DNA from: Rhodothermales bacterium | Lineage (GTDB): Bacteria > Bacteroidota > Rhodothermia > Rhodothermales > Bin80 | Direction of reading: 5' to 3' | Length of the DNA: 64,000 nt | Assembly: GCA_958296045.1 (NCBI GenBank) | Contig: CATQHT010000003.1 | Span: 693,246-757,245, forward strand | Part shown: positions 1 to 64,000 of the stretch, in pieces | Position numbering within the stretch: position 1 is the first letter of the stretch | Layout of the letters: each line of letters begins with the position of its first letter | The notes under the pieces: model-generated | The model's database searches: none | Seen by the model: only the letters and a program-made list of their open reading frames with translations | What the model was told of the DNA's origin: nothing | Translations under genes and position numbers: made by a program

Positions 1-181
1 GCGGCGTATCCACCGCCCATGACCAGTCCCCGACTAGCGGATTTGCGGGCACTTCGGGCTCAGGTTCCGAATCGGCTACGGCAGCGCTTGAGCCGGCACA
101 GCCGGAAATCAGCAAGGCGGCCAGCACCACCGCCGAGATGGCAGAACCGGCAGCAAAAGCTCGGTGGGAAAAAGATGACAT
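1..181 (-). CDS. Lipoprotein, N-terminal fragment (runs off the window)
   Basis: The 60 visible codons start at the ATG at 181. They encode a short charged n-region, a hydrophobic stretch and the lipobox LISGC, so a lipid-anchored envelope protein is expected. After the cysteine comes a low-complexity linker rich in Ala, Glu and Pro, then NPLVGDWSWAVDTP. A GxW...V-TP opening of this kind is often seen at the start of small beta-barrel domains in secreted FCB-group proteins; that comparison is from memory. It lies 27 bp downstream of an oxidoreductase on the same strand and is probably the last visible gene of that operon. The function is unknown because the rest of the protein is missing. Confidence 0.6.
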   Translation of the reverse strand, partial: MSSFSHRAFAAGSAISAVVLAALLISGCAGSSAAVADSEPEPEVPANPLVGDWSWAVDTP

Positions 182-208
182 GGGTACCAGGAATCTGAAT
201 GTGGTGGA

Positions 209-1555
209 TTATGGTCTCTTCGCGCGAGGCTTCAGCGAGGTGAGCGCGCCGATACGCACCGGCTCACCCGTCTTCACGCTCCTCCTTGCGGCAATGCCGA
301 TAAGGGCTGACATCGCTCCGTCTCGTGCTCCCGCAGCCAGCCTGAGCGGGTCTGGCATGTCTGGACTTCTGAATATACGATCTTTGAGGCGGGCATCGCC
401 TCCGCCGTGGCCGCCACCGCCATGCGGTACCTGCACCAGCTCCGTAGCCCCGAATTTATCCGTGATGCGGAGTTCGTCGTAATCCGGCGTCTCCCAGGGC
501 TGTCGTTCCTTAATCCAGGCTTCCAAGCGACCCCGGGTGCCATTGAACGATATGCGATACCCCTCGTAAGGCGAATAGGTCGTCAGCGAATAGCTGACAT
601 GCACACCGTTGGCATAGCTGACCTGCGCAGACATCTTGTCAAAGATATCAATGTCGTCGCTCCATACGCACCCGTCCCTAAGGTATCCGTCATGATGCTC
701 GTGCGCCACATACAGATTCATCAGCGAAGCGCTTTGCGTGATGTCCCAGTAGTGTGCGCATGATGCGGCGTGGGGGCACCCGCGGCAGTTGGTATGTCGG
801 AAATCATTGTTGTGCCCGTAATACTCAAGCGCACCGTACGCGAACACCTCTTCCGGCTCGGACTCCAGCCACCAGTTGAGCAGATCAAAATGGTGCGTCG
901 CCTTGTGTACAAACAAGGTGCCGCCATAGCGCTCCTTGCCATGCCACCGCCGAAAATAGCTCGCCCCGTGGTACACATCCAGATACCAATGAAAATCCAC
1001 TGAGCGCACCTCCCCGACATGACCTGCCATCAGCAGCTCTTTGATGCGCTGCCGGTGCGGCGAATACCTGTAGTTGAATGTGACTGTGACCTTCCTCCTC
1101 GTCTGCGCCTGGGCATCCAGTATCGCCTGACACTTTGCGGCATCGGTGGTCATAGGCTTTTCCGAGATCACGTCACAGCCCGCATGCAGTGCCCGGACAA
1201 TAAACGTATGGTGCGTGGCATCGGTCGTGGTCACTATGACCGTATCCGGCTGCGCCACGCGCACCATCTCGTCAAAGTCAGTATATGTCGGGCATGCTAC
1301 TCCGATATATTCTTTGGCGTAGGCCACGCGCCCGGGGTTGATGTCACACAGGCCAGCGAACTCTACCACGTCGGCATAGTCCCGCGCCAGGCTGCGACCC
1401 CACATGCCTATGCCGCGAATCCCGGTTCCGACCAGTGCCACGCGATGCCTCTTTGGAGAATGTGAAGCGAACACCGCAGGGTTTACCAGCATAGAGGCTG
1501 CAGCCGCCGCACTGCTCTCTTTCAGGAAGCGTCTACGTGTCAGACTCTTGGCCAT
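209..1555 (-). CDS. Gfo/Idh/MocA family oxidoreductase, Tat-exported
   Basis: A 448-residue NAD(P)-dependent oxidoreductase of the Gfo/Idh/MocA family, whose members act on sugars, inositols and related cyclic polyols. The N-terminus has a twin-arginine motif (RRRFLKES) and an Ala-rich hydrophobic stretch, so folded export by Tat is expected. A Rossmann start follows (VALVGTGIRGIG), then the family motif EKP (ISEKPMTTD) and an alpha/beta C-terminal domain. A Cys/His cluster near the middle (CRGCPHAASC) could bind metal. It lies 16 bp after a second family member on the same strand, so the two are probably co-transcribed and may work in one sugar pathway. The substrate cannot be read from the sequence. 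Confidence 0.88.
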   Translation of the reverse strand: MAKSLTRRRFLKESSAAAAASMLVNPAVFASHSPKRHRVALVGTGIRGIGMWGRSLARDYADVVEFAGLCDINPGRVAYAKEYIGVACPTYTDFDEMVRVAQPDTVIVTTTDATHHTFIVRALHAGCDVISEKPMTTDAAKCQAILDAQAQTRRKVTVTFNYRYSPHRQRIKELLMAGHVGEVRSVDFHWYLDVYHGASYFRRWHGKERYGGTLFVHKATHHFDLLNWWLESEPEEVFAYGALEYYGHNNDFRHTNCRGCPHAASCAHYWDITQSASLMNLYVAHEHHDGYLRDGCVWSDDIDIFDKMSAQVSYANGVHVSYSLTTYSPYEGYRISFNGTRGRLEAWIKERQPWETPDYDELRITDKFGATELVQVPHGGGGHGGGDARLKDRIFRSPDMPDPLRLAAGARDGAMSALIGIAARRSVKTGEPVRIGALTSLKPRAKRP

Positions 1556-1571
1556 GGTCCTGTAGGTCCGG

Positions 1572-2891
1572 TCAGACGGTCAGCTCCCACCCCGGCTCAT
1601 AGGACCGGTTCCAAAGGGCCATCGCCTCATCGTCGTGCAGGATGTGACCATTGGCCGAGTCACACTGCAGTGACTGCCCGGTCAGCTGTGCGATGTTACC
1701 CAGGTGGCAAAGCAGCGTGCTCTTGTGCCCCTCATCGATGGGCGATGCCTGAGAAGCTCCGTCCCTGATCACCGCCAGAAAGTTGGCGATATGCCGATCG
1801 GTCAGACCTCCGCCACCGCGGATGTCAAGGGTCGCTTCCTGCCCCGAAGCTCTGGACCGTTTCCATATCTCTTTGTTTTCTTGGTCATAGACGATATATC
1901 CAGACCGGTCCATAATAACTGTCCCGTATTCGCCGTAGATGACAGTTCCGCGGCCGAGGCCGTTTACCGGGTAACCGTTGCAGCTTCTACCGTCCCATGT
2001 GATGGCCTTATCGCCTTCGAATTCAAAGGTTGCGATCTGCGTGTCGAAGAATTCCCAGTCGTCATCATACACGTACCGGCCGGCGGCTGAGGTCACGCGC
2101 ATCGGGTAGTCCACCCCCAGTGCCCATCGTGCGATGTCAATCTCGTGTGTCCCGTTGTTGCATATCTCTCCCGTTCCCCAGTGCAGAAACCAGTGCCAGT
2201 TGTAATGGATGTAGTTGTCTTTATACGGGACGCGCGGCGCCGGACCCTGCCAAAGGTCATAGTCCAGCCATTCGGGTACCGGAGCCGGTTTGCCGCGCCC
2301 GATGGACCCTCGCGTATTGGCATACCAGGCACGCGCGTAGTAGGGGCGTCCGATGATGCCTTCGCGAATCGCTTGGACGATTTGCGCTGATTCCACCGAC
2401 GAGCGCTGCTGATTGCCCATCTGGATGACACGGTTATACTTCGCCTGGGCGGCCACCACCATCTCGCCTTCGCCTGGGTTGTAGCTGCACGGCTTTTCGA
2501 CGTAGACATGCTTGCCTGCCTGGACTGCCATGATGGACGCCAGAGCATGCCAATGGTCTGGAGCAGCGATCACGAGGATATCGACGTCATCGTTATCGAG
2601 GACGCGTCGTATGTCCGCTTCACCCTTGGGCGATGCATCCGGCGCGACCTCCTGCACAGCAGCTATCGTCTGCCCAATCGCTCTCGCATCGACATCGCAT
2701 ATGTGTGTAACCTCACAGTCGTCTGCCTGCGCGAACGACTGGGCCAGGATGCGGCCACGGCTGTTAACACCCATCACCGCAACGTTCAGACTGCGGTGCG
2801 GCGAAGTAAAGGAGCGGCTTGTGCCGAGTACACCCAGACCGATACCCGCCGCTGATGCCCGCTTGAGAAACACTCTGCGATCTATTCCCAT
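1572..2891 (-). CDS. Gfo/Idh/MocA family oxidoreductase, Tat-exported
   Basis: A 439-residue Gfo/Idh/MocA oxidoreductase. The frame stays open upstream to 3206, but that part overlaps the preceding gene and looks unlike protein. The start at 2891 gives MGIDRRVFLKRASAAG, a good twin-arginine signal, so it was chosen. The cofactor-binding turn is the variant GVNSRG rather than GxGxxG, and the EKP motif is present (VYVEKPCSYNP). A Trp-rich central region with several His residues (YNWHWFLHWGTGE) resembles members found in sugar-catabolic clusters. It is upstream gene of the pair; the DUF5916 gene ends 175 bp before it. The specific substrate is unknown. Confidence 0.88.
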   Translation of the reverse strand: MGIDRRVFLKRASAAGIGLGVLGTSRSFTSPHRSLNVAVMGVNSRGRILAQSFAQADDCEVTHICDVDARAIGQTIAAVQEVAPDASPKGEADIRRVLDNDDVDILVIAAPDHWHALASIMAVQAGKHVYVEKPCSYNPGEGEMVVAAQAKYNRVIQMGNQQRSSVESAQIVQAIREGIIGRPYYARAWYANTRGSIGRGKPAPVPEWLDYDLWQGPAPRVPYKDNYIHYNWHWFLHWGTGEICNNGTHEIDIARWALGVDYPMRVTSAAGRYVYDDDWEFFDTQIATFEFEGDKAITWDGRSCNGYPVNGLGRGTVIYGEYGTVIMDRSGYIVYDQENKEIWKRSRASGQEATLDIRGGGGLTDRHIANFLAVIRDGASQASPIDEGHKSTLLCHLGNIAQLTGQSLQCDSANGHILHDDEAMALWNRSYEPGWELTV

Positions 2892-3066
2892 AATGACGCG
2901 CACTGGTGTGGTCAGAAGATACGTGCGCCACGACGTCAATTGCACAACATGCACGCAGCAGCACGAACATGTAGCCGCGAATTCACGGGCTGCTGCACAA
3001 AAGGCCAACGCCAGGCGGGCATGTGGTCCCGCCTGGCGCTCTCTGTCCGCGCGGCACCAAGGGGTG

Positions 3067-5382
3067 CTATGTGCGCACGAGATACTGGAATTTGAAGAAT
3101 ATCTGGCGCGTGCTTTCCCGGAAGTAATTTGACGCCGGATTCTCGCCCACACGCTGATACTGGTCCATGTGGTGGGTGGAGCCCAGGTGCAATGCCGAGA
3201 AGGCATTCAGCTTGTACGTCAGGAGAGGATCCACCTCCAGTGTTTTGCGAAAGTCGTTGTATTGAACGACAGTCCGGAAGAAGAAGCGTCTTGAAAACTG
3301 GTAGCGTACCCGCACGCGGGCGATATAGCCGCTGAAGTAATCTTCGCCGGTAGTCAGATTCTTGAGCCGCGAATACGCAAATACAGGCTGCACGGCCAGA
3401 TGCTGGTTCGGCCGCAGCGATCCAGAGACGGAATAGTCCAGGCTGCTGCCGATCTCGGGCTCCGCCAGAAAGCGCGCGATGTCGCGCCCTAGACCAAGCT
3501 CCGCGGAGAAGCTGGCGATTTCGCTAAAGTTGCTGAAGAGGTCCACGCTGAAGCGGCGCAGCCCACTGAACTGCCGGTCAGCAAAGCGCTCGCTCTCCAG
3601 AGTGTAGCGTATCCACAGGTTGGTCTGTCGCTTCATCTGCAGGCCCAGACCGTGAGAGAGGAAGTCGCTTTTCTGCAGTCCGTCGTAGTTCCAGCGCCTG
3701 CCCGCCACCGCCATGGGCCGAATGCGGTCGATAAAAGAGAGCACTTTTGCCGGATATATGGTGGCTCCCTGCCAGAGGTAGACGCGCCGCACGCTGTTCT
3801 GGCGCACGAAGCCGTTGTCAGCCCGGAACGTCGGCGAAGTCTGCTCGAAGCCTGCTTCGAAGCCCCAGTACCGTCCCTCGCGGTCCAGCTCTACGGATGC
3901 GGCCAGGCCGCCAAAGCGCTCTCCATCCAGTGCCGCGGTGTAGTTCTTTTTGCCAAAAGTGATTCCGTCTAGAGAAGCCGAGAGTTCCTCATTGTCCGCT
4001 TCCACAGTGTTGCTGGCGACGAGCTGCCCGGTGAGCATATATTTCTTCCAGAACCGCACCTGACCGTCTATGCCTACCGTTGTGCCTGCGCCTCCGGCGT
4101 CAAGGCGCCGATCGGTAATCAGGGCCCCGACGTACGAATTGCCAGCAAAGTTGCGCTTGACGCGCAATATGTTGGAGACGCTTTTGCCTGCACTCAGTAG
4201 CCGGCTCTCTTCCTCGAAGGGCAGCAGCAGTGGCGACGTGTCGTCGCGGGCACTGATAAAGGCTACATCCGTGGTGCCCCAGCGGCCGGTGACCTTGCCA
4301 GCGACGATCGGGTCGTTGATGCTGCGTGTGTAGACGGTCCGAATCTCCGTGTTAAACAGGTCCGATCCCTCCTGAAAAAACGGGCGACGCTCATCATAGG
4401 AGAGCGCGAAGGTCGAGTTGACATCTATCTGGGCCGCGTCCGACTCAATTTGGCTGAAGTCGGGATTGATCGCCACGTCAGCCGTCAGCTCCGACGTTAA
4501 TCCGTACTTAACGTTAAGTGACGGATCCAAAGCCACGCGATCGCTTTTGAAGCCTTCCACGGGGCTGCCAGGCACACGCAGAGCACCGGAGCTGTTTCCA
4601 GTCAAGGCGGGCAGGATTTCCAGGTTGCGCCCCGCGCGCACGCCCTCAATGCCGCGGATGGTACCCATCTGGCAGGGCCAGCACGGGTTGTCCCGATCCA
4701 TGGCTGCCCAGGAGTACTGTGCCCGGCTGGAGCGCGGGTGCGTGACCCAGAATGTGCCCCGCCACGTCTGCACGTCACGGTTGGGGAAGCGCAGACTCTT
4801 AAAGGGTATCGCCATCTCCACCTCATAGCCGTTGTCCGTGATCGTGGCTTCGGACAAATAGATCATGTTGAATCCTTCGTCCTCGTTGTTGGTGGAGATC
4901 CTGGAATCTCCCTGTACGCCCAGGGGGTTGGAGGCAATAAAGTAAAGCGACTGGCCATCCTGGTTGGGGTCAAGGATGATACCGACGTAGTCGTCCTGCC
5001 AGAGAGCATCGCGATCGCTCAGGTTGGCCCGAAGGTTTTTCGGATCGTCCTCGACCTTGAAGGCCACGTACAGGTTGTCGTCGTCATACGTCATATATGC
5101 GACGACGTCCACAGGCGGCTTGGACTGGTCTCCTGGGAAGACTTCGGAAAAGTTGTGCGCCTGTGCGGAGGTGCTCCACGCCGGCTCATTCACCAAGCCA
5201 TCCACCACTATTTCTCCGGTAGCGGGACGCACATTCATCGCTGGCAGAATGTTGGGCTTAAAGCCCGTCGTCTGCGCAGATGGCGGTGCCGTCACCACAT
5301 CGATAGATTGCGCGCCGCTTTGGTGCGCCATCACCATAGCAGAGACAAACAGTAGGCAGAGCGAGCCATAGAGGTGTTTCAT
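3067..5382 (-). CDS. DUF5916 / CBM9-like outer-membrane beta-barrel protein
   Basis: A 771-residue exported protein with a Sec signal peptide (MKHLYGSLCLLFVSAMVMA, probable cleavage near SGAQS). Residues from about 50 to 230 form a carbohydrate-binding-module-9-like beta-sandwich (IVVDGLVNEPAWS, then DDDNLYVAFKVEDD). The rest is a long run of alternating polar and aromatic beta strands typical of an outer-membrane barrel, ending FQYLVRT. This CBM9-plus-barrel layout is that of DUF5916 proteins in Bacteroidota and Rhodothermota, whose function is not established. It lies upstream of two sugar-type oxidoreductases on the same strand with a gap of 175 bp, so shared regulation is possible but unproven. 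Confidence 0.82.
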   Translation of the reverse strand: MKHLYGSLCLLFVSAMVMAHQSGAQSIDVVTAPPSAQTTGFKPNILPAMNVRPATGEIVVDGLVNEPAWSTSAQAHNFSEVFPGDQSKPPVDVVAYMTYDDDNLYVAFKVEDDPKNLRANLSDRDALWQDDYVGIILDPNQDGQSLYFIASNPLGVQGDSRISTNNEDEGFNMIYLSEATITDNGYEVEMAIPFKSLRFPNRDVQTWRGTFWVTHPRSSRAQYSWAAMDRDNPCWPCQMGTIRGIEGVRAGRNLEILPALTGNSSGALRVPGSPVEGFKSDRVALDPSLNVKYGLTSELTADVAINPDFSQIESDAAQIDVNSTFALSYDERRPFFQEGSDLFNTEIRTVYTRSINDPIVAGKVTGRWGTTDVAFISARDDTSPLLLPFEEESRLLSAGKSVSNILRVKRNFAGNSYVGALITDRRLDAGGAGTTVGIDGQVRFWKKYMLTGQLVASNTVEADNEELSASLDGITFGKKNYTAALDGERFGGLAASVELDREGRYWGFEAGFEQTSPTFRADNGFVRQNSVRRVYLWQGATIYPAKVLSFIDRIRPMAVAGRRWNYDGLQKSDFLSHGLGLQMKRQTNLWIRYTLESERFADRQFSGLRRFSVDLFSNFSEIASFSAELGLGRDIARFLAEPEIGSSLDYSVSGSLRPNQHLAVQPVFAYSRLKNLTTGEDYFSGYIARVRVRYQFSRRFFFRTVVQYNDFRKTLEVDPLLTYKLNAFSALHLGSTHHMDQYQRVGENPASNYFRESTRQIFFKFQYLVRT

Positions 5383-5793
5383 GAATTGTGTCAGGCTGGT
5401 AGATCCGGAATTGATCCCAGGTGCCTACCGCTACGCAGGTCCACTGCGGTTTGTTACGCCTTCACATCAACAGCGCGCGGGCTCTAGGACTTCGGTTACC
5501 CTCTTGCGGGCCGAAACGCCATTGCATAATGCCGCAGCTAAGGCGGCACGAATGTCACTCGGCGTTGCTGTTGCGGCCTAGTGAGGTTGCCTTGCATGTG
5601 CGAAGATGTTGCATGCGGTGCGCTGGGCACAGCGGACATGAATTGTTCAGCCACGGAACCTGGGCCGCGCGCTGCACTTTTACCGCGCACCGGCAGCACC
5701 TTTGCATGCGCTGGTGCCTCATTCCATGGGGCCGCCGGGATGACGGATACTGCGGCGCCGCAGCCGGAAAGTAGTCTTTACAGACCATGTCCT
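5383..5793. other. Intergenic region between divergent genes
   Basis: This stretch separates the DUF5916 gene (minus) from the SDR gene (plus) and should hold both promoters. It contains short inverted repeats, for example GCCGC/GCGGC near 5531-5547 and TCACT/AGTGA at 5555-5584. No convincing gene is seen: open frames here lack recognisable protein features. Confidence 0.4.
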
Positions 5794-6618
5794 ATGCTGA
5801 CATTCGACAAGGAGGTTGTGCTAATCACCGGTGCTGGGCGTGGTATTGGGGCGGCGGCGGCGCGTATGTTTGCTTCTCTTGGCGCCAAAGTCGTGGTCAA
5901 TGACCTTTCGGAATCGGCCTGCGAAGAGGTAGCTGCTTCAATAAGCGACGCGGGTGGCTGCGCGTTTGCCGCTGCAGCTGACATCACTCGAGACGGGGCT
6001 CCCGAGGATCTGGTTAGCAGCGTCTACCACACATATGACGACCTTACCGTGCTCGTCAACAATGCCGGTTTCTTGTGGGACGGCATGGTACACAAGATGA
6101 CCGATGAGCAGTGGCAGCGCATCCAGGATGTGCACACACGGGCACCGTTTCGCCTAATTCGGGCGGTATCAAAGTACTGGCGCCCAGCAGCTAAGGTGGA
6201 GATTGCCGCTGGGACACCCCGGCGGCGTTGCATCGTCAATGTGTCGTCCACCTCCGGTCTGCACGGCAACATTGGTCAGGCGAACTATTCCACCGCCAAG
6301 ATGGGTGTGGTGGGGCTTACCAAGACGGTGGCCAAAGAGTGGGGCCGGCTTGGCATCCGATGCAATGCTGTAGCGTTTGGCATGATTGATACCCGCCTGA
6401 CCCGGCCCAAAGAGGAGGGTGCCACGTTTGCTGTGGCAGGACATCACGTGAGGCTTGGGGTGCCGGAGGCGCTGCGCCCGTCCATCCGCAGTCAGATCCC
6501 TATGCAGCGGTACGGAACGCGGGATGAGGCCGCGGGCGCGATAGTGTTTCTCGCATCCCCGCTGGCTGGCTACGTCACTGGTCACACCTTGGAGGTAACA
6601 GGCGGCCTCGGGATTTAA
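5794..6618 (+). CDS. Short-chain dehydrogenase/reductase (FabG-like)
   Basis: A classical SDR of 274 residues that reduces or oxidises a carbonyl/hydroxyl group with NAD(P)H. Family marks in order: cofactor loop TGAGRGIG near residue 12, NNAG, catalytic Ser in NVSSTSG, and catalytic Tyr/Lys in YSTAK. The frame is open further upstream, but ATG 5794 puts the Rossmann fold at the usual place. It resembles 3-oxoacyl-ACP reductases and also peroxisomal-type hydroxyacyl dehydrogenases; its length slightly exceeds FabG because of an insertion after the TRLT region, so the substrate is uncertain. Its stop codon overlaps that of the convergent DsbA-like gene by four bases. Confidence 0.87.
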   Translation: MLTFDKEVVLITGAGRGIGAAAARMFASLGAKVVVNDLSESACEEVAASISDAGGCAFAAAADITRDGAPEDLVSSVYHTYDDLTVLVNNAGFLWDGMVHKMTDEQWQRIQDVHTRAPFRLIRAVSKYWRPAAKVEIAAGTPRRRCIVNVSSTSGLHGNIGQANYSTAKMGVVGLTKTVAKEWGRLGIRCNAVAFGMIDTRLTRPKEEGATFAVAGHHVRLGVPEALRPSIRSQIPMQRYGTRDEAAGAIVFLASPLAGYVTGHTLEVTGGLGI

Positions 6619-7556
6619 GGCATGTGGCTTGTCTCAACGGCGCCAAACTCTTCGATCAGCTTCTCGAATGTCTCCAGCGGCTGCGCGCCACCCAGGAAGC
6701 GTCCGTTGACAAAAAAGCCCGGCGTGCCGGAAACGTCGAACACGGTTTCCGCCATGCGGACGGACTCCTCCACTTCCTGCGCTGCGCTCAGGTACCCTTC
6801 TGACGCAGCGTCCCCAGCGCATGTCGCCCATGCGTCCATATCGATGCCTGTAGAATTCAGAAACTCGCGGCTCTGCCGCATCACATTTTCCTGTGTTACC
6901 TGGCGCTGATTGCGGAAGTAGTTGTCGTGCAACGCCCAGAACGCATCGTCTGCCTGTCTCGCGGCGCACACTGCTGCGATAGCCGCAGGTCTGGCCCAGT
7001 TGTGGCCGGTTAGCGGAAGGTGCAAATACACGAACCGGACCTCATTCGGATAGCGGCTCAGCAGCTCTTCGATGACTTCAAATCCGCGCGCACAGTACGG
7101 GCATTGAAAGTCAGAAAACTCGAAGATGGTGACTGGCGCGTCCGCCGGTCCGCGGAAGGCCATCCCTTCCGCAAAGGCCAAGAGCTCCTGATGGCGTTCG
7201 GCATCCTGAATGGCAGCGAGCCGTTCTTCGTTTTCAAGCAGCTCTGCCACCTCACTAGTATCCAACCCCACTGCGATCGGAACCGGTGACAGGAGCAGCA
7301 GCAGTTGCTCCGTAGCGGGATCGAAAAGGAAATGTGCCTGCTGCTTCCCGTCGATAATGACACTACCCTGGAAAAAGCCGTCAAAATCGCTGGGCACGAG
7401 CGGCTTCATTTCCAGGTTAGCATCACGAATCTCTGGAATCCGGTAGCGTAGGTTTGCCAGAATCTGCGTCTCGTCTGGCGACGACTGCCCGTACGCCAAG
7501 GCAACGACCGCGGACACAATTAGGATGCATACAAAAGAACGATTAATTCCAGCCAT
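6615..7556 (-). CDS. DsbA-family thiol-disulfide oxidoreductase
   Basis: A 313-residue exported thioredoxin-fold protein. A signal peptide (MAGINRSFVCILIVSAVVALAYGQ) is followed by about 110 residues of N-terminal domain, then a DsbA-like domain with the active site CPYC at residues 152-155. The cis-proline loop is SGTPGFFVNG. The layout matches the DsbA_4/BdbD-like proteins that oxidise or isomerise disulfides in the periplasm. It stands alone on the minus strand. Partners are not evident locally, although other thioredoxin-fold proteins occur elsewhere in the window. Exact redox role (oxidase or isomerase) cannot be decided from the sequence. Confidence 0.87.
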   Translation of the reverse strand: MAGINRSFVCILIVSAVVALAYGQSSPDETQILANLRYRIPEIRDANLEMKPLVPSDFDGFFQGSVIIDGKQQAHFLFDPATEQLLLLLSPVPIAVGLDTSEVAELLENEERLAAIQDAERHQELLAFAEGMAFRGPADAPVTIFEFSDFQCPYCARGFEVIEELLSRYPNEVRFVYLHLPLTGHNWARPAAIAAVCAARQADDAFWALHDNYFRNQRQVTQENVMRQSREFLNSTGIDMDAWATCAGDAASEGYLSAAQEVEESVRMAETVFDVSGTPGFFVNGRFLGGAQPLETFEKLIEEFGAVETSHMP

Positions 7557-8559
7557 TCATCCACCCCCGCGGATATGTGCGGTCTGAAACCGTTGCGCCA
7601 TGCCTATGTTGCGGATTTTTCGGCGTTCCACTCATGCTGCGCAGTTGCAGGTGAGCGCTCCGAAGAGCAGTGGGTAGTGAATCATGCCTGGTATAGAGGG
7701 TGTGTGCGGAGAAGGAATCAGTCTACCGATCATTCCTTGCCAGCCGCACGGCTTTATGTCAATCACGCTCTTTGCGCTTTCCGATCATGCCTGGGGTTGC
7801 TGGCGACGCATTGCCCAGCGCAAGTGACCCGCGTTCAAGGAGCGTAGCGGTATTTGGGCAGGGTTCCCGCCAATGGGAGGAGGTGTGTGCCGCATGGGTG
7901 GTGCCGCGTATCTTTCGGCGTTGGGTGACCAGCCAATCTGCTCTCCGCCGTCCGATCTTCCGACACAATGAGCACGCTACCAACACAGTTAAGCATTCAG
8001 GAGCGCTTGGAACAACTCCGGGATGCCTTTCAGACGGGCAGCTCGGCTGATACCTTGCCCTTGGTGCTCGATTGGCCCAGGCTGCAGCTGCAGATCGTCT
8101 TGGTTTCCTTGGAAGCGGAAAGGGACGCAGTATGCGGCATACGGTTCAGCAGGAATGCCAGCGATATGGACCGATATCATCGGTGTGGTTCCAATTCCGG
8201 ATCGGTCGAGATTGATGGGCGCCTTGTGCGGATCAGAGTACCTTGCGTGCACGGATTGGTCAATAGTACCTCCCACAAGGTCGAGCAATAATTCAACCTG
8301 TTCAAGATGCAGACTTTCGGACGGATATGTTGCGCATACTCACACCCACGGTGCTGAGCCTTTTAGCGCTGGCACTGGGGTTTGGCCAAGGCTCCGACCT
8401 TCGCGCGCCGTTGGCAATCGACATTACGGGCGGACTGACCAGTGCCTCCGTGGCCACGCTGTGTTGGCACACAGGGCCGCCCATGCACAAGATGTATACT
8501 GATCCCGAAGATATGCGATCTATCAGCCGTAGCGCGTTTGATTTGGCGTTGAAGCGTAA
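7557..8559. other. Long intergenic region, no convincing gene
   Basis: About 1 kb separates the DsbA-like gene from the end of the TPR-thioredoxin gene. Open frames of 90-160 codons exist on both strands (for example 7968-8291 plus and 7989-8288 minus) but overlap each other and show no family features. The only structured element recognised is one copy of a dispersed repeat at 8277-8327. The region may be decayed coding or mobile DNA. Confidence 0.4.
8277..8327 (+). repeat. Dispersed ~50-bp repeat, copy 1
   Basis: It carries GCAATAATTCAACCTG followed by TTCAAGATGCAGACTTTCGG. The first half matches copy 3 (36247) and the second half matches copy 2 (32871, opposite strand). It lies in non-coding DNA. 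Confidence 0.6.
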
Positions 8560-10614
8560 CTACAGCTGCCGCAGCGCCTCAATACGCAGACGCATTTCTT
8601 CGCGGTAGCGCTTTGCACCGGGAAATCCCGAACTCTGGTATTGAATGCGCCCATTCTTGCCCACGAAAACGTGTGCGGGGATGCCCAGGATGCCAAACTC
8701 TGTTTGGCTGCCTTCATCGAATAGGACAGTAAATCGGTACTCATTCTCGTCAAGAAACTCTCGCACCATGATTTGATCGGAATCCGTAGTGATTGCCAGC
8801 ATTACGACATCATCCACCGCAGCATAAGACGCTACTAGTTCCTGATAATGGGGGAACTCCGAACGGCACGGGCCGCACCAAGTGGCCCAGTAGTTGAGCA
8901 CCACGACTTTGCCGCGTAGCTCGGACAAGCGCCAAGTGTTGCCTTCTGTATCAGTTAAGCTTAAATCCGGCGCAGCGCGATCTAGGCGGTCTTCTGTCAG
9001 GCTGCGACGTGCTTCACGGGCAACTTCGGCGCGCGCTTCCGCCAATGCGGCCTCAATAGATTCCTCGTCACGCCCTAAGCGCATAGCGACTCCCGCAATT
9101 TGCTCATGGACTTTCACGCTATCGCTGCCGAGCTCATCGTCTTCCGTGTTTCGTGCAATGGCCGCAATGAGTGTTTCCAAGGCCTCGGCTTCTGTGCCAT
9201 GCTCGATGAGAAACTCACCTAGGGACGCAAGGAAGGCGGCGTCTGGCGCGCTCTTGACGGCTGCACGCAATGCCTGCTCTGCATCGGCTATTCGGCCCAT
9301 GGCTGCCAGCGTGTTGCCGCGTAAGTGCTCAAAGTCGCCGACATACCTTGCTGATCTGCGATCCAGAGCGCTCCCTGTAATGCCTGGGTACATCAGCCCA
9401 GGGCGCTTCTCGTTCAGAGCATCAATCGCCTCACCAGCTAGGCTCAGTGCTTCCAAGGGCCTGACCTCAAGATCATTCAGCAGCTGCACGGCCCTCTTGT
9501 AATAGCTTATCCCACCCCATGTGTCGAGGTGCGCGAGTTCACGGGCAATTGCCATGGTCTGATCAATGAGCGAGTCGCTGGGCCCCACGCCATCGTCATG
9601 CTGTTTTCGCATCGATTCAGCAAGCAATCGGAACTCCGCGTCGCGCGCCCGTGCATATTTAATATAGTGGTTAGTCTCCCAAGTAGGTGCGAAGCGCTGA
9701 ATCCAGCGTTCGGTGAGCTCCCTTCGTTCATTTGGCGGTGCCTCACGCGCAGCTATCATCACAGCGATATAATGCTGGTAGTAGACCATCTGGTCACCCA
9801 TCGCACGCCCTTCGGGGATCGCTTCCAAGCTGTCCAGCCATCTGCGCTTTCCGTCGTTATCGCCAAGTGCATCGTACCCAGCCGCCATGTAGTAGCCGTG
9901 CATGGCCTTAGATTCAGGGGTTAGCGCTACAACATTGGCCTCTCCGTCTTCAAGGGTGCTTCGCAACTCGGCTACTATGGCGTCTGCTGCTGCTGCGTCG
10001 TTCGCCGCACGCGCTACCTCTAACTCTGCCTGCACATGATGAATGCGGAACACGGGAGATTCCGGGATCTGTGGTTCTATTGCATCCAGCATTTCCAGCC
10101 ATCCGTGCGGATCATTGAGTTCCTCCAGTGCGCGCTCGACCGCATCATAAAGCCCCACCCGACTCGGGAATGTCTGAATGGCCACTTGACCTGCCTCTCT
10201 CGCACGATCCAGCCAATCTCGTCGCCCACGCAAAATGCCGCCCCAGGCTAGGGCATCCAAGTACTGCGCATGTACCATTGGATTCTCTAGTACGAGTTCC
10301 AGCGCACGCTCAAATGCCGGAATCGCTTCCTCGTACTGCTGCAGGATGCCGAGTGTTCGGGCATACCCGTACGCTGCATCTGCATTATTCGGATCTTTCT
10401 CCAGCGCCTTCTCGAAACCGCCGCGAGCCGCAATAAAGTCAAAGGCGATAAAATCCTCGCGGGCTGTTTCGATCAGAACATCGATGTCTGCATTCCCATC
10501 GCCGCAGGCAGCCAGCGCTGTCACCAAAATAATCAGTGCCGCGCCGATCGTAACCGGAGCGCGGCGCTCCTCCACATGCCTTTGAAAGCGCCCGGGCGTA
10601 GGCTGACCACGCAT
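8560..10614 (-). CDS. TPR lipoprotein with C-terminal TlpA-like thioredoxin domain
   Basis: A fusion protein of 684 residues from the ATG at 10614. That start gives a basic n-region, a hydrophobic core and the lipobox ALAAC. Upstream in-frame ATGs at 10683 and 10656 would put a long polar stretch before the signal. The body is helical with TPR-like units (for example DPNNADAAYGYARTLGILQQ). The last 140 residues are an AhpC/TSA-TlpA domain: LSELRGKVVVLNYWATWCGPC with the redox pair near residue 580 and the cis-proline loop ILGIPAHVFV. The fusion suggests a membrane-anchored disulfide reductase that docks protein partners through its TPRs. No RBS is apparent. The partner proteins are unknown. 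Confidence 0.83.
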   Translation of the reverse strand: MRGQPTPGRFQRHVEERRAPVTIGAALIILVTALAACGDGNADIDVLIETAREDFIAFDFIAARGGFEKALEKDPNNADAAYGYARTLGILQQYEEAIPAFERALELVLENPMVHAQYLDALAWGGILRGRRDWLDRAREAGQVAIQTFPSRVGLYDAVERALEELNDPHGWLEMLDAIEPQIPESPVFRIHHVQAELEVARAANDAAAADAIVAELRSTLEDGEANVVALTPESKAMHGYYMAAGYDALGDNDGKRRWLDSLEAIPEGRAMGDQMVYYQHYIAVMIAAREAPPNERRELTERWIQRFAPTWETNHYIKYARARDAEFRLLAESMRKQHDDGVGPSDSLIDQTMAIARELAHLDTWGGISYYKRAVQLLNDLEVRPLEALSLAGEAIDALNEKRPGLMYPGITGSALDRRSARYVGDFEHLRGNTLAAMGRIADAEQALRAAVKSAPDAAFLASLGEFLIEHGTEAEALETLIAAIARNTEDDELGSDSVKVHEQIAGVAMRLGRDEESIEAALAEARAEVAREARRSLTEDRLDRAAPDLSLTDTEGNTWRLSELRGKVVVLNYWATWCGPCRSEFPHYQELVASYAAVDDVVMLAITTDSDQIMVREFLDENEYRFTVLFDEGSQTEFGILGIPAHVFVGKNGRIQYQSSGFPGAKRYREEMRLRIEALRQL

Positions 10615-10959
10615 GACGGTTTTGCCGTTTTGAGTCTGCAGTAGTGTGTAGTCCATGGAGCATGTTTGATAGATGCGGTGCACCTCTGCAACGCAAGCCC
10701 TGATAGCCTCAAAAGCAATCCCGCTGTTGCTCAGTGGTTGCGAAATGTTGAGAATGGTCCATACCCTCTGTGCACATCTTGTGTGCTACAACGATTCGAG
10801 GTACATAGTTGTTCTGCTATAAGCCAACTTCGTCACTCTTGCTGGCCTCCTGGTGGTAGGCCAGCTTGGCCTGTGCCCCGCAGGGCTGGAATCGTGTACT
10901 ATCCCATCCTATTCACCAGCGGGAGGTCGTGGGCGGCCGTTGAGGGGGAATGCCTGACT
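10615..10959. other. Intergenic region upstream of the TPR-thioredoxin gene
   Basis: This holds the presumed promoter region of the TPR-thioredoxin gene and the left flank of the insertion sequence. No gene or RNA is recognised here. Confidence 0.3.
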
Positions 10960-10972
10960 CAAGTTTGTCAAT
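10960..10972 (+). repeat. Left outer inverted-repeat arm of the IS
   Basis: CAAGTTTGTCAAT is the reverse complement of 13055-13067. Its last five bases, TCAAT, recur at 11084-11088 at the start of the inner arm. Confidence 0.65.
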
Positions 10973-11168
10973 TTCGCCCCATGCGCAGCGAAGTCGGGGC
11001 TTATTTTGTGGCAATCTGGCCTCAAAGTATGGGTTATACCTATGATCCATATGGCTTTGATACCTTTTTTTTCTCAAAAATACTCAATGTAGTGGAATGG
11101 TCCAGAACCATTTCGCTGCAAAGCCGTATATTGACGCATGGGCACCCGATACCCGCACGCTCACACGC

Positions 11169-12977
11169 ATGTACATCCGCGCCAAGACACGCATCCTTAA
11201 ATCAGGTGCCAAGGCCACCAGCTACGCGCTGGTCGAATGCCACCGTATCAAGGGCGCTCCTAAACAGCGGACCGTCCTCAACCTGGGCCAATCCTTCGCA
11301 ATCCCCAAAGAACAATGGCGCGCATTGATTCTCCATATTGACGAGGGCTTACGAGGACAGAGCCGCCTAGCGTTTGAGAGTGAAGGCCTCCGCCATGCCA
11401 GCGAGACCATCGTTGAGAAGCTGCTGGAAAAGGGCTACAACGTGGACGACCCACGCGATGACCGGGATGCCGTCATCATTGATGAAGTCCATCATACTGA
11501 CACTCGTACCGTCGGAGGCGAACGTGTGGCTCTGAAAGCGTTGCAGCTGTTGGGATTCGCAAAGTCCTTGCGAATGCTGAAGTTGCGCGAAGATCAGATT
11601 CACTTGGCGACAGGGCTGGTGGTCGGGCGCATGCTCTTGCCCGGCAGTGAACGACATACGCATGAATGGATGCACGAACGATCCAGCATCCTGGAGTTAC
11701 TGCACTGCGACCTCCCCAGTCTGAGCAGCCTTTACCGTATCGGAGATGCCCTCTACGAGCACCGTCAGTCGATCATGGATGCACTCTTCGGCACCACGAA
11801 GGAGCTCTTGGGATTCAGCGAAACCATTGCCTTCTTTGACCTGACCAATGTGTTCTACACGGGCCGCAAGAAAGGGGACTTGCTGCGGCATGGTCGCAGC
11901 AAGGAAAAACGGTCTGATTGCCCACTGGTGACGTTGGCCTTGATGATGGATGCATCGGGGTTCCCCCGCACGGCGGAAATCCTCCCGGGCAATGCCAGTG
12001 AGCCTGCCACGTTGCACCAGGCCATTGCACAGCTGAACGGAGCCAAGCCCACGGTGATTATGGACGCTGGCATCGCTACAGAGGCCAATCTGGCGTATTT
12101 GGACGAACAGGATCTGGACTGGATCTGCGTGCAGCGTACGAAGTCCCCGCCGGTACCCAAAGACACACCGGATCAAGTCTTCAAAACCGCCAGCGATGTC
12201 GACGTGCGTGCCTGGGCACTCCCAGACGAAGGAGGAGAACGGCGCGTGTATCTGCACAGTGAAGCCCGACAAGCGGTCAGCGACCAGATTGTTGGAGCAA
12301 AGCGTGTGAAATTCGAGGAGGCTATCGCGCACCTGAACGCGGGACTTGCGCTGCCCAGACGTCTGAAGAACTTCGATAAGGTGCAGATCCGGGTGGGCCG
12401 ACTCATAGAAAAGTACAAGCAGGTTGCCTACCAGTATGATGTTAAAGTGACCAGGAAGGCCGGCAGCACCCACGCCGAAAAGATCTGCCTCACACAGAGG
12501 CCTGCCTACGAGGCATGTACGGAGGCCCTCGGCGGGTATGTACTGCGCACCAGCCACGCGGAATGGTCGGTCAAGAAAATCGCACAGACCTATTGGCAGC
12601 TAGGAGAGATCGAACGCACGTTGGGCACCATGAAGTCGGATCTCGGATTACGTCCGATCTACCACAGTCGGGACCTTCGCATAGAAGCCCACCTCTTCCT
12701 GTCCATTCTCGCCTTTCACGCAGCGCATCTGATACGCAGCCGATTGAGAACCGTCAACATCCACAGCAGCTGGGGCACACTCAAGGTCAAGCTCAACCAG
12801 ATGCATCATGTAACAACCGTGCTCCCACAAAACGCAACCCATTGCACCCTGCTCAAGAAAGACCAGGACCTCAAGCCGTTCCACCGTAAAGTCTTCCGCG
12901 CGATGGGGCTCAAAACCGGCACGTACACCCGCAGAATGAAAGCAAGACGCCCCGCTAAAGGGCACGCGAACATGTAA
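11169..12977 (+). CDS. IS1634-family transposase
   Basis: A DDE transposase of the IS4 superfamily (IS1634 group), 602 residues from ATG 11169. This start gives MYIRAKTR, the usual opening of the family; the frame is open 24 codons further up. Early residues read YALVECHRIKGAPKQRTVLNLG, a typical family N-terminus. The centre holds the catalytic core with FFDLTNVFYTGRK and VTLALMMDASGFP. The C-terminal catalytic Glu is in YWQLGEIERTLGTMKSDL, the Y/E/K signature of this superfamily. The frame is complete with no internal stop. A decayed relative lies at the right edge of the window. It should cut and paste its own element. Confidence 0.9.
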   Translation: MYIRAKTRILKSGAKATSYALVECHRIKGAPKQRTVLNLGQSFAIPKEQWRALILHIDEGLRGQSRLAFESEGLRHASETIVEKLLEKGYNVDDPRDDRDAVIIDEVHHTDTRTVGGERVALKALQLLGFAKSLRMLKLREDQIHLATGLVVGRMLLPGSERHTHEWMHERSSILELLHCDLPSLSSLYRIGDALYEHRQSIMDALFGTTKELLGFSETIAFFDLTNVFYTGRKKGDLLRHGRSKEKRSDCPLVTLALMMDASGFPRTAEILPGNASEPATLHQAIAQLNGAKPTVIMDAGIATEANLAYLDEQDLDWICVQRTKSPPVPKDTPDQVFKTASDVDVRAWALPDEGGERRVYLHSEARQAVSDQIVGAKRVKFEEAIAHLNAGLALPRRLKNFDKVQIRVGRLIEKYKQVAYQYDVKVTRKAGSTHAEKICLTQRPAYEACTEALGGYVLRTSHAEWSVKKIAQTYWQLGEIERTLGTMKSDLGLRPIYHSRDLRIEAHLFLSILAFHAAHLIRSRLRTVNIHSSWGTLKVKLNQMHHVTTVLPQNATHCTLLKKDQDLKPFHRKVFRAMGLKTGTYTRRMKARRPAKGHANM

Positions 12978-13046
12978 AACACACCGGTAAGACCCGGCCT
13001 TCTGATCGTCCCTGTATGTCAGGGATGTGTTACCTCACGTAAAAAA

Positions 13047-13067
13047 TCCACTACATTGACAAACTTG
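13047..13067 (-). repeat. Right terminal inverted repeat of the IS
   Basis: This 21-bp stretch, read on the minus strand, fuses both left-end motifs: CAAGTTTGTCAAT and TCAATGTAGTGGA, overlapping at TCAAT. It is probably the complete terminal repeat. Confidence 0.65.
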
Positions 13068-13217
13068 GGCTAGGTAAGGATGCCGCAGCCAGCCTGAAGC
13101 CGAGGATTCCGCATTGCCATAGTGGACCACATCCAAACATGAGCAGGGAATGCACCTACGCCAAATGCATACCACGAACCGGTTACATTGCGGCTGCAGA
13201 ACGGAGCGTAGCCGCTG

Positions 13218-14618
13218 TTAAGTAATGCCGAGCTGGCGCTTCGCATCTTCAACATATTCCAGCGCACGCTCCTTCGTGGGTGCCTCCGCATAGATGCGCA
13301 GCACAGGCTCAGTTCCTGATGGCCGTAGCAGAAGCCAGCCTTCGGACGTGAGGTGCTTGAAGCCGTCTAGATCGTCAAGCTCTCGGACCCTGGTGCCTGC
13401 TACCTCCTTCAGGCCACCCCTATCACGTAGCGAGGCTATGATTGCGGGCTGGCGGATCGTCCGCACATCAGCACGATAGTACTCGTGCGGCCCGAACTCA
13501 TCAAACAACTCCTGAACCAGAGCCGACACGGTCTTTCCACGCCGCATCAGCATCTCCAATAGCACTAAGCCCGCGTATACCCCGTCACGCTCGCACAGGT
13601 GTCCCTTAAGCGCGATACCTCCAGATTCCTCCCCGCCCAATAGCACATCCCCCTCAAGGATCCGCGGCGCCACATACTTGAATCCAATAGGCAGCGTCTC
13701 TACCGGTAAGCCGTAGGCACGCCCAATCTTGGCCAAGATCGCAGACGTAGCAAAAGTCCGCACGATGGCACCTCCAAGTCCGCGCTCTTGGTGCAGATAC
13801 TTCACCAAGAGAGCCATCACCATGTGACTGGTGACTTCCTGGCCCCGCTCATCGATCACACCTATACGATCCGCATCTCCGTCATTAGCAATGCCAACGG
13901 CCACGTCCGAACGGGCAATCAGCGACATAAAGGGGCCTAGGTTGCGACCAATCGGCTCTGGTACCAGCCCGCCGAAACTCGGATTGACCGTGTTGTGCAA
14001 CTCAACAACACGGTCCTCACCCAAGAGCATGGCAAACAGCTTCTGACCAGCACCATACATAGCGTCGTGCGCCATCCTCGGCCCGGATCTCCTGAGCGCA
14101 CCGATATCAAAGCGATTCCGCAGATAGTCCAGATAGCCTTCTGTCACGTTCCGGCCCGTTATCTGACCCACATGCCGTAGGCGCTGCGCACTGCCCGAGG
14201 CAGCGTCTACACGCGCCAGCTCCCGCTCGACAGCAGCCGTCATCTGAGGCGTCGCTGGACCCCCGAAAGACGCCTTGATCTTAAAGCCGTTGTAGTGGGA
14301 CGGGTTGTGGCTAGCCGTAATGACGATGCCTGCATCACACCCGTATGCGTGCACAGCCCAGCTTATCGCTGGCGTCGGCGTGATACCCTGCGCCGCAACC
14401 ACATGCACACCTTCGGCGGCAAGCGTCTCGGCCACATGCGACGCAAACCGGCTTCCCATAAAACGGGCATCGTGGCCGATAACTACAGTCGGCTCCGGCG
14501 TGCGGCCAAGAAGCCACCACGCGGTCGCGCGCGCCAGGCGCGTCAGGTTGGCAAATGTGAAGTCGCGCGCCACCACCGCACGCCAGCCGTCGGTGCCAAA
14601 CAGGAGAGGCTCAAGCAT
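13218..14618 (-). CDS. Phosphoglucomutase/phosphomannomutase family protein
   Basis: An alpha-D-phosphohexomutase that moves phosphate between C1 and C6 of a hexose or hexosamine phosphate. The four family motifs are present: catalytic phosphoserine loop TASHNP, metal loop DGDADR, sugar loop GEESGG and phosphate loop RPSGTEP. ATG 14618 gives 466 residues; a GTG one codon upstream (14621) is also possible. It overlaps the end of pgm (GTGATG junction), so the two are translationally coupled. It could be a phosphomannomutase, phosphoglucosamine mutase or second phosphoglucomutase. Motifs do not decide this, but it supplies sugar phosphates for envelope glycans either way. Confidence 0.88.
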   Translation of the reverse strand: MLEPLLFGTDGWRAVVARDFTFANLTRLARATAWWLLGRTPEPTVVIGHDARFMGSRFASHVAETLAAEGVHVVAAQGITPTPAISWAVHAYGCDAGIVITASHNPSHYNGFKIKASFGGPATPQMTAAVERELARVDAASGSAQRLRHVGQITGRNVTEGYLDYLRNRFDIGALRRSGPRMAHDAMYGAGQKLFAMLLGEDRVVELHNTVNPSFGGLVPEPIGRNLGPFMSLIARSDVAVGIANDGDADRIGVIDERGQEVTSHMVMALLVKYLHQERGLGGAIVRTFATSAILAKIGRAYGLPVETLPIGFKYVAPRILEGDVLLGGEESGGIALKGHLCERDGVYAGLVLLEMLMRRGKTVSALVQELFDEFGPHEYYRADVRTIRQPAIIASLRDRGGLKEVAGTRVRELDDLDGFKHLTSEGWLLLRPSGTEPVLRIYAEAPTKERALEYVEDAKRQLGIT

Positions 14619-16204
14619 CACAACCCCGCGGCCTTGAGCGCCCCACTCACCAGCGTACGAGCCTCAGCCAGAATATGCTCCAAGTGGCTCGCGCCCCGGA
14701 AGCTCTCACCATAGATCTTGTATATGGGCTCCGTACCCGACGGGCGTGCCGCAAACCAACCTCTGGCCGTTTCCACCTTCAGGCCGCCAATTGGAGCGTT
14801 GTTGCCTGGAGCTCGCGTCAGGATGCGCACCACGGGATCTCCCGCAAGTCTCCAGGCTGACACCATGGCAGGAGAGAGGTTGCGCAACACCGCCTTTTGC
14901 GCGTCACTTGCCAGCGCGTCCACACGCCTATAGTATGCCTTACCGTGCTGTGCCTCCAGCGCCTCGTAATAGGTGCCCGGGTCACGCCCGGTCACCGCGG
15001 TGATCTCGGCAGCCAAAAGCGCCATCACTATGCCATCTTTATCGGTAGTCCATACGCTCCCGTCTTTACGCAGCAGCGTTGCTCCTGCGCTCTCTTCCAC
15101 AGCGAGCCCGAAACGACTATTCAAAAGGCCATCCACGAACCACTTGAACCCAACCGGCACCTCCACCAGCGGCCGCCCCCGGCTATTCGCCACCCTGTCC
15201 ACCATGGCGCTGGTAACCAGAGTCTTAGCTATTGCGGTCGTGGGCGCCCAGGCCGGACGGTACTCTGCAAGGTAGTCCGCGGCCACCGCGAGAAAGTGGT
15301 TGGGATTCATCAGTCCCCCAGCCGGCGTCACGATGCCGTGTCGATCCACATCTGGATCGTTTCCAAATGCAATGTCAAATCGGTCCCGCAGCCCTACCAG
15401 GTTCGCCATCGCGTGGGGCGAAGAGCAGTCCATCCGAATCTTTCCGTCATAATCAGGCGGCATAAAGCTGAAAGAAGGATCGATGGCATCATTGACGACC
15501 TCTAGATTCAATCCGTAATGCTCTGCCAACGGCTCCCAGGCGAGTGTAGCCGCGCCCCCCATCGGGTCGACGCCAATCTTGAGATCGGAGCCCGCAATGG
15601 CATCCATATTGAGCACGCTACCCAAGTCACGCGTGTATGCCGCCAGCAGGTCCATATCTCGGGCCGTCATCGTCTGCCCCTTGCGTACACCGCTTAGGCG
15701 CTCGGCCATCAGCTCATTGGCACGCTTTTCGATCGCCGATGTTACCTCGCTGGCAGCGGGGCCGCCACTGGGAGGGTTGTACTTGAGCCCGCCATCCTCA
15801 GGCGGGTTGTGGGAAGGCGTCAGGATGACTGCGTCGGCCAGCAGCGCATCAGACGCAGCGTTGTGCGTAAGAACGGCATGCGAAAGCACAGGGGTCGACA
15901 AGAAACCGCCTCCCGCCTGGGAGACCGCATCGATGTCGTTGCCAGCAAAGACCTCCATCGCGGTGTCAAATGCGGGACCCGACAGCGCGTGGGTATCCAT
16001 CCCGACAAACAGCGGCCCGTCCGCGGCGCGTAGGTCGCAGATCGCTTGGCATATGGCCAGAACATGGTTCCTGTTGAACGTCCCAGCAAGCGAAGAACCA
16101 CGGTGGCCTGACGTGCCAAACGACACACGGCCTGCACCGTCGGTATAGTACGCCGCGATGAGCTTTTCGATGTCGTGCTCCGGTAACGCTCGTGGTACCT
16201 CCAT
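14618..16204 (-). CDS. pgm: Alpha-D-glucose phosphate-specific phosphoglucomutase
   Basis: A 528-residue phosphoglucomutase of the Escherichia coli Pgm type, converting glucose 1-phosphate and glucose 6-phosphate. It keeps the distinctive family strings: FGTSGHRGSS near the N-terminus, catalytic serine loop TPSHNPPEDGG, metal loop NDPDVDRHG, VPVGFKWFVDGL, EESAGA and RPSGTEP. ATG 16204 is preferred over the TTG four codons upstream because it gives the usual family N-terminus. It lies 27 bp after recN and overlaps the next phosphohexomutase gene, so secA-recN-pgm-mutase is probably one transcript. Having two related mutases side by side suggests different substrates. Confidence 0.92.
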   Translation of the reverse strand: MEVPRALPEHDIEKLIAAYYTDGAGRVSFGTSGHRGSSLAGTFNRNHVLAICQAICDLRAADGPLFVGMDTHALSGPAFDTAMEVFAGNDIDAVSQAGGGFLSTPVLSHAVLTHNAASDALLADAVILTPSHNPPEDGGLKYNPPSGGPAASEVTSAIEKRANELMAERLSGVRKGQTMTARDMDLLAAYTRDLGSVLNMDAIAGSDLKIGVDPMGGAATLAWEPLAEHYGLNLEVVNDAIDPSFSFMPPDYDGKIRMDCSSPHAMANLVGLRDRFDIAFGNDPDVDRHGIVTPAGGLMNPNHFLAVAADYLAEYRPAWAPTTAIAKTLVTSAMVDRVANSRGRPLVEVPVGFKWFVDGLLNSRFGLAVEESAGATLLRKDGSVWTTDKDGIVMALLAAEITAVTGRDPGTYYEALEAQHGKAYYRRVDALASDAQKAVLRNLSPAMVSAWRLAGDPVVRILTRAPGNNAPIGGLKVETARGWFAARPSGTEPIYKIYGESFRGASHLEHILAEARTLVSGALKAAGL

Positions 16205-16231
16205 AGACCGCCGCAATCGTTCTTATGACGC

Positions 16232-17941
16232 CTAGGGCACATGCATGAGCTCGCGCGCGCTCTTGCGCATAGCGTCGGTCACGAGGGCCCCCGAAAACAG
16301 CCGAGCCACATGCTCCGCCCTTTCGTCCTCTTCAAGGCGCCGAATATACGTCTTAGATCGCCCCTGCTCAACACGTTTCTCCACCGTGAAGTGGGCCTGC
16401 CCTAGGGCCGCGATCTGGGGCAGATGCGTGATGGCAATTATCTGGTGATAGCGTCCAAGCTTCGCCATGCTTTCGCCCACCTTGCGGGCGATGCGCCCCG
16501 ATACGCCGCTGTCAATCTCATCGAAGACCAGTATCGGCAGGCTTTCGCTCTTGGCCAGGATAGTCTTCAGCGCTAGCATTATGCGGCTGATTTCGCCGCC
16601 AGAGGCGACATGGCGTAGGCTTTTGGACGGCTCGCCTTCGTTGGTGGCGATCTTGAATTCCACCTCGTCCATGCCATGCCGCCAGGCGCGGTACCGGCCA
16701 GCCCCAACCCCTGGGGACCGCAGACGAATCCACCCAGCGGGGTCTTTGCGCAAGCCGAAGCTTACGGTAAGTCTGGCAGCTGGCATCCCCAGCCGGCTCA
16801 GCTCCTGAGCAACCGTCCCTTCGATGCGCTCGGCTACCTCATGGCGTTTACTGCTCAGCCTCATCGCGGTGTCGGCCAACAGTGACCGATTTGTATCTAT
16901 CGCCTCCGTCAACGCCTGCAATGACGCTTTGAAGTTCACCAGAAGGTCGTACTGCCCGCCGATGCGGGACCGGTGCTCCACGACAGCCTGCATCGATCCG
17001 CCGTACTTACGTTTGAGTCGATCCAGCTCACCTAAGCGCTCACGAATCTCCTCCAGGCGCCGCGGGCTAAACTCGATACGCGCATTGTAATCTTGCAGCA
17101 ATGCCGCCACATCCGCAACAACGATTTGCGCCGAACGGATCTCTTCGTGCGCTGCCTCGAAAACCGCATCGATGCGCGCCAAAGACTGCAGCTCATTACG
17201 TGCCACGATAAGCTGATCGCCTGTAGCACCGTCGCGGGCGTAGAGCATCTCATACAGTGTGGCGGTCGCGCTGTACAGGCGCTCGGCATTTTCCAAGCGG
17301 CGCTGCTCGGCCTCTAGGGACTCTTCTTCGTCCAGTTTGGGATCGATGGCGTCGATCTCACTAATTTCGAAGGCGAGGCGTTCTTTGAGCAGGTGGGCGT
17401 CCCGCTGCTCCTTTTCCAGCTTGAGGCGCCGCTCCAAGAGCTCCCGCACCTCATCGTAACGCCGCTCGTAGTCTTTGCGCAGCCCTCCCAGGCTGCCAAA
17501 ATGGTCGAGCATCTCCAAGTGCGTCTCGGTACGTAACAGGGATTGATGCTGGTGCTGCCCGTGCAGGTCGATAAGGTGCGCAGCCACGGCCCGAACTACG
17601 GTCAGCGTCGCTGGCGAGTCGTTGATGTACGCTCGACTATAGGTGGACGCGATCTCTCGTCGCAGGATCAGATGGGATGCGGCCTCAATGCCCTGCTCCG
17701 ACATCGCCCGACGCACCAGGGGTGACGTCACCGCGTCGAAGACCCCCTCAATGACGGCGCGGCGCGCACCCGTTCGCACCGCCTGTTTCTGGGCGCGCTC
17801 CCCAAGAATCATCTCCAACGCACCGATGATGATTGACTTGCCCGCCCCCGTTTGCCCCGTCAGGATGTTCAGTCCGCTTTCAAAGTCAACCTCAAGGGAT
17901 TCAATCAGCGCATAATTCTGAATATGAAGTGTTCTAAGCAC
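16232..17941 (-). CDS. recN: DNA repair protein RecN
   Basis: An SMC-like ATPase of 569 residues that acts early in double-strand-break repair and holds broken ends. It has Walker A (GQTGAGKS) near the N-terminus, central coiled coils with heptad Leu/Glu patterns (roughly residues 160-350), the ABC signature region SGGEISRIMLALK, and Walker B ILVFDEIDSGVSG. The frame is open to 18007, but that part overlaps the end of secA. GTG 17941 gives VLRTLHIQNYALI, the normal RecN start, 14 bp after the secA stop, with CAGGG just before it. Co-transcription with secA is likely. No LexA-type box was recognised upstream. Confidence 0.93.
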   Translation of the reverse strand: MLRTLHIQNYALIESLEVDFESGLNILTGQTGAGKSIIIGALEMILGERAQKQAVRTGARRAVIEGVFDAVTSPLVRRAMSEQGIEAASHLILRREIASTYSRAYINDSPATLTVVRAVAAHLIDLHGQHQHQSLLRTETHLEMLDHFGSLGGLRKDYERRYDEVRELLERRLKLEKEQRDAHLLKERLAFEISEIDAIDPKLDEEESLEAEQRRLENAERLYSATATLYEMLYARDGATGDQLIVARNELQSLARIDAVFEAAHEEIRSAQIVVADVAALLQDYNARIEFSPRRLEEIRERLGELDRLKRKYGGSMQAVVEHRSRIGGQYDLLVNFKASLQALTEAIDTNRSLLADTAMRLSSKRHEVAERIEGTVAQELSRLGMPAARLTVSFGLRKDPAGWIRLRSPGVGAGRYRAWRHGMDEVEFKIATNEGEPSKSLRHVASGGEISRIMLALKTILAKSESLPILVFDEIDSGVSGRIARKVGESMAKLGRYHQIIAITHLPQIAALGQAHFTVEKRVEQGRSKTYIRRLEEDERAEHVARLFSGALVTDAMRKSARELMHVP

Positions 17942-17955
17942 CCTGACATCGCGGA

Positions 17956-20900
17956 CTACACACGCCCGTGGCAATACTTGTACTTCTTTCCGCTGCCGCA
18001 CGGGCACGCACTGTTGCGCCCGACGCGCTCACCGGCTGTCACTGGCCGCCTACGTGCCGAGGGATCTCGCCCTGCGGCGCTAGGTCGCGGACCCGTCGCC
18101 ACGCCAAATGACGACCGGGGCGCCTCCTTTCGGGACTTGGCCCGCTGGCGATCCAGGGTGCCGCGCCGACGCTGTGCACTGCGCGGCCGACGCTGCGGAC
18201 CGCTCCGCTCCACAACCGGGCCCGCCCGGAATATGAAGGTCACCACATCCTTGCTGATCTGCTCCATCACCTCCGTGAACAGACGGAACGCCTCCATCTT
18301 ATATTCTATCAGCGGATCGCGCTGCCCGTAGGCACGAAGGCCGATGCCTTCTTTGACCTCATCAAGCGATCTAAGGTGCTCGGTCCACCGCTCGTCGATA
18401 AGCGCCAGCAAGGTGGCCCGTTCTAGACCGTTGTTGATCTCGTGGCCCATCGTTTCTATGACCGCATCGATCTTGACAACGGTACGCAGCCGGCGACGTC
18501 CGTCCGAAAAGTCGACATAGACACGCTTAAGCTTCTGCTCTGTGTCGTTGCGAACCACCTCTTCTAAGGAGCGGAAATACGGCTCAGCTAGCATGTTCCG
18601 CTTGCGGTCATAGTACTCCACCGCGCGGTTAAACACCTCATCGGTGACACCGTCTTCACCTAGCGCAAAGAATCGCTCCCGGTCCATCTCCACATCCACG
18701 CCTAACAGGCGCCGCAGCTCCATCCGCACCTCCTCGACGTTACCGTCGCCGTGGTGCCGGGTGACCACATCCTCGACCACCTTGTGGAGCATACCTAGAA
18801 TCTCGCCGCGTATCCGCTGCCCTTTGAGCGCATGCATCCGCCGATCATAGATGACTTCGCGCTGCGAATTGAGCACATCATCATATTCCAGCTGCCGCTT
18901 CCGGATGGCGAAGTTGTTTTGCTCCACCTTCTTCTGGGCACGCTCAATACTCTTGGTGATCCAGGCGTGTGTGATGACCGCGTCATCTTCCACCCTCATG
19001 CGATCCATCACGCGCGCGACGCGGTCTGGGCCAAACAAGCGCATCAGGTTGTCTTCCAGCGATATAAAGAACTGACTTTCCCCCGGGTCGCCCTGCCGCC
19101 CAGAGCGTCCGCGCAGCTGCAGGTCAATGCGGCGACTCTCGTGGCGCTCGGTACCGATGATAGCAAGGCCGCGATCCCGCACGTCAGGCGCCAGTTTGAT
19201 GTCGGTGCCGCGACCTGCCATGTTGGTGGCTATCGTTACGGTCCCGCGCTGACCAGCCTGGGCAACGATGAGGGACTCCTGCTTGGCCCGATCCCGCTTA
19301 GCGTTGAGCACGTTATGCGGGATACGGTTGCGCTTTAAGGCACGGCTTAGCGTTTCTGAAACATCGACCGAGGTCGTACCCACCAGCACCGGCTGACCGG
19401 ACCGATGGTATTGGATGATCTTCTCAATGACGGCCTTGTATTTCTCGCGGCGGGAACGGAAGATGAGGTCATCTTTGTCTACGCGGGCAATGGGCTCGTT
19501 GGTGGGCACCACCACTACATCCATTTCGTAGATCTTGTGAAACTCTTCCGCTTCCGTCTCGGCCGTCCCCGTCATACCGGCGAGCTTGGTGTACATGCGG
19601 AAGTAGTTCTGCAGGGTAATGGTGGCATAGGTCTGCGTCGCCGCCTGAACCTTCACCCCCTCTTTGGCCTCTATCGCCTGATGTAGTCCGTCCGAGTACC
19701 GCCGACCGGGCAGCGCCCGACCGGTATGCTTGTCTACGATTTGGACCTTCCCATTCTCGACGATATATTCCGTGTCCCTTTCGTATAGCGTGTAGGCTTT
19801 TAGTAGCTGCTCGATGGCGTGCAAACGCTCTGCGCGGTCCGCATACGTCTGGTGGAGCTTCATCTTCTGCTCTTCCAGCCGATTCTTGAGCACACGCAGA
19901 TCGTTCTGAATCTTGTTTTCGCGCTTTTCTTCGGAAAGGTCTGTGCGCTGCCGCATGGATTCGAAGAGTTCATTCTTGTACTCCTCATATTCCTCCTCCA
20001 TCCGGGCCGTTTCCTCTCCGACGTCTGGCAGGATAAACAGGTCCACCTCCGCTTTGGCAGCCTTAGCCACGAAGGTCCGTCCCTGGCTGGTGGGCTCTAT
20101 GGCATACTGCTTCTCGTCGAGCGCATAGTTGAGCACCTCATCGACGAGGTGCATGTTTTTGGCGTTGTCCTGCAGGTAGAAAAATTCAGTCTTCTGCCGC
20201 AGCTGCTCTATGCCCGGCTCCTGCAGGAGCTTCATGAGCCGCTTGTTGCGTGGAAAGCCCCGCGAAGCCCTCAGGAGCGCCAGTCCCGCTTCGTGTTCTA
20301 CCTCTCTGGTACGCTTTGCCTCCTCTTCGACGAGCAACTTGTCTCGTTCCTTAAGTAGGCGCTCCGCCTCAGACACGAATCCTGCCACCAGGCGCTTCTG
20401 CCGCTGCACCAGCCGCTCCACCGCCGGCTTCAGCTCTCCAAACCGGCTCTGGGTGGCCTGTGGCACGGGCCCAGAGATGATGAGCGGCGTCCTCGCCTCG
20501 TCCACCAGCACGGAGTCCACCTCGTCTACAATGGCATAGTAGTGCTCCCGCTGCACCAGCTGATCTGGAGCCGTAACAAAAGAGTTGTCCCGCAGATAGT
20601 CAAACCCGAATTCGTTGTTGGTGCCGTAGGTGATGTCCGCGCGATACGCGTTGCGTCGGCCCGGCGAATGCGGATCGTGACCATCGATGACATCCACGGT
20701 CAGCCCCAAAAACTCAAAGACGGGCCCCATCCATTCGGCATCGCGCTGCGCCAAGTATGGGTTCACCGTCACTAGGTGCACGCCTCGGCCAACCAGCGCA
20801 TTGAGGTATACGGGTGCCACGGCTACCAGCGTCTTTCCTTCGCCCGTCTTCATCTCGGCGATGTTGCCACGATGGAGCACGACGCCTCCGAGCAGCTGCA

Positions 20901-21492
20901 CATCGTAGGGCACCATCGCCCACGTGATCTGCGTGCCTCCGGCCGTCCACGAGTTCGTCCAGCGCGCTGACGACCCCTGCAGGAGCGGGTATCCCCACTT
21001 CTTGTTTACTGCAACATCGTGATCGGTCGCTTTTACCGTAAGGCTGCCCTTATGAGTTAAGCGCCGGCACACCTCCTTGACGACGGCAAATGCTTCTGGA
21101 AGGATCTCTTCCAGCGTTTCGCTCACTACGTCAAGCCATTCTTCTCCCAGCTCATCGAGCTCTTCAAAGAAATTCTGACGATCCTTGAGTGTCAGTTCCT
21201 TGGGCGTAGCATCCTCCTCTACATCTCCCTGGACACCAGGAGCAGCCTTGGGGTGCACCGCGCGCAGGAGGCTGTGCACCTCCTTCTGGCGCGCCGCAAT
21301 GTCCGCAACACTCTCTCTTATTCGAAGCTTGAATTCTTCGGTCTTCGCACGCAGCTTCTCGTCAGATAAGACGCGAATACGGTGTTCAAGGCTCAGGATC
21401 TCATCAACGACCGGCTGGTAGTGGCGATCTATCAGTCGCTGGTTCTTGTCGCCAAAGAAACCTGAGAAAAACTTCGTGAAGGCGTTGCTCAT
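17956..21492 (-). CDS. secA: Preprotein translocase ATPase SecA (extended form)
   Basis: The motor that pushes unfolded preproteins through SecYEG. At 1178 residues it is far longer than the roughly 900 of E. coli SecA. Walker A is at 214-221 (MKTGEGKT); Walker B reads VDEVDSVLVDEARTPLIISGP. Helicase motifs TNMAGRGTDIKL and QLRGRSGRQGDPG are present. The C-terminal zinc tail CPCGSGKKYKYCHG is intact. Extra length sits near residues 70-130 and in charged helical insertions around the preprotein cross-linking domain, as is common in Bacteroidota and Rhodothermota. It is divergent from the PorQ-like gene, so the 157 bp between them should hold both promoters. It is first of four genes on its strand. 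Confidence 0.96.
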   Translation of the reverse strand: MSNAFTKFFSGFFGDKNQRLIDRHYQPVVDEILSLEHRIRVLSDEKLRAKTEEFKLRIRESVADIAARQKEVHSLLRAVHPKAAPGVQGDVEEDATPKELTLKDRQNFFEELDELGEEWLDVVSETLEEILPEAFAVVKEVCRRLTHKGSLTVKATDHDVAVNKKWGYPLLQGSSARWTNSWTAGGTQITWAMVPYDVQLLGGVVLHRGNIAEMKTGEGKTLVAVAPVYLNALVGRGVHLVTVNPYLAQRDAEWMGPVFEFLGLTVDVIDGHDPHSPGRRNAYRADITYGTNNEFGFDYLRDNSFVTAPDQLVQREHYYAIVDEVDSVLVDEARTPLIISGPVPQATQSRFGELKPAVERLVQRQKRLVAGFVSEAERLLKERDKLLVEEEAKRTREVEHEAGLALLRASRGFPRNKRLMKLLQEPGIEQLRQKTEFFYLQDNAKNMHLVDEVLNYALDEKQYAIEPTSQGRTFVAKAAKAEVDLFILPDVGEETARMEEEYEEYKNELFESMRQRTDLSEEKRENKIQNDLRVLKNRLEEQKMKLHQTYADRAERLHAIEQLLKAYTLYERDTEYIVENGKVQIVDKHTGRALPGRRYSDGLHQAIEAKEGVKVQAATQTYATITLQNYFRMYTKLAGMTGTAETEAEEFHKIYEMDVVVVPTNEPIARVDKDDLIFRSRREKYKAVIEKIIQYHRSGQPVLVGTTSVDVSETLSRALKRNRIPHNVLNAKRDRAKQESLIVAQAGQRGTVTIATNMAGRGTDIKLAPDVRDRGLAIIGTERHESRRIDLQLRGRSGRQGDPGESQFFISLEDNLMRLFGPDRVARVMDRMRVEDDAVITHAWITKSIERAQKKVEQNNFAIRKRQLEYDDVLNSQREVIYDRRMHALKGQRIRGEILGMLHKVVEDVVTRHHGDGNVEEVRMELRRLLGVDVEMDRERFFALGEDGVTDEVFNRAVEYYDRKRNMLAEPYFRSLEEVVRNDTEQKLKRVYVDFSDGRRRLRTVVKIDAVIETMGHEINNGLERATLLALIDERWTEHLRSLDEVKEGIGLRAYGQRDPLIEYKMEAFRLFTEVMEQISKDVVTFIFRAGPVVERSGPQRRPRSAQRRRGTLDRQRAKSRKEAPRSSFGVATGPRPSAAGRDPSARRRPVTAGERVGRNSACPCGSGKKYKYCHGRV

Positions 21493-21649
21493 GCCGTGAT
21501 TGCAGCGATCGTCAGCTCAGGCACACATGCCGGCTGGCGCCTTCTGGCCCAGTGAATTGTCTTTGCCCATAGCGCCCGACTTTAAGGCGTACGCTGCGGA
21601 TCCGTTCCCCTACGTAACGGGTAGGACCTGGGCCACCCACCGCCACCGT

Positions 21650-22627
21650 ATGCATATTCACCGCCCCGCTAGGGTCTTTTGCGCCGTGCTCATAGCCGGC
21701 ACCTTCTGCTTTCCGGCGACTGCACAGTCCGGTCAAGCCACAGGGTTTGCGTTCATGCGTATTGAGCCGACCGCACGCGGCGCAGCCCTAGGGGGCAGCT
21801 TGTCTGCCGTGTGCTGTGACGATGCTGGTGCCTTTCTTTACAACCCGGCGCTATTGCACGAGGCCTCGGACCGCAATTTTGCCGCTTCATACCTCAAGCA
21901 TCTGCACGACATGAGCGCCGGGTTTGTGACCTACAGCCGCACCTTTGCTCCGTACGGAACCGCGGCGGTTGGCGTGCGCTTTTTTTATTACGGCACCTTT
22001 GAGCGTGCGGACCAGGCGGGACAGCGGAGTGGCACATTTAGCGCCTCGGACGTGGTGTTTACGTTGGGTGCTGGCCGCCATTACGCGGGTAATTTTCGCT
22101 TCGGTGTCAACGTCCACTTGGTCCATTCCAGCGTGGACCGCTTCAGCGCACAGGCGTTGCTGTTCGATGTCGGCGTGGCGTACCATGAGCCGGTCGGCCA
22201 ATTGACTGCTACCGCTTCGTTAAACAACGTAGGCATGGTGCTAAGCTCACTGGGCAACACGGCCGACGAGGCGCCGATAGACCTTCGGCTCGCCATCGGC
22301 AAAAGGCTGCGCTATGTGCCGTTGCGCCTTTCGCTTACCGCCTACAACCTGCACGATATCGGGCGTACTCCCCAGAGCGGTGGCACAGCGGCGGCGATAG
22401 CCTCTCATGCCATTGTTGGCCTGGAGTTTCAGGTGATCAGTGCCTTTGCATTGCGGCTCGGCTACAATCACCGCCGCCACCAGAACTTAACTTCCAGCAG
22501 TCGTCTTGACATAGCGGGCGCTGGCGTGGGATTCGGGCTACGCATTCGGGGATTTACGCTCGACTACGCCTATTCGTCGTGGTCGTTCGCTGGTCTTCAC
22601 CAGTTCACGGCAGGCACCCGCATCTGA
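21650..22627 (+). CDS. porQ: PorQ-like protein (type IX secretion associated)
   Basis: A 325-residue predicted outer-membrane beta-barrel of the PorV/PorQ group. ATG 21650 gives a signal peptide (MHIHRPARVFCAVLIAGTFCFPATAQ); the frame is open upstream but that part is not signal-like. The mature start has the group pattern ARGAALGGSLSAVCCDDAGAFLYNPALL, then strands with FSASDVVFTLGAGRHY and LSLTAYNLHD, which resemble PorQ rather than PorV. PorQ is linked to type IX secretion in Bacteroidota. No other type IX component is in the window, so presence of a full system is only suggested. It converges on the recombinase-like gene with a 13-bp gap. Confidence 0.75.
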   Translation: MHIHRPARVFCAVLIAGTFCFPATAQSGQATGFAFMRIEPTARGAALGGSLSAVCCDDAGAFLYNPALLHEASDRNFAASYLKHLHDMSAGFVTYSRTFAPYGTAAVGVRFFYYGTFERADQAGQRSGTFSASDVVFTLGAGRHYAGNFRFGVNVHLVHSSVDRFSAQALLFDVGVAYHEPVGQLTATASLNNVGMVLSSLGNTADEAPIDLRLAIGKRLRYVPLRLSLTAYNLHDIGRTPQSGGTAAAIASHAIVGLEFQVISAFALRLGYNHRRHQNLTSSSRLDIAGAGVGFGLRIRGFTLDYAYSSWSFAGLHQFTAGTRI

Positions 22628-22640
22628 CGGCGGGCTGAAT

Positions 22641-23579
22641 TCATTCCGAGCTCGGCATGCCGGTGGCCTGCAGGTGGGCAATCTTAGCGCGAAGCTTGCG
22701 GACCCGAACCCGGCCGCGTATCTCTCTTAGGCTCTTACCTTCCTGGAGCCACAATAGGAGTGCTGTTAACGTAAGGCTCTGGGTGGTAATCCCAGGACGT
22801 CGCAACCCAGCCTTCTCGAGGTACTTGGTCATACGGCGCCGGATGGATCGTGTATCGAGGCGCCCGCCACGGCTCCGGTTTGAGTGAGACAGGAAGAGCG
22901 GATCCTCCAGCCCGTGCGCGGGGCGCAGTTTCAGGTAGTCAGCGATTTTCTCCATCACTGGGGGATCCAGCGGCGCGGTTTCCGCCTTAACGCGGCTTCC
23001 TTTGCCTTGCACTCGGATATGGATTCCCAGGAGCGTGCGCTCCATGTCTGCCACATCGGCGCGTTCTATGTCGGTTTCGGTCAGGCCAGCATAGATCATG
23101 GCGTAGATGATCGCCAGGTCCCGCTTACCCATAGTCGTTGATGTATCTACCGCGGCAATGAGCTGGCGGATCTCGGGCGCTGATAGGGCCTGGGTAGCTT
23201 TCGGCGCTGGCGCGCTAGTGATTTTCAGGTGCAGCGTCGGGTTCTGGTTCAAGAACCCTGTTGTTACCAAGTACTTTACAAACTGACGTAGTGCGGTCAG
23301 GTAGGTGGACACCGTTCTAGGTCCCAGGGCACGTTCTACCGTCAGGTACTCCTGATACCTGTCCATAGCCTCCGGCGTCATTGGACAGGAGCCGCCCAGA
23401 CCCTCGACCCAGCGGCTGAACTCGTTAAGGCACCGGTTGTAGGTTCCTCGGGTAGCTTTGGCCTTGCTCTGGAGACATTCGGCGACAAAGACGTGCTTCC
23501 GATGGGCGAGCTCCCCCACGGTTAGGACCTGCGCGACCGGGCGCGCGGCCATCACTGGGCTTGCGACACTGTCTGGCAT
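22641..23579 (-). CDS. Tyrosine-recombinase-like protein with degenerate active site
   Basis: A 312-residue protein with the XerC/XerD fold: N-terminal SAM-like DNA-binding domain (residues 20-115, with TYNRCLNEFSRWVEGLG and TYLTALRQFVKYL) and a C-terminal catalytic-type domain. The active site is mostly lost. The first Arg (normally in GLR.SE) is Thr167 (AGLTETD). Lys193 is kept (QGKGSR). The HxxR motif reads QSLT (267-270), the LGH motif is replaced by Arg-rich IRGRVRVRK, and no nucleophilic Tyr is found in the expected tail. The frame is intact, so it may serve as a DNA-binding or regulatory protein. It lies 21 bp downstream of the E2 gene on the same strand. Confidence 0.78.
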   Translation of the reverse strand: MPDSVASPVMAARPVAQVLTVGELAHRKHVFVAECLQSKAKATRGTYNRCLNEFSRWVEGLGGSCPMTPEAMDRYQEYLTVERALGPRTVSTYLTALRQFVKYLVTTGFLNQNPTLHLKITSAPAPKATQALSAPEIRQLIAAVDTSTTMGKRDLAIIYAMIYAGLTETDIERADVADMERTLLGIHIRVQGKGSRVKAETAPLDPPVMEKIADYLKLRPAHGLEDPLFLSHSNRSRGGRLDTRSIRRRMTKYLEKAGLRRPGITTQSLTLTALLLWLQEGKSLREIRGRVRVRKLRAKIAHLQATGMPSSE

Positions 23580-23600
23580 GATGATTGGGCGCGCACTACC

Positions 23601-25247
23601 TCAGACCTCTCCATTGGGATCGAAATTTTCCACCACTTCTACAAACTTACGCAGGAACGAGATGCCCATCGCTCCGTCGATGATGCGATGGTCGTAAGAC
23701 AAGGACAGGTACATCATGTGGCGGATGGCAATCACGTCGCCGAGCGCTGGATCTTCCACCACGACGGGCCGCTTTATGATGGCTCCGGTGGCCAGAATTG
23801 CCACTTGAGGCTGCAGGATTATCGGGGTTCCCATGATCGATCCCAGCGACCCCAGGTTGGTGATGCTAAAGGTTCCGCCCTGGAGGTCGTCTGGCTGCAG
23901 GTCGCCAGACCGCGCCCTTTGGGCCAGATCGTGGGCCGTGTGTGCTAGGCCTGCCACTCGCTGGCGGCCCGCATGCCTGATGACGGGCACAATCAGGCCG
24001 GTCTTAGCAATGTTGACGGCGATACCGACGTGAAAGTCCTTCTTCAGGATGATGCGCGTACCGTCGACGGAGGCGTTAAGCATCGGATGATCCCGCAGGG
24101 CTTCCACCGCTGCGTATACAAGGAAAGGCGTGTAGGTTAGCTTGACACCATCGCGCTTAAGAAACCGGTGCTTGTTGGATTCGCGCAGGCGCACCAAGTT
24201 GGTGGCATCCACCTCGGCGAATGACGTCACATGGGCCGAGGTTTTGCGTGACAGCGTCATATGGTGCGCCACGAGTTGGCGCAACCTGTCCATCTCGATC
24301 ACCTCTTCCCTGGCTCCTGCGGGCGCCGCCTTCGGCGCGGGCGCTGGAGCGGGCTTCGCTGGCGTACGGGTAGGCGTTGGCACCGGTGGCGGCGGCTGGG
24401 GGCTTCTCCGATCCTGTAAGTACTTGAGCAAGTCCTTTTTGCCTATGCGGCCACGACTGCCGGTCCCACGGATACTTTCCAGCTCCTTTGTCGTGACGCC
24501 CTCTTTCTGTGCTATCGTGCGCACCAGCGGCGTCAGGAAGCGCCCGTCGCGCAGATGCCTAGTTGGCGCCTCCACGGTGTCACCCGCGGTCGGTTCCTCC
24601 TGGGGCACGTACGCAGGCGTCGGAGCTGCAGGAGCAGGCACCGGTGCACTGGTAGCAGCTGCCTTGCCGATGGCGATGCGAGCCAGCGGCGTACCCACCT
24701 CCACGGTCGCTCCCATCTCAACGAGTACTTCCTCTAACGTGCCCGCTGCTGGAGAAGGCACCTCTGTATCCACTTTGTCCGTGCCAATCTCGAGCACGGT
24801 TTCGTCCAGCGCGACGGCATCGCCGACCTCTTTGTACCACGCGATAACGGTGCCCTCGGTGATGCTCTCACCCATCTTGGGCATGATGATATCCACCGTG
24901 GTGCTGCTGCTGGCATCCACCACAGGGGCAGCCTCGATGGCTGAGGGCTCAGGCGCGACGGGGTCAGGCGCTGCAGGTGCGGGCGCCCTCGAGCTACCAT
25001 CTGGTTGTGGATCCTCTATCCGGGCAATAAGCGTCCCCACATCCACGGTGGCCCCTTCTTCTACCAAAATCTCCGCGACGATGCCGCCGCTTGGCGAAGG
25101 AATTTCCGTGTCTACCTTGTCCGTCCCGATCTCGAGCAGGGTTTCGTCCAGCTCCACCGGATCCCCCGGCTTTTTGTGCCACACCAGGACAGTCCCTTCG
25201 GTGATACTCTCGCCCATCTTGGGCATCAGAACATCTACGGCAGCCAT
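23601..25247 (-). CDS. 2-oxoacid dehydrogenase E2, dihydrolipoamide acyltransferase
   Basis: The acyltransferase core of a 2-oxoacid dehydrogenase complex, 548 residues. It has two lipoyl domains with lipoylated Lys at 44 and 158 (both GTDKVDTE), each followed by a Pro/Ala-rich swinging linker. A peripheral-subunit-binding domain follows (LTPLVRTIAQKEGV to GRIGKKDLLKYL, about 240-280), then the CoA-dependent catalytic domain. The catalytic His/Asp motif is SYDHRIIDGAMG near the C-terminus. Two lipoyl domains plus motifs of this type fit either succinyltransferase (SucB) or a branched-chain/pyruvate E2. No E1 or E3 gene is adjacent, so the substrate is not settled. Confidence 0.9.
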   Translation of the reverse strand: MAAVDVLMPKMGESITEGTVLVWHKKPGDPVELDETLLEIGTDKVDTEIPSPSGGIVAEILVEEGATVDVGTLIARIEDPQPDGSSRAPAPAAPDPVAPEPSAIEAAPVVDASSSTTVDIIMPKMGESITEGTVIAWYKEVGDAVALDETVLEIGTDKVDTEVPSPAAGTLEEVLVEMGATVEVGTPLARIAIGKAAATSAPVPAPAAPTPAYVPQEEPTAGDTVEAPTRHLRDGRFLTPLVRTIAQKEGVTTKELESIRGTGSRGRIGKKDLLKYLQDRRSPQPPPPVPTPTRTPAKPAPAPAPKAAPAGAREEVIEMDRLRQLVAHHMTLSRKTSAHVTSFAEVDATNLVRLRESNKHRFLKRDGVKLTYTPFLVYAAVEALRDHPMLNASVDGTRIILKKDFHVGIAVNIAKTGLIVPVIRHAGRQRVAGLAHTAHDLAQRARSGDLQPDDLQGGTFSITNLGSLGSIMGTPIILQPQVAILATGAIIKRPVVVEDPALGDVIAIRHMMYLSLSYDHRIIDGAMGISFLRKFVEVVENFDPNGEV

Positions 25248-25318
25248 GTCGCACCTCTGTCAATTGCGTAGGCAATGTACTGAATGCAGCCTTAGCAGCG
25301 TTCAGGCATCACCGCGGT

Positions 25319-27442
25319 TCAGACCAGAAACGGAGCAATCACCAGCGCAACGACCGCGATCAGCTTGATCAGGATGTTGAGGCTTGGTCCAGAAGTGTCC
25401 TTAAACGGATCCCCGACGGTGTCGCCTGCTACGGCCGCTTTGTGCGCTTCCGAGCCTTTGCCCAGAGTTTTGCCGGCGATTTCGAGACCGGCCTCGATAC
25501 GCTTTTTTGCGTTATCCCAAGCGCCACCGGCATTGGACTGAAATATGGCAAACAGCACGCCCGACACCGTGACACCGGCAAGGAGGCCCCCCAACGACTC
25601 TTTGTTGACGAAGCCGACCACTACAGGCACCACCAGGGCAAGCAAGCCTGGGGCGATCATTTCGCGTATGGCCGCCTTGGTGGAAATATCGACACAGCGC
25701 GCATACTCAGCCTTAGCTTGGCCTTCTCTTAGGCCAGGAATCTCTCTGAACTGGCGTCCGACCTCTTCAATCATGTCCGAAGAGGCACGTCCAACCGCCC
25801 CCATAGCCATGGCGCTGAATACATAAGGAAGGGCGGCCCCTATCAGCAGCCCCGCCAGGATATGCGGCGCAGCCACATTTATCGTCTCCATGCCAGCCTG
25901 CTGCATAAAGGCCGCAAATAGCGCCAGCGCTGTCAGCGCGGCGGATCCTATCGCAAAGCCTTTGCCGATGGCCGCGGTGGTGTTGCCGACGGCATCCAGC
26001 TCATCGGTGCGTTGCCGCACCTCAGGAGGCAGCTTCGCCATCTCGGCTATGCCACCCGCATTGTCTGAGATGGGGCCATACGCATCCACGGCCAGTTGGA
26101 TGCCGGTGACGGACAGCATGCCGACCGCTGCGATAGCTACGCCATAGAGCCCCGCGCAAGCGTGAGCACCGATGATTGCGCCCGCCAGAATCAGTGCGGG
26201 CAGTCCTGTAGAATACATTCCGACACCTAGGCCCGCGATGATGTTAGTGGCTGGCCCCGTGGTACTCTGCCGAGCGATGTCCAGTGTCGGTCGCGTGTGG
26301 GTAGAGGTAAAGTATTCCGTAGCCAGTCCTATTCCGACACCCGCGGCCAGCCCGATAAGGACAGCCCAGAAGACACCCATAGATGTGTAGCTGAACGCAC
26401 CCACGATAGGTGTTACGGCAGACCACTCATTCGGCAGCATCCAGCGGATCACAAAGAAGGCCACGACCGCCATTATCGCGCTGGCTCCGAACTCGCCTAT
26501 GTTGAGTGCCCGTTGCGGGCTACCCCCTTCTTTGGTGCGAACGAAGAAGGACCCGACGATAGACACCAGGATGCCGGCGGCCGCCAGCACCAGGGGCAGC
26601 AGTATCGGCCCCAGCGCCCCGGCGGGCAGGTCTGTCTCGCCCCCCAATGCTACCAGAAAGCCGGTTCCCAGCACCATGGCACCGATGATGGAACCCACAA
26701 AGCTCTCAAACAGGTCGGCTCCCATGCCGGCCACGTCGCCCACGTTGTCTCCCACGTTGTCGGCGATGGTGGCCGGGTTGCGCGGATCGTCTTCGGGAAT
26801 GCCGGCATACACCTTCCCGGCCAGGTCCGCCCCCACGTCGGCCGCCTTTGTGTATATCCCGCCTCCGACACGTGCAAAGAGGGCGATGGACGAAGCGCCC
26901 AGCGAGAAGCTGGCAATCACGTTAACGATGCGCGTAGGAGTCCATTCGGTGAAGTTCTCGTATGCCAACAGCAGCAGCCCAAGTCCCAGGACGCCCAGTC
27001 CCACCACGCATAGCCCCATCACCAGTCCTCCCGAGAAGGCTACGTTGAGCGCTGGAGCCAAGCCGGTGCGTGCCGCGTGGGTGGTGCGCACATTGGCGCG
27101 TGTGGCCACCATCATCCCGACAAAGCCAGCCAGGCCGGAGCAGAAGGCTCCGACGAGGAACGACACAGCCAACATGGGTGAGTTGATTGTTTCGCCTCCT
27201 ATCTGGCGCTCCTGCAGGTTGATAAAGAGCAGCAGCACGGCGACTGCCAGCACGAATGGGATCAGGAAGCGGTATTCTCGCCTGAGGAATGCCTGTGCGC
27301 CGCGCGAGATGGCACCGGCGATCTCCACCATGGTTTCCGTGCCCGGGTCTTGGCGCGAGACCCAGCGTGCGCGCGAAAACGCGAACAGGAGGGCCACGAC
27401 CCCCGCAAGAGGAACAAATAGCGTGATCAGCTGCTGATTCAT
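25319..27442 (-). CDS. hppA: Ion-translocating membrane pyrophosphatase
   Basis: A polytopic membrane protein of 707 residues with about 16 transmembrane segments. It hydrolyses pyrophosphate and pumps H+ or Na+. The substrate loop is clear: [23 protein letters not shown], then [20 protein letters not shown], and a second acidic loop [16 protein letters not shown]. The string [10 protein letters not shown] has Ala where K+-independent enzymes have Lys, so K+ dependence is expected. Glu in GADLFES sits where Na+-pumping members carry theirs, which favours Na+ or mixed Na+/H+ transport; that is inference from family rules. The upstream region has two adjacent inverted repeats (27518-27554). Confidence 0.94.
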
Positions 27443-27517
27443 CGGATGGTGCGGGTGACTGGGATTATGAGCAGGCGGCGCATGTTTCTTCTGACTGCTG
27501 CGCGGCCGCGGAAGCGC

Positions 27518-27554
27518 TTACAACGTGGTGTAACGATCACTGGTGCGCAGTGAT
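27518..27554 (-). promoter_or_regulatory. Paired inverted repeats upstream of hppA
   Basis: Two adjacent dyads lie 76-112 bp upstream of the hppA start. TTACA-6-TGTAA (27518-27533) looks like a repressor operator. ATCACTG-5-CAGTGAT (27536-27554) is a perfect seven-bp stem. They could be protein sites or a leader hairpin. No regulator gene is adjacent, so the role is inferred. Confidence 0.3.
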
Positions 27555-27615
27555 ACCGCGCCGGTGAACCCTGAACATTTTCCGCAGAGAATTCAAGCGC
27601 CCCAGAGATAGTGCT

Positions 27616-28251
27616 TTATGATGGTGGCGGAGAATCTGCTGGAGGCTCTGATTTCTTCTTGGATACTTTGGCGGGTTTAATGCGCCGGTTGAACCGATTC
27701 ATGGCGGTGCTGATGCCGTCGGTGACGTAGGTAGCGATGACCTCGGCGGCGAGCCCTAACGCCTCTTCCATCACGGGACGCTCCTCATCGGTGAATGGTG
27801 AAAGCACGAAGCGGCTCTGTTGTCCTCGCGGATAGGGACCTCGAATTCCGAGGCGAATCCGTGCGAACGCACCCGTGTTGAGCTGATCTATGATGTTCTG
27901 CACCCCATTGTGTCCGCCTGCGCTCCCCTGGGCCCGAATCCTTAACGTGCCAGGCGGCAGGTTGAGGTCGTCGGTCACGACAAGCAGGCATTCCGGCGAG
28001 AGCGACAGGCGCCGCATGAGGTGTCGCACCGCGATGCCGCTGCGATTCATGTACGTCAGCGGCTTTGCCATCACCACCGGGCGCCCTCGCAGCCGGCACC
28101 GGGCTATGAGAGACTGCGCACGCCCGTCCAGCCGAAACGCCTCCTGGCCGACCAAGAGGTCCAGGACCTCAAACCCGATGTTGTGCCTGGTGGCTTTATG
28201 CTGTGGATCCGGGTTGCCCAGGCCGACGATAAGGCGCCGCATGGCTGCCAT
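27616..28251 (-). CDS. pth: Peptidyl-tRNA hydrolase
   Basis: It releases tRNA from peptidyl-tRNAs that drop off the ribosome. The N-terminus MRRLIVGLGNP and the downstream ATRHNIGF carry the substrate-binding Asn and catalytic His of the family. KPLTYMNRSG and the loop DDLNLPPGTLRIRAQGSAGGHNG are also present. The 211-residue length exceeds the usual 190 by a Lys/Pro-rich tail. Two ATGs are possible (28251 and 28242). The first was kept because GGGAGG lies five bases before it. It is the last gene of tRNA-Gln-prs-rplY-pth, an order that recurs in FCB-group genomes. Confidence 0.94.
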   Translation of the reverse strand: MAAMRRLIVGLGNPDPQHKATRHNIGFEVLDLLVGQEAFRLDGRAQSLIARCRLRGRPVVMAKPLTYMNRSGIAVRHLMRRLSLSPECLLVVTDDLNLPPGTLRIRAQGSAGGHNGVQNIIDQLNTGAFARIRLGIRGPYPRGQQSRFVLSPFTDEERPVMEEALGLAAEVIATYVTDGISTAMNRFNRRIKPAKVSKKKSEPPADSPPPS

Positions 28252-28268
28252 GGCATCCTCCCGTCGGG

Positions 28269-28871
28269 CTATGCGTCGGGCACCAGCTCCTCGGTGTCTT
28301 CTTCTTCTTCTTCACCCACTTCCACCAGGACGCGAGGACGCTCTACCGCCATAAGTATCTGGTCTGCTGGCGCGAGAAATTTCACGTTCGGAATCTGAAG
28401 GTCCCGCACATGTATCGCGTCCCCGATCTCCACATGACTCACTTCGATATCAATCTGCGCCGGGATATGTTTGGGCAGGCAGGACACCGTGAGCTCATTG
28501 ATGGCGTAGCGTACCAAACCCCCTTGCGCTTGGCCAGCGGATGTCCCGACATAGCGGATCGGCACCGGAAGTGTGACATGCTCTCCGGCGTGCAGCACCT
28601 GAAAGTCCGCATGCATCGGACGGTCCGTGACCGGATGAAAGGCGATGTCTTTAACGATGCATTCCCAGGCTGCCTCGTCCAGTGATACGTGCACGAGGTG
28701 CGTTCTGCTTGTGTGGATCAGCGGATTCAGGCTCTTTTCTGAAGTGCTAAAGGGCACAGCATCCTGGTGTCTTCCGTACAGGATGCATGGCACCTGGCCT
28801 GTGCGGCGCAGGGCACGGGCAATGCTCTGGCCGGGCTTGCGTGCGCTGGCTGCCAGTGAAATGACGTTCAT
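28269..28871 (-). CDS. rplY: Ribosomal protein bL25 (Ctc form)
   Basis: The 200-residue CTC/TL5 form of ribosomal protein L25, which binds 5S rRNA on the large subunit. The N-terminal L25 domain contains the standard GQVPCILYGRH and DFQVLHAGEHVTLPVPI strings. The C-terminal beta domain follows (LPKHIPAQIDIEVSHVEIGDAIHVRDL). A run of acidic residues near the C-terminus (GEEEEEDTEE) is typical of the longer form. It sits 13 bp after prs and 17 bp before pth on the same strand. Confidence 0.95.
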   Translation of the reverse strand: MNVISLAASARKPGQSIARALRRTGQVPCILYGRHQDAVPFSTSEKSLNPLIHTSRTHLVHVSLDEAAWECIVKDIAFHPVTDRPMHADFQVLHAGEHVTLPVPIRYVGTSAGQAQGGLVRYAINELTVSCLPKHIPAQIDIEVSHVEIGDAIHVRDLQIPNVKFLAPADQILMAVERPRVLVEVGEEEEEDTEELVPDA

Positions 28872-28884
28872 TACGGGCTTGGAA

Positions 28885-29841
28885 TTAGGACTTGAATAGC
28901 GGTATGGGCTTGAATAGCGTTGAGATAGAGGCGTCTTCCGTGATCCGCCGGATCGCGTCCGCGAACAATTCCGCTACGCTGACCACCTGGACACGGTCCG
29001 ACTCCTGCTTCAGTGGAATGGTGTCGGACACCATCAGGCTTTCCAGTGCCGAGGCATGGATACGCTCGTAGGCGGGTCCTGAAAGCAGCGGATGTGTGCA
29101 TGCGGCGAGGATCCTCTGGGCACCTGCGCGGCGCAGCGCATTGGCCGCATTGGTCAGCGTGCCGGCCGTGTCAATAAGGTCATCGATCAGCAGCACGTTC
29201 CGGCCGCTCACGTCTCCGATTATGTTGACCACTTCCGCCTGATTCTGGCTTGGACGCCGCTTGTCTATGACGGCAAGATCCGTGTGGAGTCTACTGGCAT
29301 AGGCGCGCGCCATCTTGATGGCTCCCACATCCGGCGCCACCACGACCAGATTCTCCAGCTGCATCCGGCGAAAATAGTCCGTAAAAACGACGGAGGCATA
29401 CAAATGATCCACGGGCACGTCAAAGAATCCTTGAATCTGAGACGCGTGCAGATCCATGGTCAGCAGCCGGTCGATCCCTGCGGTGCCCAGGAGGTCAGCT
29501 ACCAGCTTGGCGGCGATGGAGACACGCGGCTGATCTTTGCGCTCCTGGCGCGCGTAGCCGAAGTATGGAACGACAGCCGTGATCTGTTTGGCGGACGCTC
29601 GTTTGGCGGCATCGATCAGGAGGAGGAGCTGCATCCAGTGATCCGCGCTCGGGTAGGTGCTCTGTATGATGAACACGTCTCGCCCGCGGATATTCTCTTC
29701 GTAGCGGCAGTAGAGTTCGCCGTCAGCGAAGGATTTGAGGGTGAGCTTACCCAGCTTCTGCCCGAAGAAGTCCGCGATGCGCTCGGCCAGTGGCAGGTTA
29801 CTGCTGCCGGCAAACAGGCCAATTGGCTGGTCAGCTGCCAT
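28885..29841 (-). CDS. prs: Ribose-phosphate pyrophosphokinase
   Basis: It makes PRPP from ribose 5-phosphate and ATP for nucleotide, His and Trp synthesis. The 318-residue product from ATG 29841 has the normal family length. The frame continues upstream through the tRNA gene, which is not credible coding sequence. Motifs seen: the ATP flexible loop FGYARQERKDQPR, the Mg-binding DLHASQIQGFFDVPVDHL, and the PRPP loop NVLLIDDLIDTAGTL. It starts 64 bp after the tRNA-Gln gene and leads rplY and pth. Confidence 0.95.
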   Translation of the reverse strand: MAADQPIGLFAGSSNLPLAERIADFFGQKLGKLTLKSFADGELYCRYEENIRGRDVFIIQSTYPSADHWMQLLLLIDAAKRASAKQITAVVPYFGYARQERKDQPRVSIAAKLVADLLGTAGIDRLLTMDLHASQIQGFFDVPVDHLYASVVFTDYFRRMQLENLVVVAPDVGAIKMARAYASRLHTDLAVIDKRRPSQNQAEVVNIIGDVSGRNVLLIDDLIDTAGTLTNAANALRRAGAQRILAACTHPLLSGPAYERIHASALESLMVSDTIPLKQESDRVQVVSVAELFADAIRRITEDASISTLFKPIPLFKS

Positions 29842-29905
29842 TGGTACGGCGTAGCAAGGCTGGATGCTTTGCCGGATGCACCCGGCCCGATGCACGCACT
29901 ATCGG

Positions 29906-29976
29906 TTGCCCGGGGAGGATTCGAACCTCCACCAACGGCTCCAAAGGCCGCTGTCCTGCCATTAGACTACCGGGCA
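29906..29976 (-). tRNA. tRNA-Gln (anticodon TTG)
   Basis: A full cloverleaf of 71 nt without encoded CCA. The acceptor TGCCCGG pairs with CCGGGCA. The anticodon stem GCGGC/GCCGT encloses loop CTTTGGA, giving anticodon TTG. The T-arm is GGAGG-TTCGAAT-CCTCC. Confidence 0.93.
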
Positions 29977-30111
29977 AGGGGGATTGCGAACGGTGTGCAC
30001 GAAGTGCAAGCGCAAAGGGGTGCATAGGGCTGCGGTTTGCGGGACGGCGTAAACGAATCGGCCCGGCGATTGTTTAGCGTAGTCAAGCGCGCCTCACCAT
30101 TGGAGCCGATC

Positions 30112-30873
30112 ATGAAGTCAGAGCCGATCATCGGAGTTGTGGGCGGGATGGGTCCATACGCCGGGCTTGACCTGGTCAGCAAAATATTTGGTGAAACCGT
30201 TGCCGCAACCGACCAGGAGCATCTGCCTGTGGCGCTCCTTTCCTACGGGCACAGGATCCCTGACCGCACCGCGTACGTGCTCGGTCGGGTGCCGGACAAC
30301 CCCGGCACGGCCATCGCCGATGTGCTTGTTGCGCTGGAGTCGTTGGGTGCCACGGTGGCAGGCATGCCATGCAACTCTGCGCATATGCCACCGATTTTTG
30401 ATGCGCTGACGCGCCGCCTGCGCGCCGGGGGTCACAGTATTCGCCTGCTGCACCTGATAGGCGAGACGATCCGCTATGTGCGCGACGCGCTGCCTGGGAT
30501 CCGCAAGGTGGGGCCGCTTTCCACTTTGGGATCATTTAGGCTGGGGCTCTATGAAAAGGCGATCCGGGCAGCCGGTTTTAAGCCCATCATGCCGAGCGTG
30601 GCGGTGCAAACGGATCTGGTGGACCGGGCCATCTATGACCCTTCCTTCGGTATCAAGGCGCATTCGGCACCGGTCACCGCTCGTGCTACCGCCATGGTGC
30701 TGGAATCTATGGAGCATTTGCGTCAGCGCGGCGCAGAGGCCATCATTTTGGGCTGCACCGAGTTGCCGCTGGCGGTGGAGGTCCCCAGTGGCGGCACGGT
30801 CATTGACCCCGCGCGCGCGCTGGCTAGGGCTCTTATTCGGGAGACGTATCCCGGCAAGCTCCGTCCCCTGTAG
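30112..30873 (+). CDS. Aspartate/glutamate racemase family protein
   Basis: A 253-residue cofactor-independent racemase of the Asp/Glu racemase family. The start MKSEPIIGVVGGMGPYAG is the standard family opening; the frame is open 25 codons further up but lacks homology-like sequence. Both catalytic Cys regions are present: MPCNSAH in the first half and LGCTELPL in the second, so the enzyme should be active. It is longer than a typical aspartate racemase by about 20 residues. It lies 92 bp before a sodium:solute symporter on the same strand, suggesting an uptake-plus-racemisation pair, but the substrate is unknown. Confidence 0.85.
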   Translation: MKSEPIIGVVGGMGPYAGLDLVSKIFGETVAATDQEHLPVALLSYGHRIPDRTAYVLGRVPDNPGTAIADVLVALESLGATVAGMPCNSAHMPPIFDALTRRLRAGGHSIRLLHLIGETIRYVRDALPGIRKVGPLSTLGSFRLGLYEKAIRAAGFKPIMPSVAVQTDLVDRAIYDPSFGIKAHSAPVTARATAMVLESMEHLRQRGAEAIILGCTELPLAVEVPSGGTVIDPARALARALIRETYPGKLRPL

Positions 30874-30965
30874 GTCAGGCGCCAACGTCCTCTTGGAGGC
30901 TGGCATCCGTTGCGTACTTTACGTGGTACATCCTGCAATCACGCCGCTATGAGGAGGACCTGCCT

Positions 30966-32777
30966 GTGACACCATTTGACTGGGCGCTGATAGGGACGTA
31001 TCTCCTATTCACGCTGGTCCTTGCGCTGTATTTCCGGCGCCGCGCGGTCCGGGACACGTCGGAATATTTTCTTGGCGGCCGCAACATGCCTTGGTGGCTT
31101 GCTGGCACCAGTATGGTGGCCACCACCTTCGCTGCGGACACGCCACTAGCCGTTACGGAGCTCGTCGCTAAGAGCGGCATTGCTGGCAACTGGCTTTGGT
31201 GGAGCTTTGCGTTTGGTGGCATGTGCACCGTGATATTTTTCGCGCGTCTGTGGCGCCGCAGCGGCATTCAGACGGATGTCGAATTCGTGGAGCTCCGCTA
31301 CAGTGGCCGGCCAGCGGCTTGGTTGCGCGGCATCAAGGCAGTGTATTTCGGCTTGGTGATGAACATTGTCATCATCGGCTGGGTGTCGCTGGCGATGGAG
31401 ACCGTGATTAAGGTGTTATTTCCAGAGCTGACGCTATTCGGGCAGCAGTCGTTTGCTGTGGTGGGCCTGGAGGTGAGTAGTGCCCTCGTCCTGGTCAGTC
31501 TTCTAGTTGTACTGGTGTCTGTCTATGCGCTTCTGGCTGGGCTCTGGGGTGTGGTGGTGACGGATGCATTCCAGTTTTTTCTGGCGATGGCTGGCTCCAT
31601 CATTATGGCTGTACTTGTGCTGCAGCACCCGGATGTGGGCGGCATCTCCGGGCTCCGGGCGCAGCTGCCTGCCAGCACCTTCAACTTCCTGCCATCATTG
31701 GGAGGTGCGGCAGAGGGTGCTGCGGCGTTCGCGTTGACGGTGCCCGCGTTTGTAGCCTTTATCGGCATCCAGTGGTGGTCGAGCTGGTATCCGGGTTCTG
31801 AGCCGGGCGGCGGCGGCTACATTGCGCAGCGCATGATGAGCGCCAAAGATGAGCGTCACTCGCTTTTGGCCACTTTGGCGTATACGCTGGCCCACTACTG
31901 TGTCCGTCCCTGGCCGTGGATTATTGTGGCTCTGGCTTCGCTCGTGCTGTACCCGGACCTGGCCGACACCCGGGAGGGCTTCGTCCTGGTGATGCGCGAC
32001 GTGTTGCCCGCTGGGCTGTTGGGGTTGGTGCTGGCGGCTTTCTTGGCAGCGTTTATGAGTACGGTTTCTACACAGCTCAATTGGGGGGTTTCCTACTTGG
32101 TGCATGATGGTTGGCGCCGCTTTGTGGCACGTAACCGTTCGGAGCGTTACTACGTCATGGTATCTCGTGTGCTCACCTTTGTGCTTGGCATAATCAGCAT
32201 ATGGGTCGCCACGCAGCTGGATTCTATCAGCGGCGCTTGGCAGCTTATTCTGACCGCATCTGCGGGTCTGGGTATGGTGTTGATTTTCCGCTGGTACTGG
32301 TGGCGCATCAGCGCATGGAGTGAGCTCGCTGCCACGCTCACCCCGATAGCTCTGGTTTTGCTGGAGCTGTTTGGTGTCCCGGTGCCGGGTCTGAGTGCGG
32401 GGTTTCCGACGAGCCTATTTGTTGTCGTCAGTGCATCGACCGTGATCTGGCTCTTGGTCACCTTTTTGACGCGTCCGACGCCTCGGCCGGTGTTAGACGC
32501 ATTCTACCGGCTGGTACGTCCTGCCGGGCCTGGCTGGCGCCCCTTTGCCTCCCGGCACCCGGACATCCGGCCCACGGCGCGCATCCTGGTATTATGTCGG
32601 CGGTGGATTACGGGCGTGGTGCTGATTTTCGCTACGCTGTTTGGCACCGGGCACGTCATCTTGCAGAACGCGGCATCGGCCACCTGGCTGGTCCCTGTCG
32701 CTATTGCCGCAGGGGCATTCCTGTGGTGGGACCTGCGCCCCCGGGGCAGCACCGCATCAAGCCCTCCATCCGGCTGA
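30966..32777 (+). CDS. Sodium:solute symporter (SSS family)
   Basis: A 603-residue integral membrane transporter with about 13-14 predicted helices. It drives uptake of an organic solute with Na+. Family signs: DTSEYFLGGRNMPWWLAGTSMVATTFAADTPLAVTELV at the first helices and a long C-terminal extension. The start is GTG 30966, with GAGGAGG eight bases upstream (30951-30957), one of the few clear Shine-Dalgarno sites in the window. A paralogue of equal length lies at 58479. It follows the racemase gene and may be co-transcribed. The solute (sugar, amino acid or polyol) is not readable from the sequence. Confidence 0.9.
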   Translation: MTPFDWALIGTYLLFTLVLALYFRRRAVRDTSEYFLGGRNMPWWLAGTSMVATTFAADTPLAVTELVAKSGIAGNWLWWSFAFGGMCTVIFFARLWRRSGIQTDVEFVELRYSGRPAAWLRGIKAVYFGLVMNIVIIGWVSLAMETVIKVLFPELTLFGQQSFAVVGLEVSSALVLVSLLVVLVSVYALLAGLWGVVVTDAFQFFLAMAGSIIMAVLVLQHPDVGGISGLRAQLPASTFNFLPSLGGAAEGAAAFALTVPAFVAFIGIQWWSSWYPGSEPGGGGYIAQRMMSAKDERHSLLATLAYTLAHYCVRPWPWIIVALASLVLYPDLADTREGFVLVMRDVLPAGLLGLVLAAFLAAFMSTVSTQLNWGVSYLVHDGWRRFVARNRSERYYVMVSRVLTFVLGIISIWVATQLDSISGAWQLILTASAGLGMVLIFRWYWWRISAWSELAATLTPIALVLLELFGVPVPGLSAGFPTSLFVVVSASTVIWLLVTFLTRPTPRPVLDAFYRLVRPAGPGWRPFASRHPDIRPTARILVLCRRWITGVVLIFATLFGTGHVILQNAASATWLVPVAIAAGAFLWWDLRPRGSTASSPPSG

Positions 32778-33129
32778 TGTCGACGCCATCGTGATCCATT
32801 TCTGCAACGGCATGCAGCGGGGCGGCGGTAGCGTTCAGAAGCAGCGGCTCCTGCTCCGCCTCCGGCACGGTATCCGTCCGAAAGTCTGCATATTGAACAG
32901 GAAGTGTTATTTCCTAGCCTGAAGCCGATAAACGGCGCCAAAGAACCACCTCCGCGCTGCTCCAATCAGCTGGATTGCGCTCAGTTAACCGACATTCCGG
33001 GCGGATACCCTAATGCAATACCCAGGCAGACCAACGGTCTGATTGGGCGTGTCGTCAGGAGTAAGTCGGTGTGCTCAGCAACGTACCCGTCGTGCCAGTG
33101 GCTCAGCGCATGCGCGTTCCCTGAATACA
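32778..33129. other. Intergenic region between symporter and RM gene
   Basis: No gene is recognised. It contains dispersed-repeat copy 2 (32871-32921), which sits on the left of the MmeI-type gene and is inverted relative to copy 3 on its right. Confidence 0.4.
32871..32921 (-). repeat. Dispersed ~50-bp repeat, copy 2
   Basis: Read on the minus strand it contains CCTGTTCAATATGCAGACTT then TCGGACGGATA, almost identical to the second half of copy 1. It faces away from the RM gene, as copy 3 does on the other side. Confidence 0.6.
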
Positions 33130-35949
33130 CTACTTACCCTGGCCGAATAGCGGATCGGCGACGCCTGGCGGCGTGCACATTTTCTCGTAAAGTATGAACA
33201 GGTGCTCGATTCTTTCCCTGTCGGAGTCAAAAGACCTGGACCTGTACAGGCGATCCACAGCCCGGTCAAGCTTTCGGTGCGCGAGCCTCAGGCTGCTCGG
33301 CATCGACTCTGGATCGTACAAATGCTCCAGCGCCGCTTGGGGATGAGCAGCACGGGCTTCCAGCACGGATTTCGCCAGGGACACCAGCGTAAGATTCTCT
33401 GCTTCGCTCCTGCTGAAGTCGGGTGGGCTGGGAAAAGTGTTGTAAACGATGCCAATCGAGTATCTATACCCGCTCCCCAACCGACCGGCCACATTGCGGA
33501 TCCAAGTCATATGCATGGCCGATGTGAGCAGCGCGAAATCAATCAACGAAGCACCCTGCAGGACCAGCAATGCATCACTCGGAATTGCAGGAGACTCCAG
33601 CCATCCGATAGGAACGTACTGGCGCTTCTCCGTGCTAGTCTTCGGAATAACCAGAAATGGCGTAGTCGGAATCACGTTGATATGGTACTTTCTTGGCACC
33701 TCCGCCAACTTCCGCGTCGATGCGGCCTTGCTGGACAATCGAAAAGTTCGCACGGCTTGCATGCGCTTCTTTACGTGTGGCAGGCGGCTCAGAAGTTGGG
33801 GCGCAGCATCGTGCAAGGCCAAAATCCAGCGCTCCTGGCCAGATAAAAACTCCCTCGCACCTACAAACGGTCGCAAGAGCCCGTGCGCTCCAGGCTCTAA
33901 TTCCAGAAACGCACGGCGCTGTTTCGGGGTAAATATGTAATGGCCTTTGTCGATCGGCTTTGACCCGATGATGAGCTTGGGCAGACTGTTGATCGGTCTT
34001 CGAGCCTCGACAACCGTAAGGTGAGGGTTGCGCAGCAGCCCCGCGCCAATCAGGTAAGGACTGATGGCACGGTGGCTGCTTGCTTCTGGCTCACCTTCTA
34101 TATCGGGATAGCTGAAAAGTAACCGCGACGCCCGCGCCCGTCCACGTTTCTCGACTTCGCGCTTCTGAAGTCCAACGATGACGACATGCACATGCGCCGC
34201 ACCGCGCGCAGCAGACCGCCACCGGAAGGCCTGATGCGCAAAGCATATCTCGAGCTCGAATCGGTCAAATAGCAACGGCCACAGCTGCCCGACTTGTTGA
34301 CCCTGCACGATGGAACTAGTCGCCACAAAGCCGATGCGCGCACTTCCGCTCTGCACGTATGCACCGGCCTTGATGAACCACGCCGTAACGTAATCGAGGG
34401 TACCCTTCCGCCCTTTTAGGGCAGCGATACGGTGCACCTGAGCCCGCTGTTTGACCGACTGTAGCTTCGCACCCGCAAACGGCGGGTTACCCAACACGAC
34501 CGTACATTCCTCGGCGGGCAAGACTTCTGACCAGTCCTGCTCCAGTGCGTCACCATGGACGATATTCGGCGATGCATTCAATGGAATCCGCACGAAGGAC
34601 TGGCCGAATTCCTGGCTCACAAGGTTGTTCATTATGTGATCCATCATCCACAACGCCGTTTCGGCGACGCGTACCGGAAACTCGCTGATTTCAATACCGA
34701 AAAACTGATCTACATCTACGATAGATAGGCTCCACCGTATATCAATCCCGCGCTGCCCCTGCATACCGCGGGCGGCCAACAGCTCCCGCGACACGTCAAG
34801 CTCCAAAAGGCGTAACTCGCGATACGCAATGACGAGAAAATTCCCGCAGCCACAGGCAGGATCGAGGAAACGCAGACTCCGCAATTTGCGCTGAAAACGC
34901 TCTAGTTCCACCGTACGCCGGGTATCGCGCCGATCTCTTAGCCTGTCAAACTCGGCACGCAGTCCATCCATAACCAAGGGTCCAATAACCTTCAGAATGT
35001 CTTGCTCTGAAGTATAATGAGCACCTTGCGCACGTCGCAGAACAGGATCCATCACGGACTGAAACAGCGCACCAAAAATCGCTGGTGAAATGGCGGACCA
35101 GTCAAATCTGCAGGCCTCCAGCAGGAGCTGGCGCATCTTCGCGTCAAACGACGGGATGCGCAGCGGGCCTGCGAACAATTCGCCGTCCACATACGGAAAG
35201 CGATTCAGCTCCTCGTCAAGCGCGGCCTGCCGCGTTTCTATGGGCTCATCCAACGTTTGAAACAACAGGGCAAGCCATGTGCCCAAGTCCGCCCCATCCT
35301 CACTCGTTCTCTCTTCAATCAGCTCCTGGAATGCACCGCGTTGTGCAAAGACCCCTGTATCGTCTCCAAACAAGCAGAACACGATGCGCACCAGAAACAC
35401 CGCCAGGTCGTGCCCGCTGTAGCCGGCGGCAGCCAAGCTGTCGTACAGCTTCCCGACCAGTTCCGCAGCTTTGATGTTCGCAGGGTCCTCGTCTTGGAAC
35501 GACCGTCTCTGCAAGCCGAGCATGAAGCCAAAGGCTTCCACATGCTCGGGAAACTCGGCCAAGGTAAACGCGGTAACCTTGCGCTCCGCCAAGTCATGAA
35601 GTTCAAAGAGCTGGAAGTCGCTTACCAGGATGTACTGGGGGCGCTCATGCTCGGCCAATGCATCGAAATACTCCCCCGCCTGATCATAGGCACGCGACAG
35701 ACTGCGACCCGCGCTCTTTTGCTCCACTATCAGCGTGCCCGGCCAAAACAGATCGATGTACCCACTCCCAGAGCCGAGCTTGGCTACATGCTGCTCATAG
35801 CGCGCAACCGACCGACGCTGTATCCCAAAGACCTGAAAAAGCTCGTTGTAAAAGCTCTGGGCCTCCCCTCGCTCGTAGGCCGCATCCTTCCATGTTCGCA
35901 CAAATCCGTGGGCACGGATGCGAATCTCATTCCATGATAGCCGAGGCAC
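33130..35949 (-). CDS. MmeI-type (type IIL) restriction-modification enzyme
   Basis: A single 939-residue chain that both cuts and methylates DNA. The N-terminal nuclease has the D-x9-ExK motif of MmeI (Asp66, Glu76, Lys78 in YIDLFWPGTLIVEQK). A helical connector leads to an adenine methyltransferase domain with AdoMet motif I LDPACGCGNF (362-371) and motif IV NPPF (488-491). The C-terminal third is the likely target-recognition domain. These enzymes usually methylate one strand and cut about 20 bp from the site. No separate methylase or specificity gene is adjacent, consistent with the single-gene format. It stands alone on the minus strand between inverted repeat copies, suggesting horizontal mobility. 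Confidence 0.92.
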   Translation of the reverse strand: MPRLSWNEIRIRAHGFVRTWKDAAYERGEAQSFYNELFQVFGIQRRSVARYEQHVAKLGSGSGYIDLFWPGTLIVEQKSAGRSLSRAYDQAGEYFDALAEHERPQYILVSDFQLFELHDLAERKVTAFTLAEFPEHVEAFGFMLGLQRRSFQDEDPANIKAAELVGKLYDSLAAAGYSGHDLAVFLVRIVFCLFGDDTGVFAQRGAFQELIEERTSEDGADLGTWLALLFQTLDEPIETRQAALDEELNRFPYVDGELFAGPLRIPSFDAKMRQLLLEACRFDWSAISPAIFGALFQSVMDPVLRRAQGAHYTSEQDILKVIGPLVMDGLRAEFDRLRDRRDTRRTVELERFQRKLRSLRFLDPACGCGNFLVIAYRELRLLELDVSRELLAARGMQGQRGIDIRWSLSIVDVDQFFGIEISEFPVRVAETALWMMDHIMNNLVSQEFGQSFVRIPLNASPNIVHGDALEQDWSEVLPAEECTVVLGNPPFAGAKLQSVKQRAQVHRIAALKGRKGTLDYVTAWFIKAGAYVQSGSARIGFVATSSIVQGQQVGQLWPLLFDRFELEICFAHQAFRWRSAARGAAHVHVVIVGLQKREVEKRGRARASRLLFSYPDIEGEPEASSHRAISPYLIGAGLLRNPHLTVVEARRPINSLPKLIIGSKPIDKGHYIFTPKQRRAFLELEPGAHGLLRPFVGAREFLSGQERWILALHDAAPQLLSRLPHVKKRMQAVRTFRLSSKAASTRKLAEVPRKYHINVIPTTPFLVIPKTSTEKRQYVPIGWLESPAIPSDALLVLQGASLIDFALLTSAMHMTWIRNVAGRLGSGYRYSIGIVYNTFPSPPDFSRSEAENLTLVSLAKSVLEARAAHPQAALEHLYDPESMPSSLRLAHRKLDRAVDRLYRSRSFDSDRERIEHLFILYEKMCTPPGVADPLFGQGK

Positions 35950-36622
35950 CTGCAGTATCAGTTCTGTGTTTCGGTCACGTTCCCGGCTGGACCTGGCTCC
36001 TTGTGCCTATAAAGGTCCGCTGGAGTTCCGATCTGCAAAAATACCCCGTTGCGCCATCAAAATGTGCGACTCTTTCAGTGCTTAACCCAAAGGACAACTG
36101 GGCCCGGAATGATCCTTGCGGTGTCAGCTCTAGATGGTTGGCAACACCCGTCTGACAGGCCGGGAGGAGCCGGATGCGTGGAGACGCGCACGTCTGGATC
36201 TGTGAGAGCTTGGGGATGCGTTTCCCCCCGGCTACTCGACTCCCGCCAGGTCGGGCAATAATTCTACCTGAGCAATATGCAAACCCTCCGATCCGGCATG
36301 AGCTCCGCCCTTGGCATCTGTTGCCATTCGGGTTCCGGCAGCGATTCCACGATCTGGAGTGGTTCCATGCTAACGCGAACAACGCTTACCAGAAGCCTGA
36401 GCGGATATGCCGGGTGGTTCATCGGTTCCACTGCGTAGCGGTTGGCGTCGTCAACGATGCTGCATATTCCGCCGAATCGAGGGGTGCTGTCCGCAGCTAC
36501 GCGTGGCCTCGCTGTTAAGCCCACCAGGTCCCCCGCGTCCGCAGCGTGCCCTGCTTGGATTCAAGGCACCACGGCGCTGCTCTATCGTTCCACTGTGCTG
36601 AGCCGTAACTGTGTGAGAGAGC
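35950..36622. other. Intergenic region between RM gene and GroES-like gene
   Basis: About 670 bp without a convincing gene. It holds dispersed-repeat copy 3 (36247-36296) and presumably the promoters of both flanking genes. Open frames on either strand look compositionally random. Confidence 0.4.
36247..36296 (+). repeat. Dispersed ~50-bp repeat, copy 3
   Basis: It contains AGGTCGGGCAATAATTCTAC and CTGAGCAATATGCA, matching copy 1 over the first 28 bases with only a few changes. The tail is more diverged (CCTCCGATCCGG in place of CTTTCGGACGG). Confidence 0.6.
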
Positions 36623-37012
36623 ATGCCTGAGCTAATCATTGTCGGAGACCGCGTCCTTATCCGGCCGGAAGACGGAGAACAACTCACCAAGTCTGGACTC
36701 GTGCTGCCAGCTACCGTGGCCGAGCGAGAAAGGGTCGGCTTCGGAAGAGTCGAAAGCGTCGGCCCTGGACACCTCACCCCCAACCCGGAATTCGCCGAAG
36801 GCGAATCCTGGAAACCCACCGCAAACGCGGTGCGCTACCTACCGCTGCAGGCCAAAGAAGGCGACTTCGCCTACTTTATACGTAAAGAGTCTATTGAGCT
36901 GACCTATCAGGAGCGCAAATACCTGATCATGCCGCATCACGCCATCCTGGCGCTGGTGCGACCCACCCACGCCGACATCCTCGGAGAGCTGCTAGAAGGC
37001 GACCCCGACTAA
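36623..37012 (+). CDS. GroES-like co-chaperonin domain protein
   Basis: A 129-residue protein with the chaperonin-10 fold. It opens IIVGDRVLIRPEDGEQLTKSGLVLP, in which SGLVLP matches the GroEL-contacting mobile loop (normally GGIVLP). It then continues through GRVESVGPG and ends in an acidic tail. At 129 residues it is about 30 longer than normal GroES, due to an insertion with EFAEGESWKPTANAV and a C-terminal extension. No groEL is adjacent, so it may be a specialised paralogue rather than the main GroES. Its stop codon overlaps that of the convergent acyl-CoA synthetase by four bases. Confidence 0.8.
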   Translation: MPELIIVGDRVLIRPEDGEQLTKSGLVLPATVAERERVGFGRVESVGPGHLTPNPEFAEGESWKPTANAVRYLPLQAKEGDFAYFIRKESIELTYQERKYLIMPHHAILALVRPTHADILGELLEGDPD

Positions 37013-38487
37013 GCGTCCCCAAACATTCGCTGAAGCGCGGGCTTGCTGACCTTGCCCATCACATTGCAGGGCAACTCCTCAGTCACCATCAGAAGCGACG
37101 GCACCTTGTAGTGCGCAAGCTGCTTCTTGGCCCAACGGTGAATAACGCTTTCTTGCAACGTCTGCCCAGAACTAGACACCACGGCCGCACACACGCGCTC
37201 GCCCCACCGTCGGTCAGGGATCCCCACCACGGCGCACTGGTCCACCGCCGGATGCAGGCACAGCACTTCCTCCACTTCCCGCGCATAGACCTTGAATCCA
37301 CCAGTCTTGATGACATCCACAGATAAGCGACCCAGAATGCGATAGTATCCGCCTTCCGCGACGCCGACGTCACCGGTCTTAAACCATCCGTCATCACTGA
37401 ATGCACGTAGGGTCAAGCCCGGGTGACCCCAGTACTCCAGGAACACGCTCGGCCCCTTCACCTGAATCTCACCTGCAATGCCTTCGGCAGCAACCACCTT
37501 GTCTGCAGCATCCACGAGCCGCACATCCATGTCGGGCATCGGCTGACCCACGGTCCCGGCCCGGCGCTCACCCAGCAGCGGGTTAGAAAGAGCCATTCCA
37601 ATCTCCGTCATGCCGTACCGCTCCAGGAGCCGATGGCCGGTGACCTTTTCCCATTCCTCAAAAAGCGTCTTAAGCAGCGCGTCTGAGCCGGACACCATAA
37701 GGCGAAGACCAGCGGCGCCCGCCTCCATAGACCGGCGTTCAGCTTCCGGCGCCGTGCGCCAGGCGTCAAGCAGCATCCGAAAGATGGTCGGTACAGCCAT
37801 AAACACCGTGTTGCGCCTGAAACGCCGCCAGACCTCCGCAGCATCGAAGCGGTCCATCATCTCGCACCTGGCCCCAACCCACAGGCAGGTGAGCAGCGCA
37901 TTGACCAATCCGTGCGTATGATGTAACGGAAGTGTATGCAGAATGCTGTCCTCAGAGCGCCACCCCCAGGCCGTAACCATCGCCTCGATCATCGCCTGCA
38001 CATTCCTATGGGTCATCACCACACCCTTTGGGCGGCTGGTCGTGCCACTGGTATACAGCATCAGCGCGCGCCGCGCACCTTCGACCTTGGGCGTAGGCGA
38101 GGATCCTTCCAGAGACTCAAGTAGTGTCACACTCGGCGCCAGTGCACGCAGCCGCGCATAATGGGAACGGTCAGCCAGGACGCGGATCGCACCGCTATCC
38201 CGCAGGACATGGAGCAATTCCGGGTCTGGGTGCCGGAAGCACAATGGCACAGCCATGCCACCAGCCATCCAGATACCATATAGCCCAGCGGCGAAACGAC
38301 AACTAGGCGATGCCATCAGAGCTACGGGCGAGCTATCCAGGTCGGAACCTCCAGAAACAGCAAGGAGCGCGTTGGCAACCGCCCGTGCTCGCTTCAGCAG
38401 CTGCCCGTAGGTGTGGCGTCCTTCGACATCGGTGATGGATATCTTGCCACTGAACCGCGATGCGCGATCAATCAGCGGCAGCAGCAT
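37009..38487 (-). CDS. AMP-forming acyl-CoA synthetase (malonyl-CoA synthetase-like)
   Basis: An ANL-superfamily enzyme of 492 residues that activates a carboxylic acid as acyl-AMP and then acyl-CoA. The P-loop is LYTSGTTSRPKGVVMTH, the A5 motif YGMTEIGMALSNPL, the hinge DGWFKTGDVG, and the catalytic Lys region is NVMGKVSK near the C-terminus. The string YGMTEIGMALSNPLLGERRAGTVG is particularly close to malonyl-CoA synthetases (MatB/ACSF3), so malonate or a short dicarboxylate is the likely substrate, though other short acids are possible. It lies just downstream of a tRNA-Met gene on the same strand. Confidence 0.85.
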   Translation of the reverse strand: MLLPLIDRASRFSGKISITDVEGRHTYGQLLKRARAVANALLAVSGGSDLDSSPVALMASPSCRFAAGLYGIWMAGGMAVPLCFRHPDPELLHVLRDSGAIRVLADRSHYARLRALAPSVTLLESLEGSSPTPKVEGARRALMLYTSGTTSRPKGVVMTHRNVQAMIEAMVTAWGWRSEDSILHTLPLHHTHGLVNALLTCLWVGARCEMMDRFDAAEVWRRFRRNTVFMAVPTIFRMLLDAWRTAPEAERRSMEAGAAGLRLMVSGSDALLKTLFEEWEKVTGHRLLERYGMTEIGMALSNPLLGERRAGTVGQPMPDMDVRLVDAADKVVAAEGIAGEIQVKGPSVFLEYWGHPGLTLRAFSDDGWFKTGDVGVAEGGYYRILGRLSVDVIKTGGFKVYAREVEEVLCLHPAVDQCAVVGIPDRRWGERVCAAVVSSSGQTLQESVIHRWAKKQLAHYKVPSLLMVTEELPCNVMGKVSKPALQRMFGDA

Positions 38488-38506
38488 CCAAAGAGAAATG
38501 CAATAG

Positions 38507-38580
38507 TGGCGTGGGAGAGACTCGAACTCTCGACCTTGCGATTATGAGTCGCACGCTCTAACCTGCTGAGCTACCACGCC
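38507..38580 (-). tRNA. tRNA-Met (anticodon CAT; possibly Ile2)
   Basis: A complete 74-nt cloverleaf without CCA. The acceptor GGCGTGG pairs with CCACGCC, anticodon stem TGCGA/TCGCA holds loop CTCATAA, giving CAT, and the T-arm is GAGAG-TTCGAGT-CTCTC. The G1-C72 pair excludes initiator tRNA. Elongator Met is most likely; lysidine-modified Ile2 also has CAT and cannot be excluded by eye. Confidence 0.9.
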
Positions 38581-38704
38581 AGTTGCCGCCAACAATGACA
38601 GGATTCCGACACCTAAACCGTACACTCCAAAAAAGGTTGCTGCAACCGACCGGAATGCCGTCGGTAACAGACATCGTCATTCCCAGCTTTCCGCCGCGAA
38701 GCGC

Positions 38705-39877
38705 ATGGCCTGGCACGACATTCTGGATCAGTCACAACCTATCAGCGTGCTCAGGCACGCATTGGCTGCGGGCAGGGTGGCACATGCCTACCTGTTCCAT
38801 GGGCCGGACGGTGTCGGCAAACGCGCGGTCGCTATCGAGTTGGCCGCTGCGCTGCAGTGCCCCGAGGGCACAGACGAAGCATGCGGCGGCTGTCGCAGCT
38901 GTCGCCTCGTGCGCAGGATGCAGCACCCTGATGTTCATGTGCTGTTTCCACAGCCGACCGATAGCAATCCAGAACAGATCATCGAGCATCTGAGCACGCT
39001 GTCAAAGAATGCGTATGCGAGTTTGCCGGTCTGGCTCTCTGGAGGCAGCAAGGGCCGGGCCGTGTCAACTAAGCAGGCCTCTTACCGGGTCAGCCGGATA
39101 CGGGAAAGACTGCATCATATCCTGACCATGCATGCGCGGGAGGGTCCCTACCGCGTGGTTGTGATGACACAGGCAGATGCCATGAAAAAGGAGGCGGCAA
39201 ACGCCTTTCTGAAGCTGCTAGAAGAGCCTGGCGATAACACTGTGTTGGTACTCACCACCAGCCGAACCGATCTGCTCCTTCCGACCATCATCTCGCGTTG
39301 CCAACGTGTACGATTCTCTGCATTGGACGAGGCCACAATCGCGAACGTGCTCGAGCAGCGACGCCAGCTCAAACCGGCACAAGCACTGATGTATGCACGG
39401 ATGTCGGGCGGATCCTATACGGGCGCATTAGCACTGACTGAATCTCAAAGGAGGGTATCCGACCGCCAGGTTGCACTTGAGTTTCTAAAACACTCCTATA
39501 CTGGCTATGCGGATGAGCAACTTGCCCTTATCGAGGGTTTGATTCAAGGAGGTCGGGATTACATCAAGCGTGTGCTCGACTGTATGCACATCTGGATCCG
39601 TGACCTCTTGCTTTGGCATGTGGTTCAGGAGGAGGCACGCATCACGTACCTGGATAAGAAGCATATCGTCTCCAAGTTCAGCAGTAACCTGCCTGTGGCG
39701 GACTTCGACCGAATGGCGCGCCTTGTGGATGAGGGCCGTGTGTGCGTAGCTGGAGATGTACACCTTAGAATTCCAGAATCTCTAAACCTTAGAATACTTC
39801 TAGTCACGCTTTTTCAGGCGCTCAGGCGCGCCATGTTCAACCAGCGTGGAGACAAGCTCTTGGTGCCGCTGGCATAG
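38705..39877 (+). CDS. holB: DNA polymerase III delta-prime subunit
   Basis: The clamp-loader subunit delta-prime, 390 residues. Near the N-terminus it has FHGPDGVGKRAVAIELAAALQCP (Walker-A like), a zinc module with Cys pairs (CGGCRSCRLV), then MTQADAMKKEAANAFLKLLEEPGDNTVLVLTTSR and the sensor-1 region SRCQRVRFSAL. The C-terminal part is the helical collar domain. It starts with ATG 38705 and is followed 20 bp later by the RicT-like gene; holB next to a PSP1 gene is a recurring pair in bacteria. Confidence 0.93.
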   Translation: MAWHDILDQSQPISVLRHALAAGRVAHAYLFHGPDGVGKRAVAIELAAALQCPEGTDEACGGCRSCRLVRRMQHPDVHVLFPQPTDSNPEQIIEHLSTLSKNAYASLPVWLSGGSKGRAVSTKQASYRVSRIRERLHHILTMHAREGPYRVVVMTQADAMKKEAANAFLKLLEEPGDNTVLVLTTSRTDLLLPTIISRCQRVRFSALDEATIANVLEQRRQLKPAQALMYARMSGGSYTGALALTESQRRVSDRQVALEFLKHSYTGYADEQLALIEGLIQGGRDYIKRVLDCMHIWIRDLLLWHVVQEEARITYLDKKHIVSKFSSNLPVADFDRMARLVDEGRVCVAGDVHLRIPESLNLRILLVTLFQALRRAMFNQRGDKLLVPLA

Positions 39878-39897
39878 CGGCAGAACCTACTGAACTT

Positions 39898-40854
39898 ATG
39901 GCATGTGGATCCTGCAGCTCTTCTAACGGTACGGGCAGTGGCGGCGGATGCGGGTGCGGCGTTGGCGGCGGGTGCAGCACTGGATGCCCCACGGTGAACA
40001 TCTTCGACTGGATGCCAGAGAAGGCTCCGTCGTCTCCCAATCTGGTCGAGGTTGCATTCAAACACCGGCGCCGCGCCTATTTCCGCAATGACCGCAAGCT
40101 TCACCTGATGGCGGGCGACGACATCATTGTGGGCGTTCAGAACGGGATGGACTTCGGCCATATCACGATGACCGGAGAACTCGTGCAGCTGCGGGCCCGG
40201 TCCAGCACCACCTACCGGCGTGTCATCAGGGTCGCCAACAGCACCGACCGCAAGCGCCACCAGGCTAATCGGAAGTCGGAAGCGGAAGCCCTCCAGGCGT
40301 TTCGCAGTGCCGCCCGTAAGCGGAAGATCGAGCTCAAGCCCATTGATGCGGAATGGCAGCATGACCGTAAGCGCATCACATTTTATTACACCACCAACAA
40401 GAAGCGTCTCGCAACCAAGGCCTTGCTCTCCGAGCTTCGCAGGCGTTTCAAGACGCGCGTGTACGTAAGGCGTATCTCGGGCCGGCAGGGAGCACAGCGC
40501 ATCGGCGGTATCGGCAGCTGCGGCAGGGAGCTGTGCTGCTCTTCCTGGATGCTGAAAATGCCGAAGGTCACAATGGATGCTGCGAAGAAGCAGGACTTAC
40601 CATTGCCGATGGATCGACTGCGCGGCCAGTGCAACCAGCTTAAATGCTGCCTGAACTATGAGCTGGAACAGTACGTAGAGGCGCTAAGAGACTTCCCGCG
40701 CACAAAGGACAAGGTCGGCACAGAAGCGGGCACCGGGATCGTTGAAAAAGTGAACATATTTGCCAAGACAGTCAAGGTCATCTACCCGGACAGGACGATT
40801 GTGGTGCTGCCCCTGGAAGCTATCACGATACATCCTGCGCCCGGCAAGATGTGA
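39898..40854 (+). CDS. ricT: PSP1 domain protein, RicT-like
   Basis: A 318-residue PSP1-family protein. The N-terminus is strikingly rich in Gly and Cys (CGSCSS..., GGGCGCGVGGGC). The PSP1 domain holds conserved Cys segments SCGRELCCSSW and GQCNQLKCCLNYELEQY. Bacillus RicT (YaaT) carries Fe-S clusters with RicA and RicF and influences RNase Y. Here no RicA/RicF genes are adjacent. The Cys-rich head is probably a metal or Fe-S site. Start at ATG 39898, 20 bp after holB. Confidence 0.87.
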   Translation: MACGSCSSSNGTGSGGGCGCGVGGGCSTGCPTVNIFDWMPEKAPSSPNLVEVAFKHRRRAYFRNDRKLHLMAGDDIIVGVQNGMDFGHITMTGELVQLRARSSTTYRRVIRVANSTDRKRHQANRKSEAEALQAFRSAARKRKIELKPIDAEWQHDRKRITFYYTTNKKRLATKALLSELRRRFKTRVYVRRISGRQGAQRIGGIGSCGRELCCSSWMLKMPKVTMDAAKKQDLPLPMDRLRGQCNQLKCCLNYELEQYVEALRDFPRTKDKVGTEAGTGIVEKVNIFAKTVKVIYPDRTIVVLPLEAITIHPAPGKM

Positions 40855-40962
40855 AGCCGGCTTTGTCAGGGTTCACCAAGACAGTGTAGCGGCCCCAGTC
40901 GTCGCCCGCAGCACCTGCGCAATGAGCTGCAGTCCGCCACTCCACATGCTGGGCGCATCCGC

Positions 40963-41122
40963 ATGCAAGGCCTTGCAGATTTTCCCGCCAGCCGCTTCGT
41001 AGGGCTTATGCGCTGGGGCGACCTGTCTCCGGTGGAGCTCGCCAAGGCCTCCCTCGATCGTGTTGCGCAGCACAACGGCACCCTGAATGCCGTGGTAACG
41101 CTGAACCCGCGTCAGGCAAATG
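40963..41122 (+). pseudogene. Amidase-signature family remnant (N-terminal fragment)
   Basis: About 50 residues match the N-terminus of amidase-signature enzymes: LMRWGDLSPVELAKASLDRV, then AQHNGTLNAVVTLNPRQA. After this the frame carries no recognisable amidase sequence: the catalytic Lys and Gly/Ser-rich Ser motifs are missing. The stretch lies between ricT and the EF-G-like gene. It is best read as a decayed gene fragment. The homology is inferred from the motif only. Confidence 0.55.
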
Positions 41123-41392
41123 CGTTTGGCCTCGTGATCAGCTCACCGCCGCAAGGTACCGCCCACCGGGATGGTAGTCCGCACCACTTGCGCTGGTCAC
41201 CCCCAGACGTTCCAGAGTCGTGGAGAGCCAAAGGGCACGTTACCGCACATGCGCAGCCAGTACCAAACACGACGCTCATAAGTCTTGGTGGGACCTTGCG
41301 CAAGGATACCCAGTGGTCCCGATACAGCAGGGTTCCGTCCTATTGCCCTCGGCACTTTACCAGCACCCCCTGCCGGTTTGGAGCAACAGCGG

Positions 41393-43510
41393 CTACTTGG
41401 ACTCTTCCTGCCGAGCCTCCGCAACCACCTCGTCCTGAACGTTGCGCGGCATGGCCTCATAGTGGCTGAACGCCGCCGTATGGATGCCACGCCCCTGCGT
41501 CATCGAACGTACAGACGTGGAATAACGGTACAGCTCCGCCTCTGGCACCTGAGCTTTGATTTTCTGCATTGCACCCTCGGCCTCGATGCCCTGAATACGC
41601 GCCCGGCGAGTATTCATGTCGCCCATAATGTCGCCCGTGTACGACTCAGGTACCGTGACTTCTACTTCGTGAATAGGCTCCAGAATTACAGGCCGCGCGT
41701 GCCGGAAAGCATCCCGGAAGCTCATACGCGCAGCACTGCGGAATGCCGCCTCGTTGGAGTCCACCGAATGCATGCCGCCATCAAAGATGACCAGGCGCAC
41801 ATTGCCCACCGGGTACCCAGCTACAGGACCCTGCTGCATGGCCTCCAGCACCCCCTTTTGAATAGCACCGAAAAAGCGGCGCATATCTATCACGCCTCCC
41901 ACGATGCCATCAATGAATTCGATGGTCGACCCCCAGCCGGTGGTGATCTGCACGGTTTTGCGCACCGAAATGTCTGGCCGCTTGCGAAACTCGCCTTCTA
42001 ACGGCTCAATAAGGACCGAGATGTCCGCGAACTGCCCTGCCCCGCCGGTCTGCTTCTTGTGGCGGTATGAAGACCGCGCTTCAACTGTGACCGTTTCGCG
42101 ATAGGCCACGCGCGGACGCCCGAACTCGACCTCCACGTTAACCTTGCTCCGTAGGCGGTATTGCGCCACGCGCAAGTGCAGCTCCCCTTGGCCGCCAAGC
42201 GTGATCTGACTCAAATGCGGATCGTATTGCACCACAAGGGACGGATCCTCAGCCGTAATCTGATGCAGGCCCTGGGCCAGTTTGTCCTCTTCTCCCTCCG
42301 TAGCAGGCCGGATCGATGCGCGGTATCGGGGAGCGGGGAACTCTATGGAACGCATCACGACCCTGTTGCCCTTTTTTCGCAGCGTGCTGTTGGTACTTGT
42401 CGCTCTAAGCTTCACCAGCGCACCCATGTCCCCCGCCACCATCCTGGGCACCGTCTCCCGCTCGCGCCCGTTTAGCGCATAAAGCTGACCCAGACGTTCG
42501 GATGTGCTGGACTGTGCATTCTCCAGGTCCGCCCCCTGCTCAATGGTCCCGGCGTAGGCACGAAAGAATGAATAGTCGCCCACATGCTGCTCCGCCATAG
42601 TGCGATACACAAAGGCCACCGGGCTCGCTGCCGGGTCTACTTTTACCAGACCACCGTCCTCCGTAGCCGCAGGAGGCATATCCGCCGGTGACGGACATAC
42701 CGAGATGATGAAATCCAAGATGCGGGCCGTCCCCGCATTGGATGTGGCGGTGGAACAGAATATGGGATACAACTGACGCTGCGTCATCGCCGCGCGCAGC
42801 CCCCGACGCAGATCGTCCCCGGTAAGCTCCCCTTCCTCAAAATACCTGTCCATCAAGTCCTCATCGGTCACAGCGACGTCTTCGACCAACTTATTGTGAA
42901 GCTCCTCGGCTCGATCCGCAAAGGCCGCCGGAATACGACCCAAAGTCTGGCGGCCTGCGTCATTCACGGTAATCTGCTTCATCAGCAGCACATCGACGAT
43001 TGCGCCCGGAATTTCCCCAGGGAATTGTAGCACCGATGCACTCGCCCCGAACCGATTCGCAATCTGCGCCTGGAGGCTCTCAAAGTCAGCATGCTGGCGA
43101 TCGAGCTGATTGATTACGAACATGGCGGGCCGGCTAGCCTTAGCCGCGCAGCTCCATGCGAGCTCCGCACCCACCTCGACGCCATCCTGGGCGTTCATCA
43201 CGAACACGGCCGTATCGGCGACATGCATCGCGGCCACCACCTCGCCGATAAAGTCCGGGTACCCGGGCGTGTCGATGATGTTGACCTTGTGCTTCTTCCA
43301 CTTGGCGTGCAGTAGCGACGAAAAGATAGACATCTGCCGCTCCTTCTCACTAGGATGGTAGTCGCTGACCGTACTGCCTTCGGTGACCGACCCCAACCGG
43401 TGGGTGTTGCCGCTGACAAAGAGCATCGACTCCGCCAGCGAAGTCTTACCGCCGGCCTGATGGCCAACCAGTACGATGTTGCGAAGGTGGGTTACGCCAA
43501 AGTTGTTCAT
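41393..43510 (-). CDS. Elongation factor G paralogue
   Basis: An EF-G-family GTPase of 705 residues. The G1 motif is GHQAGGKT (residues 16-23) instead of the canonical AHIDAGKT, the G3 motif is DTPGYPDF, and the G4 motif reads NQLD instead of NKxD. The RGITI switch is replaced by QMSIFS. Later domains II-V are typical, including SYRHKKQTGGAGQFADI in domain IV and the RRARIQGIEAEG loop in domain V. These features mark a secondary EF-G rather than the main translocase. Its function may be in recycling or stress; this is not known. Divergent from accD. Confidence 0.85.
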   Translation of the reverse strand: MNNFGVTHLRNIVLVGHQAGGKTSLAESMLFVSGNTHRLGSVTEGSTVSDYHPSEKERQMSIFSSLLHAKWKKHKVNIIDTPGYPDFIGEVVAAMHVADTAVFVMNAQDGVEVGAELAWSCAAKASRPAMFVINQLDRQHADFESLQAQIANRFGASASVLQFPGEIPGAIVDVLLMKQITVNDAGRQTLGRIPAAFADRAEELHNKLVEDVAVTDEDLMDRYFEEGELTGDDLRRGLRAAMTQRQLYPIFCSTATSNAGTARILDFIISVCPSPADMPPAATEDGGLVKVDPAASPVAFVYRTMAEQHVGDYSFFRAYAGTIEQGADLENAQSSTSERLGQLYALNGRERETVPRMVAGDMGALVKLRATSTNSTLRKKGNRVVMRSIEFPAPRYRASIRPATEGEEDKLAQGLHQITAEDPSLVVQYDPHLSQITLGGQGELHLRVAQYRLRSKVNVEVEFGRPRVAYRETVTVEARSSYRHKKQTGGAGQFADISVLIEPLEGEFRKRPDISVRKTVQITTGWGSTIEFIDGIVGGVIDMRRFFGAIQKGVLEAMQQGPVAGYPVGNVRLVIFDGGMHSVDSNEAAFRSAARMSFRDAFRHARPVILEPIHEVEVTVPESYTGDIMGDMNTRRARIQGIEAEGAMQKIKAQVPEAELYRYSTSVRSMTQGRGIHTAAFSHYEAMPRNVQDEVVAEARQEESK

Positions 43511-43583
43511 AAGTCACTGGGGCCACCGGGCCGGGTAGTTAAGCGCGGGAAAATAATCAATGAGGCCGTATTCAGCAGCCGCT

Positions 43584-43605
43584 GGCGGGATCTTACCCGC
43601 CTTTT
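43584..43605 (+). terminator. Hairpin plus T-run in the accD leader
   Basis: GGCGGG-ATCTTA-CCCGCC is followed by TTTT, a six-bp GC stem with a short T-run. It lies between the divergent EF-G-like and accD genes; TATAAT follows at 43608-43613. It could be an attenuator or a barrier to antisense transcription. Confidence 0.35.
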
Positions 43606-43698
43606 CGTATAATTACCGTTTTGCCGCTGGTCGCAGTTCCAGAGAACGTGCAAAGCGGCGATACTCACTAGGCTGGCGCCGGATCCTGACTACCATCC

Positions 43699-44547
43699 AT
43701 GGCTTGGTTCAACCGTAAGAAGAAGGGCATCCTGACCGCCCGACACGAGCGGATCGACGTCCCGGCCGGTCACTGGGTCAAGTGCCCGCGGTGCGCACAG
43801 GTGAGCAATCGGCGCGAGCTAGACCAGAGCCTTTGGGTCTGCACCAAGTGCGAACACCACCTTCGGTTCGGAGCCGAACGGTACTTGAGCCTGCTCTTCG
43901 ATGAGGCTCGCTTCACGCAGCATGATACGGACCTCAGGTCAAAAGACCCGCTTACGTTTACAGACCGCAAGGCGTATGCGAAGCGTCTGCGGGTGGCAAG
44001 TCAGAAGACCGGCTTGAATGCCGCCGTGCTGGCGGCTACGGGCAAGGTCGGCGGCCATCCAGCGTCGGTGGCTGCCATGGATTTCAGCTTTATCGGAGGC
44101 TCGATGGGATCGGTAGTGGGCGAAATCGTTGCACGCGCCATTCGCCGCGCCGTAGAGCATCAGTTGACGCTCATTATCGTTTCACAGAGCGGGGGAGCCC
44201 GAATGATGGAAGGCGCGCTCAGCCTCCTTCAGCTGACGAAAACCACCTCCAACTTGGCGCTGCTCAAAGAGCGCGGACTGCCCTACATCTCCGTCCTGAC
44301 GCACCCTACCACGGGCGGCGTCACGGCGTCATTTGCCATGCTCGGGGACATCAACATCGCAGAGCCAGGGGCGCTGATTGGATTTGCGGGACCCCGTGTC
44401 ATTCGCGAAACTATCGGGCAGGACCTGCCGACTGGCTTTCAGAGCGCGGAATTTTTGCAGGATCACGGATTTGTTGACGCGATCGTTGATCGGCGGCAGT
44501 TAAAGCGCAGCTTGGTGCACCTCTTAGACCTGATACTCGAACCATAG
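43699..44547 (+). CDS. accD: Acetyl-CoA carboxylase carboxyltransferase subunit beta
   Basis: The beta subunit of the carboxyltransferase that makes malonyl-CoA for fatty-acid synthesis, 282 residues. The N-terminal zinc ribbon has Cys29, Cys32, Cys48 and Cys51. The crotonase-fold domain includes FSFIGGSMGSVVGEI, SQSGGARMMEGALSL and HPTTGGVTASFAMLGDI. Length and motifs are normal. It leads accD-nagB-DAHP synthase on the plus strand, and nagB begins immediately after its stop codon. Confidence 0.96.
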   Translation: MAWFNRKKKGILTARHERIDVPAGHWVKCPRCAQVSNRRELDQSLWVCTKCEHHLRFGAERYLSLLFDEARFTQHDTDLRSKDPLTFTDRKAYAKRLRVASQKTGLNAAVLAATGKVGGHPASVAAMDFSFIGGSMGSVVGEIVARAIRRAVEHQLTLIIVSQSGGARMMEGALSLLQLTKTTSNLALLKERGLPYISVLTHPTTGGVTASFAMLGDINIAEPGALIGFAGPRVIRETIGQDLPTGFQSAEFLQDHGFVDAIVDRRQLKRSLVHLLDLILEP

Positions 44548-44562
44548 GTGGCTGCAGCCCGC

Positions 44563-45264
44563 ATGGCCGTGGAAGTGTTGGCCTCGAGCGAGGCGGTCAG
44601 TGACCTTGCCTTTGAGGTGGTGGCAGCCCAGATCATTGCCCGGCCTAATAGCGTCCTGGGACTGGCAACCGGCAGCACGCCGTTAGGGCTCTACCGGCGC
44701 CTAGCGACCACCACGCTCGACTGGTCTTCTGCAACGACATTCAACCTGGACGAATACGTAGGATTGTTGCCGGAGCATCCGCAGAGCTATCACACCTACA
44801 TGTGGCACCACCTTTTCGGGCACGTCAACATACGCCCCCAGCAGGTGCACATCCCTTCAGAGACTCGGGGCAGCGCCGCATTCGAAGCTCGGATCGCCAG
44901 TGTGGGCGGTATTGATCTGCAGATTCTGGGTATCGGCTCCAACGGTCACATCGGTTTCAACGAGCCGGGGGCATCCCACAGCTCGCGCACGCGCGTCGTT
45001 TCACTCGCCGCACAGACGCTACGCGACAACGCGCGTTTTTTTGCCGATGAGCAGTCGGTGCCACGGCGGGCCCTGACTATGGGCATCGGAACAATCCTTG
45101 AGTCACGCAGGATCTTGCTTATGGCGTGCGGCGCGGCCAAAGCGCCAGCTATAGCGCAAGCGCTGCAAGGACCTGTTACCACCGCCGTACCCGCGTCCGC
45201 GCTACAACGCCACCACGATGTACTGGTGCTAATAGACGAGGCCGCGGCCTGTTGCCTCAGCTAA
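44563..45264 (+). CDS. nagB: Glucosamine-6-phosphate deaminase
   Basis: It converts glucosamine 6-phosphate to fructose 6-phosphate and ammonia. Motifs: GLATGSTPLGLYRRL, FNLDEYVGL with the catalytic Asp, QSYHTYM and LGIGSNGHIGFNEPG. ATG 44563 gives 233 residues; an in-frame GTG directly after the accD stop (44548) would add five. Normal NagB is 235-266 residues, so both are acceptable. Its place directly behind accD indicates co-transcription. It is the only amino-sugar catabolic gene nearby, although a PIG-L-type deacetylase lies 15 kb downstream. Confidence 0.93.
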   Translation: MAVEVLASSEAVSDLAFEVVAAQIIARPNSVLGLATGSTPLGLYRRLATTTLDWSSATTFNLDEYVGLLPEHPQSYHTYMWHHLFGHVNIRPQQVHIPSETRGSAAFEARIASVGGIDLQILGIGSNGHIGFNEPGASHSSRTRVVSLAAQTLRDNARFFADEQSVPRRALTMGIGTILESRRILLMACGAAKAPAIAQALQGPVTTAVPASALQRHHDVLVLIDEAAACCLS

Positions 45265-45285
45265 CACTGTACTGTTAAAGGACAA

Positions 45286-46419
45286 GTGATCCTCATATTA
45301 AAGCCAAACACCGACCTCGCTTCTGACGAATACCGACTCCTGGTGCGCTACCTGCGCACCTTCGGCAACGTGCGACACGAGGTGCGCCATGTCCAGGGGG
45401 ACGGACAACGCCTGACGGAGATATACCTTATCGGCGACACGAAGCCGCTCTCGAAAGAATTTATGAGGAGCCTACCATGCGTCCAGAGGGTGGTGCGCGT
45501 TCAGGAAGCCTATCGCTACCTGGGCCGCCACGGCGACGAAACGCTCCAACACGGCTTTGACTACAACGGCGTCACGTTCGACCAAGACTGTCTGCATGTT
45601 TTTGCAGGCCTGTGCGCGGTCGATTCCCGGATCAATGTGGAGCGGATGATGCGCGCGCTGCAAGAATACGGACTTGAGTGCACCCGCATGGGTGCCTACA
45701 AGCCACGCACGAATCCGTATTCCTTTCAAGGTCACGGGGCCCGGTGTCTGCCGTACGTATTTGAGCTGGCTGGTAAGTATGGGATCCGCGTCATCGCCAT
45801 GGAGGTCACGCACGAGTCTCATATAGAGGAGATCAACGATGCACTGGAGGTGACCGGTCACCCAACCGGGGTAATGCTCCAGATCGGCACTCGCAACACG
45901 CAGAATTTTGAGCTGCTCAAAGCCGCCGGACGCCAGATGAAGCACCCGGTGCTCTTGAAGCGCGGATTCGGCATTACACTTAACGAATCGCTCAACGCAG
46001 CAGAGTACCTGGCGAGCGAGGGCAATCGCAACGTAGTCTTTGCACTGCGCGGCATGAAGACAAACATGGGCGATCCGCATCGCAATTTCGTTGACTTTTC
46101 ACACGTACCAGTTGTCCATCGGTTGACGCGTATGCCGGTGTGCGTGGATCCTTCCCATTCGGTGGGCAGCCGTCACCGAAGTCCTGACGGTCTGTTGGAT
46201 GTGATGCATGTTACCGCACAGGGCATCATTGCGGGCGCCAACCTAGTGCTGGTCGACTTTCACCCGCGGCCAGCGCAGGCGTTGGTGGACGGTCCTCAAG
46301 CGCTGTTGATAGAGGAGCTACCACTGTTCTTGGAAGATGTCGCCATCGCGCGCGAGGCATATCTGAAGCGGATCGCCCTAGCGCGTGCCCGCCGGCCTAA
46401 TGCACCGATACCTGCCTGA
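45286..46419 (+). CDS. DAHP synthase, type I with N-terminal regulatory domain (divergent)
   Basis: 3-Deoxy-7-phosphoheptulonate synthase family, first step of aromatic amino-acid synthesis. The 377-residue protein has an N-terminal ferredoxin-like domain as in Thermotoga DAHP synthase (residues 1-80), then a TIM barrel with YKPRTNPYSFQGHG, QIGTRNTQNFELL and LLKRGFGITLNE. Metal ligands expected are Cys110, His291, a Glu, and Asp335. The Glu is Asp324 (VDFHP for the usual VEVHP). GPC is GLC and ERG is LRG. About seven residues are inserted after His291. GTG 45286 is the start, with AAAGGA before it. It may be less active or have shifted specificity. Confidence 0.82.
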   Translation: MILILKPNTDLASDEYRLLVRYLRTFGNVRHEVRHVQGDGQRLTEIYLIGDTKPLSKEFMRSLPCVQRVVRVQEAYRYLGRHGDETLQHGFDYNGVTFDQDCLHVFAGLCAVDSRINVERMMRALQEYGLECTRMGAYKPRTNPYSFQGHGARCLPYVFELAGKYGIRVIAMEVTHESHIEEINDALEVTGHPTGVMLQIGTRNTQNFELLKAAGRQMKHPVLLKRGFGITLNESLNAAEYLASEGNRNVVFALRGMKTNMGDPHRNFVDFSHVPVVHRLTRMPVCVDPSHSVGSRHRSPDGLLDVMHVTAQGIIAGANLVLVDFHPRPAQALVDGPQALLIEELPLFLEDVAIAREAYLKRIALARARRPNAPIPA

Positions 46420-46507
46420 CAGCTGCGTTTGCTTTGCGCCACCACAAACTGCACAGCACCACAGCTGCAGCCAAAGTGACGCCGCCAAAATATTGGTTGG
46501 CGAAGAA

Positions 46508-48301
46508 CTATCGGCGATCGGCATCGATTGATTGGGCCACGGCCTCAGCGCGCACGATAAGGGCCTCGATGGCTCCAAGACCTTGGTGCCAGAAGTCCGC
46601 ATCGCTCAGATCCATGCCAAGGCGTGCCACCAATGCATGCGGCCAGTCGCTACCTCCGGCCTCAAGGAGGGACAGGTACGCTTTAGGAAAGGTACCCGGA
46701 TCTTCTTCGTAGCGGGCATAAAGCGCGTGCACCAAAAGCTCTCCGAACGCATATGCATACACGTAGCCGGGTGTGTGCAAAAAATGCGGGATGTAGCTCC
46801 ACCAGTGCCGGTAATTGTCAGTCAAAGTCACACTGCCGCAAAACATGGCCCGCTGCGTTTCCATCCATACGTCACCAAATTGCCCGGCGGTCAGCTCACC
46901 CTTCTGGCGGCGCAGAGTGTGAATCCGATCCTCAAACCGGTTCATAGCCACCTGCCGGAACACCGTCGCAATGGTGTCATCGATTTTGGACACCAGTAAC
47001 GCCAGGCGGACCTGCGGATCTGACTCGCGCATGAGGAGGTCCTGAAATACCAAGAGTTCGCCGAAGATGGAGGCCATTTCCGCGGTTGTTAGCGGCGTGT
47101 CTGACTGTAGCACGCCCTGGCTGCGTGCCAGGTATTGGTGCACGCCATGCCCAAGCTCGTGCGCCAGTGTCTGCACATCCCGAGCTGTACCTGCATAGTT
47201 GAGCAGCACGTATGGATGGGCACTGGGAACGACGCCATGGCTAAATGCGCCTCCCTGCTTCCCCGGCTGCACGCTGGCATCAATCCACCGGTTGGCAAAG
47301 AAGAGGGCCGCCACCTCACTCATGCGCGGATGAAATTGCGCATAGGCGCTGAGCACGATGTCTTGGGCTTCTTTCCACCTGTAGCGGGTATCCGCATCGA
47401 GCAACGGCGCATACCGGTCGTAATCATACACCGTGTTGTACCCAAGGAGGCGCCGCTTGAGCGTATAGAACCGCCCCACCAAGTCGTATCGTTGGACCAC
47501 GGATGCTATCAGGGCCTCGGCGGTCTCATCGCTGATTTCGTTGGCCAGATTGCGGCTGGAAATCCACTCCTTGTAGCCACGCAGGCGATCCTTGTCGGCT
47601 TTTTCGCGAAGGAGTGTATTGAAGATGAATGTGAGCGTATGCTCTTGTGCCTTAAGGCCCTCAGTAAAGGCTTTGGCGGCACGCTGGCGCAGGGCGCGGT
47701 CACCATCGTGGAGCTTGACCAAGATGCCCTGCTGCGGCAGGTCCTGGCCGTCGAGGCGAAAGTGCAGCCCAGACATCGTTTCCGTGAAGAAGCGCACCCA
47801 TGCGCCATGTCCACTCAGGCTGGCAGTGGCTAGCACCTTTTCTTCCGCCTCTGAACGTAAGTGGTCCCGATAGCGTCGCTCCCGAATCAGGTAATGGCGG
47901 TATTTCGCGAGCGCGTCGGACTGCGTCAGCTCATGTGCGCATTTCTCGTCAATCCGAACCCACTCCAGCTCAAAAAACAGGATGGCTTTAGTGACCCTGT
48001 TACACTCTTCGCAGACTTTCTGCAGAAGGGCGCCCCGGGCCGCATCGCGCGTATTGGTGGACCAGTGCAGGTATGCATAAGCGTGTGCACGCCGTGCACG
48101 GTCCAGTACGGATTCGATCCACCCGAGCGCCCGGGCCAGCTCAGGCGCATCCAGCGCTGCCACGCGTCCTTTGAATGCTACAGCCAGTGCTTTTGCATCC
48201 TTAACCGCGGTTGCCAGGTCTGCGCTTAGCGCAGACTCATCGGCGTAGAGGTCGGACAGGTTCCACCTAACCTGCTCTGACCCGGTGGCAATACCGTCCA
48301 T
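46508..48301 (-). CDS. pepF: Oligoendopeptidase F family metallopeptidase (M3)
   Basis: A zinc peptidase of 597 residues that cleaves short peptides in the cytoplasm. The catalytic motif is HELGHGVH with the downstream Glu in TTAEMASIFGE. No signal peptide is seen. The helical N-terminal domain matches the PepF/M3 group (LSDLYADESALSADLATAV). Start ATG 48301. It converges on the DAHP synthase gene, with 88 bp between the two stops. Confidence 0.93.
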   Translation of the reverse strand: MDGIATGSEQVRWNLSDLYADESALSADLATAVKDAKALAVAFKGRVAALDAPELARALGWIESVLDRARRAHAYAYLHWSTNTRDAARGALLQKVCEECNRVTKAILFFELEWVRIDEKCAHELTQSDALAKYRHYLIRERRYRDHLRSEAEEKVLATASLSGHGAWVRFFTETMSGLHFRLDGQDLPQQGILVKLHDGDRALRQRAAKAFTEGLKAQEHTLTFIFNTLLREKADKDRLRGYKEWISSRNLANEISDETAEALIASVVQRYDLVGRFYTLKRRLLGYNTVYDYDRYAPLLDADTRYRWKEAQDIVLSAYAQFHPRMSEVAALFFANRWIDASVQPGKQGGAFSHGVVPSAHPYVLLNYAGTARDVQTLAHELGHGVHQYLARSQGVLQSDTPLTTAEMASIFGELLVFQDLLMRESDPQVRLALLVSKIDDTIATVFRQVAMNRFEDRIHTLRRQKGELTAGQFGDVWMETQRAMFCGSVTLTDNYRHWWSYIPHFLHTPGYVYAYAFGELLVHALYARYEEDPGTFPKAYLSLLEAGGSDWPHALVARLGMDLSDADFWHQGLGAIEALIVRAEAVAQSIDADRR

Positions 48302-48561
48302 ATCTGTCCCTCGTGAGTGACCGCGTCAAACGATAACCCATCCCTATTGTTGTCTGTAGGCAGCGATTCGCATCCAACCGATGAATGGAGTGCTGCATTT
48401 GACGATGGAGCTGCGTGCTGGGAGGTGGGCCATTGGGTCAATTGCGATTGCGTCCAACGCGGCGAAGTACCACGCTGCAGCCTGGTACAAGAGGTCCGCT
48501 GGCAAGGCTGAGCGGAACAAATGGTGCCAAAACAGATTCATTCCCAAAAGCTCGCAACGCA

Positions 48562-48909
48562 ATGAGCCACTCCCAATACCGCTCCATCGCGTCGGACTCT
48601 GAGTATGCCGATGCCGCGGCGCGTTCCCACCACGAGGCTGTGCTCATATACAAGCACAGTTCGCTGTGCGAATTGTGTACCGAGGCTAAGGGTGAGATGC
48701 TCCGATTAACGCGCCCCGGTGATCCGCCTGTGTACGAAGTGGTGGTCCAGACCGCGCGCCCGCTTTCCAGCATGATCGAGAATGCGCTCAGCATTAGGCA
48801 CGAGTCGCCACAGGCCATCCTGCTTAGCAATGGGCAGCCGGTATTTCATGCATCGCATCGCGGTGTGACCGCCAAATCGGTCCGGAGCGCTATGGACCAG
48901 CTGCCGTGA
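48562..48909 (+). CDS. YtxJ-like thioredoxin-fold protein
   Basis: A 115-residue protein of the YtxJ/DUF2847 group. It opens with a thioredoxin-like strand and KHSSLCELCTEAKGEM, and ends in HESPQAILLSNGQPVFHASH, the group signature. YtxJ of Firmicutes is a monothiol protein proposed to act with bacillithiol. Here there are two Cys (36 and 39, CELC), a full redox pair. ATG 48562 is preferred; the frame is open to 48415 but without homology. The next gene starts inside its stop codon (GTGA overlap). It is the first gene of a six-gene overlapping array. Confidence 0.8.
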   Translation: MSHSQYRSIASDSEYADAAARSHHEAVLIYKHSSLCELCTEAKGEMLRLTRPGDPPVYEVVVQTARPLSSMIENALSIRHESPQAILLSNGQPVFHASHRGVTAKSVRSAMDQLP

Positions 48910-49406
48910 ATAAGGCAGCCGCGACAATTCTGGCGCTTAGCTGCTTTATAGCGCCGGTGCTCGCCCAGGAGAGGGATGTAGTCCGGTATGCCGGTGATTT
49001 CACCCTTCTGACCGCGGCAGGCGACTCCTTGCAGCTCTCGTCCCTACGCGGCACCGTAGTTCTGCTTAATCTGTGGGCGACCTGGTGCAAGCCATGCCTG
49101 GAAGAGATGCCCGACCTGGATGAGTTGCACCAGGAGCTCGAGCCGCAGGGATTCACCGTGATAGGCTTGGCGGTGGACGGAGAAAGGAAGGCCGCCATAG
49201 ACCGCTTCGTAGAGCGCCTGGAGGTGACATATCCGATCGTGTACGGCAGCACCGAGGTCGCTCAGGCAGTGCTTGGCGGCAACGCAATGCCCATCCTACC
49301 CACTACGCTGGTGCTAGACCAGAAGGGACGCATAACCGACCGTATCGTCGGTACCGTTCCGATTCGGCAGACGAAGCGCAACATTCAGGCATTGCTTCGC
49401 CAATAG
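48906..49406 (+). CDS. TlpA-like periplasmic thioredoxin
   Basis: A 166-residue exported thiol-disulfide reductase. GTG 48906 overlaps the YtxJ-like stop by four bases. A signal peptide (MNKAAATILALSCFIAPVLA) precedes a TlpA/ResA-type domain with LRGTVVLLNLWATWCKPC (Cys61, Cys64) and the cis-proline loop ILPTTLVL. It lies six bp before the first large VCBS protein and may act on Cys residues of the envelope proteins encoded downstream. That link is inferred from gene order. Confidence 0.87.
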   Translation: MNKAAATILALSCFIAPVLAQERDVVRYAGDFTLLTAAGDSLQLSSLRGTVVLLNLWATWCKPCLEEMPDLDELHQELEPQGFTVIGLAVDGERKAAIDRFVERLEVTYPIVYGSTEVAQAVLGGNAMPILPTTLVLDQKGRITDRIVGTVPIRQTKRNIQALLRQ

Positions 49407-49412
49407 CGCCTC

Positions 49413-51254
49413 ATGACGGACGGACTGCCGGATGGCAGGCGCTGCGCCACCATTGCCTTTGCCGTGCTCCTGTTGACCGGCTCCGCTCTTTCGGGCTGCG
49501 CACGAGACGAAGCGCTCTTTCGGCGACTGGCTCCCGCACGCACCGGCATCACGTTTGTCAACGCCCTGACCCCGTCGGAAACGCTCAACACCTACGTCTA
49601 TCGCAACTTTTACAACGGCGGCGCAGTGGCCATCGGGGACGTCAGCGGGGACGGGATGGCAGACCTGTTCTTCAGTGGCAATCAAGTGTCCAACCGGTTG
49701 TACCTGAATCGCGGCGACTTTCGCTTCGAAGATGTCACCCATGCCGCCGGGCTGACTTCTGCAGGCATCTGGACTACAGGAGTCACCATGGGCGACGTCA
49801 ATGGTGACGGATGGTTGGACCTGTATCTGTGCAAAGCCGGGCCGCCGGGCGGCCCTAGGCGTCACAATGAGCTCCTTATCAATAGCGGTCAAGGTACCTT
49901 CGCCGATAGTGCTAAGGCGTGGGGGCTGGCGATCGAAGCGCTGTCTGTGCATGCTTCCTTTCTGGACTACGACCTCGACGGCGACTTGGACCTGTACCTA
50001 TTGAGCAATCCGCTGCAAGCGCTCGACGAACTTGAGCCAGCCCCCGGGCTGCGTCACATCCCCGATCCCGGCGGCAACAGACTGTTCCGCAACGACCTTG
50101 CACCTCACGGCACACGCCGCTTTACGGACGTCACCCAGGAGGCAGGCATATACAGCAGCAGGATCGGTTTCGGGCTGGGCGTGTCCGTGAGCGACATAGA
50201 CAGGGACGGATGGCCCGACCTATACATCTCCAACGATTTTTTCGAGCGGGACTACCTGTACATCAACAACCGAGACGGCACGTTTAGCGAGTTACTGGCT
50301 CGATCAATGCCCTCGGTCAGCCTGAGCTCGATGGGCGGTGATGTGGCCGACCTCAACGGAGACGGATGGCCCGACATTTTTGTGTCCGACATGCTTCCGG
50401 CATCACAAGCGCGCCTGCAGTCGAAGATCTTTTTCCCCTCCTGGAAAGAAGAAAGGGCCAAGTTCGAGGCCGGGTACCATCACCAAGCGACACGCAACTC
50501 CCTTCAGCTGAGCCGTGGCATCAGCCCCGAAGGTACGCTCGTCTTTAGCAATGTAGCAAGGCTGCTGGGCATAGAAGCTACGGACTGGAGCTGGGGCGGG
50601 TTAATCGCCGACTTTGACCTGGATGGTCGACGAGACCTGTTTGTGCCCAACGGCATTTATAAGGACCTTCTGGATCAGGACTTTATCGGACGCATATCGA
50701 GCCGTGACACGCTGCAACGCATCATGCGCACCGCCGCCGATCCCATCATGGCTATCCTGGCACGCCTACCTTCAGAACCGTTGCCGAACGCGGTCTTTGC
50801 GCAGCGGGCCGCAATGGCCTTTGAGAACCTGAGCATGAGATGGGGCCTGGACGAGCCGGGATTTTCCAACGGAGCAGCCTACGGAGACTTGGACAACGAC
50901 GGGGACCTTGATCTGGTTACCAACAATGTTAATATGGAGGCCTTCGTATACGAGAACCGGGCGGACCGCAGAGCGTCAGGGCATTGGCTGAGCATCGTGC
51001 TCCAGGGGCGCGCGCCCAACACCATGGGAATCGGTACGCAGATCACCGCGTGGCATGACGGCCGCCAGTGGCATGTGGAGCAGCAGCCGGCGCGTGGCTT
51101 TCTCTCCAGCGTGGATCCCGTCCTGCATATGGGGCTTGGCCCAGTTACACTGCTTGACTCGGTTGTCGTTCACTGGAGCGGTGGCCAGCAGGTGCGGCTC
51201 AGGAATGTAGCCACCAGGCAGAGAATCAGAGTACAAGAAGATGACGACGGTTAG
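49413..51254 (+). CDS. VCBS/FG-GAP repeat lipoprotein with ASPIC-UnbV domain (short form)
   Basis: A 613-residue lipoprotein (lipobox ALSGC) of the CRTAC1-like group. It contains repeated FG-GAP/VCBS blades with calcium-type motifs such as DVNGDGWLDLY, DYDLDGDLDLYLL and DLDNDGDLDLVTNN, predicted to form a beta-propeller. An ASPIC/UnbV module ends the protein (GIGTQITAWHDGRQWHVEQQ, then LDSVVVHWSGGQ). It matches the first halves of the next two large proteins and lacks their second propeller half. The next gene overlaps its end by 14 bp. Function is unknown; surface carbohydrate or protein binding is plausible. Confidence 0.86.
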   Translation: MTDGLPDGRRCATIAFAVLLLTGSALSGCARDEALFRRLAPARTGITFVNALTPSETLNTYVYRNFYNGGAVAIGDVSGDGMADLFFSGNQVSNRLYLNRGDFRFEDVTHAAGLTSAGIWTTGVTMGDVNGDGWLDLYLCKAGPPGGPRRHNELLINSGQGTFADSAKAWGLAIEALSVHASFLDYDLDGDLDLYLLSNPLQALDELEPAPGLRHIPDPGGNRLFRNDLAPHGTRRFTDVTQEAGIYSSRIGFGLGVSVSDIDRDGWPDLYISNDFFERDYLYINNRDGTFSELLARSMPSVSLSSMGGDVADLNGDGWPDIFVSDMLPASQARLQSKIFFPSWKEERAKFEAGYHHQATRNSLQLSRGISPEGTLVFSNVARLLGIEATDWSWGGLIADFDLDGRRDLFVPNGIYKDLLDQDFIGRISSRDTLQRIMRTAADPIMAILARLPSEPLPNAVFAQRAAMAFENLSMRWGLDEPGFSNGAAYGDLDNDGDLDLVTNNVNMEAFVYENRADRRASGHWLSIVLQGRAPNTMGIGTQITAWHDGRQWHVEQQPARGFLSSVDPVLHMGLGPVTLLDSVVVHWSGGQQVRLRNVATRQRIRVQEDDDG

Positions 51255-51840
51255 GGGACCGATCATCTTGTGCGCGCTGGCACTTGCGGCTACCACATCG
51301 ATTATGGCGTGCAGCGATGGCGGCTCCGACAGTGAACGAATACGCACACAAGAGGACTCCCTGTTTCTGGGGTACTGGCTGGGCATGCCGCGCGACTCGT
51401 TCTATGCTCATAGCTGGGCACTGAACCGGAAGGGACTCATCATGCAGGGACCCAGGAACCAGCATATCAAACTCTCACTGGACACTACTTTCGCGCACCC
51501 GGCCACGCTCCTTTTCTATCCCGACTTTTTTGACGGAAAAATCGCGCGGATGCGCATGCGGTTCAGCTATGACGGATGGGCTCCGTGGAATAAGTTTCTT
51601 TTTGCGGACACGATGATAGTCGACATCGTAGAGCTCATGCAGGCATGGTATGGGGAAGGCTTTGGCAGTCGCCCAGTCCAGGGGCCCTTCGGCAGAATCG
51701 TTCCGCAATACACCAACATGGGCCAAGCACGGCGCATCAGCATACAAGTGCTGGACGACCGCGAGGTCGGTGTCCTTATTACAGACCTTGGAGCAGAGCG
51801 ACGCATGGCCGAAGAGACGGACACGGATGTTCCAGACTAG
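51241..51840 (+). CDS. Small hypothetical lipoprotein
   Basis: A 199-residue protein with a signal peptide and lipobox SIMAC. The rest shows beta-rich strings (LFLGYWLGMPRDSFYAHSW, MRMRFSYDGWAPWNKFLF) and no family I recognise. It overlaps the preceding gene by 14 bp and the following gene by 14 bp, so it is translated from the same message as the VCBS lipoproteins. It may be a partner or accessory of those proteins. No function is assigned. Confidence 0.72.
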   Translation: MTTVRGPIILCALALAATTSIMACSDGGSDSERIRTQEDSLFLGYWLGMPRDSFYAHSWALNRKGLIMQGPRNQHIKLSLDTTFAHPATLLFYPDFFDGKIARMRMRFSYDGWAPWNKFLFADTMIVDIVELMQAWYGEGFGSRPVQGPFGRIVPQYTNMGQARRISIQVLDDREVGVLITDLGAERRMAEETDTDVPD

Positions 51841-54800
51841 GCTCGTTCTTTGGGCCATCGCCCTGATCCCGTTGGCATGTGCCCAGGACGACCTGGCGCC
51901 GCTCTTCCGGCTTCGCCTAGATTCCGGGGTGACGTTCGTCAACAGCCTGCGCTACGACCCAGACTTCAACGTCTACCGTTACCGCAACTTCTACAACGGA
52001 GGGGGCGTGGCGCTAGGTGATGTCAACGGTGACGAGAGGCTGGACATCTTTTTGACCGCCAACCAGGGCCCCAACCGGCTGTACCTGAACCAGGGAGGCT
52101 GGACCTTCGAAGACGCCACCGAACAGGCCGGTGTGGCAGGCATGCGCGCCTGGTCCACCGGCGTGAGTATGGCCGACGTTAATGGCGACGGGTGGCTGGA
52201 CATCTATGTGTGCAACTCTGGCATCGTGTCTGGAGACGATCAGCGCAATGAGCTGTACATCAACCGCGGCGACGCGACCTTTGTCGAACAGGCTGCGGCC
52301 TATGGCCTGGACGACACAGGGCTTTCCATCCATGGCGTATTCTTCGACTACGACCGCGATGGCGATTTAGATCTCTACCTGGTCAATAACTCGTTTAAGA
52401 GTATTGAGGACTTCGATCAGGAAATCAACACCAGGCACCTGCGTCACCATGCGGGAGGAGATAGGCTTTACCGCAACGACGGCAGCCGATTCCATGATGT
52501 GAGTCAGGAGGCTGGCATTTATGGGAGCGAAATCGGGTTTGGCCTTGGGGTTTCTGTCGCCGACGCCAATCGTGACGGATGGCCAGACCTGTACGTTTCC
52601 AATGACTTTTTTGAGCGCGACTACTTTTACCTCAACCGCGGCGACGGCACTTTCGAGGAAGTGCTAGAAACCAGTATGCGCAGCGTCAGCGCAGCGGCTA
52701 TGGGCGCGGATATGGCAGACCTTACGGGCAACGGCTATCCCGACATCTTTGTCACCGACATGCTCCCGGCACTTGAAGGGCGCCTGAAGACTGTAACTTC
52801 TTTCGATGACTGGCCTCGCTACCGCAGATATATACGGGACGACTACTTCCATCAGTTCACCCGCAACACACTTCAGATTGGTCTGGGGCCAGGGCCCCAT
52901 GTCGCTGCCCAGTTTATGGAGGCTGGGCGGTATGCTACCGTGGAGGCCAGCGACTGGAGCTGGGGCGCGCTCATCGCCGACTTTGACCACGACGGATATC
53001 GCGACATCTTTGTAGCAAACGGCGTCGTGCGGGACCTCACCAATGCGGACTACCTGGTAGAGGTCAACCGGCCCGCAATGGTGGCTAAATTGGCCTCGGG
53101 CGACTCAGTGCACTGGGCACGGCTCATTGACATGATTCCTTCGGTGTCCGTATCCAATCACATGTTTGCCGGCCTTGGCACCTTACGCTTTGAGGACCGT
53201 AGCCAGCCCTGGGGCCTGGATACGCCGGGATTTTCCAACGGAAGCGCCTATGGAGATATCGACAATGACGGTGACCTGGACCTTGTAGTAAGCCATACAG
53301 GCCAGAAGGCCAGCCTGTACGAGAATCGGGTGACCGAGGTCTGGCCGGAGCACGCCTGGCTGCAGGTGGTCTTCGAAGGTATGCCTCCCAACATTTTCGG
53401 GGTCGGTGCCCAAGTTACGGCCTGGGCGGAGGGTCGCTCGTGGTATGCTGAGCAGCAGCCCACAAGAGGGTACCAGTCCGGCAGCGACCCGGTGCTGCAC
53501 TTCGGGCTAGGTCTGGGCGTCAATATGCTGGATTCGCTTGTCGTCTATTGGTCAGGCGGCCGTGTGAACCGCCTCATAGACATCGCCACATATCAGCGGT
53601 TGCGCGTGCGCGAGGATGCGGCCCGCGGGCCATTTGCGGCATGGCCGCCGACGGCTACGCCGGCCATAGACGAAGATGAGCCATGGCTGACACCGGTCAG
53701 CCCCCAATCCCTGGGGCTCCTGTGGCGACACCAGGAAAACACCTATAACGACTTTGAGCAGCAGCCGCTTCTCTTTCATATGCGCTCTACAGAGGGACCT
53801 GCAGTCTGCGTGGGGGACGCGAACGGCGACGGACGGCAGGACCTGTACCTGGGCGGCGCCCGGCGTCAGCCCGGCTCCCTCTGGCTGCAGACCAGGTCGG
53901 GCCGCTTCATGCGTTCGCAGCAGCCTTTGATAGCTCAGGACAGCACCCACGAAGACATCGCGTGCGCCTGGCTTGACCACGACGCAGATGGCGATCAGGA
54001 CCTGTATGTGGCAAGCGGCAGCAGCGAACTGCCCGCAAGCAGCTCGCTCTTGATCGACCGGATCTATGTTAACGACGGACGCGGCACCCTGGAGCGTCAT
54101 TCCTTTGCATATACGGGACGCCAGGGCTTTGAGCCGACCAGAGCCTTGGCCGTCGGAGATGTCAACCAGGACCAAATCCCGGACCTGTTTGTCGGCGCGC
54201 GCCTGCGCCCCTTTGCCTTCGGTCTGCCTACGGACGGTCACCTGCTCTTGGGACAGCCTCTTGAAGGGTTCCGCGAAGCCACCGACACGCATGCACCGCA
54301 GCTCCGGGAGCTGGGGATGATCACCGCGGCCACCTGGGGCGATGTAGATCTCGACGGCGACGTGGACCTAGTGGTGGCGGGCGAATGGATGCCGCTCATG
54401 GTGTTCTTCAATGACGGGGGGCGCCTGGTACGTGGTCCCGCCGGTCTGGACGGTACACGCGGCTTGTGGCAATCTCTCGACGGCGCGGATCTCGACGGCG
54501 ACGGCGATCTGGACTTTGTGGCTGGTAACCATGGACTTAACAGCCGTTTCCGGGCTGCCCCGGAAACGCCGATGGAGATGTGGACCGCCGACTTTGACCG
54601 CAACGGGCGCGTGGAACAGGTCATCACCCGCTACAGCAAGGGGGAGCCCTACCCTATGGCACTCCGTCACGACCTGGTCGAGCAGATCCCTGCGCTGCTG
54701 GCGCTGTTTCCGACGTATGCCTCATTTGCTGGAGCCACGGTACGGGACATATTTGTCGAAGCACAGCTAAGCGAAGCCATGCACCTTACGGTGACGGAGC

Positions 54801-55156
54801 TCAGAAGCCTGGCACTTATCAATGACGGCACCGGGCACTTCACTACGGTACCTTTGCCTTTTGAAGCGCAGATGAGCCCGATCTATGCCGTGCTCGCATT
54901 GCCTCTGGGTCCTGATCCCCATCCTGTCATCCTTTTGGGCGGCAACCTTTACGAGGCTAAGCCTCAGGTTGGGCGTTACGATGCCAGCTACGGGACCACA
55001 TTAAGCCACACGTTAGAACCCGTACGATGGACCCGGTCCGGGTTCTGGATTGACGGTGCCGCGCGTGCGATCGTGCCCTTGCGCGCGGGTGAGCGCAACC
55101 TTGTCGTAGTGGCCCGCAACAACGATTCCCTGCGCGTCTTCGCCTATGACCCGTAG
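51827..55156 (+). CDS. VCBS/FG-GAP repeat protein with ASPIC-UnbV domain (long form)
   Basis: A 1109-residue envelope protein. ATG 51827 gives MFQTRLVLWAIALIPLACAQ, a signal with a weak lipobox (PLAC). The frame continues upstream to 51650 but overlaps the small lipoprotein. Two propeller halves of FG-GAP repeats (DVNGDERLDIFL, DYDRDGDLDLYLV, DLTGNGYPDIFVT, later DANGDGRQDLYLGG and DVDLDGDVDLVVAG) flank an ASPIC/UnbV module near residues 500-590. The first half aligns with the 613-residue neighbour and with the following paralogue. Such proteins often accompany SusC/SusD systems in Bacteroidota. No SusC/D is in the window. The next gene overlaps by 11 bp. Confidence 0.87.
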   Translation: MFQTRLVLWAIALIPLACAQDDLAPLFRLRLDSGVTFVNSLRYDPDFNVYRYRNFYNGGGVALGDVNGDERLDIFLTANQGPNRLYLNQGGWTFEDATEQAGVAGMRAWSTGVSMADVNGDGWLDIYVCNSGIVSGDDQRNELYINRGDATFVEQAAAYGLDDTGLSIHGVFFDYDRDGDLDLYLVNNSFKSIEDFDQEINTRHLRHHAGGDRLYRNDGSRFHDVSQEAGIYGSEIGFGLGVSVADANRDGWPDLYVSNDFFERDYFYLNRGDGTFEEVLETSMRSVSAAAMGADMADLTGNGYPDIFVTDMLPALEGRLKTVTSFDDWPRYRRYIRDDYFHQFTRNTLQIGLGPGPHVAAQFMEAGRYATVEASDWSWGALIADFDHDGYRDIFVANGVVRDLTNADYLVEVNRPAMVAKLASGDSVHWARLIDMIPSVSVSNHMFAGLGTLRFEDRSQPWGLDTPGFSNGSAYGDIDNDGDLDLVVSHTGQKASLYENRVTEVWPEHAWLQVVFEGMPPNIFGVGAQVTAWAEGRSWYAEQQPTRGYQSGSDPVLHFGLGLGVNMLDSLVVYWSGGRVNRLIDIATYQRLRVREDAARGPFAAWPPTATPAIDEDEPWLTPVSPQSLGLLWRHQENTYNDFEQQPLLFHMRSTEGPAVCVGDANGDGRQDLYLGGARRQPGSLWLQTRSGRFMRSQQPLIAQDSTHEDIACAWLDHDADGDQDLYVASGSSELPASSSLLIDRIYVNDGRGTLERHSFAYTGRQGFEPTRALAVGDVNQDQIPDLFVGARLRPFAFGLPTDGHLLLGQPLEGFREATDTHAPQLRELGMITAATWGDVDLDGDVDLVVAGEWMPLMVFFNDGGRLVRGPAGLDGTRGLWQSLDGADLDGDGDLDFVAGNHGLNSRFRAAPETPMEMWTADFDRNGRVEQVITRYSKGEPYPMALRHDLVEQIPALLALFPTYASFAGATVRDIFVEAQLSEAMHLTVTELRSLALINDGTGHFTTVPLPFEAQMSPIYAVLALPLGPDPHPVILLGGNLYEAKPQVGRYDASYGTTLSHTLEPVRWTRSGFWIDGAARAIVPLRAGERNLVVVARNNDSLRVFAYDP

Positions 55157-58100
55157 CACAGGGCAGGCGGCGCTCATGGTCGCCTTGCTTGCCGCGGCCT
55201 GCGGCGAGCCCACAGAAGAGACGCTATTCACCAGGCTCGAAGCCTCAGAAAGTGGCATCGGGTTTGTGAATGAGTTGGCTTTCCAGGACGACTTCAACAT
55301 CATAGAGTACCTCTATTTCTATGATGGCGGGGGTGTTGCAATCGGCGATGTCAACCGTGACGGGCTCCAAGACATCTTTTTAACAGGTAACCAGGTATCT
55401 AACCGGCTGTACCTCAACCGTGCAGATCTTCGTTTTGAGGATGCTACGGAGGCCGCTGGTCTGGCAAGCACGGGGTGGTCAACCGGTGCCACTATGGCCG
55501 ATGTCGACGGCGACGGATGGCTAGACCTGTACGTGTGCCAGGTCAGCTACAAGAACCAGAGCGGACGAAATCTGCTGTATCTGAACCAACAGGACGGCAC
55601 ATTCGAGGAGGCGGCTTCCCGGCTGGGGCTCGATTTTGAGGGGCTCTCCACCCAGGCCGCGTTTCTTGATTATGACCGTGACGGCGACCTGGACCTGTAC
55701 CTGCTCAACCATTCGGTGCACACGCGGGGATCGTTTGTGCCAGCGTGGCGCCGCACGGTCGATGCGCCTAGGGTCGGCGACCGCCTCTATCGCAATGAAG
55801 GCGGAGAGTCGTTCACCAACGTCACCTCGCAGGCGCGCATTCACAGCAGTGCCCTTGGGTATGGACTGGGCCTGGCAGTAAGCGATATCGACGACGACGG
55901 GTGGCCAGACATCTACGTCGGCAATGACTTCCACGAGGACGACTATCTGTATCTCAACCAGCAGGATGGGACCTTTGAGGAAGTCTTGCGCCATGTCGCT
56001 GGCCACACGAGCCAGTCGACCATGGGGGTGGATATCGCAGACATCAATGGAGATCTCTGGCCCGACATCATTGCACTTGACATGATGCCTGCGGATTGGG
56101 CCACATACCAGGCGTCCGGGGGACCAGACGAGGAAGGTATAGCGGCCATCAAACGGCGTCTGGGCTACGGCTCTCAGGTGACGCGCAACACAGTGCAGAT
56201 GCACCGCGGCTTAGGCGCCGACGGCTATCCGCGATTCAGCGAAGTCGGTGCTTACCTGGGGCTACATGCCACGGACTGGAGCTGGGCACCTCTCTTGGCC
56301 GACCTTGACGGTGATGGATGGAAGGACCTGTTCGTGACTAATGGCATCCCGCGACGTCCGAATGATCTCGACTATGTCGCCTTTGTCGGGCTGCCTTCTA
56401 CGCAGCGCATCTTAAAGGAAGGCTCTGCCGCGGATATCCAGCGGGTCACCCGGCGCATGCCAAAAGGGCATGCATCCAACTACGCCTTTAAGAGCCTTGG
56501 GGGATTGTCTTACATCGATGTGTCGTCGGCCTGGGGACTCCACATGGTAGGCAGCTCTCAGGGCGCTGCCTGGGGAGACCTCGACAATGACGGCGACCTG
56601 GATCTGGTAGTGAGCCACATCAACGCCCACGCCTCGGTCTATCGCAACAACACCGTCGATGCACACCACCTCTCGGTATCACTTCAGGGCAATGCGCCCA
56701 ACACTTCCGGTATCGGCAGCCGCGTTGTCGTTTATGCAGGCGGACGCGCGCAGATGCAGGAGCAATTCCCGACGCGCGGTTTCCAGTCTTCCGTGGCGCA
56801 TATATTGACTTTTGGATTGGGTACAGCCGCCGTTGCGGATTCCGTAGTTGTGCGATGGCCCAGCGGCGGCACGCAGACTCTACGGAGCATCCGGGCCAAT
56901 CAGCGCTTGGTGCTAGATGAGGGTGTGACATCACCGGCTGCACTCGCGGTGCGGCTCCCTGCCAGCGAGCCGCTATTGATCGAAGTGCCTGACCGCATCC
57001 CTTGGCGCCACGCTGAAAACTCGTTTGAAGACCTGGTGCGTGAGCCGCTGTTGCTTTACAGGATCTCTACGCAGGGTCCGGCCCTCGCGGTCGCAGACGC
57101 AGACGGTGACGGACTGGACGACATCTTCCTTGGTGGCGCCCGGGGGCAGGCCGGGGTACTGTTCTTTGGTGGGACCACCCGGTCGTTGCAGCCCGCACTC
57201 GATGGCGATGCATTGCATGAGGATGTTGGGGCCACCTTTCTTGATGCCGACCTGGACGGCGACGCGGACCTGTATGTCGTGAGCGGGGGCGGGGAGCCGG
57301 ATTCTGCGCTTTGGGCCGACCGCCTGTATTTCAATGACGGTGCTGGTACCTTTACGAAGAGTGCTGGCCGCCTGCCTGCGCTGCATGCCAACGGCTGCTG
57401 CGTGCAGGCGGCCGACTTCGACCTGGACGGCGATGCAGACCTCTTTGTGGCTGCGCGATCGCTTCCGGGCCACTATGGTGTGCGGCCATCCAGTGCCCTC
57501 CTGGTCAACGACGGAACGGGTTTGTTTCGCGACGCTACAGCAGAATTCGCTGCGCCGCTCTTGAACCTGGGGATGGTAACCGCTGCTGCATGGGCGAATG
57601 TCACCGGCGATGCCGCGCCAGACCTCGTCGTGGTAGGAGAATGGATGCCTATCACTATCCTGGCCAATCGTGACAGCTACCTTTACGATGTGACCAATGA
57701 GCTCGGGCTGGCGGATACGGACGGATGGTGGCAGAGCGTGCTGGCAGGCGATTTTGACGGGGACGGCGACACGGACCTAGCGGCTGGCAACCTCGGCCTG
57801 AACCATGTGCTTCCCACTCCGATGCATCTATATGTCCACGATTTCGACCAGGACGGGCGCAGCGACCCGATAATAACCTGGGGTGATCCGAGCCGGCTCT
57901 GGGCGCGCCGGGACATCCTTTCGCGTCAGATGCCTGCGCTTGCTTCGGTGGCGCCCTCCTATAGCGCATATGCAGGCATGAATGCCAGCGCGTTGGTCAA
58001 CACGTCATCCAAAGAGCCTCTTACCGCGCACACATCTGCCTCCGCGTGGCTGGAAAATACCGGTACCTTCGCGGTGCACGCCTTGCCAGATGCCGCGCAG

Positions 58101-58397
58101 TGGGCTCCCATTATGGGCATGGTACACCATGATATCGACGGCAACGGCTTACGAGACGTCGTTGCTGTCGGAAACCTTTATGGTGCTGGCGCGGCCCTCG
58201 GTCCGTTGGATGCCAGCTTCGGCACGGTTCTGCTGCAGACCAGCCCGGGGACCTTTATTGCGGCTGACGCGCAACCGTGGACTATGCGAGGCGATGCTCG
58301 CGGTGTACGCCTATTCAGTTCCGGCGTGTCAGAGATGGCGCTTGTAGTCGCACATTCGGACGGGCAGCCACAGGTATTCCGTCTGCGTGCGCGCTGA
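55146..58397 (+). CDS. VCBS/FG-GAP repeat lipoprotein with ASPIC-UnbV domain (long form)
   Basis: The third paralogue, 1083 residues, with lipobox AAAC in an Ala-rich signal sequence. The layout matches the preceding gene: first set of FG-GAP repeats (DVNRDGLQDIFLTG, DVDGDGWLDLYVC, DYDRDGDLDLYLL), ASPIC/UnbV module near residues 510-590 (GIGSRVVVYAGGRAQMQEQ, VVVRWPSGG), then a second repeat set (DADGDGLDDIFLGG, DADLDGDADLYVV). It ends the overlapping lipoprotein array. A gap of 81 bp separates it from the symporter gene, where TTGTCC and TATATT may mark a new promoter. Ligand unknown. Confidence 0.87.
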   Translation: MTRSTGQAALMVALLAAACGEPTEETLFTRLEASESGIGFVNELAFQDDFNIIEYLYFYDGGGVAIGDVNRDGLQDIFLTGNQVSNRLYLNRADLRFEDATEAAGLASTGWSTGATMADVDGDGWLDLYVCQVSYKNQSGRNLLYLNQQDGTFEEAASRLGLDFEGLSTQAAFLDYDRDGDLDLYLLNHSVHTRGSFVPAWRRTVDAPRVGDRLYRNEGGESFTNVTSQARIHSSALGYGLGLAVSDIDDDGWPDIYVGNDFHEDDYLYLNQQDGTFEEVLRHVAGHTSQSTMGVDIADINGDLWPDIIALDMMPADWATYQASGGPDEEGIAAIKRRLGYGSQVTRNTVQMHRGLGADGYPRFSEVGAYLGLHATDWSWAPLLADLDGDGWKDLFVTNGIPRRPNDLDYVAFVGLPSTQRILKEGSAADIQRVTRRMPKGHASNYAFKSLGGLSYIDVSSAWGLHMVGSSQGAAWGDLDNDGDLDLVVSHINAHASVYRNNTVDAHHLSVSLQGNAPNTSGIGSRVVVYAGGRAQMQEQFPTRGFQSSVAHILTFGLGTAAVADSVVVRWPSGGTQTLRSIRANQRLVLDEGVTSPAALAVRLPASEPLLIEVPDRIPWRHAENSFEDLVREPLLLYRISTQGPALAVADADGDGLDDIFLGGARGQAGVLFFGGTTRSLQPALDGDALHEDVGATFLDADLDGDADLYVVSGGGEPDSALWADRLYFNDGAGTFTKSAGRLPALHANGCCVQAADFDLDGDADLFVAARSLPGHYGVRPSSALLVNDGTGLFRDATAEFAAPLLNLGMVTAAAWANVTGDAAPDLVVVGEWMPITILANRDSYLYDVTNELGLADTDGWWQSVLAGDFDGDGDTDLAAGNLGLNHVLPTPMHLYVHDFDQDGRSDPIITWGDPSRLWARRDILSRQMPALASVAPSYSAYAGMNASALVNTSSKEPLTAHTSASAWLENTGTFAVHALPDAAQWAPIMGMVHHDIDGNGLRDVVAVGNLYGAGAALGPLDASFGTVLLQTSPGTFIAADAQPWTMRGDARGVRLFSSGVSEMALVVAHSDGQPQVFRLRAR

Positions 58398-58478
58398 TCC
58401 CATGGCGGATCTGGGCACAGCGGGGCTCCGCGCCAATTTGTCCTATATTGCACGCGGAAAAGGATACAAGTCCCGGCC

Positions 58479-60290
58479 ATGCAACTGGTCACACTCGACT
58501 GGGTCGTCGTAGCGGTATACGGCGCAATCACGGTACTGCTCGGCGTCTGGTTCACGCGGCGCGCCAGCGGAAGTATGGAAGACTTCTTTGTGGCTGGGCG
58601 GACGCTGCCATGGTGGCTCGCCGGTACCTCCATCGCAGCCACTTGGTTTGCGACCGATGCGCCGCTTGTCGTGTCGTCCTTGGTAAGGCAGGAGGGCATC
58701 TTCGGCAACTGGCTCTGGTGGTACGAGGCAGCTGGAGTCATGATGCTCGTCTTCTTCTATGCCCGCCTGTGGCGCCGCGCGCGCATCATCACCGACGCCG
58801 AATTTATTGAGCTACGCTATGCGGGACGCCCTGCAGCACTGTTGCGCGGATTTTCTGCCATATACCAGGGTGTGCTAAAGAACTGTGTGGTGATGGGCTG
58901 GGTCATGTTAGCCATGGTGAAGTTTAGCCAAGTGCTTCTGGGGTGGGACCCGGTGTTCACGCTCCTGATTTGCGGCATTCTCGCAGTGATTTACACGGTG
59001 GCCTCGGGCCTGTGGGGTGTCGTAGCCACCGACCTTCTCCAGTTCACGACCGGCCTTATCGGAACGATGATTCTGGCTGGCATCGTGCTCTACCATTTTG
59101 GAGGTCCTGCAGAGATGGCACGCGGCATCCAGGACTTTCACGACAATCCAGCCACGCTGGACATCTTTCCCAACCCCGCAAACCTGAGCTCACTGGAGGC
59201 GGTCTCTTTCTTCTTGCTCATCTTCGTCCTCTGGACACGCAGCGGCCAGGGCGATGGATACATCGCGCAACGTCTTTTTGCGACGCGCAACGAGAAGCAA
59301 TCGCTGTTGGCTGCCTTCTGGTTCTGCTTTGCTGGCGTGGTACTTATGACTTGGCCATGGATCATCGTCGGTTTGGGATCAGTGCTGGTATTTCCAGTGG
59401 CAACGGCTTCGCCCGCGCTGGCTGCAGATCCAGAGCTTGCATATCCGATGATGATCGGGGAGATGATGCCGGCCGGGCTGCGCGGCCTCCTGGTGGCTTC
59501 TTTCCTTGCCGCATTTATGAGCACAATGGACACCCATCTGTGCTGGGGAGCTTCCTACTTGACCAACGATGTCTATCGCCGCTTCATGCGGCCTAACAAG
59601 TCAGAGCGCCACTACGTAGTCGCGTCGCGCGCTGGAGTGCTCGTCCTCGTCACGCTGGCGATCATTACGGCCTGGCAGATGGAGTCCATTGAGCGCGGCT
59701 GGATCTACGTCATCGAAATCACGGCTGGCATTGCCGTGGTATGGCTGCTGCGATGGTACTGGTGGAGGGTCAACGCCTGGGCCGAAATCAGCGCCATTGT
59801 AGGCTCTTTTATGGTCGCTAACGGCTTCATATGGGCCAAGCTTCTGGCGGCCGTCGGCCTGTTGTCTGGCAATGCGCTCACGGCTGTCCAGACATTCTAC
59901 AGCAGTGACTGGGGTATCGTCCGTGCTGTGTGCATCCTGGTATTCTGCACCCTGGTATGGATCGTCGTCGCCTTGAGCACGAAGCCGGACGCGGAAGAGA
60001 AGCTAATTGAATTCTATCGGCGGGTCCGCCCGGGCGGCTGGTGGGGCCCGATTGCGGCCAAATGTCCAGACATCGACACCGGACCTTCGGCCGCACGCAA
60101 ATGGATGGCTTTCGGGCTGGGCGTGCTGTTCATTTGGTCCAGCCTGCTTGGCGTCGGATACGTTATGACCGGCCGTACTCCTGCCGGTGTCGCGCTGTTG
60201 GCCCTTTCGGCGCTGGCCGCCGCTGCTACGATTGCCGTAGCCCTTAAGCTTACCGCTGCAGTGCCGCAAGCTGCCACCCACAACAATTAA
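58479..60290 (+). CDS. Sodium:solute symporter (SSS family), second copy
   Basis: A 603-residue Na+-coupled transporter, paralogous to the gene at 30966 (shared WWLAGTS opening in TM1-2, similar ARLWRRARI... motif and the same length). It has about 13-14 helices and a cytoplasmic C-terminal extension. Several charged residues lie in the early helices (DAPLVVSSLVRQEG). It lies 81 bp after the VCBS array and 13 bp before the PIG-L-like gene, so uptake and deacetylation may be coupled. Substrate unknown; the gene context points to a sugar derivative. Confidence 0.9.
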   Translation: MQLVTLDWVVVAVYGAITVLLGVWFTRRASGSMEDFFVAGRTLPWWLAGTSIAATWFATDAPLVVSSLVRQEGIFGNWLWWYEAAGVMMLVFFYARLWRRARIITDAEFIELRYAGRPAALLRGFSAIYQGVLKNCVVMGWVMLAMVKFSQVLLGWDPVFTLLICGILAVIYTVASGLWGVVATDLLQFTTGLIGTMILAGIVLYHFGGPAEMARGIQDFHDNPATLDIFPNPANLSSLEAVSFFLLIFVLWTRSGQGDGYIAQRLFATRNEKQSLLAAFWFCFAGVVLMTWPWIIVGLGSVLVFPVATASPALAADPELAYPMMIGEMMPAGLRGLLVASFLAAFMSTMDTHLCWGASYLTNDVYRRFMRPNKSERHYVVASRAGVLVLVTLAIITAWQMESIERGWIYVIEITAGIAVVWLLRWYWWRVNAWAEISAIVGSFMVANGFIWAKLLAAVGLLSGNALTAVQTFYSSDWGIVRAVCILVFCTLVWIVVALSTKPDAEEKLIEFYRRVRPGGWWGPIAAKCPDIDTGPSAARKWMAFGLGVLFIWSSLLGVGYVMTGRTPAGVALLALSALAAAATIAVALKLTAAVPQAATHNN

Positions 60291-60303
60291 AGAATCGCGA
60301 TCG

Positions 60304-62994
60304 ATGCGCTATCTGCTGCTGATTCTTGGCGCAATTCTTTGTGCCCCAATGGTCTGGGCCCAGGATGCTCCCAATGCCCCAGACCGGGTGCTTACCGCTA
60401 CGCTTAACTCGGAGGGCGGCTCCTTTCTTGACGTGGACAAAGGGGCTACCGGACTGTTGCAGCAGCTTCTCAAGCTGCGTACTACCGCGAGCATGCTTCA
60501 TACGACGGCGCATCCAGATGACGAACACGCCGGACTGCTCACCTACTTGAGCCGTGGCATGGGAGCGAGGACGGCCTTGCTCGCGCTCAATCGCGGGGAA
60601 GCGGGTGCGAATGCCATCGGTCCAGAGCTGTTTGATGCGCTGGGGCTTATCCGGACTGAGGAGCTGCGCCTTTCAGACCGTTACTATGGACTCGACGACC
60701 AGTACTATTCTGGAGCGTTGGACTATGGTTATTCCAAGACGCTGGAGGAATCGATGCGCAGCTGGGACCGCGACCTGGTACTGGCTGAGATGGTGCGCGT
60801 CATCCGCATGAACCGGCCGCTGGTCGTCATTTCGCGCTTTCATGCATCGCTGCGCGACGGCCACGGCAATCATCAGGCGGTAGGTCAGCTGACACCCGAG
60901 GCCGTAAAGGCTGCTGCCGACCCGGCACAGTTCCCGGAGCAGATTATCGAAGAGGGCCTGCGCCCATGGTCTGTACCAAAGCTGTATCGCGGTGGCGTGA
61001 GGGAGAATGAGCTGTGGCATGTCAAGCTAGACGCCAGCGTTTACAGCCCTTGGCTGGGAAGGACCTACCAGAACTTCGGTGCCTACGGTCTCAGTCTCCA
61101 GCGGTCACAGACCAGCGGTCGAACACGCACGCGCATGGGTCCGGTCCCCTACTATTATGAGCTCTTGGGCACAGAGTCGGATACCCAGGAGAGCAGCTTC
61201 TTTGACGGACTGGACACCTCGCTTTCTGGCGTATTCGCGCTTGTTGGGGAGGAAGTACCGGACGGCGCCACTGCCGTGCTGCAGTATGTTGAAACGCACA
61301 TCGAGCGGGCGCTGGAGCATGTAAATATGCTGCGCCCGCACGAGGTCGCGCCGGGTTTGGCTGCTGGGCTTACAGGCGTCCGCAATGTTCTGGCAATGAT
61401 CCCCGCGGCTGGAGAGGTCGCATTCATGCTGCGCATCAAGGAGCAGCAGCTAATGCATGCGCTAACAACGTCCATTGGCATGGCCTGTGAGGCTACGGCG
61501 GTACCATCAAGCGCCGGTGATGGTGGCGCCGCTTGGTGGAGCCCTCAGCCTGTGATGGGCCCTGTCGTTAGAGGGCAGGATTTCCGCGTGGATGTAGCGT
61601 GCACTCATGCGCCAGAGGCTTCCCCCCAGGGTCTTGCAGCCACCTTGGAAGACCCCACAGGGCGGTCGATAGATGCTTGGGGACTGACCGCACACAAGCC
61701 AGATGGCGAGGCTGCATACTTCAAGGTGAGTTTCGACCTTAAGGTGCCCGATGACGCGGAGTACTCCATGCCCTATTACTTTCGTGACTCCGTGCGCGAG
61801 AACCACTACCAGTACCGCGACCTTACTTGGCGCCACCTGCCTTCTCGGCCGGCCGCACTGGTGACCCGCATCGCCTGGGAGGTGGACGGCACGGACGTGA
61901 CGCTGCATGTTCCTGTCCAGACGCGGGAGGCCAACCTGCCCAACGGCTATGTCATGCGCAAGCTCCAGGTAGTTCCGGCGCTTGCGGTGAGCGCCACGCC
62001 CCGGCACCGCGTTGTCGTTGCGGGTACGGGCGCTAGCACCTTTCACGTTGCGGTCGACGTCCTAGGCAACAGCGATACGGTGCTGGACGGAACGCTCCGC
62101 TTGGTGCTTCCCGAAGGGTGGACCAGCGCGCCAGAGGCACACGAATTTAGCTTTGATCAGGCGGGCCAGCGTGCGGCTTTCAACTTCGAAGTGACTGTGG
62201 CGGGACTTGGTACCGAAGCCCGCACCATCGGTGCTGTGGCCACTGCCATGGGAGCGGAGTTTACCGAGGGTTACCAGATTGTCCGGCACAGCCATATGGA
62301 GACCCGGTACCTGTACCGCTCCGCGACGATCGAGGTGCGCGGCCTTGATGTTGCTATCGCGCCCGACCTGCAGGTCGGGTACGTGATGGGCGTGGGTGAC
62401 GAGGTGCCCAGCGGCATTGAGCAACTCGGAGCGGAGGTCACCCTGCTGTCGTCAGCGGATCTGGCGGGCAAAGACCTGTCGACCCTTGACGTTATTGTAG
62501 TCGGCACGCGCGCTTATGCCGTGCGCCAGGACCTTCACACCTATAACCGGCGCCTTTTGGACTTTGCTCAGAACGGTGGCAACCTTATTGTGCTCTACCA
62601 GACCCAGGAGTTCGTCCCAGGGGATATGGCACCGTTTGACGCTTTGCTTCCTCGCGGTGCCGAGGAAGTGTCGGAGGAGGATGCGGGCGTAACTATCCTG
62701 GTGCCGGAGTCGCCGATATTTCAGTATCCGAACAGTATTACCGCTGCCGACTTTGACGGATGGGTAGAGCAGCGCGGCTCCAAGTTTTTCACCGAGTGGG
62801 ATGCCGCGTACACGCCACTGATCCAGATGAACGACACCGGGCAGGACCCGCAGGAAGGGGCTTTTCTGACCGCGACCCATGGCAAGGGGCACTACACGTA
62901 TGCTGCGTTGGCTTTTCACCGGCAGCTGCCGTACAGCGTGACAGGAGCCTACCGACTTTTCGCCAACCTGCTGTCTTTGGGCCATGCGCCGTAG
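60304..62994 (+). CDS. PIG-L family deacetylase with large C-terminal extension, secreted
   Basis: An exported 896-residue protein with a clean signal peptide (MRYLLLILGAILCAPMVWAQ). Residues 60-330 form a PIG-L/LmbE-type metal-dependent deacetylase: AHPDDE at 69-74 and the second metal motif in DGHGNHQAVG. These enzymes remove acetyl groups from N-acetylglucosamine-type substrates. The C-terminal two-thirds is beta-rich, with an Ig-like stretch and a final ThuA/glutamine-amidotransferase-like domain (VVGTRAYAVRQDLHTYNRRL, GGNLIVLYQTQEF). It starts 13 bp after the symporter. It may deacetylate a glycan before uptake by the symporter; inference from gene order only. Confidence 0.85.
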   Translation: MRYLLLILGAILCAPMVWAQDAPNAPDRVLTATLNSEGGSFLDVDKGATGLLQQLLKLRTTASMLHTTAHPDDEHAGLLTYLSRGMGARTALLALNRGEAGANAIGPELFDALGLIRTEELRLSDRYYGLDDQYYSGALDYGYSKTLEESMRSWDRDLVLAEMVRVIRMNRPLVVISRFHASLRDGHGNHQAVGQLTPEAVKAAADPAQFPEQIIEEGLRPWSVPKLYRGGVRENELWHVKLDASVYSPWLGRTYQNFGAYGLSLQRSQTSGRTRTRMGPVPYYYELLGTESDTQESSFFDGLDTSLSGVFALVGEEVPDGATAVLQYVETHIERALEHVNMLRPHEVAPGLAAGLTGVRNVLAMIPAAGEVAFMLRIKEQQLMHALTTSIGMACEATAVPSSAGDGGAAWWSPQPVMGPVVRGQDFRVDVACTHAPEASPQGLAATLEDPTGRSIDAWGLTAHKPDGEAAYFKVSFDLKVPDDAEYSMPYYFRDSVRENHYQYRDLTWRHLPSRPAALVTRIAWEVDGTDVTLHVPVQTREANLPNGYVMRKLQVVPALAVSATPRHRVVVAGTGASTFHVAVDVLGNSDTVLDGTLRLVLPEGWTSAPEAHEFSFDQAGQRAAFNFEVTVAGLGTEARTIGAVATAMGAEFTEGYQIVRHSHMETRYLYRSATIEVRGLDVAIAPDLQVGYVMGVGDEVPSGIEQLGAEVTLLSSADLAGKDLSTLDVIVVGTRAYAVRQDLHTYNRRLLDFAQNGGNLIVLYQTQEFVPGDMAPFDALLPRGAEEVSEEDAGVTILVPESPIFQYPNSITAADFDGWVEQRGSKFFTEWDAAYTPLIQMNDTGQDPQEGAFLTATHGKGHYTYAALAFHRQLPYSVTGAYRLFANLLSLGHAP

Positions 62995-63544
62995 TGTTTA
63001 TGGGGGCCTTGCCCTGCGCCTGCCCCATAGAATGAACGTATGTATCGTAACCTAGCGCATTTGTGCGTGTGAGCGTAGCTAGTGCTTGTCAGAGAATAGG
63101 GCCTGAGGCCTCTGAGTACCTGGAGTAAGGTCAGGGGCATGTTGGGGGCCCGATAGGGACGCTGGTCTGAGCGATGGGAGGGGTTACAGGAGCGATGTGC
63201 GGCTATTTCTGACCCTCAACTAGGCTTCGTTAGCTCCTGGCGGCGCAGAGTGGAGGCAGCTACCCGTTGCGGGCGTGTCGAAGACAGAAGAAGAAGGGCT
63301 CAGCCGAAGCCGGTGCGGTCGAGCCTTAACCCATCTTCGTTACTCGGGCTGACGGTCTCCTGGTTCCGGGGTCACGTTCGTCCTCTTCTGACACCTGGAA
63401 GGCCGATTTCAGTGCCTTGTTCGCCCTTATTCCTATCGGCGTCGGGCGATATTGGGCGAATGACGTAATAGTGACAGCCGCAGGGCCGCTGGAAATCGCC
63501 GCGAACGGCGCCGTAACACCACTCGCGACCAGACGCGCAGAGCC
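62995..63544. other. Intergenic region before the decayed IS
   Basis: No convincing gene. A terminator-like hairpin starts it: TATGGGG (62999-63005) pairs with CCCCATA (63023-63029), with a 17-nt loop and no T-run. A GGCCT-rich palindrome lies near 63105-63118. The left end of the decayed IS element could not be located. Confidence 0.35.
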
Positions 63545-64000
63545 ATCTTCGTACGAGCCTCTAAATACCACCTCAAAACGGCTAGGTGCGAACCTCATTC
63601 GCACTCCTTCAATCCGCACGCATCGAAGGACAACCCTCCCACCGTACCCTGTTCAACCTCGGACAGAATTTCAGTATCCCTAACCACGACTGGCCCGAAA
63701 TGGCCAGACAGGTCGTCGCCCGACTGAAAGAACAGACCCGCATCCCCGTAAAGGAAGGTGATGAGCACCTCCAGAACGCGGTGGATAACATCGTCAAAAG
63801 GCTCCTGGATCAAGGCTACGACATCCATGACAAACACCCAGATCCTCGCGACACCATTCTCACAGACTAGATCAAACATCTCGATGTAAAAACCATCGGA
63901 GGTGAGCGCCTGGCCCTACAAGCCCTCAAACTGCTGGGCATGGAAGAACTCTTGCGTGAACTCAACTTCCCGGAAAACCATATCAAGCTCGCCTGTGCGC
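63545..64000 (+). pseudogene. IS1634-family transposase, decayed and cut by the window edge
   Basis: The sequence aligns with the N-terminus of the intact transposase at 11169 (RTLFNLGQNFSIP versus RTVLNLGQSFAIP, and ERLALQALKLLG versus ERVALKALQLLG). The family start MxxRA is preserved as FVRASKYHLKT but the start codon is ATC (63545). A frameshift separates this from the next block (63586), and a TAG stop at 63868-63870 interrupts the frame where the intact copy reads DEVHH. The reading then continues in the same frame to the window end. Protein divergence is high, so this is a different element rather than a recent copy. It cannot make transposase as it stands. Confidence 0.85.

Follow-up and report, generated by a model that had tools for sequence, protein, structure and literature searches.

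An intact restriction-modification (RM) gene lies between inverted copies of a short repeat in the genome of a Rhodothermales bacterium, which raises the questions of what the repeat is and how the gene came to its present site. The locus is part of a stretch of 64,000 nucleotides (positions 693,246 to 757,245 of contig CATQHT010000003.1), which is referred to here as the window. According to a preliminary description, the arrangement could be a mobile RM cassette moved by an enzyme that recognizes the repeat.

The RM gene and the repeat copies in the window

The features of the locus are listed in Table 1. The RM protein combines five MmeI Pfam domains in one chain (MmeI_N, hel, Mtase, TRD, and C), as expected for the MmeI family, and PADLOC matched it to REase_MTase_IIG with 1066 bits. 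The gene starts with GTG, and with the motifs D66-X9-EQK, DPACGCG, and NPPF present in a pattern search, its product is a putative restriction and methylation enzyme.

Table 1. Repeat copies and associated features in the window
Feature	Position	Strand	Evidence
Copy 1, orphan IRL end of IS66-family element	8250..8328	+	nhmmer E 3.9e-24; R2 model 88.3 bits
Copy 2, complete 139-bp miniature IS66-derived element	32870..33008	-	IRL and IRR profiles/end models
MmeI-family type IIG RM gene, 939 aa, intact	33130..35949	-	Pfam, PADLOC
Group II intron 3' fragment, 150 nt	36091..36240	+	RF00029, identity to genome copies
Copy 3, decayed IRL end of IS66-family element	36241..36298	+	BLASTN, profile E 4.5e-8, end model

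The repeat is present three times in the window, as the preliminary description had it. In a BLASTN comparison within the window, copy 1 is 97% identical to copy 2 over 31 nt (E = 2e-9) and 82% identical to copy 3 over 45 nt (E = 1e-7), and a 26-base pattern allowing up to 3 mismatches matched exactly copies 1 to 3 (0.01 matches expected). The geometry was also described correctly: copies 2 (minus) and 3 (plus) are inverted, with their tips pointing outward, and lie 3.4 kb apart with the RM gene between them. The length of about 50 bp, on the other hand, falls short for copy 1, which is longer, and for copy 2, in which the repeat (32870-32919) is one half of a larger element. The tip of copy 1 is at 8328, with its first base mutated, and no partner end was found within 10 kb. 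The exact repeat pattern had 0 matches in the viral contigs scanned.

Two other regions of the window were noted. An open reading frame at 11097-12977 (plus strand) belongs to a DDE_Tnp_1 transposase gene, and the 814 bp at 12262-13075 share 97% identity with a second copy at C1:706500-707313. Three adjacent large open reading frames at 49413-58397 (plus strand) consist of recurring motifs of the D-x-D-x-DG type and carry direct repeats 43-169 nt long; they may be FG-GAP/VCBS-like.

Identification of the repeat as an IS66-family left end

When the genome that contains the window (4.78 Mb, 4 contigs) was searched, the repeat turned out to be the left terminus (IRL) of an insertion sequence of the IS66 family that is abundant there. 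Nearly all of the 32 BLAST matches have one sharp outer boundary, GGATAC, and a variable inner extent; the longest repeat-bearing copies are autonomous elements of approximately 3.3 kb that encode TnpA, TnpB, and the DDE_Tnp_IS66 transposase. One full copy (L061), 3373 bp in length, has tips that match each other and is flanked by an exact target duplication of 8 bp, GGAGATCA; its open reading frames match PF03050 (280 bits) and PF05717 (103 bits), and NF033517, NF033819, and NF047593 above their cutoffs. Both hallmarks of the family are thus found in this genome: full copies encode the transposase together with the accessory proteins TnpB and TnpA, and the terminal inverted repeats match and are accompanied by an 8-bp target duplication (6 end pairs with 8/8 flanks). 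The IRL is the tnpA-side end and has only the tip in common with the opposite end (IRR). From knowledge of the family, it is presumably the terminus that the IS66 transposase binds and acts on.

Sequence-only covariance models of both ends, applied at E up to 1, gave 36 IRL and 63 IRR matches. End pairing used 35 IRL and 50 IRR ends, leaving out the weakest 1 and 13, respectively, and flanks were compared for 80 of these 85 ends, the tips of the other 5 being missing or outside the match. The tip starts with GTAT at 64 of the 80 ends. The ends are scattered throughout the genome as solo ends, fragments, and whole IS copies; an exact target duplication is present in 3 of the 13 whole elements tested, and most lack it. 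At E 0.001, the IRL model matched none of 11 relatives, with the window's own genome serving as the positive control. The copies in the window are ends alone, without a transposase, and no remnant of the IS66 transposase genes was found there.

Three other identities of the repeat were considered. A site of an unknown recombinase or an integron-like site, and a 5'-truncated retroelement, an idea suggested by the fixed outer boundary and differing inner lengths of the copies, were both rejected because the full copies proved to be IS66. A piece of a group II intron was also rejected, the repeat being absent from all but 1 of the 30 intron loci retrieved.

Elements flanking the RM gene

Copy 2 consists of an IRL half (32870 to approximately 32919) and an IRR half (approximately 32920 to 33008) with tips GTATCC...GGATAC, and is oriented with the IRL tip on the left and the IRR tip towards the RM gene. 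It is short, has no transposase gene, and retains both ends of the parent family, which makes it a miniature inverted-repeat element. Its match to the IRR profile has an E value of 4.5e-35, copy 2 itself being among the 5 sequences from which that profile was built. The 8-bp flanks of copy 2 (CCGGCACG and CCTAATGC) agree at 2 of 8 positions and hence do not form a target duplication of its own.

Copy 3 is placed and oriented as in the preliminary description. Its outermost 10 or so bases are degraded, and its inner side breaks off where the 3' part of a group II intron ends, an intron that the description did not report. Copy 3 scores 45.4 bits against the end model over model positions 23-74 of 81, and is one of the model's 19 sequences. 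The intron fragment contains domains 5-6 at 36165-36240 (Rfam RF00029, 51.3 bits; gathering score, 40) and is 82-86% identical over about 150 nt to copies in the same genome (among L011-L020). The notion that the RM gene lies inside an intron is unsupported, as the recognizable intron comprises the last 150 nt only.

Group II introns are very abundant in this genome, with 75 RF00029 matches (E up to 10), 35 of them above the gathering score; examples are C3:764768-766720, 2362120-2363928, and 339071-341964. Several domain-5 copies are 1-2 kb apart, suggesting nested introns, and many copies have only the 3' part in common.

The insertion site in relatives

The RM block occupies the gap between a symporter gene and a Cpn10 gene. 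Both genes are present in 14 of 15 genomes of the same family, and in all 14 they are separated by 7-318 bp, measured between match ends, with no MmeI homolog at the site; the distance in the window's genome is 3848 bp. The same locus without the RM gene, proposed earlier as a check, was therefore found in every family genome that holds both flanking genes. Judged by presence and absence, the RM block is an insertion specific to this lineage and entered the gap after the split from the family relatives. The nearest relatives are too far away for the intergenic junctions of the gap to be aligned.

MmeI homologs are patchily distributed (11 of the 39 genomes searched, the window's own included) and are often fragments. 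In named genomes, homologs of up to 65-66% identity to the RM protein occur in many phyla, some in genomes titled as sponge bacteria.

Paired IRL ends and target duplications

The 8-bp flanks of all left-facing ends were compared with those of all right-facing ends (45 x 35). Perfect 8/8 matches were found for 6 pairs, each on one contig and within 16 kb: 4 are IRL-IRR elements, and 2 are outward-facing IRL-IRL pairs, C2:136674-142409 with the target duplication GTAAGGAG and C3:1263119-1278352 with CGTGCAAC. Composite IS66 transposons of this geometry have therefore moved cargo in this genome. Within 16 kb, a limit that was set after the 15.2-kb pair had been seen, 4 of 5 IRL-IRL pairs face outward, compared with 0.89 expected by random placement (P = 0.012); the enrichment of inverted pairs that had been put forward as a genome-wide check is thus present. 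The other outward pairs are the window pair and C3:1637981-1641303. The latter, at 3.3 kb similar in size to the window pair, was considered as a second cassette and set aside; it holds a DUF418/YeiB-like gene scoring below the family cutoff. It has no target duplication and contains apparent IS66 remnants, read by eye, one such frame having no Pfam match.

The 15.2-kb composite (within locus L184, C3:1262000-1279500), which has the exact 8-bp duplication, has its left IRL split by a 1.9-kb insertion with an ISNCY-family transposase. Among its cargo is an 846-aa frame (L184:7770-10307, minus strand) with no PADLOC or Pfam match; residues 450-838 match NCBIfam antiphage_EruA with 102 bits, far under the family cutoff of 1000 and a lead only. 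The cargo of the 5.7-kb IRL-IRL composite (within locus L188, C2:135500-143500) includes a repetitive, coiled-coil-like 296-aa frame at L188:5026-5916 (plus strand).

At the canonical outer ends of the window pair, the flanks CCGGCACG and TGAGCTCC agree at 3 of 8 positions, and a composite target duplication is thus not seen. A sequence matching the left flank at 7 of 8 positions, CCGGCATG, lies at 36293-36300, which is 5-6 nt inside the projected end and overlaps the degraded tip (P = 0.02 under the null when 35 offsets are considered, and 0.005 for 10). As a target duplication, this shifted near-match is suggestive at most, because the best gapped alignments place the end of the copy 3 element at 36294-36301 rather than at 36292.

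Possible routes of arrival of the RM gene

The idea of a cassette moved by a repeat-recognizing enzyme has gained a transposon end for its repeat, an empty site in the relatives, and an excess of outward pairs, two with perfect duplications; what it lacks is agreement between the outer flanks of the RM pair. The RM block has the layout of a composite transposon, i.e., two arms of one family, inverted, with active ends outward and cargo between them. The leading reading, to which we give an even chance, is that it is a decayed IS66 composite. Two inverted IS66-derived arms with outward IRL ends would have formed the vehicle and the RM gene its cargo, and IS66 TnpA/B/C acting in trans on both outer IRL ends would have moved it. 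The left arm may later have decayed to the 139-bp miniature element, and the right arm may have lost its inner part at the group II intron fragment, while mutation degraded its outer tip. Given the decayed arms and right tip, the RM block can probably no longer move as a whole.

Also quite credible, although at somewhat less than even odds, is that the RM gene came by another route, e.g., recombination after horizontal transfer, and that the miniature element, the IS66 end, and the intron inserted independently into a neutral, recently gained island, in which case the inverted outward pairing would be coincidental. Solo ends, whole elements, and fragments of IS66 are indeed scattered over the genome, the window pair has no common target duplication, and copy 2, being a complete small element, could have inserted alone. 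Against coincidence, outward IRL-IRL pairs are over-represented, two of them being composites proven by their flanks, and IS66 tips within 400 bp of a random 2.8-kb stretch are rare on either side (P = 0.013) and on both sides (P = 0.0006), both values assuming uniform placement, so that clustering of IS elements in islands would weaken them. The paralogs of the RM gene point both ways. An IRR end lies 337 bp past the 3' end of paralog C (C3:2742841-2745141), facing the gene as in the window, which counts for the composite; the elements beside paralog C and the window gene are not each other's closest relatives and would therefore be separate insertions, as independent arrival would have it. 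No IS66 end lies within 9.7 kb of paralog B, the third MmeI gene in the genome, and in named genomes the available flanks of 80 RM-homolog loci (the best 80 of 298) contained this end family in 0/80 and IS66 TnpB/TnpC in 0/80; both results count against the composite. The linkage to IS66 is therefore not general in this RM family, which, with homologs in many phyla without this IS, also moves by other means.

It is very improbable that the RM gene is instead a passenger within a single IS66 element, replacing the tnp genes between an IRL and an IRR end. IS66-like elements of 0.8-7.7 kb with such ends exist in the genome, but both outer ends at the RM locus are of the IRL type, which already disfavors this explanation, copy 2 carries an IRR of its own on the side towards the RM gene, and the window lacks any detected tnp remnant.

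Comparison with known systems

The IS66 copies in this genome are similar to ISPpa5a and ISPpa7, which have several genes, imperfect terminal inverted repeats, an 8-bp duplication, and a size of about 3 kb (PMC3281130). Unlike ISPpa5a and ISPpa7, the copies in the window are ends only, of a family found in 0/11 relatives. MmeI-family type IIG enzymes have nuclease, methylase, and target recognition domains in one chain (PMC4081073); the RM gene shares this organization and is otherwise ordinary among them. Takahashi et al. (2011; PMC3031569) describe RM complexes that are flanked by IS elements and are putative composite transposons. The window RM gene likewise lies between IS copies and differs from those complexes in being a single-gene MmeI-type system with IS66 ends, decayed and without a target duplication. 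IS-linked movement of RM systems is thus already published, and the window locus adds one more example. Titles and abstracts of the open-access literature searched describe no IS66 composite with an MmeI-type gene, and absence there is no proof. The parts of the locus are ordinary, and the history proposed for the RM block is plausible and partly tested.

We tentatively suggest, as a possibility that is rather doubtful, that IS66 elements in this lineage serve via their IRL ends as a pairwise shuttle for anti-phage genes, namely a gene partly related to EruA (a NACHT antiphage protein) in C3:1263119-1278352 and the MmeI-type RM gene in the older window composite. An unexplained repeat is now a named transposon end, pairs of which move cargo in this genome. 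The locus is a concrete case, open to testing, of the way in which bacterial chromosomes may acquire single-gene restriction enzymes, whose distribution among relatives is patchy.

Follow-up and report, generated by a model that had tools for sequence, protein, structure and literature searches.

Do eight genes that run in one direction, several of them overlapping, encode a single system? The question is raised by a stretch of 64,000 nucleotides (hereafter, the window) from a Rhodothermales bacterium (G000 in our genome set), in which a redox pair, three VCBS/ASPIC proteins, a small lipoprotein (SLP), a symporter and a PIG-L-type deacetylase are encoded one after another. A sequence-only reading had taken them for one envelope system that captures, deacetylates and imports a glycan or amino-sugar ligand, with thioredoxins keeping its envelope proteins reduced. 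According to our analysis, a PUL-like locus for outer-membrane uptake has probably been split, and one half of it now lies in the window, rearranged next to an unrelated redox pair.

All eight genes were found on the plus strand at the positions given by that reading (Table 1), and the overlaps and the gap it described were confirmed: YtxJ and TlpA overlap by 4 bp, VCBS1 and SLP by 14 bp, SLP and VCBS2 by 14 bp, and VCBS2 and VCBS3 by 11 bp, while 6 bp separate TlpA from VCBS1. The symporter gene starts 81 bp after VCBS3, and the PIG-L gene 13 bp after the symporter. Its domain identities (YtxJ, TlpA-type, three VCBS/ASPIC, symporter, PIG-L) likewise agreed with Pfam and NCBIfam matches. YtxJ passes the cut-off of TIGR04019 (82.7 bits against 77.25) and also matched Pfam BrxC; the symporter passes that of PF00474 (145.1 bits against 22.8); and the PIG-L protein scores above that of PF02585 (49.7 bits), with both zinc motifs intact (AHPDDE at 69, HGNH at 187). 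FG-GAP and UnbV_ASPIC domains exceed the Pfam cut-offs in all three VCBS proteins. A lipoprotein-type N-terminus, with a hydrophobic stretch ending in cysteine, is present in VCBS1, SLP, VCBS2 and VCBS3, and the N-termini of TlpA and PIG-L are of the ordinary exported-protein type. Promoter and terminator scans gave no more matches than expected by chance.

Table 1. Genes of the window and of the partner block on the same contig. Plain positions refer to the window, positions marked C3 to the contig.
Feature	Position	Strand	Remarks
M3-family oligoendopeptidase	46508..48301	-	TIGR02290 above cut-off; divergent from the YtxJ side
YtxJ / BrxC-like bacilliredoxin	48562..48909	+	TIGR04019, PF11009; CELC motif; without signal peptide
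TlpA/ResA-like periplasmic thioredoxin	48906..49406	+	PF00578/PF08534; WCKPC motif; signal peptide
VCBS1 lipoprotein, 613 aa, one CRTAC1-like half	49413..51254	+	FG-GAP and UnbV_ASPIC (PF13517, PF07593)
SLP, small lipoprotein, 199 aa, lipid Cys24	51241..51840	+	Member of an undescribed family
VCBS2 lipoprotein, 1109 aa	51827..55156	+	Pfam: FG-GAP, UnbV_ASPIC and a second FG-GAP half
VCBS3 lipoprotein, 1083 aa	55146..58397	+	Pfam: FG-GAP, UnbV_ASPIC and a second FG-GAP half
SSS sodium:solute symporter	58479..60290	+	PF00474
Exported PIG-L-type zinc deacetylase, C-terminal extension	60304..62994	+	PF02585
GH4-SusC-SusD partner block	G000 C3:795904-802122	window-operon strand	Outside the window
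SusC	C3:797335-800430	window-operon strand	Directly upstream of SusD
SusD	C3:800431-802122	window-operon strand	Orthologue of the cassette-adjoining SusD of G004

Comparison with relatives showed that the eight genes are three separate blocks now lying side by side. YtxJ is present in 78 of the 114 genomes of the order; of 21 relatives examined, 14 have it paired with TlpA. The ancestral neighbour of this pair is the M3 peptidase gene, which stands outside the uptake system. It lies within about 130 bp of YtxJ in 12 of 13 other YtxJ-bearing family genomes (in G014 about 1.2 kb separate them), and the two genes are also adjacent in relatives from f1, f3, f9, f10 and f12. For f3, f9, f10 and f12 the distance is at most 300 bp, often with TlpA adjoining; f2 and two f12 genomes hold the pair without the peptidase. 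Among the relatives examined, VCBS genes lie beside YtxJ-TlpA only in this genome and in G014, and the redox-VCBS junction is therefore local, derived and common to two genera; the tight TlpA-VCBS1 junction is confined to this genome. YtxJ and TlpA are thus housekeeping neighbours unrelated to the uptake cassette.

The proposed reducing role of the thioredoxins had to be given up on grounds of synteny and cysteine content. YtxJ lacks a signal peptide, which places it in the cytoplasm, SLP has no spare cysteine besides those of its signal peptide and lipid anchor, and each VCBS protein has only one to three beyond the same positions. Because BshC is encoded far from the window in the same genome, YtxJ fits general bacillithiol metabolism. 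Like YtxJ/BrxC bacilliredoxins, it comes from a genome that encodes BshC and passes the family cut-off, but it has a CxxC instead of a monothiol site and belongs outside the uptake locus. We also rejected a bacillithiol-linked reading, with YtxJ and PIG-L as BshB/Mca-like recycling enzymes: the PIG-L protein falls far below the MshB (32.6 against 224.35 bits) and Mca (25.5 against 277.15 bits) cut-offs, BshC lies elsewhere, and YtxJ is unlinked to PIG-L in most relatives.

The four lipoprotein genes (hereafter, the cassette) have a different distribution. SLP occurs in 15 of the 16 family genomes and in no other family among the 114 genomes of the order. All 15 carriers keep VCBS1, SLP and VCBS2 together, 14 of them with VCBS3 too, and VCBS2 stands immediately 3' of SLP across the family. 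The cassette genes mostly overlap in these genomes, usually at another genomic site; since in 12 of the 15 VCBS1 either abuts SLP or shares 4-14 bp with it, the overlaps within VCBS1-SLP-VCBS2-VCBS3 exceed chance. When named GTDB genomes were searched with an SLP profile, 53 loci were recovered in Rhodothermales, Balneolaceae, Saprospiraceae, Chitinophagaceae, Cyclobacteriaceae and Lutibacter, most commonly in the order SusC-SusD-VCBS-SLP-VCBS(-VCBS) on one strand. Culturable bacteria in which the locus is contiguous include an Algoriphagus strain and Chitinophaga japonensis. An even draw across the phylum (395 genomes) contained 27 SLP carriers, of which 18 lie outside the family. Every one of these 18 has a VCBS gene adjoining SLP or within one gene of it, and 15 carry SusC-SusD in the same locus. 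The cassette, then, normally adjoins a SusC/SusD outer-membrane nutrient importer. A PIG-L gene was found in one of the 18 loci and the symporter orthologue in none; TlpA and YtxJ matches were also absent from all 18, in a draw where ORF calling started at 110 aa and a short YtxJ could escape. A PAP2 (haloperoxidase/phosphatase-type) protein follows VCBS3 or lies nearby in five. In other genomes the cassette has varied neighbours (PAP2, GMC oxidoreductase, 3-keto-disaccharide hydrolase, GH32, S9 peptidase), so no single substrate class is implied.

In the present genome the importer lies at a distance: GH4, SusC and SusD follow one another on the same strand 41 kb downstream of the cassette. 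These three genes are outside the window and so were invisible to the sequence-only reading. The SusD that adjoins the cassette in G004 has a single orthologue in G000, at 77% identity, and the SusC homologue beside the cassette in G004 passes TIGR04056. SusC-SusD lies upstream of the cassette in G002, G004, G005 and G016; in G000, G012, G013, G015 and G016 the gene immediately before SusC is GH4. On one contig of G012 the order is VCBS3, symporter, PIG-L, an 854-aa gene on the opposite strand, GH4, SusC and SusD. Gene order is consistent with this in G013 and G015, across contig ends, and in G014, where SusC-SusD lies about 8-11 kb beyond PIG-L. The extra stretch of about 37 kb in G000 carries a group II intron reverse transcriptase and Schlafen/AlbA, GmrSD and Eco57I-type (restriction) genes, and an IS110-like transposase lies downstream of SusD. 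The G012-type order, together with the mobile and restriction genes between the two halves in G000, points to an insertion that opened the locus, of which the window contains the left half. As in a PUL, G000 has a tandem SusC-SusD pair and a co-located carbohydrate-active enzyme, GH4, directly upstream of SusC. The single contiguous locus of a PUL is lost here (split by about 41 kb) and in G014 (about 11 kb), but G012 has a contiguous run from VCBS3 to SusD, and the cassette and SusCD stand together in G002, G004, G005 and G016. A close SusD was absent from the draft assemblies of two cassette-bearing genomes, G008 and G011.

The symporter and PIG-L genes form an accessory module that is linked to the cassette without being indispensable. 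The symporter follows VCBS3 in G000, G012, G014 and G015, its orthologue (at least 76%) and the long PIG-L co-occur in nine family genomes, and in four genera the two lie between the cassette and GH4-SusCD. Six cassette-bearing genomes, G003 and G006-G010, have neither. In G002 the symporter is missing and PIG-L contains a single stop codon; G004, G005 and G011 have a second copy of PIG-L, also with stop codons. The membership claimed for these two genes therefore holds for the ancestral locus of four genera and not as an obligatory feature. Relatives thus carry the VCBS array apart from the redox genes and, in part, apart from the symporter and deacetylase, an arrangement that the sequence-only reading itself had named as counting against a single system. 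Outside the family, in G024, the symporter overlaps GH4 by 4 bp. The solved structures nearest to the symporter are vSGLT/SGLT (2xq2, E 2.8e-25); GH4 has a CHG signature, and its nearest structure is the alpha-glucosidase AglA. GH4 enzymes with the CHG motif are the class acting on unphosphorylated glycosides, and the vSGLT-like symporter and CHG-type GH4 therefore fit the import of an unphosphorylated glycoside.

By sequence and fold, the VCBS proteins are CRTAC1-like propeller lipoproteins. VCBS1 has six calcium-type DxDxDG loops and matched CRTAC1 (PDB 9etn) with an E value of 2.8e-11. An AF2 model of VCBS3 matched murine CRTAC1 (9etn; E 3e-24, TM 0.70 to the target), a low-confidence model (pLDDT 64) of which the CRTAC1-like half alone is usable. 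The SLP family alignment (A1) has 40 invariant columns and the AF2 model of SLP a pLDDT of 83; searches found no relative in Pfam or NCBIfam and no PDB match by sequence or by fold (fold cut-off E<=1e-3). Acidic residues after the lipid cysteine are the usual sign of surface export. At positions +2 to +7, Asp or Glu make up 47% of residues in SusD, 21% in VCBS and 19% in SLP, against a protein background of 13-15%. Given this weak signal compared with the clear one on SusD, the VCBS proteins and SLP may face the periplasm.

Building on gene content, order, conservation, co-occurrence and distance from SusCD, we infer the following order of steps. The core would comprise SusC (the TonB-dependent barrel), SusD (its lid) and the lipoproteins VCBS1, SLP, VCBS2 and VCBS3. 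By analogy with utilisomes and with BtuG on BtuB, the four lipoproteins would most likely form an accessory layer on or around the SusCD transporter, perhaps in complex with it and possibly at the surface. The CRTAC1-like, calcium-type propellers of the VCBS proteins may capture or position the substrate, and SLP would be a small adaptor whose synthesis is coupled to that of its neighbours through overlapping translation. SusCD would draw the substrate, most likely a glycoside, into the periplasm, where an N-acyl or N-acetyl group would probably be stripped off by the exported PIG-L; the SGLT-like Na+ symporter would then move the unphosphorylated product into the cytoplasm, to be cleaved by GH4, a predicted cytoplasmic enzyme. 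YtxJ and TlpA have no part in the pathway. The earlier idea of an envelope uptake system is retained in this form, with a carbohydrate-type ligand suggested by the SusC-SusD partner, the adjoining GH4 and the place of symporter and PIG-L in the ancestral locus of four genera, and without its redox part. We see about an even chance that, more broadly, SLP and paired VCBS/ASPIC propellers are a conserved, undescribed accessory complex, a "propeller utilisome", that serves a whole SusCD branch across Bacteroidota, Balneolota and Rhodothermota, with SLP as dedicated adaptor and exchangeable partner enzymes (PIG-L/GH4, PAP2, GMC/3-keto hydrolase).

Other explanations were weighed against this uptake locus. 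One eight-gene envelope system for an amino-sugar ligand, in which the redox pair keeps the VCBS proteins, deacetylase and lipoprotein reduced, would account for the unbroken plus-strand run, with its 4 bp YtxJ/TlpA overlap and 6 bp gap before VCBS1, and for the like neighbourhood in G014. It is nonetheless very improbable, since YtxJ-TlpA lies beside the M3 peptidase or alone, free of VCBS genes, in all other relatives examined; the cytoplasmic YtxJ, the scarcity of cysteines in SLP and VCBS, and the distant BshC argue in the same direction. That the symporter and PIG-L are chance neighbours from another pathway is an unlikely alternative with observations on both sides. The six cassette-bearing genomes that lack both, the absence of the symporter orthologue from the 18 phylum-wide carriers and the presence of PIG-L relatives in f7 and f15, families where the cassette was not found, speak for it. 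Yet the two genes co-occur between VCBS3 and GH4-SusCD in G012, with like placement in G000, G014 and G015 across contig breaks or insertions; PIG-L lies upstream of SusC in G004, and in G016 and Rhodohalobacter the cassette locus includes other PIG-L genes.

Adhesins and some lyases also contain FG-GAP/VCBS propellers, and the enzyme neighbours of the cassette vary (PAP2, GH53, GH32), as they might if the four lipoproteins were extracellular enzymes, adhesins or a display layer, merely co-regulated with SusCD and outside any import complex. However, their order beside SusC-SusD is fixed over very distant genomes, and lipoproteins bound to TonB-dependent transporters have precedents (PMC7618045, PMC10404256), which makes this explanation unlikely.

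VCBS/ASPIC proteins are common in these bacteria and have no established job; the fixed SusC-SusD-VCBS-SLP-VCBS(-VCBS) order over distant genomes provides a testable one. SLP, small and usually single-copy, is a marker that eases finding the system and pulling it down. The locus also carries a caution: overlapping genes do not equal one system, as a housekeeping redox pair and an uptake cassette here lie in a single operon-like run.

The SusCD principle itself is already known. The accessory set of VCBS proteins and SLP seems to be new to the open literature that we searched: we found no open-access paper on a SusCD-VCBS/ASPIC association, most subscription journals lying outside the coverage. 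The VCBS proteins share the FG-GAP propeller and ASPIC architecture of CRTAC1 and ASPIC-UnbV proteins, but they are bacterial lipoproteins tied to SusCD, two of the three with a second FG-GAP half. Utilisomes of SusCD and lipoproteins have been described for levan and dextran in B. thetaiotaomicron (PMC7618045). The present locus resembles them in its SusC-SusD pair, extra co-encoded lipoproteins and glycosidase. It differs in that the lipoproteins are VCBS/ASPIC propellers and the undescribed SLP, that no surface GH or known SGBP was seen and GH4 is predicted to be cytoplasmic, and that about 41 kb separate the two halves of the locus here; moreover, utilisome lipoproteins are in complex with SusC, whereas the association here is known from gene order. 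A beta-propeller surface lipoprotein, BtuG, caps the TonB-dependent transporter BtuB and captures its ligand (PMC10404256). The pairing of such a lipoprotein with a TonB-dependent transporter is common to both cases, but BtuG, which serves vitamin B12, is a single small propeller with seven blades (PMC10404256), whereas two to three large VCBS/ASPIC proteins stand here beside a SusC-SusD pair.

The accessory module downstream of VCBS3, an SSS symporter followed by a PIG-L deacetylase, is apparently decaying in the g2 genomes G004, G005 and G011, same-family relatives of the genome studied here (G000). Second PIG-L copies bearing several stop codons lie on their contigs C84, C17 and C37, respectively, and the symporter genes adjoining these copies are intact. 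Between PIG-L and the GH4-SusC-SusD partner genes the relatives carry a few genes at most, whereas G000 has about 37 kb (C3:756236-793292, from window position 62994 onward; L013, L149), containing a group II intron and Schlafen/AlbA, AAA/PHP, GmrSD and Eco57I-type restriction genes. At the other end of the cassette, relatives of the window's MmeI-type homologue adjoin VCBS1 in G008 and G009 (L062, L074). In G008, VCBS1 and the small lipoprotein gene are separated by an inserted GH53 gene (L062:8036-9373) that encodes a T9SS sorting tail.

Other features in G000
Feature	Location	Remark
VCBS/ASPIC array	C1:33146-36699	follows PorP/SprF-type protein
VCBS/ASPIC array	C2:737292-745022	follows TonB-dependent receptor and weak SusD match
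MmeI-type restriction-methylase homologue	window 33130-35949 (-)	
Second SSS symporter	window 30966-32777	42% identical to the accessory-module symporter

Other lineages place different enzymes beside the cassette. Directly or nearly directly after VCBS3, loci of Algoriphagus, Saprospiraceae-type and Ekhidna genomes encode a PAP2-superfamily protein of about 450 aa, of haloperoxidase or phosphatase type (L130, L124, L145, L274, L275, L278, L283, L285). Because Chitinophagaceae versions of the locus include a GMC-type oxidoreductase (L118, L123, L139), joined in L118 by a 3-keto-disaccharide hydrolase, their gene content suggests a 3-keto-glycoside route.
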